DNA from: Xiphias gladius | Taxonomy: Eukaryota > Chordata > Actinopteri > Istiophoriformes > Xiphiidae | Reading direction: 5' to 3' | Length of the DNA: 64,000 nt | Assembly (NCBI RefSeq): GCF_016859285.1 | Contig: NC_053422.1 | Location: 8,929,501-8,993,500 of the forward strand | Shown here: piece after piece, positions 1-64,000 of the stretch | Layout of the letters: every line of letters begins with the position of its first letter | Numbering within the stretch: position 1 is the stretch's first letter | Translations under genes and position numbers: made by a program | The notes under the pieces: generated by a model | Seen by the model: only the letters and a program-made list of their open reading frames with translations | Told to the model about the DNA's origin: nothing | The model's database searches: none

Positions 1-3000
1 GGTTTCTCTTCAGGGCTGTAGGTTCGGAAAGGCCTCCTGTTTCCCCCTGACTCTTTCGGTGAGCGTTTTGACCGTCCTGGAGCTGGCCTGGGGCTTCCAC
101 AGCCCTGGAACACCTGGGGTAAACAACAACAACAAAGCAACATCAGTGTAAACAGCTGTGTCACAAGAGCATCTTTATAATCATATCATTACCATAATAA
201 GAGTTCCCATTCTTATTTGATAAGATAATGAAATATCCACCTTCAGATGTTCCTACAGTGACACAGTGATAGTTAGTGATTTCTTAACTTTTCTCACAAA
301 AGCCCTTTGACAACACTTAGAGCAAGACTAAAAAGAAGTTGCTGCTCCCCACGAGCCTGCTGAAATGATTCCATCTTGTTACGGCATTATGTGCCCTACG
401 AACCAACCAAACAACAAAAAACGCCTAGATGTGCAAGGGTCATCATCAATAACTGTTTTTTAAGTTAATGTAAGAGTTAGAGTGGCGAATGAACACTGAG
501 AAAGGAGCTCTGGCTACAGAGACCGTGTCTACAGCCACCATAATCCCCCTCTGTTAGTGAGAAACAGCAGAAACACAAAGCTGAGCTGTAAAGGAAGGAG
601 CTGCCTGTTCCTTAAAGCCCCGCTACCACAAACCAGGAGCTTTTCTATTTCTATCGAGATGTGGGTGTCTCTCTGGTGTATTAGCTCCTGGGATGGCTGC
701 CATATTTTAATTATACTGTGAGGCTGTCATGCTCTCTGGGTATAATTCCTGTAATTTTGACTGCATGTTGTCTCATTAAGAAGATTAAAATTAGAAGAAA
801 CAATAATCAAGATTATAGTTTTGACTTGAAAGAGTGATATTTTGAAGACGGTGGATGATAATTTTTATGCAGTCACAAGGGTTCAGTAAATACAAGATGA
901 TGCACTATTTCTGCCAAATTCTGGGAAAGCGATGAAAATGCATTTTATTTTTCCTCTTTATATCCACATCGTCTACTAGTGCCCTCGTTCTTACCTTAGT
1001 GGAGATGGTGACACTGTTTTCCTGCATGTGCATGATGGCCTCTGACACTTTCACAGAGATGGAGTCAGCCGCAAGCTCCATGTTGAATGGCCCCTCCAAC
1101 TTCTCTGAAACCTGGTAGAGAGCATCTGATAGAGGGCAGAGGGAGAGACAGAAATCAAGATGGTAGGGTGTTGAAATGTGCTATGACCACATTCACCCAA
1201 ATTCTTACTGTCCTGTTATACAAGTTAAAAAAAAAACTAAAAAAAAACTCTATGGTTGGTGGCATATTGTAGACCCTGATAAACATCAAGACAATGGTTC
1301 CCTGTGTCTGGAATCTCTCACTGGCTAACCAGCTAAAGAGATTTGATTTACGTCTGTTCATGAGGTGTTCAGGAGGATCAGGAAGCAATTCAACATTATA
1401 TAAAAGAGGAAAAGAGAAAAGAACGGTGGTTGGAGAAAAAGGTACATGAGGGTAAAATGGGCTTGGGAGCGGTAGACATGGATGGAGTGATGAAAGGTGA
1501 GAGAAGGCACTGCACATGAAAAGAAAGAAAATGCAGGGAATGTGTGGGTTTGATGAAAGGGGAAAGGAAACACAGGAAGACAGATCAATTGAGAAGGAGC
1601 AGTGAAGCATGAATGATTAATGGAGGGGGAATTCCTTAGGGGAAAAGGAAGTGGAAAGTAAATGAGTTACAAAGGAGCAATAACAGGATTCTTCTTTTAA
1701 GGTATGCTGACTTTAATAATCAAAATAATTCAGAATGCAGTTAAATGTCATTTAGGTCATAACTTCTTCTTTCTTAAGGATCAAAAATCATCAAAACCAA
1801 GGATATTGTGGCTCTTCGTAGTGTGGGTGCTTTAGCTGAAGCACATAATATAGTTAATCCAAAAAAATATAAAATATGTCATGCACCTGACCCTATACCC
1901 AATTAAAACCGTATTAGGATGTATTGTTCATCCTCCCCTCACCCACCAATGAAACTGTTCCATTCGGTGTCCAGGTCGGCCTGATTGGCCAAGCAGCCCT
2001 TCATCACATTAAGGCACAGGGAGTGGCAGGGCCGCAGGGAGGGCATGCCCCGGCACAGCGGGCAGTACCACTGACGCATCAGGCCACGCACACACTCTGA
2101 ATCTGCAGTCAACTGAAAAACAGAGCCGTGGGATTAAGGGCAGAAAGAATGAGAAAGAGAGGACAATATTAACATTAATATTACTGTTAAAGGGAACTTT
2201 GCGTGTCGGCAGCTCCAGAAGTCAACCGCTGTTAGAGAACTTTGATTGCTTGGAAAACCAGCACTTTCATTTGATCTTACAGTGATCCCACATCGCTGAG
2301 TCCAGCTTTCGTGACACCGTGCGTTTTCACTGCCGAGACTTGTTTGTTTTTTTTGCTCTCGAGGTTCGGTTGAGATCTTGATAATTACCTTGATCATTTA
2401 ATTTGAGCAAACGTGGTTAAGCTAAAGGATCTCAACTGTGCCTTTGTTTTGAGAAGAATTATTACAAAGAGAAACTCTTCCGTACTGAAGCATTTTTTTA
2501 TAGAGGACAACAGGAATTGTATATTCAATTAACACAAAAATGACATCTTGGATTAAATATGTAATTCAATATGAGTATGATGTAGCTCTACTGAAGTGCT
2601 GAAACAAGCAGACACTGAATACGGTACAACTACCAATAAGAAGCACTCACTTTCGTTGCTTTGTTAACAATATCCCGACCAGTAGCCAAGCCCTGAGATA
2701 GTGCTCTGGCTGCAATGAAAGCCCTGGACACCTGAATGTGAAAGTACAGAATAAGATCAGTCACAACTCAACATGCCAGCTCAACATCTGTCGTCCTTCA
2801 TAACTGTACAGTTATAATGGAGCAACACCAGCCATGCGTTTTCTGTGTCCATATCAACAATGTATGATTTTATCACGAGGCACACACTTGTACGCGCAGT
2901 TTGCGGGGCACATCTCCAAACGGCTGCAGCTGCTCAGCGTGTTTGCTGACACACTCCAGGTAGTCTTCACTGAACTGATACTGGGGATTGACGAGAGAGA

Positions 3001-6000
3001 AGACCCGCTCCACCAGTCTGGACCAGAAGTCTGACAGAACCTCTGCCAGGCTTACACTGCCCCCTGTGGGCAAAAGATCAACTATGAGCACCTGTCACCA
3101 TATGATATTTGTAATCTGAAAAAAAAAAATCATGTTCCTGTAGGGATTTCTGAAAGAGAGCATGGTATTAGGGGGCATTTCAGCGGAGAGGATGTATGCT
3201 GATCCAGAGGACTGAATAAGGCTGTAGGATGTTCAAGCAATTTCAAGGTTTTTCAGGAAAGCAAGTACAGGTAACAATGAGACAAATTTACCTGACTTTT
3301 GTTAGACAGTGTCTGTCACACCCATGGCACAAGGTGAGAAATTGGACACAGCTGGCAAGATAGCCCTGTTAACTTCAGCAGCGTGGGAATTTTCATTTTT
3401 GGGTGAACAATTTCTTTATCTGTTAAAAAGTTATTGTACCCTGTAACAGTAGCACCATTCTGTTGAGTGAAAGTTCGTGCAAAATACTGTAATAAAATTT
3501 TTTAATTTTTAAACCAACTACAAAAAAATGTTTTCTGCTTCTCTGATTTCTATATATAGCCTATTAAACACAACACAATAACATGTTAATAATAACACAT
3601 GATGCGTTTAGTGTGCTGCACGATTTTTCCTCATTTCTTCCTTTAAATGTGCTTGGGTGCTTGTCAGTCTCTGTACATTTGAATACCGGCAGACAGATTC
3701 TGTACATGCAACTCTCCAATCTGTAGTCTACTATACAGCCTCAAATTAGCCATCCATGCTGTTTGGCAGACAAAGACAGTTTGACTAAGCAGCAACAGCC
3801 TGCCGACAGACTCGCCAGCGAGCGGCTGTCATGCCAAAACACAGTGATCCAGAACAGAAATAGAAACAGTCTGGCGTCCGTGGGATTCCAATTCTCTCCC
3901 TTTTTTTTCTTTTTCTCCAGTTCTTCTTGGCATTTCAATACTCCTCAAAAGACAATACTGCCTCTTCACTGCTGTCCCGAGCTGCTCTGGATTTACCACA
4001 ACAGGGGCATGGACTGATAAAACCAAACTAAACTGCCAGTGCAAGAAGGTATCATCGCAGCGCCATCTTTGACCGGACCGCTACGCCTTTCGAAAATACT
4101 TCTCTGCATTTATTCACTCACTGTAGTGCTGATAGAGCCCCGTGTGGTGCAAAAACCCAGTAGTGCAGAACCCAAGTTGCTTGCCTGAATAAATGTCTTC
4201 TGACATTTGGTTGTTTTAGCATTTAATTTAAACTTAGTGCAATCAAATATAGAAGATGTTTTTTCATGATACTAATTCAGAGAGCGTCTGATGAAAGTCA
4301 GTGGAAGGTAGATTAACTTGGGTTTTAAATACTGCCCTCTAACTGCCTAAAACGTCCAAAGCTCCTTTTGTTTTTTAAGACTGTTTTTGGCATTTTGACT
4401 TTATTTGACATTTCAGAGTGGAGAATAACAGACAATATGGGAAAAGAGCAAGGAGCAGACATGCAAAAAAAGGGGCCACAGCTGGGATGGTGGACATTGT
4501 TACACAGTATGCATCTAAGACCACTAACCACCAGTTAGTGTACCACCAACTGGTACCACTTTGCAAAGACTATTAGAGCATCTAAATTTAATAAATCATA
4601 ATTGGAGTTTCTTTTTTTGAAATCTCATCTTCTATTAACAGCGGCTGAAGTGGATTAGGTCACTGAACGAACCAGAATAATATCTGCGCATTTCCACAAA
4701 CAGCTCCTGGAAGACATGTGCATTCTGGGTGAAGAGCCGGCCGTAGGTCTTGGTAAACATCTGGTTCATAGACTTCTCTGACAGGTCTATAAGCTCTCTG
4801 AAGAACTCTGCAGAGAAACGGGAAAAAAAGCAGATAAGATATCAATCCGGCACCCACCTTCTTTTCCTCTAATATTATAGGCAGGTTTCTACGTAGGCGC
4901 TCAGACACCCCCCTCCCCTCCCTACCAGATTAACAGCTCATAGGGACAGTTACATCAGATCCTGCACACTGGTAAATGTGTGTAACAACATGTACTGTAT
5001 TTAAAATCCATCTTGAAGACTCATATGCAGTCTCCCACTCCTTCAGCATTTTTAAATGATTCATCACTTACATTATATAAAAGGATGAGGAGGGGAAAAA
5101 ACGGTCTTAGCAGTCCACAGCAGGTAGGAGGAGAAAGTGTAAATTCAGCCCTGTGCTGTGGCTGCCACAAACCTGCAGGCGTTCATGCAGGATTTGAGAC
5201 AATGTGGACCAAATTCTGCAAAAATCAGACAGTCATTAAAGCTGCCTGGGTAGGTTTCCTACACTGACCATTTGTTTAAGGGGGGCACAGTTTACTGGCC
5301 ATGGGTTGTCTTATTCAGCCTGCGGAAACGGTTTTATAATGTCTTCTGTAGCTCTGGAGGGAGCTTTGTAAACTCTTAAAAAAATAACAAAACTCTGATG
5401 ACGTCATAGTGATGTCATCGGGGTTACCTCAGCTTCAAGACTACAGGTTTTTAACGTAAAGCCTGGGATACAAACTGGAGGTGTGGGGACTCAAAGGTGT
5501 GGGCAGGAAGAGTGCAATTAAAGACCACACCTAGTTGCATTATGGGAAATGTAGGATTCAGTGTCTCTGGAGCCTCAGGGACTAATGTCAGGATATCTCG
5601 GCCTCTGATGCTTCAACTGTGACCATTAATTTTTCTAATCCGTATCTTGTGGGTCCCCCAACTTTATGAATTTGCAAAAGCTGTCACAGTCTGGAATATT
5701 CTTTTGATGTCAGCAGTTCTCATGCGCTGATTAAATATAAATGTGAATCATACATCTTTGCAATATGTATGCAGTGTAGTGCTTTTAGCTGCCAAAGTCA
5801 ATTTTGTGGCACAGATATTTGACCATCTGAGAGGAACTGTGCAGTAAGAGATCGTAAATAAGTTTTTACTCCGCTGTCACTCATTGCTGCTAACTTGGTA
5901 GACAGGGGAGTGTGAGATCTAGACAAACCAAGTGCAGTTTATGTTCCTTTTTTCCATCAAATGTACCCTCTTCAAGAAGAAGAATTATTTTTTTTAACCA

Positions 6001-7001
6001 GTTTTAAACCAGGCTATGTCCCCATTAAACATAATTAATAACTATACAATCCTCTGTGTCAGCCTCTCACCATCAAATCGGCGGTGTCTCTGGGTGAAGG
6101 TAGTCAAAAGGAACTGGCTGTTGTCTTCGATGGCTTTGAGGAAGTCCCTCTCGCTCTGCAGGGCCAGTGTCTCCTCCATCTGACTGGAGCAGCAGGTGTA
6201 GTCCTGAGGACAGAGCCGCAGGTGCTCACCTGGAAAGTAAAACCAGGCCAGCAGAGAAAGAAAGGTTAGGACCAATCACGCCCCTAGAAACCTATGTGGA
6301 TAAATTCGATTTTTTTGGTTTAATCACAACATAATGTATAATTATATGCTATTGCTTTGGATCTGTATAGTAATCATGTTTTTGTAAAGCGCTTTGGGCT
6401 GCATTTCTACATTAAAAGGTGCTACAAAGATAAAGACATTATTAATACCTCCGCAAAAACCAAGACCTATTCTCAATACCGTCACTGGGTTTATTACCAG
6501 ATCAAAACAGATGTTTTTAGTGAAAGAGTCAATTCCTCCACTTATGAGTCTGTTCTGTTCCTGTAGGGAAATCTTATCAAAGATGAGCTTGTGATAGAAA
6601 ACTGTGAATTCCATGCATGAATTATTCAGCTTCAATCCGTCTTTCTTTGTCCGCTCAGGTTGGGTCTTTAATATGTCAGAAGTAATGATATGCAAACGAC
6701 AACCAGGAGGGGGAAGTAACACACAGCTTTCAAAGAAGGTGTAAAGGTTTGAATTCTTTATTTCTATAATTTTACATACATGAATATTACTGCAATGAAT
6801 GCAGTTGAAAGTCCCATTCCCAACTCCACCCTCGCTGATGTTCCCCTCTGCCTCTTTTGTTCTCTCCGTGTGTCTCACTATTAGCCCTCTCTCATCCCTT
6901 TATTTCCATTTCTAAACTGCCTCTCTTCATCCTTTGCTCTCCCAGCCATCTGCTCCCCTGGCCCACGGGACAGTGAGCCAAGACTCAGGCAGCGATGGCC
7001 C

Positions 7002-7097
<96 letters not shown>

Positions 7098-7237
7098 CAA
7101 TAAAAACTGCAGTTTTCTCAGTCACTCATGCACAGGGCTGAATTGCCTCAAAGTAAATCCTCTGCATTTTTTTTTTTGCAAAGATTTTACTCATAAATGT
7201 TAACTCTTAACATTGAAAGCTCCATGTCTGTCTTTGG

Positions 7238-7328
<91 letters not shown>

Positions 7329-8369
7329 CATCATCATCATCATTCCCTTTTACATGCAAAGCTAAACCGCCAAGAAGTAGGTTACGTCTTGAGTTACTCA
7401 AGTGCTCCGTCATGTGCTCACATGGTCAGACATTCATATCTTGACAAATTTCTGCTCAGAATCTGCTCCTTCCTCCTCTCCTCTATCCCACCTCCGTACC
7501 AAAACTTCACATTATCCAAAATCCAACTGTGTGATGCCCTTTCATTCAGCAGATAAAATTAATCCCAGTGAACAGAGCCTATGGGTATATGCAGGGATTG
7601 AACAGTAGACCAGTAGGCAGCGACTAATTAGGGGCGAGGTTCTTTGTTGCACCGGTGTTGGCAATTTGCTCATCCCCTTAATCATCCTATTTAAACAGCA
7701 CAGAGGGGAGAAGGGGGAGGGTGTTATTTGTTTTATACCAACCCGGTATTGTTTGTCTTGAGGAAAACGCACCATGATGTTCCTACAGTGTGTTTCTGGT
7801 GCTTATTAGTGAGTTTTCAGCCCCCCCTGTACTTTCTGATATCACTTTCCTACAGTGATTTGTAGTGTGTCTGTGGTATTTAGATGTATTTTTCTGCTAG
7901 AATATTGATTATAATGTTCCCATAATGATTTGTGGAGAGTCCGTGTTGCTGCCCATAGATTTTCTGGTGACCTTAATGTGCATAATGATATTTTAATCCC
8001 TGTTGAGACAAACTAGAGCCTGCTGACTCACCTACATCTCTGATGCTAGATGTATCTCACAATTTATTAGTATGGACTTGAATTAGGCACACATTTCTCA
8101 CAATATGACGGCGGGACTGTTCCGCTCGAGTCCCCAAAAACTGTCTGTCTGTGTCACTTGTCCCCGCCGCAGGCTAGATGCGGAGTCTTACCGGAGATTT
8201 GAGTCAGCGGAGCGGTGTCCGTGCCGTACCCCTTCACCGCGTACACCTGCCGGGTCTCGGCGCAACTCCTCCCCGCCGCAGCCACGGGGCTCCGTGCCCC
8301 CGACAGGGCTGCGACCGTGCAGAGCAGCACCAGCAGCGGGTACCCGGGGGAAGACAGGCGGGCATCCAT
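1..8369 (-). CDS. gpc2: Glypican-2 (partial; 3' end beyond the left edge)
   Basis: Heparan-sulfate proteoglycan core protein, normally GPI-anchored at the cell surface, where glypicans modulate morphogen signalling. Eight exons are visible in transcript order: 8369-8192, 6229-6071, 4807-4673, 3063-2888, 2731-2651, 2112-1947, 1125-995, 113-1. All joins keep frame, giving about 379 residues. The ATG at 8369 precedes a hydrophobic signal peptide ([14 protein letters not shown]). The glypican cysteines are present: [47 protein letters not shown]. Exon 8 starts at residue 343 and carries RSKR at 356-359, a convertase-type site where glypicans are often cleaved. The glycosaminoglycan sites and GPI signal lie off the window. 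gpc2 rather than gpc1/4/6 rests on the GPF.MEL.A.SI.VK.SE segment and on stag3 being head-to-head next door. Introns of 1-2 kb hold microsatellites and a LINE/SINE-like tail. Confidence 0.87.
6383..6444 (+). repeat. LINE/SINE-like 3' tail fragment in gpc2 intron 1
   Basis: The stretch reads AAAGCGCTTTGGGCTGCATT and then a GTGCTAC...AAAGATAAAG run followed by ATT units. This resembles the conserved 3' tail shared by many teleost L2-type LINEs and their SINEs, which end in 'GTGCTATAAAATAAA' followed by short tandem units. The family assignment is from memory and needs a repeat library. Confidence 0.5.
7002..7093. repeat. (CA)n microsatellite, gpc2 intron 1
   Basis: An almost uninterrupted AC dinucleotide run of about 90 bp. 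It creates artefactual Thr-His and Cys-Val reading frames on the two strands. Confidence 0.97.
7241..7326. repeat. Second (CA)n microsatellite, gpc2 intron 1
   Basis: A second pure AC run of about 85 bp, some 150 bp from the first and in the same orientation. It is followed by a short (ATC)n stretch at 7329-7342. Confidence 0.97.
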
Positions 8370-8820
8370 CCTCGCCGCAGGACTCAAAAACCCACACGGG
8401 CGTAGGGGGACGGGTTCCTGTAGCCTAAAAACAGACTATGGCTGCAGCGGCTTATAAATGAGTGAATAACTGTCCGGTTCAGGCGAACGCAAAAGTAAAA
8501 AGAGTAACAGGGTCCCAAATCGTCAGTCTGTCAAAAACAGTCATAGTTTTCTCCGATAAGTGCAAAGAACGGATGCACCCGGACTGGGTTTTTACATCAC
8601 ACACGTGTTTCCATCGAGCGGGTCCGGTTTGTCCGTCCTTCCCTGGGAGAGCCGCTGTTGTAAGTACATGCAAAGGGAGAGTGAACGGGGCACTCCCGTT
8701 CCTCAGCATCCTCCAACGAACTCCGTCAAGACCCACGAGGGGTGGCAGGACGATACCGGAAAAGCGTCCCTTTTCAAAATACGAGCGCGGGCTAGTTTAT
8801 TTGGGTGGCATTGTTTCAGT

Positions 8821-9400
8821 CAGGTAAATTCAAAGCCCTTTATTCCGACAAGATGTACAAATACACAAGGCGATATATTTTTTTTTTTAAAAGGGGAAAA
8901 AAGACACTTTATTAAATACACTCAGCTAAAATTAATGCAGTCTACTAAAAACAGTCCTGCAATTAACCCTCCCTTTAATGAAGGCTATAATGTGCAGTTT
9001 TTTATTGAAACTGTTGGAGATGTGCTGTTTCAATTGATTATTTTTGGGGGATGTAGTGTGTGTGTGTGTGGTGCTGTGGAGCTGTACTATACTGAGAGGC
9101 GTTTTCTGTTATTCAGCCTACCCCCATTGATATAAACGGGGCGGACGGAATAATAATACAAACATCTGTCAGCACGATGAATTAATTCAACAGCACCGCA
9201 AACTATAGTCTCCAAAATAACCACAAAGTTGAATCAACACCAAACAATCAATGGGAGTAATTTATTTCAGGACTGTTGTATTAAACTGCATTGCTTTTAG
9301 CCAGGTGTACCTAATAAAGTGCCAATTTACTACTTTTTTTTTTTAAATTGCCTTGTGTATTTTTACATTGTTTCAGAATAAAGGGCTTTGAATTGCCCTG
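8821..9400. mobile_element. Non-autonomous DNA element with about 60-bp terminal inverted repeats
   Basis: The left end (from 8821) reads CAGGTAAATTCAAAGCCCTT. The reverse complement of the right end (to 9400) reads CAGGGCAATTCAAAGCCCTT. Similarity continues on both arms through ACAAATACACAAGGC / AAAAATACACAAGGC and a poly-A/T block, giving about 60 bp of matched inverted repeat. The interior has no coding capacity but contains GTGTACCTAATAAAGTGCC, which I associate with a widespread fish repeat. No clear target-site duplication is visible. It lies about 450 bp upstream of the gpc2 start. Confidence 0.75.
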
Positions 9401-10270
9401 TATTTAATTTAATAAAAGGCAGTGGCTAATAGCAAAGTTTTCATCTTCTAAAAATTCTGTGTATATTGTTCTTTTCAATATTGTTTTTATATTGGAGGAT
9501 CAATTGTTTTGTTTTTTTTTGTTTTTTTTTTAAAAAGGTAATACAGCAATCTAAATATCTTTGCATTTTAGAAGAGCTGAATTTATAGCTAGGGATAGAT
9601 GTTGCCAACAGTGTCTACTATAGTTGTTCTAAAATATGGTTTGCAGTATCCCAGTAGTTGCAGCCAAAGTTACTGTTTTTGTATTCGAGGTGAGCAAGTG
9701 TCAGATGAGACGTCCATCAAACTCAGAATGAGAACAAGGAGAGGGCCAGTTAGGAAAGGTGGTTGAGGTGTCTAGAGGGCCCAAAAAATTGTAGCACAAC
9801 CAGTTATAGACAGTTTCATGAAGGATTGTATAATCTGTGTTGACCCGTTCACAAAAATTGCAAATTATTGCCTTGGTGTGAAAGGTGTATAAGTCTTTAT
9901 TGCATTTATTATTAAGTAGCTTAAGATATTTTACCATTGTTTTTTGTGACAGTTTCAGAAGATTTGTCACCGTTTAAATGTGATGCACCAGAAGTGACAG
10001 AAAGGAAAGAGCTGAATTGGAGCTGTATAATGAGAATGTTTTATCAATAAGTCACTCTAGTACAACATATAAACTCCAGTGATTCTGCTATGGTTAAAAA
10101 GTTTTACAACGATGCTGCAACACTGTTGGGCACAATATAAAGGGTTTTTTTTTCAGTACAAATTTGATCTTGTAGTTTGCACCATTATCACACAGGCAAT
10201 ATAAAAAGGAAAGACTTATTTATATAATTATATTCAGAACTAATCCCATTGAGGGTTTAATGTGTTATGC

Positions 10271-10545
10271 CCCTGCGCATGGATGGATTGCTCAATGGGC
10301 CTATTGGGCACAGGCCCGGGGGTCCAAGGGTGAAGGGGGGCCCCTGGCCGAGAGCCTCTGCTTGGAAGTGACTGTTAATATTTCTTGTTGGTAAGTTAAT
10401 CAAACGACAACAAAAAGACTCAAATCGACCACAAAGAGACTCGAGATGACAGCAAAGAGAGAAAGCAAAGCCATTGGAGGAGGGTTGGGGGTCCTTTTTC
10501 TATGCCCATGCCTCCATTGTCTCATAATCCGTCCGTGCCCTTGCG
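10271..10545. mobile_element. Short non-autonomous DNA element, hAT-like
   Basis: The ends form an imperfect short inverted repeat: GCGCATGGATGGATT on the left against GGGCACGGACGGATT as the reverse complement of the right end. The interior carries GGGCCTATTGGGCACAGGCC, then a GGGGGGCCCC block and a degenerate CACAAAGAGACT run. I recall this combination from a dispersed fish repeat. There is no transposase frame. Confidence 0.5.
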
Positions 10546-10961
10546 TCTTTCTTGCCGGGAAACGTTGTGAAGCAATCCATATTTTATTTTGAAGGAACGG
10601 ACCAGAAGTTGTGCGTTTCACCGGTTTGACTCTGGTTGGTTTGACTCTGGTCAGAGCTCATCATACACAGAACAATGGACCGTGCAGAGGGCCGACAGGG
10701 GAGAGAGGGGTTAAGGGAGCCTGCGGTGGCGCGTTGGGGAGCAGCTGAGCCCACCACCTCAGGGTCCTAAAAACGAACAGACAGACAGACCTGGAGTAGA
10801 CAGTCTGCAATACAATATATGATAGTTAATATAGAAATTTATAGATGAAAAATCCATATCGAGGGTCAGGAAAATAAATGTTTGGCGGGTGTTTTCCTAT
10901 ATTCATGTATTCAGCAGGGGTTTAATTAGAATGGAATAAATGACAAGTGTATTAGGAATGA

Positions 10962-11064
10962 CCAATGATAAACAAGTGACCCTCTTGAAGGACCAATCAC
11001 CTTCTGAGCTGAAGAGGCGCTGGCCAATCAGCATCCAGAATCACTTTGCATACTTTTGCGCGCC
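10962..11064 (+). promoter_or_regulatory. Putative stag3 promoter: three CCAAT boxes and an E2F-like site
   Basis: CCAAT boxes on the plus strand start at 10962, 10993 and 11024, exactly 31 bp apart. TTTTGCGCGCC, an E2F-type motif, follows at 11054-11064. The block is about 560 bp upstream of the stag3 ATG, so a long 5' UTR or a noncoding first exon is implied. Regularly spaced CCAAT boxes bound by NF-Y are characteristic of cell-cycle promoters. The link to stag3 is inferred from position. Confidence 0.6.
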
Positions 11065-11626
11065 TTCGTATCTGACCCGGTCATCACGGGAGATTAAAAA
11101 AAAAAAAAAAAAAAATCAGCGTTAAACCAAATACGCCTCTCAAGAAAGGAAGATACTGCTTAGTAATTGTACTATCAGGTGGTAAAATTACGTAATCAGT
11201 TTGCTATTAATAGTTGTTGATTAATTTGATCGTAGTAAGTATCTGGATACTGTCTTAAAAGCTAAAGTTTCTTTTAATCTAGCGATCATCTGCAAATGGG
11301 TGTTGTTCGTTAGCAACCCATGATTTCTTTAGCAAAGATTTCGTGACATTTGTGTTATGGTATGTCTGTCAAACTTGTCTGTTGGTGAGACTTATAAGTT
11401 AGGTTAATTTTGGTTGACAACGTCTGGTAATGGACGTCTGAAATACTGTAAAGTAGGCTGTGAACGTAGCTAGCTAATGCCAGGGTTTATCTAAGTTGCT
11501 AGCTAGTTTTGGTGTTGTGGCTAACATTAACTCTGTCTCCTCTCTCCGCCGAAAAAGTGCTAGCAAAGACCAGCTATCCAGCAATTCAAAATCATCTTAC
11601 AATCCCCGGAGCCTCTTAAACCCCAA

Positions 11627-14600
11627 ATGGCAACTGGAGACTCAGTTTTGGACAGGTAAAGGTAGCCCAACCCAGCTAAGTTAATCTTTTTCTCGGCCTT
11701 CTGAATGTCTTAGCATAACTGTACAGACTCGTATCACAAAGTAAAACTTTAATGTACAGTTGTTGAACATATATTGTAGGAAGCATGGCATTAATCAGTT
11801 GCACGTAACTGATTTAAAAATGTGCAGAAATGAACAGATCTGAAACAATGTGTTAATCTGTCTGTTAAACAAAGTTCTGTTTAACAGTCAAATCCCCAAA
11901 TATACCCTATCAGTCCAAAATCAAAGTAAAAAAATAAATTTAGCTGCCCATTGAAATTATCTCCAGTTACCTCACATTTTGCAATTATTAGCATGGCATT
12001 AGCAGCATGAATGCATGCCTTTATAGCAGCCAAAACTGGCCAGCAAAAAGTAATAGTAAAGTAATACCAAATGTGCCATCAAAACTGCGTGAAATACAGG
12101 GTCAAAGGGAAGAGGACACTAAATTCACTTATTATATTAATTTTATGTGATTAATTCAGTCATTTCTGGACACCGGCATTGTAAAACATATTTCTCCTGC
12201 CAATAAAACTCTGGGTGCTCCTCCCTAACCTACTTAACCTACCTGACTATTGGCCTCAACATGCTACAGTAGTGTGAGGGAATGAATTAAAAACTTCTGT
12301 GTCCAAATTATCATAATTTTAATGAGCTGCCTGGCTTTGTAGTCTTGATAACGTTAGTAATAATGATTTGTCAAAGCTGGGAATCTGTCTTGATTCAGTT
12401 CTCTTCCTTGTCTATTAGTCTTGAGGAGTGGGAAGATTCCTCAAACTCTGGCAGTGATTATGAGGCAACGATAAAAGTCACAAAGCGGAAAAAACAGGCA
12501 GTGCCTGGACCTAAGGTGAATTATCTTATTCTCTGTTCCAAAATAGTTCCTGCTTATTTAGATGCTACTCCCTTCAAATGATCACCAGCCAGGAATAATA
12601 ATATTACGTAATGATTCTGTCAAAATTATGTTTTGTTTTTTTTTGTTTTTTGTTTTTTGTTGGGGTTTTTTTTGTTTTTTTTTTGTTATTGAAATAGGTG
12701 GTGGATTTTCGACTCAAGCTAACACCTCATCTTGCCACAGCTACCACTAATTCAGTTGACCGCCTCAATTCACTTTAAATCCCCTGCTGAGCTCTCTTTC
12801 CATCCCTCTTTCATCTCAAGCCACCCAAGAGACCCAGGCGTAAAGCTGCATTGAGGGTGGCGTCCAGACCCAGTAGTAGCCCCATCCCCACTCCTCTGGA
12901 CCCCTCCCTGCAGCTGCAGCAGCAGCACTCCCGGGGGACATCCAGGCAGGTCTTTCCCAGTCCTGTGAGAAGAGTGAATGAGGGAAACCGGGGTATCAGT
13001 GCAGAGGATATCTATGATGCAGTCCGCTTTGGAAAGAGTGCCATGGTGGTGAGCAAAACCCTTAGCTGAAGAAAACGGGGAGGGAAGGGGGAATGGTTGG
13101 TAGAGATAAACACATGGAAGGAGGGAGGTGCTGAAGAGAGTATGTGTAATGAGAAGGAAAAGCAAGCATTTAAGATTTGATGGAGAGAGAGATAATCATG
13201 TGCTGTCAGTGGCTGACTGATGTGACCCTACAGAATTGCCTTTGATACGCAAAGAGGAAGGAATGTTCATATTCGGCAGTGTAGTCAATGATTGACAGCA
13301 AGTGTCCATCCCAACTATTGTTGGCCTGTGCCCAGTCTCTTCTGGGTAAAGACTACAAAGGAGGGACCATATAACAATAGATAGACAACAAAGTGTGGTA
13401 ATCAGTAATAAAAAGAGTCTGTCACTACAGTATAGAGTAGCAACACAATGCAGGTGGTGATTCAGGGTGAAAGCCCACTCTCATAGAGCACATTCAGTAA
13501 ATCTGGTAGACTGTAGTTCAAGAAATTTAATCTGTTTTACAAAGCTTTCTCAGAAGAGAACTTTCTCATTGGCTAAGTTTTACTCTTAGTTCTTTTACAT
13601 TGCATTTACTGCATTTCCAGTTTACAATATTATTATGAACATAACAGATGCTCTGAATCAGTGTCTTTGTATGTATAATAGTGCTACAGTTGACAAAAAT
13701 TATTATGCAAAAGAGTTGGTGAATAAAACTGGTGGGCCAAAAAATATAAAGGGAAGAAAAAGATGGGGAATACACACCCAAATGTCACAAAGTAAATTAC
13801 AAAAGACCAATGGTAGGAAGAAAGGTTTAAGCTGAACTCATAATGTTATTCAAATGATGTATTATTGTCATATCCATCTGCTCTTTGATCTGAAAGCAGC
13901 ATTCTCACTGGCTGTTGTCTCGCTGTCAATCTTAAGGCGGTGGTGGACGAATGGCTGGACAGCTACAAGCGAAGCCGAGAGGTGGGGCTGCTGGTGCTCA
14001 TCAACTTCATTGTTCAGTCCTGCGGATGCAAAGGTCAGAGGTCAAGCGGGAGGTGGTGGGGGGGTGGGTCAAAGTTCACCAGATTATCTTTCCAATTTCA
14101 GCTCAGGCAATGATCAGCAGTCTACTATTGATCTCCCTGTATGCTACGCCGCAGTGGTGCTGTGTAAATCCTCTGTCTATTGACAACACAATATATCCAT
14201 ATTTTGTGAGGGTTGAATGAAAATGGAAAAAAAAAAACATAATTCAATTATTGGGTCAGATATAAGAACCAGCATTGTTGTTTTAGTACGTATTACCTAT
14301 CCTCACTTTAATTCCTAATGTAACACTTTGTGTTAACCTTTCATTCTTTCGTCCAGGTGTGGTTAGTAGACAGATGTTTGACAGCATGCAGAATGCTGAG
14401 ATCATCAGCAGACTAACTAAAGAGTTCAATGAGGTGAGGAAAGAAAAACACTAGTTTAGATATAGTTTATATTTGTTTGAATAAATCCTTAGAAAAAAAA
14501 GATTATTATCGATCCACAAGTTTGTATTTAGTTCATAGTTATTGTCATCCCTCCTCACTACGAATAATCCTCCTGGTATCAGTTGAGAAAGTCAAATGAC

Positions 14601-17600
14601 CTCCATATCCCAGGAGATTATGGTCCAAAGGATGGAGTACACAGCGTGATGGAACATGCTAATTAAAATCTAATGCTGATAAATGGACACGTTAATGAGT
14701 TAATCACTTTGTTTTGTGATTAGCAGAGCAAACCACAGGCTTCTGCCTCAAATGTGCTACTTAGCACAGTGTTGGATGTTTCCTTCATTCCTTTTGTGTC
14801 CTGTCTTCCTCCAGGATTCAGTGAACTACCCTCTGTGCACTCCAGGACCCCAGCTGAAGCGTTTCAAAGCCGGACTGTCCGAGTTTGCTCAGGTTCTGCT
14901 ACGCTCCTGTAGGAATAGCCTCATTTATGATGAATACCTCTTCCCCACCCTGCTGGCCCTGCTCACTGGCCTCTCTGACTCCCAGGTCCGAGCCTTCAGA
15001 CACACCAGCACCCTGCTTGGTAAGCATATTGGTACGGTACAGGTGTATGAAATAGAAAAGCATACCGATTTCACAAGGGAGCTCTGATTATAGTATTGGG
15101 GTGACACGTTTTAGTTGTCACTTTTGTTTACTAATCACTGAAGTCACTTGCTTTAGTTTTTGATAAGGGTAAAACCTGCACTCCATGCCTGTGATGCCAG
15201 AGGTTTTTATCCTGCTTTTCTGGGTGGCAGAACAAATTGCTCCATTCAGCTGACATCTGTTTTAGTTGCTAGACAAGTTCTTTTTGTTTTTCCAGAATGT
15301 ACTCCTCCTGTGGAGCTTGCTTTGTTTGATTCTCATTCTTTGGAGCCCCCTGCTTAACCATGTAATTTCCTCCTTTCTTTCAACCAAACCACAAAATAAA
15401 ATACATCAGTTTATCCAAAATGTGATTAGTATTGTACATTACTGGCAATGATTTACTCTTTATACTCTTTGGTCAAGGAGGTGCAATTAATGTAACTGTT
15501 GGACATCAAACTGTTGAGGATTTCTATGGCACATTGTAGATAAACTACTGTGTAAATGTGGACTGTGACTGTACTTATTGGGGGCAACATACTTTTACAT
15601 AAAAACTGTTTTTCTTTTTTTTCTTTTTTTTTTTTTTAATGATTTGTTTAGTGTTGTTTTTTTTCCCAACAGAGCAGAAATAGTCCGTCCCCCATTGACC
15701 TTGTCAACCTCTATTTTTTTTTTTTTTTTTTTTTTTTAATGTATTTAGCCATGAAGCTGATGACTGGGCTGGTGGAAGTAGTTGTGACAGTGTCTGTTCA
15801 GCTGCAAACCACCCAGCGGCGTTATGACACGGAGAACGGCAAGAGAGAGCATGACAGAGCCTCTGACAGACTGGAGGAGCTGCAGGCCACCATCAGTGAG
15901 GTGACACATATACACACAAACACTGGCATGAGTGCAGACAGTCACTTTTACATGAACATGCAGGTCAGGACCTTAAAGCAGTGAAGTGACATTGGCCCTA
16001 TGAGGAAACCTTTGGGAGGTTTGTTTTGTTTGTTTTCATGAGAAAGGTTACAATGGACTTGTTAACAGTGATCAAACTGAAATATACATATTAAAGAGAT
16101 TTTTTTTTTGCATGTAACCCTTTTTAACAGGTTCTAGTAGGTCCTTGGCAACAATACACATTTTCCCTGCTTGTTGGACACAGGTTGTTATTGGCTGTAG
16201 GGTTTGGAATTGTCACTTTTTTACCACCCAAATAGATTTTTGATAAGTTAAAAAAAAAAATGTTTAATTTGCTTACTTGGGTGATAGTAGAGAAGGTAGC
16301 AAGGATTCAGCCCGAATGATTGATGTGCTTGCAATAACTTCTCACCTCGTCTTCATGTATTGTAAAACACAGAAATTCTGAGCAATAGAGATAGGTACCT
16401 TTTATATCAGGGACAACAGGTAGTGCATACTTTAATTGTTGTTATTAAGATTGATAAGTCAGCATTAGGAGTAATACAAAGGATAAGTTTGTCTGATATT
16501 TTTGTGTCAACAATTAAGTAATCTGTGACAATAACGATATTATCTCACTATGGACTGATGTCGGTATGGTGAAATTAACTCCTTAGTCACAATAAAATCT
16601 GGACAAACTAGTATATGAGGAACATTTTTGGAAGTGATGATTGGTCTTCAAAGCAATAAAAGATGATCGCCCAAGCTGAACCACAGACTGTACATACTGC
16701 AAAAGGGGTTAAACACATGGACAGGAGCCCACTTGACTAGGCTACTGATTTATTCACAGTCTGTATGCATTGTGTCCGTATTCATTTGTTTCATATGTAT
16801 GTGCTCTAGCTGCAAGAGAAAAGAGAGGAGCTGTCCTCCATGATGAACGCTACCTTCCGTGGTGTGTTTGTGCACCGTTACCGGGACCGGCTACCAGAGA
16901 TCCGGGTGGCATGTATTGAGGAGTTGGGCATGTGGCTGAAAACGGACCCTGAAGACTTCCTGAATGATGGATGCCTCAAATACCTGGGTTGGACCCTGCA
17001 TGATAAGGTTGAACACACAGGACTAGACAATAGAAAATACGTTACCAAGTAAAGTGTTACTGTAAGGTCAGTCATTTATTTCGTGGTTCCGCCCATGACT
17101 GGCAACAAAATCTATCACAGAGGTAGCACCTGTCTGTCTGTAGCTCCCTCCAGGTCAGCAGCGAAAATAACAGTGACAAGGACTACAGTGCATAGGGAAG
17201 AGGGTAGTCCACATTGAGCCACTTTTTATTTTATTTTTATTCATTATAGGCTTTGACAGCCACTCATACCAGAAACAGTTGCAGAATATCTGCACCCAGA
17301 CACATTAAATCACATACACACACTTGCACAAAGAGAAATGTTCACTATAAACAGACTTGGGAATTGTATGTCTGCAGGTTAGAGAAAGTGTGTTACTGTA
17401 CTGTCTTCTTTCCCTTAGCAAAGTCCAGTGCGTCTGCGGTGTGTGCGTGCCCTGCAGGGTCTGTACCAGGAGAAGGAATTCATTGGTCGCCTGGAGCTTT
17501 TCACCAATAGATTTAAAGTGAGGGATCCCTCTGGATTGGACTCACACCTCATTTAATTCCTCTTTTCTCCCTCCTTTCCCCCCTGTCTGTCTGCCTCAGC

Positions 17601-18022
17601 ATCTCTCTTTAATCTATTGTTTCAACTTATTGTATTGTATCTATTTTGTTGCCTGCCTATGCCTCTCTTCCCAGTGTTTTGTGCCACCTCCCCTTAGTTC
17701 CCTTTTTTTTTTTTTTTCCACCATTCCAGTTTGTTGTTATGGTCTCTTCCTTTGTCTGGGCGTGTGTCTGGGCATGTTAATTACTGCCAGTTACTGATGG
17801 TTAATAAGCTCTTCTCAAACACATAAAAATCCTCCTAAACCACATGTGCTGCAGCAGATAAATGGTTTTCCTGCCATGGCTTTGTGCCTAATCAGTGGGT
17901 TTGTGTGCATGCATGTATGTCTGTGGGTGTGGGTACACACATGCATGTCTGTGCATGTACTATATAAGCCTATTTGGCTGCTTGCATGATTATGCATTTG
18001 TCTGTGTGTGCGCCACTGCGGA

Positions 18023-18079
<57 letters not shown>

Positions 18080-21000
18080 AGGAGAGGATGCTCAGCATGG
18101 TGTTGGACAAGGACCCAGACGTGGCCGTGGAAGTGGTCAATCTGTTGCTGCTGATCCAACAGTGAGGGGTTTCTCTATCTCTGGTGGTTTCTCAGTGCCA
18201 CTATCTGCAACACACAGTGCAGGCATTTCATTTTTGTAGTTCAAAACATACCAAATGTAGTAAATTTTACTGGTACAAATTAAAGTGCGTTTTCCTTTTT
18301 TTTGCATTGATAATTTTGCCTCAAATACCTGGGGTGGACCCCTTTTTTTTTTTTTACAGAAAATATGTATTCAGCTGCAGTTTAGAGCACTAGTTATAAT
18401 GCTACACAGTTCTTCTACTGTATTCACTTAGTGTTTGGTCTTTTGCACCATATTAGTTCATATGGGCAGTGTTGTTTTAAAGGTCTGAGGCTTTTGCATC
18501 AAATCCCTGAATGACAAACCCTACAAGACACCTGAGTAAAACATTTCTTATCTGGAAAAGTGATGTTCACTCAACCAAACAAAAATTCACCTGACATGTA
18601 AAGTGAAAATAACCTAACACTGCAAATATATCCTGGCTGTCCACAAGTGATTCCAAGTCCAGCTTCTCAACAATAGAGGTGAAATGTGAGGATGCTCTTC
18701 GTCATGACCGCGCTTGACTGACAACATGAGTCGTGATCTCTTATGAACGACTGGCTCAAGTCAAATGTAAATTAGATGTTTTCAAGATTAATTAACAAGA
18801 GAGATGACAAAGTGGTGATGAGATTCAAGAATTCAACTGCTGGTTATTAAAGGGCTGTTTAACTATATGAAAAAATATTCATATCGTTTAATCCTATACT
18901 GCAAGAGAGCAAGAAAACGTCAGTTAAATATCAATACAAATCACTTAACAAGAATAAGTATGGTGCTTGATGACAACAGGTTTTTCACCTTGTGTTTTTG
19001 ATGTAACATTAACTTTCTTGACTTGTATCTTTTTGTATGGGTTCACAATGCAGGAGGACAGAGGAAGGCCTGAGAGAAGAGGAGTGTGGCCACATCTATC
19101 CCCTGGTTTACGCTTCACACCGAGGCCTGGCGTCTGCAGCCGGCGCCTTCCTCTACAACAAGTATACTTCCTTCCTTCCTTTACTCACAGTTTTTAGACT
19201 AATGTGCAGAGTAGTAATATTTGTCTCAGGTTGTTAAGATGAAGCTTTGTATGTGAAACTCATTCTGTATTTGACAAACACTTTTCCGTTGCTGTTAGTC
19301 TTTTTATTTATGCAGTACATCATAATACCCTTTAAGCTCTTTTCTTTATAATGGAGCATTTTATGGCCAAGTGCATGTGGAATCAGACTGATCAGTGATC
19401 AGCTAACTTAATCTATCTCATTATCTGTAATTACTAATTTCTTTATTTTTGGTTAATATAATGAGATCATTATTTTTTATGTCTGTGCGTCAGGCTGAAA
19501 AGTGTCATTTCCCATGACAACCAGGAGGATGAAAAAAGTGACAATGCAACTTTCTTTCAAATCCTCATCTCCTTCTACATCCAGAGTGAGGTAGCCTCTC
19601 TTTTGTTTCTCTCCCTGTCTCCCCCTGTTTGAAATTAGAATCATTTGACAATGTGTATGTAGATAATTTGCTTTAGTCCTTTAGTTAAGTCTTTTTTTCT
19701 GTATTTTTCCTGAAACTAAAATTGAATAATGTTATAATATGTACAGATGTCAGATATTTTTTTAGTGCACATTTTCAATGGCAATGTGCTTTGAAGGGAC
19801 AGTGAGTGATTGACAAACAAAGCTAGATCAAAGGGATGCAAAGTAAAGTCCTGCTAATGTTTCCTACAGGAAATTTGCTCATTTGCCTTTGTTTTCATGA
19901 TGAAAAGTTGGCTAACAATGACGATATATATACTCTTCAAATCATGTTTTACTTTGAGTTGGCTATGAAAAGCTACAGTGGACAAAAGGCTTAGGACATG
20001 TTATTTTTACAGCGGAAACGATGAAAATCCATTCAAAAGCCCAAGTAATGGTGATTTTTTTTTTTTTTTTTTTTTTTTCCGTCCATGATCAAATCAGTAG
20101 CCAGTTGATGGAAATTACATCTTATTTATTTTATTTATTTACATACTTACTTACTTACTTTTAAAATACCAAACATTTGTATAGAGTGTCAGCTGTATTC
20201 CATGCTGGTCATTGTAGTTTAGTAACACACTGGTAATATACACCTGAAGTAAATCTAAAACAACTCATTCCCTCTTAACAGTTTCATGAGCACGGGGCAT
20301 ACCTGGTGGACAGTCTGTGGGGTGTGGCAGGATCTGAGCTGAGGGACTGGGAGACTATGACAGCATTCTTGCTACAGGAGGCTGGTGAGAGGAATGAAAT
20401 GAGACTGTTATACCCTCCCAGCTTAACATAAGGGATAAATCTCATGTTTTATCACAGTGTTAGTAAAAACATCGAGTCTGCTCCTGCTCCTTCTCTGTTC
20501 CTGCTTTGTGTTGTCTCAACTTTCACCCACTCAGTTCTACTGCAGTCTCTGCCTCTCTGTTGTCAGGTCTGATGTATGAGGAGGAGGGGGCTCTCATTGA
20601 GCTGATGATGTGTGCCCTCAGACAGGCGGCACACGCAACCCCACCTGTCGGGAGAACTCACAGCAAGAAGGTGGTGACACACACAGACGCACAGTTGCAT
20701 GAATAATTCTCTGTAGTTTTATGTTTTTGGAACAGTGGAGCTTGGGGTTGAGAGAAATGTCATTCTTTGCTTTTGCCTGTCATACTTATCATACACATAC
20801 TTTGTGATACTAAAAAGGAATAAATGAGACATGCCACATCAGTCTGGATCATATGTGTGAATATGTGTTTTTGTGAGTAAATCTTGATTACCTCAGTCTC
20901 AGGCTGGATCCCCATTATAAGATACTGTATATAGTTTATTACAGTCATTGACAAGTGCTGGGCACGAACCTGACCTTTTTCTTTAAAGATAAAACATTGC

Positions 21001-24000
21001 ATGTTGTTTGAAAGAACATTACTTTGTTAAAGTGAATGTATGAATTTCACTTCTGGTCATTTACATTACAAATCTCTCATTCAATTATTCAGACACATTA
21101 ACCAACCTCAAACCAAGTATTCCAATACATACTGTATGTATGCCAGCATCTAGTAGCACAGCATATTGACCTTGTTCAAATTTGAACAGTACACACATAC
21201 TGTAGTTCCTGGAAAATATCCAGCCACATAATTCAGAGGAATACATATACACAGCTGCACATAAATACATAAACAAATATTTCATATTTTCCTGAGCAGT
21301 GACGGTAATTTTCTTGTCTGTGGTCATGTAACTTACACATGGGAAGCATAGTGTACACACTTACAATATCTGATGCCTTACATGTGCACGTAAATGTCTT
21401 AACTGCTTGCCTGTTACTGTTCACTGAATGTAAATGTGTGATTAGAGCTTGAGTATGAAAGATAAGAAGATCCAGGAACAAGACAGAAGACGTATTACCA
21501 CACACTTCATCCCTTTACTGCCACAGCTACTGACCAAGGTACACAGCCACAGAGTTCACTTAACATACTTGATATTACAAGTTGTTTAATCCAGTACATT
21601 AGACACAAAGGGTTAAAAGTGCTCAGCAGTTAAGAGTATTTGAACGGTTTTACCACCATAGTTTCTACACGGAAGGGTCATGCTGTATTAATGTCATTAT
21701 ATATTGCGACCTTGTATTACAGTATGAATAAGGATGTCATCAGACATGACTATGTCGTGTATCTACATACATTTTTGTTTTGTGTTTTTAAATACTGAGC
21801 TTCTGGTCTTTCTCCTCCTGCCCTCACTGACCTGTAGTACTCGGCAGATGCAGGGAAGGTGCGCCTCCTTCTCAAAGCTCCCCTCTACTTCAACCTGGAG
21901 ATGTACAGCAGCGCTCAGTGGCTGGAGAAGGTAGGAGGACTGGAAACGTGGAGGAGCAATAGAATTTCCCTGAATAGATGATTGAAATTTCTTCTGAACA
22001 ATTACCCCCCTTTTTCATATTGTGCTCCCATACACACTTAATATGCTTTTTTTTTCCTAAAGTATATTGTTGGAGATGGTAGTCTGATACGTCACGGGGA
22101 AGGAATGAGAATAAAATGGGAAAAATAGAAGGGACTGGGCCACTGGCACTAAGAGACATTTTCTTTTATGATTTCTGTCCTATTTAGGTTTTCAAAGTTA
22201 GTCTTGTCTGATGACTTAGTGTTTTCATATTAGTAACACAGGGGAATACAATACATGAGAAATGGTTAGTAAACCAAATATTTGTGGAAATAAACGGAAC
22301 AAAAATGAAAGCCTGACAGGTCAGAGAGAACAAAGCTGAACAAAAACTAACTTGCTGGTCAGGGACCATGGGAGGTTTGAGTTAATGAGGTCAGCGGTGG
22401 CAGGTTGCCTCAGCCAGCTGAAGCTGAACTGGTGGTGATGGGGTGGGCACATAATGGACAACCAGGAGGGGTGTAGATAAGATAAAGTAGCTAGGCACTT
22501 TATTCTGTTGTAAAGGGAAAGTCATCATCACAATAGACTTTTTGTCACAATATAAGAGAGCTAGTGGTGTTTAAGTGCTCAGTGAGTATGCATTACAGCA
22601 GTGAAGTGGGGCAACAGTGAAAATACATTGCGTGTCCAAATTCAATGTAACACAAAGAGTGTACTCCCACATAGACTCATCCACTGGCCTCACCTAATTT
22701 TACAAATATGAGGAGCCCAGCTCTTAAGGTACTCTGTCCTTAGCATTTAATTAAAATACTCTAATTATCCTAAGCTTCAATTATCATTATCACTTACTGA
22801 GGCAGTCATCACAATGAATGCTGGCTGCCTCTTGAGTGAGTGAGCAATCCAATAAACTAAATACAATTGTCCCAAGCAATACATGTTCTACGTCTTTGTT
22901 TCTTCTTTTTCCTCCATCTTCCCTCTGTCACTCACCCCTCTTTGTTTCAGCATCTGGACCTGCTGCTGTCCCAGGTATGTGGCATTGTGGAGAAGCACAC
23001 CGAGGTCACCGTGTTGGAGGCTTGCACCCACGTGGCCCACAGTCTTTGTTCTGACTCTTACACCTTCTCCTCCCGCGCACACCTGGCATTCAGCCAGCTG
23101 TTGGACGGCCTGACCGAATGCTTCGGCACATACTTAAGTGACCTGCTGCAGGTGGGTGGGTGTGTCAGCGACGTTTTCATACGGGCAAATATGGCATGTA
23201 TTAAAATGCATGCACACATGCTCATATGGAGTTGGCAGCTGTAGAAGTAACAGTTCATGCATCTGTCCTGCATTAGTAATGTGACCTATTTATTTCTGGG
23301 ATGTTGCTTGGTTAAATTTGTAACACAAAATTAGTGTCTCCGAACTTTAACATATCATAGATGTCAGTTGTCCATAAAACCATTAGGTAAGTAGTTTAAC
23401 AATTCTTGTACATGCAAAGACTTGCACAACTACTGTATACAATGAAATTTTGAAAACACAGGATTGTGCTCTAGAACATCACAACAAGGCAAAAAAATAA
23501 TAATAAAATTGCTCAAAGAAAATTATAATTCATTACTGTCCGGGTGTTTAGTAAAAGCTATTCTTTTTTCAATGAATGTGTTGGTTTTTATTCAGCCTGT
23601 TGTTTCTGTAGTAAAACAAACAAAAAAATATAAAGCATCTGTTGTCACATGTTGAGTGTGAGTTTGTGTGTTTTGTGTACCTAGGGCACTGCAGATGACA
23701 ATGACATATACAGTGCAGCCACTGCCTTGAAGAGGATCGCTGCTTTGAGCGGGTAAGTGTGCATTCTTATAATACACATGGTAAATGTACAAAACATCCT
23801 GTATAATTTTTTTTGTAAAGACGTGGTGTCTTTTTGTTTTGTGTGTCCTTGTTGTCCAGTGCAAAAGACCCGACAGGCTGGAAGCTGTTTGACTCCTGCC
23901 TTGAACTGCTGAAGAGCAGGATGGAGTCCAGAGAGCTCGACAAGGAGGTCTGTGATGAACTCACTGATATTTGAGGGGGAGTGTTGCATTGCGATGATAG

Positions 24001-27000
24001 AGGCCAGAACCTCAGGTGGTTAAAACCCCAGAGAGATCTGAGATTCTTCTATGATAAACAAGAATGGAGGTGTTTATAAAAAAAATAAATAAATAAAAAT
24101 CATCACAAAGCTGAAAATGGATTGTGGTGTCATGAAAATTGTATCAATTGACCACATCTTTTCAGTGGCTTAATTTTTTTTCATGCCACCTCTTAATTTT
24201 GCTCCACCTTGTACAACTGAAGGACAGAAAATTTGAGTTTAGGCTAAATAAGGCGTTTTACCAATTTTATTCCAACGAAGATCTGACATTTGCTTCTTAT
24301 GATAAAGAGGACATGTCACCTAGGCATTTTAAATTACTTTATTAAGTTTTATGTAGATAAGAATCAGCTTGGAAGAGTTAAGTGAAAATATCTTTTGCAG
24401 ATTGTAACGAAATCTCTCCCAAAGCTGATATTTAATGTACCTCTGTATAATTTCAGCTCATGGTGTCGGCTCTGAAGTGTGCGGCGCTACACCTGATGTG
24501 GGCCAAAGTGAATGCTGTCAACTACAAGCCAGCTGAGGTGCTCATCTGACATCATAAAAGAGCATAAATGTTTTCTCTCCACTCGATGTTTTGAAATAGT
24601 TTGACCTTCTCACAGTCTTTCACACGCTAACTTGGCTCCCGGGAGTATCAACCTACCTACATGAGATAAGCCGGCCTACATGATTAATACTTTCATGGTC
24701 ACATCACAGCCAACCCATGGTGGCCTTGCTGTGTGTTTGTAGAGCTTCTCATCCGTGTTGTTCAACAATTCACCGGCTCTACAGACAGCAGGCAATTAAC
24801 ACAACAATCTGTTTGTGTGCATATGAGCTCGTGATGACACTCAGATATTTATTTCCCGCTGGTTCACACTTTTTCTTACAGTTTCTCTTCATTTATCTGT
24901 TTTCTCTCACTCTATCGTTCATTGTAATCAGTCGTCACTCTTTCAATCCCTTGTTCTCTTTTTGAGATCATTTTCACTTTTTCTGCTGTTTTTCTCTCAC
25001 TCTGTTTCACACACACTGAGCATGTCATTATTAGTCATTCAGCCATTTGTGTGCTTTCCTAAAGGGGGTTCAGAGAAAAAAACATAAAAATCTCTTCGTC
25101 ATGTCTAGTTATTTTCATTCCTTGTCTGTTTTCTTGTTTTGCAGCATTGCTCAAATTGACGAGTTTCCCCTCCTGTGAAATTCTCATTTAAAGACGCATC
25201 ACAATAACAGCAAACAAATGCTGGTGAATTTCATCTGTAGTTGATCATTTTGTCTATTTTGTCTACTAACTGCTTTGAAAGCAGGATGGCATATGTAGTT
25301 AGCGGGAAGACAGACATTTGACTAAAAATATCAGATTTCACCTTCAACACTCTAAGGCATACCTTGGCAAGTGTGTCATCAAGATTTAAGAATCCCTAAT
25401 GGCACCAGGGGCGCTGCTCTTACACAAACTCCATACTTTGACCTGCCTGTGGAATAAACGAATAATTTTCTGTTAAATATCCATTGAACAGTGGTGGAGG
25501 TTGTATTTCATAGGGCTAGCTATTGTTGGTGTTCATAAGGAGCTAAATTTAAATCTATATTGCACGTGGGATGAAAGTAACGTGCCTTGCACCTCATTCC
25601 TTTCCTACACGCACGCAAAATTTACACATTAATAAGATGATGTATTTATCTACATCTGCTCTTTGTCCCTCTTGTCACCCTCTGTTGCAGGCCGAACTGA
25701 AGCGTCTGAAGAAGGAGGTGCGTGCGTTCTGCAGAGTCTGTGAGACGTGTCTGTCTCTGAACCAGACTGAGATCAGAGATCGGGTGAGAGCTTTGTGACA
25801 ATGGTAACACTTTACTTTAAGCCCCCCTATTTAGCATTTGTAAGCAGTATACAAAAGCATATTTTAAGTGTTTATTAATCTGAAGTATTTGTCAGCAATT
25901 ATAACTTCTTCTGTGAAGACAACTGTGTTTTACTATTTTTTCATTCATTATGTGTTCATATAGCAGCCTCTACCCACAGCAGCACATAAGTAATAGTTGC
26001 TGACAAATACAGTTTGTACGTAATGTATAGTAATAAACACTTAGATCTGCCTTCAACCACATTATAGTGTTATAAGCCATTTATATATTTATATACTGTT
26101 TATAAATGTTAAATAGGGGGGACTTAAAGTTTTACGTTACAATTAGCATTGCCCCATATGTGAACTAGGAGTGCAGCAATATTATTTTTGAACTGAGACC
26201 ATAGGTGAATGAATTTTTAAATCTGTTAAAAAAGCATTTTATTTTTTTAGTATTTTTCCTTTTTTAGAGATGTTACCCTTTGAGACAAGTTGCTCCTCAG
26301 ACAAACTATCATCGTCATCTTAATATTAGCGTTATAGATCTGAATTTTAATATAGAGAGACAATAAATTCCAAGGGTTTGTGGGTTTTTCCATCCACAGG
26401 CATTTGAGCTGCTGTGTGACTTGCTGCTGTTGTACAGTATTAGTTCGGTCCGCTCTGAACCCGCCCTCCAAGCACTGGTCCACCTTCCCTCTGATTCCCT
26501 ACGCTCCGAGATGGCTGCTTTCCTTCTGGACTACATCTTCACTGACTCTGAAGATGCTGAGCTCAATGGTAGGACTGGGGGATACGGACCACAGTATTGA
26601 CAATTGTTTTTTCATATTGATCAGTATTGATAGTTATCAATATCCTCAATGTTACTTTGACACCATATGAAAAAATAACACCCACTCCAAATGGTTGCAT
26701 AAACTATGGTACTTTCCCGAAGCACCTTCAGTCAGTGTTGACAAAGTGACAACACTGTTACAATTGTCATCTGAATAATGTTCAGAAACGGATTTTTTTT
26801 TTTCTTTACGCATATGTAGTGTTTTGGAAATGCTTAATTTTAACACTGCCCAAGCTTTCCCAGAGGGCCCTACCCTCATTTATGCCTGCGGACATAGCTT
26901 TTGATGTCTTATTTTGAGAATCTTCTGCTGTAACTAATCTTTATTTCTGTATTTTACAATGTGCTGCAAATTCCCAAACACCAGTCTTTCATCACATTCT

Positions 27001-30000
27001 GATTTTGTTTTGTTTTATAGACATCTGAAAGCTTCTCCTCTGGCTCACCTGTCTCTATTTCTCAAGTTAACTATTGGTCTATCACTGCCCCATATTCTCT
27101 TTTCCTCTCCTTTCTCTTCCCATTCTTCAACCCTGGCTCTCTTCTAGTTGAGGGGGAGGAAGAGATGAAGATAACTCTTCTCCAGAAGAAGCGTAACCAG
27201 CTGGCCGGCTACTGTAAGCTGGTCATTTACGGAGTGCTGGACCTCACCGCCGCCACCGACGTCTTCAAGCACTACAGCAAGGTGGAGATGGGGATAGGGG
27301 CTTAAAGGGATAGTTTGTTTTTTTTTAACCTAGCATATTACACATACATAATGTATAATGTATATATACGCGTATTCATATTCATTGACTGGCTGTGTGT
27401 CACAGTTGTTTGCATATTTAAGCAAACTAGTTAAATTAGTTTAGAAATAGCTAAATTAATAGTTCAGTTAGACCGTCATTCTTTGGCGATATTAAATGGG
27501 TTAGGAAACAGTTTGTCAAACATAAAAAATTGGTAACAGAGATGATGTGTAAGAGAGTGGAGGAGGGTGAGAAAATCTGTTTTACAACCAGTTAGGTGCT
27601 AAGAATGAGTCAGAAGAACAGTGGTTAAAGGAAGCTCGGATGACAAGAACGAAGTGTATTTTTTTTTTTTTTTTTTCATTTTTAGACGTCTAGCCAGCCA
27701 TGTTAATTAAATAGACTAATGATCATAACTGAAGTTTTTTTTCCTCCCTCTCTTTTCCGGTTTGCTCCAGTACTTTAAAGACTTTGGTGACATCATTAAA
27801 GAGACTGTGAGCAAGAGCAAGCTCATCAATCCTGTACAGAGCGCCAGGACAGTCTGTTTGAGCCTACAGCAGGTGTGCACTTGTTAAAACCTTAATAATA
27901 ATGTTAATGATGAGACCGCCTGAGAATTATTATTATTTATATTTATTTTTTTAATATATTGATTGTAAAGTGTGATGGCAATGAACTTTTAGTGAATACA
28001 TGACATATATACCTTCCACAGGGAATTTGTAATTTGAAAACTGTCATTAGTTATGATGATAGTACTAAAGCTGCATCACACTAAAAACATCATTACTGAA
28101 TGTTGTTTTCTCTTTTGATAGTTTTGTTGTTTCACATCTTTTTGATTGTCACAAATTTGTTAGCTGATTGTGGAGCTTTGTTTTTATCATTTCATAATCG
28201 CAATGTTCTGATGACGACTGTGCTTTTTACATATATAAGGGAACATTTTTGCACTGAAAAACAGCAGCTACCAAGACCTAACAGATCTTTGTGTGTGTAT
28301 TTAACAAAACATGCATCTTCCGCTAATACATATAAACAAAACAATTGAGCAAAAAAAGTTAAAATATTATAAAGAACTTCTATATGCTTTCAAATAACAT
28401 TTAAGATGAAAATTTTCAGATGAACTGTATACTGAAAATAAGAATAACTTACCTATAGTTTATCCTAAAAGAGGATAAACTGTTGATGTATCTAAAAAAA
28501 TAAAAATAAAAAACAGGATATGCAAGGATGAGTTTTACAAACATTTACTTCTAAAAAGGTAAATTTATCGTTTTTAAGCGAGTTGCTTTATTTCTACATG
28601 TGGAAAATGTCCACATATGTTACATTACATTAGCTGTTAGCTGCCCCAAAGGTAGATGTGCATCCTCAATTGGTTGTAAATGGCAATGTATGTATTTACA
28701 ATCTTTTTACTATATTAGTAACATTTGGATTGCGCATATTCATTTTCTTTAATAGTCAGTTCAGTGTTTCATGATGCAAACTTCTTATTTGATTCTCCAA
28801 GTAAATTAAAACCGGCGCTTGAATTGCGTAGAGGTATTTTTTAACCTTGCCCAAACAAGTGGAACAGTCTGTCCATATCTATAGAACTGTCTGAATATCG
28901 TTCCTTTCGCGTAACATGTTTACACAAAGTCATGTTTGTGCGTATTCAGCTGTTCTCAGAGATGCTTACGGAGGACCATAGCAGGCAGGATCTCCGTGAG
29001 ATTAGAGACTTGGCCAAGAGGCTCGCCATGAGCTTTGGCATCGATCTTCATCGTGTCCGCAAACCACTGGTGGCCCTGCACATGTGAGTAAAACACATGC
29101 CTATGACAAACGCATACAGACCAGATGTGTGAGGTCCTCACTCAGTTTATTAAATTTTGATTTTTACCATTTCACTTTACCAAGTGCAGTTTTTCAGCTC
29201 TTGGGGGCTGCAGTAGCTCAGTAAAAGAAATAGATAGAGGAAATGTGTGTTGCAGGAGACCTGACATGACAATTAACTCAGGTGGTGATGAATCGCCACA
29301 TTTGAAGGGTGTAAATTAAACATTACGTTTAGTACAGTATTATTTCTTTTAACATTATAGTTCATTCTATGTTATAAATGTTTTTATGTTAGAGCTGATG
29401 CGTGTGTTGTGTTTGCTCTCAGGGACGGTATACGTTTTGCGTTTCGCGACCCACAGGAGGGAGCGGAGCAGCTTCCGAATATGGCCTTCTTGGAGATTCT
29501 CAGCGAGTTCAGTTTTAAGCTGCTGCAACAGGACCGCGCCCAGCTGTGAGAAACTAAAACACACAAAAACGTGAACTGTCAGAAGGGAAGGTTAATTGGC
29601 TGAATCCAGTGCCAATGTTTTAGCTAATTTCTCTATTATTATTCAGTAGAGGTACGTAAGTTATTCCAGAAACGCCCCAAAGGAAATGGATTTTGTACCT
29701 TTTTGACAACGGGGGGGGTCAATTTTCTGATTTAAGAAACTTTAAATTCTCAGTCTTTCTTGTGTAATAACAGCAAGCAAGTATATACAGATATACACAG
29801 AGTAAAATAAATGTATTCAATACTGAAATTTCTTGTCAGTAGTGCAGAAGTGGGATTGGAGCACTCATATTCCAAACTGTAGGCTAAAGCTGCTGAAGCA
29901 AGCTTTTTATGTATTGAAATAAGCTTTTTGTTAAAAAAATAATTCTAACAGTAATGTTTATACATTTATTCCTTAAATTTCTCTATAGGTTCTGTGTTAA

Positions 30001-32485
30001 TGGTTGAACTGGATCAAAATCGATTCACCATAATTTACGGAAACCTGCACAAACCGAGCCACTAAACACAAACAAAGGCTTCCTTGGTCTTTGTCCTCAT
30101 CCCTCTGTCGCTGTCGTCCCCTCCCAGGGCTGCATTGTTGAAATCAGAGTGTCCCAGTGCTGCCCTCTCCTGGCCCTCGGTCAGACTGTATCAGCGTTCT
30201 TTGGAGGTTCGCACCCCTTCCAGACCCAGAGAGCATGAGGAGAGAGGTGATGCTGTCTCCTCACATGAAACTCCTGTAGCTAAACGCAAGAGGACCACTG
30301 CTCGGGGTGAGATGGTCACACATGCTATGCAAAAAACCCTGTGTATGGATACACTGTGCACATAACCAGTAATACTTGAAAAGGTGTTATATGAATGATT
30401 TTGGAATGATGTAGGAAAATGATGTCTTTGATTCCCTTTTTAAAGGTACGTCCCTGAACCAATGATTATTTTCATTAATGATTACTCTTTCTACCATTCG
30501 TGGTTTAATTGTAAAGGAAAATAGTTTTTAAAAAATGCCGATCACAAGTTCGCCCAAGGTGACATCTTCAGATTCCCTTTTATATCCAACAAACAGTTCA
30601 AATTCAAAGGTGTTCAATTTGCAATGATATGAAACAGAGAAAAACTGCATTTCTCATATTCATAATCTTGAACTGGTGATTGAGTTATGACTGAAATGAT
30701 TGATCTCTTATTAAAATTGTTGTCAGTTTTCTTTTGTCTGGGTAATTAACCCCTAACCTTGTCAGTGCTAATGTGTTTGTGAATCCATTGGACTGTATCA
30801 TATCTGTCATTTAGTGTTGACTTTGTAAAACAAATACAATAAAAATGAAAATACAGTGAACAAAATGTTATAGTTAATAACCTCCTCTAGTGACTTGTGT
30901 GTCCTTCAGGTTCAGTGTCCAGCACCACCAGAGGATCCTGGTTGGACAGCAGCAGTATCAACAGCAGACTTCACACCCCAGCCCTCACCTCTACTGTCCA
31001 GAGACAGCCAGCCAAGAAGCTGGCCTCCAGAAAACCCACAGCACTAGAGTCTGATATCGGCAGCGGCTTAAATGAGCCGGAGTCCGAGGATGAATTCTCC
31101 TCGGGGTAAGTTGAATTTTATCATCAACACGTCTGAAGAATCTACTATGTCTTTTGCCAGGGGTTGGTTACTTTCTGTCAGTCTCCGCCAAGAGTCGACT
31201 ACTCCCTGTTATGTCCTAAATCAACAAATTGTGCAGTGTTGTGTGGCAAAGGGCTGGCTGTTTTTTTTTCAACATCAACCGTCACCCCGAGGAAAAAAAA
31301 AAAAAAAATTCCACAAGGCGATGTTGCAAACATAAAAATTTTGTGACTTGATGACTGAAGGTCTTGCTGATAAAATATTTATTTTTGTTTAAATAAAGTT
31401 GTATACAATTCATTTTCCTCATCCGTTAACACGTATTCAAATAGATGCAGATACAGTAGGTAGATAGAAACAGTATGTAGATGTAGAAAGAAAAAAAGAG
31501 GGAAGAAAGGAGGGTTTAACAGGTGCTTTGAACAATTTACCAGCCAGCTAAAATTTGTACTAGCTTGAGCCTCAGACTTCATGGCTGCCAAAATTTACCT
31601 GCTGCCATTCTCCAGGCCCCAGATGCGAAAGGTGAAGCAGATCAAACGACGCCAGCTGTCCTCCAGCCAGACTGGCCCCAATTTGGATCAGCAAGACCTG
31701 AACTCCCACCTCACCTTGTAAGACTGATCTGAAAGGGGGATACAAACGGTGCCATGCCAGAGTACTTGTCTCATGTCACAATAGCTATTATCATCCAAGA
31801 ATAATTGATAAAAATCGTTCTGTGTGTGTGATTCACAGGCTGTCCTTGATTGAAGATGACACTGCAGAAAGAGGGGAGGCGGAGATTGAGGATTATGAAA
31901 GTGACCGTGAATCTGCATATACACTGGTAAAAACAAAACATCTTGGCACAAATTACACACTCATACACATCAGGTATAGTACTTGTCATTAATGAGTCAG
32001 CTTTGAATCCTGTATTTTTCTATATAATCCTGAAATTTTGGCTTTAACATACAGATTTGATTAGATTTGTGTATTTTTGTCATTCTCTCAAATCTGCGTT
32101 TTCAGTTTAAGTAGCAACATGTATTACGCTGTTTTGCCACTGTGTTGGATCAGGGCAACTGAGCTACAGTTGAATTGATGCCCATTAAAATACATGATAC
32201 TTTTTTACCAGCAGAGTATAATGAATAAAGCACAAATAAATTCAGGATTTGTGGAGGCTGTGTCCATTTCTGATGCAAGAGGTATGAAGTATACATATTT
32301 TGACAGTGACTCTAGTGAAATAGTATTCCAGTTTGTGGGAGTTTTCTTGACTTGATTTTTTTTTTTTTGTAATTTCAAGATGAAGGACTACATTCCTGGC
32401 AAGCTCAAACTTTCATCCTGTTTTTGCTCTACAGCCCTCCACTCGTCACACTTCAGCCAGTGTCCTTGATGAGCTCTTTGATTGA
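11627..32485 (+). CDS. stag3: Cohesin subunit SA-3 (STAG3), complete
   Basis: Meiosis-specific stromal-antigen subunit of cohesin, which binds the kleisin and supports sister cohesion and the chromosome axis. I can build 31 coding exons: 11627-11655, 12419-12515, 12821-13048, 13937-14033, 14357-14433, 14815-15019, 15749-15900, 16810-17007, 17419-17517, 18082-18161, 19054-19161, 19494-19590, 20282-20384, 20567-20670, 21446-21538, 21838-21930, 22951-23151, 23685-23752, 23860-23947, 24457-24537, 25691-25783, 26400-26568, 27148-27281, 27771-27872, 28950-29083, 29423-29545, 30128-30306, 30910-31105, 31616-31717, 31839-31926, 32435-32485. They encode 1,222 residues in one frame; human STAG3 is about 1,225. 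The STAG domain holds [10 protein letters not shown] and QSCGCKG. The stromalin-conservative domain begins near residue 311 at [17 protein letters not shown]. The tail is basic, then acidic. STAG3 rather than STAG1/2 is chosen on length, divergence and the gpc2 neighbour. Confidence 0.93.
15711..15737. repeat. Poly(T) tract before stag3 exon 7
   Basis: A run of T lies a few bases before the exon 7 acceptor (AATGTATTTAG at 15748). It serves as the pyrimidine tract and may vary in length. Confidence 0.9.
18025..18076. repeat. (TG)26 microsatellite abutting the stag3 exon 10 acceptor
   Basis: Twenty-six TG units end in TTTAG directly before exon 10, which starts at 18082. There is no ordinary pyrimidine tract between the repeat and the acceptor. 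Confidence 0.95.
20058..20078. repeat. Poly(T) tract, stag3 intron 12
   Basis: A homopolymer T run with a short TTATTTATTTTATTTATTTA and CTTACTTACTTACTT region following at 20120-20160. It is simple sequence with no coding signal. Confidence 0.9.
25804..26140. mobile_element. Foldback MITE-like element in stag3 intron 21
   Basis: The left arm begins GTAACACTTTACTTTAAGCC. The reverse complement of the right arm begins GTAACGTAAAACTTTAAGTC. Both then continue through a C-rich block, CTATTTAGCATTTGTAAGCAG / CTATTTAACATTTATAAACAG. Further in, TAAGTGTTTATTA and TATTTGTCAGCAA occur on both arms. The element is therefore one long imperfect palindrome of about 337 bp with a short centre near 25920-25990. 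There is no transposase frame, so it would have been mobilised in trans. Confidence 0.8.
30458..30690 (+). repeat. Diverged teleost interspersed repeat, copy 1 (stag3 intron 27)
   Basis: Contains AATGATTATTTTCATTAATG, then AAAATGCCGATCACAAG, CCCAAGGTGACATCTTCA, CAACAAACAGTTCAAA and GATATGAAACAGAGAAAA, in the order I recall for a very common teleost element. Two more diverged copies occur in this window. The family name is not asserted. Confidence 0.6.
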
Positions 32486-33590
32486 GGGCACGGAGACCTG
32501 GATCATCTAGGGAACAGTTCTTTTTGATGAATACACTCAACTCTACTGTGTTTTTTTTTTTTTGGTTTCAAAACATTCGAGTGTACTAGATATTAGGGCC
32601 ATCAGTTCTTCTACATGACCCCTTACTGAGTTCACCTATCAGTTCAACTTTAAGTCAATTGGAGGGAAAAAGAGGCAAAAAATTGATTATGAAGTCTGGA
32701 GACAAAAACTAACATAATTCACTGTTAGGAGTGTTTGTGTTTGGAACACACAGAGAAGCAGTTCTGATATTAAAGTCTTAAGAAAAATTCCAAATGGTTA
32801 AAAGGAAATGTTATGTTGAGGTTTCGTATGATCCCTGTTTGCTGACAACAAGCTGAAAGTCTTGTACTGCTGTTGACAGCACCTTTTGTTTTTGAACATT
32901 GTTAATTTAATGTTTATTAAAAGATGCTTAATTGAGCACGCTTAATTTTGTTTTTGTTTTTTTTGTTTGTTCGTTTGTTTGCTTTGTCTGTTTTTGTTTA
33001 TTTTTCAAGAACTTTTTGGGGGAAATGAGATCAAAATGCCAGGAGTGAGTAAATGGCACAGCACAGGAGAAATAGGAAACAGACTCAGAGCTTGCTACAA
33101 TAACCATTTGCGAGATGTGAGCTGTGAAAAAGTGGTGGTTACTATGTACAGAGTTACGCAGGTGCCTAAACTTCTGCACATGCCACAAGTACTGTTTAAT
33201 TTTACAGTGCATTAACAGTACAGTATATTTTTTTCCTGTTTCAATGTACAGTGCATTAACATTTGAAGACAGGCTCACTTTTAATGTCTCGTACATGTTA
33301 GGGGTCATGTTTTACTTATTTTCTCCAAAACCTTTGCACACAAGTTCATCTGTAAACAGTATGTAACAAGGTCCTGTTTGTTAGCGTTTACATGAGCCAC
33401 GCATTTACATTGGTATGTGTTGTAGATTTATTACAGATTATGTAAAAGTTAGGATTACAATTAAAGTGAAATCTTCTGCTTTCATCTCGGGGCCAAATAT
33501 TTTAGCTGTAGGGTCAGATTTGGCCCGGGGCCGCTATTTGCCACCGCTGGCCTACAGTGTCTCGGTTCAGGTTCAGCCCGGGGTCACTCG
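32486..33590. other. Intergenic: stag3 3' UTR and spacer
   Basis: AT-rich DNA holding the stag3 3' UTR. ATTAAA occurs at 32770 and in TTATTAAAAG near 32911, but I cannot say which ends the transcript. A T/G-rich simple stretch lies at 32946-33006. A GC-rich hAT-like scrap (GGGCCGCTATTTGCCACC) lies near 33526. No gene is seen. Confidence 0.5.
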
Positions 33591-33602
33591 GTTGTACGAA
33601 AT

Positions 33603-33765
33603 CCAATCATCGCCGTTCGCGCCATTCCTGACAAACAGGGCGGAAGTTGGACGAGCCACGTGACGCATAATCACTAGCAACTTTCGCGCCACCACAAAAT
33701 CCCGCCTCTCCCCGCGGAAAGAAGCGACGCGATTGGCCGCCGGAGACGTCAGACTCGCGCCACTT
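33603..33765 (+). promoter_or_regulatory. Putative mcm7 promoter: E2F-like sites, E-box, CCAAT boxes
   Basis: CpG-rich DNA 165-330 bp before the mcm7 ATG. It holds CCAAT (33603), TTCGCGCC (33616), the E-box CACGTG (33657-33662), TTTCGCGCC (33682-33690), an inverted CCAAT (ATTGG, 33732) and CTCGCGCC (near 33755). E2F and MYC-type control of MCM genes is established in other vertebrates. Use of these particular sites is inferred. Confidence 0.65.
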
Positions 33766-33928
33766 CTTGCACCGCGACCGAGGAGAAACTCAAGCTGAAA
33801 GTGAATGAATACAGGTCTCCGGTGTTGGTGAAGCAGCTAAACCGTAAATCCAAGCTGCACTTTTTTTCGTCGGTGCCGTTAGGATTTCGATATCACGTCG
33901 CCTCACCTGAGGGTCCACGTCTGCAGCC

Positions 33929-44134
<10,206 letters not shown>

Positions 44135-44526
44135 AGAAGCGGGGACACGTCTTCATGCACGCTGTGTCTCAGCCACCTGAGGGGAAAACTCTTTATTGTG
44201 GGTTTTCAACAGACTTGTATTGGTGCTCTTTACTTTTCCTCCTCCAGCATTTTGTAAGACAAGTCAAGCAGAACATGGACTTTTTTTTTTTTTTTTTTTT
44301 TTTTTTAAGAATTCCTGCTGTTTGGAGATTCATAGCGCTTTTTATGTTTAAGACTCACTCAAGTAAATCGCTTGTAAATATGTGTCAGAACTTGGTATTG
44401 TGCTATCCAAAGTTTAGAGCTTAAAGTTTCCAGCTGAAGTTCAGCATTTCTGTACATTTTATACTTTTGTAATTCTAATCCGGCAAGATAGATTAACATT
44501 GAGCCTTGTATTGTGTCAATAGTTAT

Positions 44527-44532
44527 AATAAA
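44527..44532 (+). promoter_or_regulatory. mcm7 polyadenylation signal
   Basis: AATAAA lies 393 bp after the mcm7 stop codon and is followed by T/GT-rich DNA. The implied 3' UTR is about 410 nt and includes a T run at 44281-44306. Confidence 0.8.
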
Positions 44533-44689
44533 TTGATGGTTCAATACTATGCTGTATTTGGCTCATTTTGCTACCTGTGTGCACATGAAATGGGATGAAA
44601 AATCACAATCCCCCCTGAACACCTGGTTTCTTACTAGAGCAGCTGCTTTGAGCTTTCACACGTCTTGCTTGTAAAAACATGCAAACATA

Positions 44690-44830
44690 GGGTTGCAACT
44701 AACCATTATTTTCACTATCTTAGTCCATAAAATGGTGAAAAATGCCCTTTGCATCTACTTTAAGCCCAAGGTCTCGTCTTCAAGTGGCTCGTTTGTCCGA
44801 CACAGTTCATCAAACAAGACCAAGACAGTA
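44690..44830 (+). repeat. Diverged teleost interspersed repeat, copy 2
   Basis: Begins GGGTTGCAACTAACCATTAT, then ATAAAATGGTGAAAAATGCCC, CCCAAGGTCTCGTCTTCAAG and TTTGTCCGACACAG. This is the same element as the copy in stag3 intron 27, in the same orientation. Confidence 0.65.
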
Positions 44831-45960
44831 GTGGAAGAAGTGTTGATGCTCGGTAAAGGCAAAATCAAGCTGTAGAAATATTCCATTAGAAGTCCGGCAT
44901 TGGAAAGGTTCATTAGAGGTTTCATCAGTAGAAAGAAAGTACTTAAAGGATCAAAAGTAATCAAAGGAAAAACCCATCAACATTATACAATTATAACTAT
45001 TTCATTATTGCTGATGCATTAATGTGTGCAGCATTTTGATGTTGTAGTTGGTCATGGTGGAGCTAATTTGAACTACTTTGAAGGTAATTTAATCTATCCA
45101 ACATAATGGTGCATCTCGCGTAAGAGAATCACGTTAGAAGAAGCCGAAACTAGATGTTTGTCGTGTCAATTAAACCTTTTCAATGATTTCTCATCACTTT
45201 TTGTGTCACCTCAATGCTCCTAAAATGTTTTGTCCAATTGCAAAAGCTGGCATAAAATGGATTACTCTAGCTGTATTTGTTGCGTACTCCCAGGCCACTT
45301 CTGTAGTGTATAACACTGTGAATGCCATGTATCATCACAGTTCACACTAGGTTGTTCTGCATTGGTGAAAAAAAAAAAAAATACTTTCCAAGTTGGATGG
45401 GAACCCTGGGACTGCGCTTCAGCTCATAAACATGCAGTATTTGAATGACATGTCCCAGGTTTTGTATGAATGCAGTCATAGTCAATTTTTGAGGCAACTT
45501 AAATTTAATAATGGACATACCAAAACAAAAAAGGCAGCTTCCTTTTTTTTTTTTTTAAATGAGTTGATAGTTCCGTCCTTCCAGTCACAGAACAGTTAGA
45601 AAAAGCAGGTGTTCTCTGGGTAAAAAAAATAACAGCCTTTAGGAGCTGAGAGCGTTATAGAAATCTCGTAACAACTCATTATAAACGTTCAAGGCTGTGC
45701 TGGTTGCCCTATATCATTTTTTTTTATTTTTGGCTGAGATATTGTGCTAGTAGGCAGCATTTTCCCCCACGGTTGCAGTTGTCCCAGCAGGTGATGCCTT
45801 TTTCCTTCCAGACTTAATGGGGAGTTTCCATTTGAAGTCTGCTCTCTTTATGGCTTTGCCACTCAGGTCCAGGGGCTTTTTTATTCTTAATTGGCGCCAA
45901 AGGCCCCATATTAAACGGTATTAAAGAGAGAGGTGGGAGCAAGAATTTGCTCTCAAAGAT
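44831..45960. other. Intergenic spacer upstream of actinodin
   Basis: About 1.1 kb without an exon-like frame. Poly-A/T runs occur at 45367-45380 and 45544-45557. Upstream control of the actinodin gene could lie here, but I see no motif that proves it. Confidence 0.4.
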
Positions 45961-46018
45961 CTGGTGAAATCCTATTGGACAGGAGATAAAGTTTCAGCGT
46001 GACGGACGCCGAGACCTG

Positions 46019-46025
46019 TATTTAA
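46019..46025 (+). promoter_or_regulatory. TATA-like box of the actinodin gene
   Basis: TATTTAA lies about 25-30 bp before a likely start site near 46048. An inverted CCAAT (ATTGG) occurs near 45974. The transcript would include a short noncoding exon ending at 46070 (GAGCCAG before GTGAGT). Confidence 0.55.
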
Positions 46026-46047
46026 CACACACAGCCCTGTTAGTCCA

Positions 46048-48267
46048 GTGAAGACAGCCTCCTGAGCCAGGTGAGTAAAACATGGACTGGTGTGGTTGTG
46101 GTGTTCACAATGTTGGATCATTCAACTACAAACAGGATCTTATTCAGTTCCCTGTTGACTCCATCTTTTGTAGCTGCTTTTTTTTTTAATTATTATATTC
46201 CATGGTGACATGATAGAATTATAGGTTGACCTGGAGACATAATGTTTCTTCTTCATGCATTTGCACTCATGAGTACACATCGAGATGAATGTCTTTTTTT
46301 GTTTTATGTAAAGCATTAGTTTAACAAGTTTGCAAATCTCTTACAGGTCTTTCATTTCAGTAAGAAAAGGAAGTAGAGGACCAAGAATTTGCACATATAC
46401 CCTCTAATACTTGTCTTTCTCTGTGAACAGTGGTATATAAATATTGTAATATTAGTTTTTGCAAGCTAACAATTTATATTTTAAAAGTAAAATAGCAACT
46501 TCTTTTGTCAAATGAAACATACTGCGCATCTTGCAGGGGTTCAAGATGATTTCCACATTATGGCTGGGGGGGGCTCTCTGCTGCCTGACACTGCTCCCAG
46601 GTTAGTTCTGATTTCTTCATTGTGCAACTGCTACATCACCAATGTCTCAAATTTTTGGGAGATTGACCTCCAACAAATAATTTGTTTCCTCTTCCAGGGC
46701 TGCTGGAGTCCAAATCATTACTGAATGCCATCAAGCAGGAAGGTAACTGCAGACCTTAAATCCCTTTTCAGTTCAAAATTCCGCTCTCTGTCCAGGTGTG
46801 CAACTCTACTGCACTTTAAGCACTTTTTAGAAGGACTGAAAAAGTTGACGACTCCTGTTTTAACAGAAATGGTTCCTGTAGGTCACGTTAACATCGACTC
46901 CGAGAAAGCAAACGGCTACCTGACTCACTCCAGACCGAAGCGTAACGTTGACCCGAGGTGGTACATGGGAAACCCAGACTTCCAGGCTTATTACAGATAC
47001 TACAGCAGCATCGGCCACACCGAGGGGGTAAGAGACCAACACCCTGGATTAAAAAAAAAAAAAAATCCATATGCTACATTTAAAGATATGATTCTTTATG
47101 AATGAGTAAGCGTACACATTCTCATTCTGGGTGATGCCCTTGAGATTCACACCTGAAAGTCTGACTTCTGTAATGAAGCGGGATTTTCCCTTTGTAAATG
47201 CAGTGACTTTGGACGGTAAAGTCCGTATCTACGGACTCAGACACCTGGTTCCAGAAGCTGTGAAATACCTCACAGTCTTTTGTTACTTTCACTGTACAGT
47301 CAAAGGAGATTCGTGTGACTTTTGGGCTTCCTGTTGTGAAACAAAGAAAAAAAAAAAAAGAAAAACTCCATACCCCTGTAAAATTAGAAAATATTTTATT
47401 TTTCATAATCCCCACATTTAACTTCCATCGCTACAGTATCGTCTCTTTGTTTGTTCCCCCTCTCAGCTCTATGAGATCGACAAACTGCGGATGCTCTACC
47501 AGCAGATGAGGTACCTGGAGCACACCTACGGCCCCAACGCCTCCTATTTCCAGAACAAGCTGGGGTTGCCAATGATGCCGACGTGTGACCCCGCTACAGA
47601 CAAGAAGTGCAAAGTTGTTCCTCTTCCACCTCCCATGAAAGGGGTCCCGAAGCCCACGCCGCCCCCAGCGACCGCTCCCCCTCTTCCTCCTGCTCCATCC
47701 ATTTCCCAGGCTGACGTGCTGTACCTGTGCAACAGGAAGGACCCCCTCTGCAAGCCCCACATCGTCTACCTGCCCAGCGGCGCCGTGCCCGTGCTCTGCG
47801 ACCCCCGCTACCACCCCCACTGCACCCCCCAGAAGGCTGCACCGGCCCCCGTGGCAGTGCCTGAGCCTCCTCCGCCTCCACCAAAGAAGTCAGCCCCACC
47901 TCCGCCTCCACCAGTCCTCGTCAAGAAGTCTCCCCCTGCCCCCATCCGCATCTTCAAGGGCATGGAGTACGACTGTGACCCCTACTGGGACCCGGACTGC
48001 CTGATTGACCACCCACCCAGGCCTATGAAAGGGAAGATTGTGGTCCCGCCACCACCACCGCCTCCTGTGGAGGAGGAGGAGGAGGAGGAGCAGCCTGTGG
48101 AGGAGCCAGTACCTCCTGCGCCCGTGGCGAAGAAATTAACCTTCTACCCTCACCCTCACTACTACCCCATGCCCTACGATCCCAGGGATGATCTGTACGA
48201 CCCGGCCCGCTTCAAGTACCCGGAGCCCGCTGATGCTGCTGATGAGCCCGTGGAGGACAGTCAGTAA
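46048..48267 (+). CDS. Actinodin family protein (fin-fold actinotrichia component), complete
   Basis: Actinodins are secreted structural proteins of actinotrichia, the rigid fibrils of fish fin folds. A likely noncoding exon ends at 46070. Coding exons are 46546-46600 (exon begins 46537), 46698-46742, 46867-47027 and 47467-48267, giving 353 residues. The ATG opens a signal peptide ([19 protein letters not shown]). Residues 56-59 are RPKR, a possible convertase site, followed by [14 protein letters not shown]. The last exon carries four spaced cysteine pairs: C127-C135 (CDPATDKKC), C175-C182 (CNRKDPLC), C198-C206 (CDPRYHPHC) and C257-C265 (CDPYWDPDC). Proline-rich linkers and an acidic (E)n run separate them, and the end is Tyr/Pro-rich. 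This cysteine repeat is the family hallmark. Paralogue number is not resolved. A polyadenylation signal is at 48554. Confidence 0.88.
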
Positions 48268-48553
48268 AACATCCAGGATGTGTCGGAGGAAAGGCGTTTG
48301 ATTGAAAACATCCGCAAGACTTTGATTAAAAACATCTAAGCTGCACACTTTCCATATTTTGGGGTGTTTTTACCTTGTGGCTTCCCTGCAAGTGTACTGT
48401 CACAGACAACAGCCTGTGCCTAGGCATCGACAAGTTGCATTGTTTGCTTAAACCTTGTTCAATTGACGACTTAATGTATTTACCATCACTGTCAGCATGT
48501 GTACAAGCAGTCAACACAAGCATGTCATGCAAATGATTTTTGAGTAATGACAT

Positions 48554-48559
48554 AATAAA
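48554..48559 (+). promoter_or_regulatory. Actinodin polyadenylation signal
   Basis: AATAAA lies 287 bp after the stop codon. The convergent cops6 signal is about 520 bp further on, so the two transcripts probably do not overlap. Confidence 0.75.
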
Positions 48560-49075
48560 ATGTGACAAAACAGTCTCTCACCAGCGAACGAGCAGTGTTT
48601 TGACTTCACGTCTACTTTTAAAAGGTGCAAGAATACACACAGAAGTAAATGCTTGCTCCTTCCATTGCCACGTGGCAGGTAAGAGCAGACTAGTAAAGCC
48701 AACCTGCAGGTCGGGGGTCATTATGTCTAGTTCATATAAATGCTGTCTGCCGTTAGACCTCCGACTCTGCAGCCATAACTCCCCCTGCCCCCCATTTTCC
48801 CGCCGCGTACGCCTGCCTTTCCAAAACCTCCAAAGGCAATCGAACAGCAGGAACGCAACTTCAAAAGATGAGCTAAGTGAAAACACTCCTGACAATAAAC
48901 CTGCAGCTATATCAACTCGCCACCTAAATGACTTTCATAGGCTCATTTAAAAGTGCAGGTCTGACATTTTTACGAGCTGTGTGTTCTGTATAGTTACTAT
49001 AACGTCTATACTATTATCTTCCTTGAAGCTTAGAAAGAAGAGTCAAAGTCCCATGGAAAAAAAATCAGCAGATCA
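48560..49075. other. Convergent intergenic spacer, actinodin to cops6
   Basis: About 500 bp between two facing polyadenylation signals. Open frames exist on both strands, but they overlap each other and show no family similarity. I see no gene. Confidence 0.6.
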
Positions 49076-49081
49076 TTTATT
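49076..49081 (-). promoter_or_regulatory. cops6 polyadenylation signal
   Basis: TTTATT on the plus strand is AATAAA on the cops6 strand, about 345 nt after its stop. The 3' UTR between (49260-49385) is strikingly U-rich on the transcript, with short G and C interruptions. Confidence 0.7.
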
Positions 49082-49423
49082 ACATACAGAAACATGAGAC
49101 AATAAAGACAGGGTAAAATAATATAACGTTAATGTACAGTGGATTCATTTCTGTGCATACCCGAGAGAGAGTTGAGCGATTCTGAACGTATCTCCTACTG
49201 GTTGGTGTGATGAAGTGCTTTTCGATACACTTGTGTTTGAAAATGGTAAAATGGTTTGGAAAGCTACTGTTGGCTTAGTAATTTGTCTTAGCTAACAAAA
49301 ATACAAAAACAAACCAAAAACGAGAAAAAACAACAAAAAAAACAACCAAAAGAAAAAACAAAGACAAAACAGAGAAAAAGAAACTGCAGTGCTTGTTTGT
49401 CTCTGCCTTGGCTAACTACCGGC

Positions 49424-54690
<5,267 letters not shown>

Positions 54691-55014
54691 CTTGTCCGGT
54701 AAACCGCGCAGGCGCAGTGGACTGTTCACCCAACGAACGTTAGGTGGCAACGTCCCCAGATCGGGGTGTTATAAAATAAGTGTTACCGCATACTTATTGT
54801 CGCAAATTTACCGGTTGGTCACAGGAGGTAGGACTGCTTTTGATCGGGACACGCTGTGTTGCGCATAAAGAGGCATATTTGATATAACCGGGAAATTACC
54901 TCTAGGTCCTACAGTCAACAGGCAGCTGTTTCCGGGGGATTGCTGATTTGGGCGCAACCTGTGTGCGTCGGGATATTAGTCCGTGTCAAGGGTTTAAAGA
55001 GTTTTGTTTACAAA
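54691..55014. promoter_or_regulatory. Bidirectional promoter between cops6 and fbxl12
   Basis: Only 324 bp separate the two divergent start codons. An NRF-1-like palindromic motif GCGCAGGCGC lies at 54706-54715, beside the cops6 start. No TATA box is obvious at a useful distance from either gene. This is a typical housekeeping bidirectional layout. Confidence 0.7.
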
Positions 55015-57319
55015 ATGGAAGAATTTAAGACCTGCAACCTGGACTACTTTCCCGAAAACATTTTAATTGATGTTTTGTCGTTTCTGAGCGTACGAGAGCT
55101 CGTCAGAGCTGGGAGGTGAGAGACATGTAACTTTGCTGTCAGTGTTTTACCAGTTACTCGTCTTGTGTGACATAACTCTGCCAGCTTTGCCTTTGTTCTG
55201 ACTCCAATCGCAGGGTTAAGTTATTTGTTGTATTTTACGTTGTTTTTAGAGTGTGTACGAGATGGAAACGCCTCGTCAAAGACCAGCGACTGTGGAGACT
55301 TGTCGATCTGACTGCATGGAAAGGGGTGAGTTACTGACCTTGTGGCTTTACCCTTTCTCCTTTAATACATCTTTTCATTCATTGTGGTGAATCTCGGTGT
55401 AATCAGGACCGCCGGGCTAATCTTTGACAGTCACATCAAATCAATGGCAAAGTCTGCATGCGACCATCTTTGAAATAAACAATCAAAGAATATAAGGATT
55501 CATGTCCAACCATTACTTAGAAAAACTTGTCCAAGCCTTAATTTCCACCAGGTTTAGGTCTCCACTCACATCTTCAAAAGAAAAAAGAAAAAAAAAGAAA
55601 CTTTTCGTATTCATAAGTAGCAATCAGTCGTTTTTTTCCCCCAGGCTATTGAGACAAAGTTAGCAAACTTACGTGAGAAAAAACTGAACAACCATTAAAA
55701 TGTTTGATTAGCTGTAAGATAGACTATTTTTTGTTCTGATCAATCCAATCAAATTACCATATTATGTACAATACAAAGGGCCTTACAAAAACGAAGGGTA
55801 CTGAATACATGACTCCAATTCTGCATAGGTTTCCAGTGGGTCGTAGCATGAAAGAGTTTAAGTACTCCTGCATTAAATATACGTCTGACTTTCATTTACC
55901 ATCCGAACCCTCATGGCCTCTCAGGTCATGTTGGCGGTCTGCTATTTCCAGGGTCCAGATTAAACACTTAAAGCGAACATTTAGTTACTATGCACCGCAG
56001 ACTTGAAACAAACATCCAGAAAGAAAAACATTAGGCACTCATCATTATCCACATTGCACTTGCATCTTTTTCTAGCAAATATTTATTTTTCTGTTGTGTG
56101 TTCTTGAGCGTTTTTAAATACCTTTAGTGTTTGTCTTGCCATAAGCCTTTATTGAATTAAACGCTATTAGATATGGGTTGTGTGTGTCTGTGCAATTACT
56201 GACAGAAAATCTCTTTTGCTTCCCATCCCCCATTCTCAACACACACACATTCATGGATTGTCGTCTGTGTGTAAGGTGACATCCCGCATACTTTGGGTCC
56301 TGCTGCGTCAGTACCTGGGTTGTGGACTACGGTGCCTACGGTTGCGTGGTTTGCTGCTCTCTGCCCGAGGGGGCACCTTTCTCTCTGAGTCTTGGCTCAA
56401 AGCTTTGTCCACAAAGTGCCCTCGCCTGAGTAAGCTCTATCTTCTGCATGCAGATCTGAGAAGCCTGCCCAATTGCCAGCTTCTACCTCCGTCTTTGCAG
56501 GTGCTGGAGCTTTGTGGTTGTGAGCTGCCCCATGGCTTTTTCAACCAGACACTGCCTACTACACCTGCCCAAGAAAGAGCAGAAGCCACATCCAGTGTTG
56601 GTTCTCAACCACAAAGGAAAGATCAGAAAGGAAAAAAGCTTAGCTCTCCATCAGGGATTCCTATTGAGACATTAGTCCTTAACAATGTTCCCTCTTTCAC
56701 GGACCAGCACCTGCAGAGTCTGACATCATGGGAGAGGCTCAGTCGACTGGAGCTGCGCGACAACTTTCGCATAACAGCTAATGGGCTCAGGAGCTGTGCT
56801 GCCAAAGATGGCATCTCTGGTTTGGAAGGGCTTTCCAGGCTCAAGCTTCTGGAAATAGGCATCACTGGGCGGCAGGGCTACCAATTACAGATGGCCTCCC
56901 TGGGGCTAGGGGCAGGATGGCTCGGACTGGAGGAACTCAGCCTGGGCGGTAAAGAGGTGGGTCCAGGCCTGCTCTGTGCCAGCCGTCTGAAGGACTTGAA
57001 GCGTCTGTGCCTGTGGGCCTGCACGCTCAGCGAGATGCAGATAGTCCGGAGCTGCCGGATGCTCCGGGGACTCCGCCAGCTGGAGTTTTTGGATGTGATC
57101 TTCCAGCCTCGGCAGTGTCCACCAGTGGTGGAAGGGGAGGGTGCTGGTGAAGAAGAGCGGGACAGTGAGGAAGCTGCAGGTGGAGATAGCAGCAATGATG
57201 AGAACAAGACTCTGGATTTGAACGATCCTATTCCAAGTCTGCGTCGCTCTCTGGCTGTCCTGCTACCATCCTGCACACTAGTTTTCACCAACTGCTCTGT
57301 TCAGATTAATACAGACTAA
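55015..57319 (+). CDS. fbxl12: F-box and leucine-rich-repeat protein 12, complete
   Basis: Substrate receptor of an SCF (SKP1-CUL1-F-box) ubiquitin ligase. Three exons: 55015-55115, 55250-55325, 56276-57319. They give 406 residues. The F-box is at about residues 9-50 (LDYFPENILIDVLSFLSV then VCTRWKRLV, LWRLVDLT). Leucine-rich repeats follow: ILWVLLRQYLGCGLRCLRL, LKALSTKCPRLSKLYLLHAD, LPPSLQVLELCGCEL. The order and wording track human FBXL12, which has about 326 residues. The extra length comes from a polar insert near residues 140-165 (QPQRKDQKGKKLSSPSG) and an acidic stretch near the C-terminus (EGEGAGEEERDSEEAAGGD). The ATG has a good context (AAAATGG). Intron 2 holds a decayed LINE. A polyadenylation signal is at 57567. 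Confidence 0.9.
55400..56015 (+). mobile_element. Decayed LINE reverse-transcriptase 3' fragment (L2/Rex-like) in fbxl12 intron 2
   Basis: Conceptual translation with frame breaks gives GLIFDSHIKSMAKSACDHL near 55410-55470. Further on it gives LTPILHRF near 55815, then SWPLRSC, SRVQIKHLKRTFSYYAPQT near 55910-56005. The series 'GVIFDS.L.F..HI', 'TPVL..LHWLPV', 'RPLRSS', 'RVRTK.GE.AFSYYAP' is the usual C-terminal signature of L2-type LINE ORF2. Stop codons, an internal A-rich block and missing segments show it is dead. Confidence 0.6.
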
Positions 57320-57566
57320 ATTATGTCTCCACTACTGCTGAATACAAGAGGCCAATATGGTTGAAATTCTTTTTCACAGAGGCATATGTAATTTTATATG
57401 GCCTTATTGATATAATGGCTGACTTACGTTTTTATTATTGTGTCATGCATAGAAGTATGCCCAGCCCACATTGGCTCACAAGATATCATAATTTCATATG
57501 AGGCAGCTCCAGAGTGCTGCATATTTGTTTTCAAACGATGAGATTTTCAGACCATCTTGCCAACAA

Positions 57567-57572
57567 AATAAA
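57567..57572 (+). promoter_or_regulatory. fbxl12 polyadenylation signal
   Basis: AATAAA lies 248 bp after the stop codon. Confidence 0.7.
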
Positions 57573-57800
57573 AGATTACTGACAAAACAACTGTAATACT
57601 AAATACTGGAAAAAGCAGTGCAAACTTTAAGGAAATAGTCCATCTTGTCTTCTTTTACAGGCTTTTGAGACTGTTTTCCCCCTGAATATTTTTGAACCTG
57701 CCAGCTTCAATAGCTCAACAGCCAGAAGAGGAATGCCAGGTCTCAGCTCAAGATCTCTGACTTCTAGTTAAATTAGATGTAACAGATGATTCTTGTACGC

Positions 57801-57844
57801 ACGCACACACACACACACACACACACATTATATATATATAGATA

Positions 57845-57894
<50 letters not shown>
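57801..57894. repeat. Compound (CA)n-(TA)n-poly(T) microsatellite
   Basis: About 13 CA units are followed by about 20 TA units with one GA interruption, then about 28 T. Such compound runs are often polymorphic. Confidence 0.95.
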
Positions 57895-57898
<4 letters not shown>

Positions 57899-57899
57899 T

Positions 57900-58940
57900 G
57901 TAAAGACAAATGCAGGTGGCAGCTGCAAAGGCAGAGAACAGAAACATACTGCTGACAGCGATCCACCGGTTTCCTGTTCTTTAACTCCTTTTCAACAATG
58001 TATACATTCAGAGAAGTTATCAGTTACAAGCAGGTGTTTGGTTTTGTTGTTACACAACAACAGCATACCACATTGAATTCGATTTTATCAAGTCCCAATT
58101 TCCTGTAATTTTTTCTTCCCAAGATGCTTTTTAGAAATTATGAAATAAGAATGTTAATTGTAAATGTTTGTTGATTGTGTAAAGGAGGGAAAACATGGTG
58201 TGCTTCCTTGACAGGATTTGTCATTTAAAAACAGATAAAGAAGGTTGAAATTTTAAAGGAGAAACTGTTTTGAATAAATTTATTTTTAAGAAATAAATTC
58301 TGATATATCATTTATTTTTGTATTTTTTTTTAATTTAATTTAATTGCATCATTCTCATCATCAACTTCTTTAATGATCAACATCATCAAAGATCTTTTTT
58401 TTTACCGAAGGACTGACTTTTCATGAAACAAACAGAAAAAAAACCCAGCATGTTATCCTGGATGGGGAAATTTTTAATGTTAGAATGTTATGAATCTGCA
58501 GTTTAGATCATCTTGTTCGCACATCTATGATCTGCAACTAAAGGATGTTCTTGTATGGGCATGTTTTTAAACTATTTTTGACCTTACGTTGAAAAGACGA
58601 TTAATTGATTTATCTTGACCATAAATGATATAGATTTCGTTTTTTGTTCACTGCAGCAATAGATGGTGCGAATTAAAACATCATACAAAGAAACACCAGG
58701 TTTTTTGTGATTATAGTAGTCAGGAAGAGGAGTCTGTAGAACACAGTCAATGGGAACCAGAGACAAAGGGGGTCATGGTAGGGAAGCTCCTATCTGAGAC
58801 TTTGTGGTTGACGACATCACGGGCATAAACATGTTCACTCAGTTTTATAAAGGAAACGTAAATGGCAATAGGACTGAGTTAATTTGGTGGGGCTTACAAA
58901 GAAAACAACTGCAATATACTAAAAAGACTGTGAACACCAC
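57900..58940. other. Intergenic spacer, fbxl12 to aurkb
   Basis: AT-rich DNA with short TTTAATTTAATTTAATT runs near 58320. No exon-like frame, RNA gene or clear element is seen. Confidence 0.5.
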
Positions 58941-58994
58941 ATGAAATCAAGAGTAAAGGAAGGCGGGTCGACTTCTGAGTGGCGTCGGTGTTCA

Positions 58995-59117
58995 CCAATC
59001 AGACGTGTTCTCTCGCAGCAAGTCCGACCAATGGGAAACGTCTGTGTGAGGCACGCTGACCAATCACATTCGTGAAGGGTGGCTTTTTGAAAACGTTGGC
59101 GGCCGAGGAAGTTCAAA
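58995..59117 (+). promoter_or_regulatory. aurkb promoter: three CCAAT boxes plus CHR-like elements
   Basis: CCAAT boxes on the plus strand start at 58995, 59028 and 59060, spaced 33 and 32 bp. A CHR-type TTTGAA lies at 59086-59091, 26 bp from the last CCAAT start. A second one, on the minus strand (TTCAAA), is at 59112-59117. GTTGGCGGCC lies between them. This is the standard layout of late cell-cycle (G2/M) promoters controlled by NF-Y and MuvB complexes. The ATG is at 59174. Confidence 0.75.
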
Positions 59118-59173
59118 ACTGTAAAGACTGGGCTTTACACGCTGGGAATTTAACACTACATTTCTCCATCACG

Positions 59174-62100
59174 ATGCAGGTAATTAGGTATTTTATTTTA
59201 TTTGGTAGCGAGATTGGACTGGTCAGCTATTGAGAACAACGAACAGCTTCTCCCAGTTATCGCAGATTTTAGCTAGGTAACTAACGTCAGGCTTGCCAGC
59301 TACCCTACTGGGCTAACATACATGTAGCACAACGTCTCGTTAACTTGATTTAAAAATGATAACAAATAATATATACGACAAAGACGAACATGACTGGGCT
59401 TTATTTAAACTAGATAAAACCATAGTGTGGATCTTCAGTCAATGTTTCAGTCGCTGCATAGCCCCCAATCACGAGGCAAAGGTTTTAACTGCGTTACCTC
59501 AACAGTGGCCTAACGTTACTGAACCCTTTTCATTGTTTAACTACAGAAACGCGTCAATTTAAAGATGTTTGCTGCATCTGTAGGAGCCACTTAAACCAAA
59601 ACCTAATTATCAAGCTGCTGTGGGGATAAATCATGTTTTATATTACACATAAATCGGGTTGTATTACCTTATGTTAATGTAATAGAACCTTTTAACATTA
59701 CAAAGATAAATGTTCAACTTCACAGACCAACTAGTCCGATACCTGAACAGATGCTGAAATAACAGACGAAAAGGACCACACCTACAGTCTGATGCAGTCC
59801 AGGGCTTAAAGGTGTTTCGTCCAAAATGTAGGAAATATGATGAAAGTGGGAAATCAAAAAGAAGATCAAATTGTCTTCCTTTTTCCTGACACTAGAAGCA
59901 ACTGCAGATGCATGTAGGTGAAAATCACTAGTAAACATGGAAAATGGTTAGATTGTGTGCGTCGTCAACATCCTGCTTGCAAAATATACCTTGGGCATTG
60001 TCTAAAATAAATAACATAACTCTAAGCTAAAAATAAGTCTGAATGACGAGAGACACAGTGACTCAAATGTACTGTAAGTTAATGTGTGCTGTGTGTATTT
60101 ATTTCTTTACAGAATAAGGAAAATTATGAGCCCAGAGGTTTTCAAAGACCGGTAAGTAGTAACAGTTGTAAAAAGATGTCGAGATTTTCCCTCTTGTGTT
60201 TAGCCAATGTTTCATCAGTGATCACAATTGTACTGACACCTAGAAAAAGGCATATCAGATTCAGCATAATTGCTGATGTGGTATGAAAATTTTGGAAATC
60301 AGTATTTATGTAAACCAAATATCTTAAACTTCATATAATATATATGACGTTTTTTTGCCTTAAAACTGTGTCAAGAGTGAGCTAACCAACTGAACTTTAT
60401 TCTCAACAAGGCACTTACTAGCTGCATTTTTGTGTTTTTTGCTTCTCAATATCAGTTTGCAACCCCTAGCATGATGGCAGGCCCACAGCGTGTTCAGGTG
60501 AAGCCACGAACAGAGGCGGACAAAAACGCTATCACAGGTAACCGATACCGCCTCACCTGCAGACACCATTCAAACCTCAGGAAATCTGCCTGTGTTGATT
60601 TGTATTGTCAATTTTAGGCCCTGCGAGAGAATGTTTTGGCTCATCCTCCAGTTCAGCTTCAAAGTAAGTGTTATCACTACACTACCTCTCCAGTTGCGCG
60701 TTGACATCCACTTCTATGTTAATGCATACTTTCAAGCATCCATGTGATGGCCTCTACCATTGGTATGGTTAACACGAGAATGTCCGTCTTTACACTTTCT
60801 ACAGGAAAATCTCCATCGACGACTTCGACATTGGTCGACCACTAGGGAAGGGCAAGTTCGGTAATGTCTACCTTGCAAGAGTAAAGAAGCTTCAGGCCAT
60901 CGTGGCGCTGAAGGTGTTGTTCAAGTCACAGATGGAGAAGGAGGGTGTGGAGCATCAACTCAGGAGGGAGATTGAGATTCAGGCCCATCTCAAGTTAGTA
61001 TCCTGAAAAAAATTTTGGGCTATGTTTGGCTCACAGATGCTGTATGTTCTTGTATGTCCTTTATGTGTCCCGAGCAGTCTCCATGAGTTTGTGATCATAT
61101 GATCACAGTAATTAACACCAATTAAACAAATCCCCAAATTATTTTGTGATACTTTGCAGTTTTGTCAATTTCTCACAATTTTTGTATAAGAAATCTTCAA
61201 AATAGATTAATGATGGTAAATCTACCTAATTACATACAAAGTTACCTTTCTTTTAGAAGTCAGACCTTCCTTTACCCATCAACAAGCCTTTCCTCAAACT
61301 AACCAGGGAGTAAAGAGTACTTGAGGGGCTTAATTCGGGGCAAAACATTTCTTGGCCGGCCATTTGTTATCATCTTCTGCCTTTTTTATAGGTAAATTCA
61401 ACAACTGCTCACATTTATATACCTAATGATAAGGGTGTCAGATAAATGGTGATTTAATTTTATGCCTCACAAGTTTACTGTGAATTACAAATTGAAACAA
61501 TTGGTGTAATTTTTTTTAATGTGAATTATTTTTGCAAGATGCATCTAAAACTGCATTTCATATTATGGTTATCTGTGCTCGTAAAATAGGAATTAGCATT
61601 AGTATTTTAATAAACATTTACTGCAGTTTATCGCAAAATACTGGGGGTACTGTTTGAGCAGAGTAACTGATGAAGCAGCTCTGAAATACAACTGGTGTCT
61701 TTGTGACATTGTCAAGATGAGTGCACTGGAAATGTTGGCTCAAGATTAACAATAAAATTGTCATGTTTTCATTGGTGTAACTGTTGCTGTTATAGATTAG
61801 GTGGATACCAGAACAATACATTCATTCAACTTTTCTTCACACAGCCTGCTCAAAAAGGGACTTTGATCTTGTGCTATGACCACACTGAATTTTAAATGTA
61901 TTTCGCTTAGTTTTGGACATACTGGTCAACAACAGGCTACCTCAAAATATACTGTATTTTCTCCTCAGGCACCCAAACATCCTGCGCTTCTACAACTATT
62001 TCCATGACCGCAACAGGGTGTTCTTAGTGCTTGAGTATGCCCCACGTGGTGAAATGTACAAAGAGCTACAGAGATGTGGAAGATTTGATGACCAGCGTAC

Positions 62101-62851
62101 TGCCACGGTAAGACTTGAACCAAGTTTGCTCATTGAGAGTAATTTGCAAATCCTTACTGTATCCTAGGCAGTTCAACTACTGGGCTTGATTATCTTATGT
62201 TGCCTGTTTTGTCGTTATAATTCAGTGCTAACCTCTTTGAATTTGCAGTACATGGAGGAGATATCTGATGCTCTAATGTATTGCCATGAGAAGAAAGTGA
62301 TTCATCGTGACATCAAGCCAGAGAATCTGCTTCTGGGCTATCGCGGCGAGCTGAAAATTGCTGACTTTGGTTGGTCTGTTCACGCGCCTTCTCTGAGGTG
62401 AGGAACCCCAGCGTCAACGCAACACCATGCCTTGTTGGAAACAGCTCCTTGCTGCTCTATGCTGTCACATAAGTCTGCTTATTGCTGCTTCTCTGCCTTC
62501 CCTGCTCACCTCTTGTTTCAAACATTCCCAGACGTCGCACCATGTGTGGGACACTGGACTACCTCCCTCCAGAGATGATTGAGGGGCACACCCACAGTGA
62601 GAAGGTGGACCTGTGGTGCATTGGGGTCCTCTGCTACGAATGCCTAGTTGGCAACCCACCTTTTGAAACTGCCAGCCATTCAGAAACATACAAAAGAATT
62701 ATGAAGGTTGGTGTTTTTCTTTGTCTAAAGCAATCAGTTGGGTAAACCTGAACTGTTTTTTCTGCTTTTACAAAGTAAAATCTGGAAAAAAAAACATCTG
62801 GTAGAAGCCACTTCCCTTCTGCAGTATGTGAGAGAAACCTTTTGGTTTTCT

Positions 62852-62889
<38 letters not shown>

Positions 62890-64000
62890 AATATCATCAT
62901 TATTATTTATTTTATTTATTTATTTATTTAACCAATCGGAATCAGCACCAAGCATGCTGGTGCTTATTTTGGTTAGAGAGTTTGAGGAGTAACGCTACTG
63001 AGGGGTGAGGATGCGTTCTGCTTCCACTCTCTTCTGTGGTCTCTTGCCATTTTCAAAGTTCTGGTGTCCGAAAAAATACACACACAAAAAACAGAAAAAA
63101 ATTAAAGGGGATGATACTCAGTTGCCCTCTGTACAGATTACTCTTGTAAACACATCACAGTTTACAGGGGATTACTACCAAGTGCGTTCACATTCAGTTT
63201 TACCTCCAAATAAAGGGCTTTAATTGAGCTGAAAGGTTGAGATTTTTGCAACCTGTTCAAACGCATCTGAACACTCGCATTATTGTTGTTGTTTTTTTTT
63301 GTGTCCCAACAAACTTTGCTGTGGCTTTGTTGCCGTGTTTTCAGATCTTAGCCATTACTTTGAGTACAGCATTATCATAACTGATAGAAGTAGTGGCCAA
63401 AACCTCGAAAATAAGAGCTGAGTTTTGATAAACCTGAATTTTCCTTCTGGATGTGCAAAATAAAAGTAATTGATTCAGAAGATGTTGGGCAATGGATGAG
63501 CGATGAGCACAACATAGCTGAAACTATGATTATTGGATAATCAATGAATCCTTTGAAAAATATTTTTTGGAAACTAGCTGTTTTTACTATTATTTTTATT
63601 TACTCTTCAGTGATTTCAGGAAACTTTAAGTTTCAATCCATGAGCCCTGCACCATGCCAGACCACGAGTGGAATGCCAGTTCTGGGCAATATTTATTGTA
63701 TTCGTTTTGGGGTGTTTATATATCAGGCATCACTCAAAGAATCAATATATAGGTATTTAAAAAAGATAAGGTATCTACTGTGCCTCTCATCTTTGTAAAC
63801 AAGCATGAAATATTTTTCTGAGGAAAGTAAGTTGAAGTTTTAATGATTGTCATAGTTTTTACGGCAGTACTCAGTGTGTTGATTAAATGAATAAATGTCA
63901 CCTTGCCATTTGCAGGTGGATTTGAAGTTCCCCAAGATCGTTTCAGACGGTGCCCGGGACCTCATCTCCAAGCTGCTTCGCCACAGCCCTATCGATCGCC
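59174..64000 (+). CDS. aurkb: Aurora kinase B (partial; 3' end beyond the right edge)
   Basis: Ser/Thr kinase of the chromosomal passenger complex, acting at centromeres and the midzone. Nine exons are visible: 59174-59179, 60113-60151, 60456-60537, 60618-60663, 60805-60993, 61969-62107, 62249-62397, 62532-62706, 63916-64000+. They give about 303 residues. Exon 1 encodes only Met-Gln. A KEN degron (NKEN) follows at residues 4-6. The glycine loop is GKGKFG (72-77) and the catalytic lysine is K94 (VALK). HRD is at 186-188, DFG at 206-208, and the activation loop is RRRTMCGT with Thr220. [22 protein letters not shown]-like wording and RRRTMCG favour Aurora B over Aurora A. The C-terminal lobe is cut at ...LLRHSPIDR. 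Confidence 0.94.
62853..62930. repeat. Poly(T) and (TTTA)n simple repeat, aurkb intron 8
   Basis: About 30 T followed by ATT and TTTA units up to 62930. The pattern is simple sequence, possibly the tail of a retroposed copy. Confidence 0.85.

Follow-up and report, generated by a model that had tools for sequence, protein, structure and literature searches.

An intact actinodin gene between mcm7 and cops6 of Xiphias gladius, with a core that looks related to augurin and otospiralin

The actinodins And1 to And4 were described by Zhang et al. in 2010, whose work is taken here from the papers that cite it. In the literature, the family is marked by the repeat motif C(N/D)PxxDPxC (PMC4764851); and1 has a non-coding exon 1 and its ATG in exon 2, a zebrafish and1 primer encodes the peptide DPYAMFK, and the zebrafish mutants that have no actinotrichia are and1 and and2 mutants. 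The genes are described as specific to fish, and tetrapods are reported to be without actinodins (PMC4764851; PMC13121165). A 2026 review gives both genes for coelacanth, and1/2 alone for lungfishes, and neither for tetrapods (PMC13121165); a lungfish transcriptome paper left the absence of and3/4 open (PMC4764851), and bowfin expression data carry one and1-and2 entry and one and3-and4 entry (PMC8423624). Augurin has been studied as a hormone-like secreted peptide and is reported to alter the activity of a Wnt reporter, and a putative furin site is given for human ECRG4 (PMC10088197). In the open-access library that was searched (the founding actinodin paper lies outside it) actinodin was never combined with mcm7, cops6, ecrg4, augurin or otospiralin, nor was otospiralin combined with augurin. 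The available parts of papers treating actinodin and synteny gave no actinodin map position, and the literature examined, likewise in part, named no tetrapod relatives of actinodins. What is new here is the apparent actinodin-ECRG4-otospiralin relationship; the gene from which it was read is itself an ordinary actinodin.

The window, i.e. the whole 64 kb stretch of DNA that was analysed (C23:8929501-8993500; genome of 690.8 Mb in 1298 contigs), holds in this order a glypican gene (-), a STAG gene (+), mcm7 (+), actinodin (+), and cops6 (-). The upstream neighbour mcm7 (37317..44134, +) is a partial model that runs from the first coding exon, placed by eye, to the stop codon at 44132-44134 (+, by eye); one of its exons (41126-41392) finds MCM7-named PDB chains at 7.9e-49. 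The downstream, convergent neighbour cops6 (49424..52944, -; 5' part outside the model) has its stop codon at 49426-49424 (-, by eye), and an exon inside 52531-52944 finds PDB chains that bear the name COP9 signalosome subunit 6, at 1.5e-20. From the mcm7 stop to the cops6 stop there are 5.3 kb, the middle of which is occupied by actinodin. The sequence-only reading had put actinodin between the 3' ends of mcm7 and cops6, reading towards cops6, and both strands and stop codons agree with that; its word "nested" is loose, for the gene is intergenic, inside the interval that separates the two stop codons. We take human COPS6 and MCM7 to be adjacent and convergent too. The extents of the glypican gene (1966..8420, -) and the STAG cohesin subunit gene (14800..31715, +) come from an ORF scan; these genes presumably are gpc2 and stag3, respectively, going by the neighbourhood. 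Within mcm7 lie mir-17, mir-17, mir-19 and mir-25 precursors (42025..42833, +), a cluster that agrees with the microRNA cluster known for mcm7; mammals have three microRNA precursors at mcm7, without mir-19. Towards the end of the window there are a long open frame that resembles leucine-rich repeats but has no Pfam match (56171-57319), and protein kinase exons that are aurora-like by eye (60782-63999).

The actinodin gene is intact and has five exons, with GT-AG introns throughout and a CDS at 46546-48267 (+) that forms a single open frame of 353 aa (coding exons 46546-46600, 46698-46742, 46867-47027, and 47467-48267). Exon 1 (46048..46070, +) is non-coding, with its donor GT at 46071 by eye and an approximate 5' end; its start at 46048, a putative transcription start, is the figure of the sequence-only reading, whose range of 46048-48267 comprises this exon (to 46070) and the CDS. 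Exon 2 (46537..46600, +) carries the ATG at 46546 and, by eye, a hydrophobic leader, and ends in phase 1. Exon 3 (46698..46742, +) goes from phase 1 to phase 1, and exon 4 (46867..47027, +), from phase 1 to phase 0, encodes an RPKR dibasic site and the first half of the augurin/otospiralin-like core. The second half of the core, the proline-rich cysteine-repeat tail and the stop are in exon 5 (47467..48267, +). In the precursor, a leader would be followed by a furin-like RxKR site, a core of about 60 residues, and the proline-rich cysteine-repeat tail. This arrangement fits the and1 exon layout (exon 1 non-coding as judged by its donor; ATG in exon 2). Copies of C[ND]PxxDPxC amount to one strict and three degenerate in the window gene and to three strict in a gene on C5, which contains DPYAMFK and of which the window gene is a paralog. 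By its cysteine repeat, its exon layout and its paralogy to the DPYAMFK-bearing gene, the window gene is an actinodin, the link to a named zebrafish actinodin being one primer peptide, by way of the C5 paralog. Compared with And1-And4, it is alike in cysteine repeat and exon layout, in a teleost with four copies found, and differs in being a short form with one strict and three degenerate repeats.

At least four actinodins are present in this genome: the window gene on C23, one gene on C5, and two on C14. The counts are lower bounds, since the genome search took one exon at a time. The nearest relative of the window protein is the copy at C14:11634952-11635349 (62-65% identical over the matched exons), rather than the C5 gene that carries the and1 peptide (C5:18609033-18609649). 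Having DPYAMFK and three strict repeats, the C5 gene is taken, together with its partner at C14:19816064-19816937, as probably and1/2-type; the window gene, paired with the copy at C14:11.6 Mb, is probably and3/and4-type like that partner, judging by this closeness and by a modest contrast in strict repeats (one in the window gene, three in the C5 gene). The second and1/2-type copy, read over C14:19816000-19817050, is without the core tryptophan conserved elsewhere and has no Pfam match. Rows on C22 (2.18) and C6 (3.3) from the actinodin genome search were read and discarded by eye, and rows on C11 (0.53) and C8 (4.5) of a second genome search were left out of the count.

These types bear on when the gene was lost. 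In the review, lungfishes are without and3/4, so the loss of and3/4 would predate the fin-to-limb transition, and the window's actinodin type would have gone before the split of tetrapods and lungfishes. The sequence-only reading had presented a gene lost at the fin-to-limb transition: the absence of actinodins from tetrapods agrees with the papers, but the timing is probably wrong for this copy if it is and3/4-type. Its interpretation is weakened further in that this copy is probably and3/4-type, the zebrafish mutants without actinotrichia being those of and1 and and2; by analogy with the family literature, the window protein may add a non-collagen component to actinotrichia. The same reading saw in the interval between mcm7 and cops6 the ancestral vertebrate address of a gene that disappeared as part of the fin-to-limb transition, which we consider possible while leaning against it. 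An intact actinodin sits there between recognisable neighbours and its tetrapod loss has been reported; but the argument draws on one genome, the copy is probably of the type that the review gives as already missing in lungfishes, the second and3/4-type copy on C14 has different neighbours, and the and1/2-type genes, the loss of which removes actinotrichia in zebrafish, are on C5 and C14.

The neighbours of the actinodin at C14:11.6 Mb include pcyt1a and slc25a12/13 and, by eye from the ORF list, copb2, dvl3, ap2m1, dync1i2, itga6, and rapgef4. Partial support for these comes from an adaptor domain (ap2m1), a PDZ domain (the dishevelled gene) and an RA domain under the cut-off (rapgef4); the pieces of dync1i2 and itga6 that were tried gave no match. 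When the 1713 window ORFs of at least 25 aa were compared with 5257 ORFs in the 200 kb round C14:11.6 Mb, no non-actinodin match was found with E up to 1e-3, the matches being actinodin ORFs and one antisense overlap of actinodin. When the mcm7-cops6 interval was compared by blastn with 10 kb round the C14 copy and 11 kb round the C5 gene, coding exons alone aligned. The window and C14:11.6 Mb copies have different addresses. The window copy might have arrived in the mcm7-cops6 interval within the teleost or percomorph lineage, with the site on C14 beside pcyt1a and slc25a12/13 as the older one, as could be read from those neighbours and from the failure of the other window ORFs to match in the 200 kb; we think this rather unlikely. 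Duplicated regions can be left with few common genes after genome duplication and loss, which makes the lack of any shared gene in a 64 kb window a weak argument; furthermore, the window gene keeps its introns and therefore is not a retrocopy.

The explanation that we favour, with considerable confidence, is that the gene is an intact actinodin of the ordinary kind and of probable and3/and4 type, with a core of common ancestry with augurin (ECRG4) and otospiralin (OTOS) and an origin in a tandem pair. In Pfam, searched with E up to 1, the window actinodin matches Augurin (PF15187) alone, at 7e-4 and 20.2 bits. With E up to 10, the C14 and3/4-type copy again matches Augurin alone (2.3e-4, 21.8 bits), the C5 and1/2-type gene matches OTOS (PF15182; 0.0057, 17.0 bits) and Augurin (0.024, 15.2 bits), and the C14 and1/2-type copy matches no Pfam family. 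Because none of the four reaches the curated cut-off of Augurin or OTOS (27 bits each), we do not claim actinodins as members of PF15187 or PF15182. An HMM of three actinodin cores, run against 8573 ORFs from the window and from stretches of C14 and C5, has the C5 otospiralin exon as its top non-actinodin match (7.7e-6; the next stands at 0.27). Single actinodin cores as queries reach the otospiralin exon at 0.0033, 0.017 and 0.18, and otospiralin as the query puts a non-exon ORF (0.021) above the best actinodin (0.14). This weak otospiralin match, on C14 (ORF 86355-86609), was dropped as not exon-like.

Profile comparisons by hhalign give the actinodin profile 92.7% with ecrg4 and 94.0% with otospiralin. 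The profile scores 37.9 against a single ecrg4 and 38.8 against a single otospiralin, the maxima of 300 shuffles each being 22.8 and 20.3, respectively, and the background maximum 16.2 among 600 ORFs of 50-120 aa; a profile of four actinodins scores 37.0 against two otospiralins and 40.9 against two ecrg4s (200 column shuffles for each reached at most 21.2 and 25.0, respectively). The direct comparison of ecrg4 with otospiralin is not significant (0.3%; score 12.8, below a shuffle maximum of 17.9), and their link is therefore transitive, via the actinodins. All actinodin, ecrg4 and otospiralin sequences compared are from one genome, and in it the actinodin core looks related to both augurin and otospiralin. 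Viral contigs were scanned with the actinodin core alignment as well: 67 stretches matched the pattern, and none was confirmed. A resemblance of this kind could also arise by convergence of short aromatic-rich secreted peptides, in keeping with a domain of only 40-60 residues, with the weakness of the single-sequence searches, and with the lack of significance between ecrg4 and otospiralin; we find this improbable, as shuffles of the same composition never attain the scores.

Common ancestry would also fit the shared features of the proteins and genes. Like the actinodins, augurin/ECRG4 has an RxKR site and a core W-x5-D-[FV], and in both ecrg4 and the actinodins the core is preceded by a dibasic site, RxKR or RxRR; ECRG4 is without the actinodins' proline-rich cysteine-repeat tail. 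Otospiralin shares the core W-x5-D-F and the phase-1 start but has neither the actinodin tail nor the phase-0 intron, and a dibasic site before its core is present in the C16 copy and not in the C5 copy. Read by eye, the core exon of all four actinodins and of the C16 ecrg4 (which after splicing matches Augurin at 3.6e-59) has a phase-1 start and a phase-0 end, the latter 16 residues past the conserved D. The intron falls at GFDEQ/RLETD in ecrg4, GHTEG/LYEID in the window gene, GHIEG/LYEID and NQEG/VEDLD on C14, and NQEA/VQEMD on C5. Exon-start phases follow from acceptor site plus frame, with upstream exons modelled for the window gene and, in the C14 and3/4-type copy, placed by eye. The two otospiralin exons have a phase-1 start as well but stay open to the stop codon without an intron; actinodins interrupt the core by an intron, unlike otospiralin, whose core is uninterrupted. 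The identical position and phase in actinodins and ecrg4 speak against convergence, as do two equivalent tandem pairs.

A whole-genome search with OTOS gave two matches over the cut-off. One is otos at C5:18595549-18595731 (OTOS 6e-36), 13.3 kb upstream of the and1/2-type actinodin (from 18609033) and on the same strand; the other is an otos-like gene at C16:18317963-18317802 (-; OTOS 4.3e-14), 6.4 kb upstream of ecrg4 (from 18311440), again on the same strand. Both otospiralin genes found thus sit 6-13 kb upstream of an actinodin or ecrg4 in the same orientation, and actinodin holds beside otospiralin the place that ecrg4 holds beside the otospiralin-like gene. If 15 kb upstream are counted on one strand at each of six places (four actinodins, the C16 ecrg4, and an ecrg4-like exon on C465), about 6.5e-5 of the two strands of the genome is covered; two-of-two placement by chance would come to about 4e-9, a post hoc estimate that assumes uniform placement. 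The exon on C465 (250605-250727), a small contig, is the second with a likeness to ecrg4 and also exceeds the Augurin cut-off. Neither of the two over-cut-off OTOS matches is near the window or near the C14 actinodins, and a search of the window for an otospiralin relic found none. Rows on C24, C3 and C10 of the OTOS search (3.1 to 5.4, under the cut-off) and on C8 of the ecrg4 search (2.6) were left out.

The neighbours of the window gene offer a further hint at shared blocks. The glypican query has six matches (C23 twice, C1, C16, C6, and C14) and the STAG query five (C23 twice, C17, C10, and C16). Both occur together on C23 at 8.9 Mb (8.93-8.98) and at 21-22 Mb (21.4-22.5); on C16, at 15.99 and 20.86 Mb, they flank the otospiralin-like/ecrg4 pair at 18.3 Mb. 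These queries gave no match on C5, and on C14 there is a glypican match only. The co-occurrence on C23 and C16 is suggestive of one old duplicated block behind it, not decisive. Human map positions form the background to this paralogon idea.

Taken as one history, the actinodin core, augurin and otospiralin would descend from a single ancestor, which we infer to have been part of a tandem pair, in which an otospiralin-like gene lay upstream of one that resembled augurin/actinodin. Copying of this pair may have given otos with and1/2 at one place and the otos-like gene with ecrg4 at another, and the mcm7-cops6 copy would retain the actinodin alone. The repeat tail would be the part specific to actinodins. 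A bolder version, which we offer as tentative and rather doubtful, makes actinodin, augurin and otospiralin one family born of a tandem pair, with ECRG4 corresponding to actinodin in position and surviving in tetrapods; a core released at the RxKR site may signal in an augurin-like manner in the fin fold, so that the loss of actinodin would have removed a signal along with a fibre.

The proposed common ancestry also changes what tetrapods can be said to lack. That actinodins are absent from them, as the sequence-only reading had it, is reported in papers, but the core appears to group with ECRG4 and otospiralin, which tetrapods retain. Accordingly, relics can be sought next to OTOS and ECRG4 as well as in the MCM7-COPS6 spacer. 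If it is an augurin/otospiralin-like domain that forms the core, a structural protein of the fin would have an origin traceable to a small secreted peptide gene plus a repeat tail, and tetrapod ECRG4 and OTOS would serve as the comparison for the role of the core. Land vertebrates may then have lost one branch of an actinodin/augurin/otospiralin family and not the whole family.
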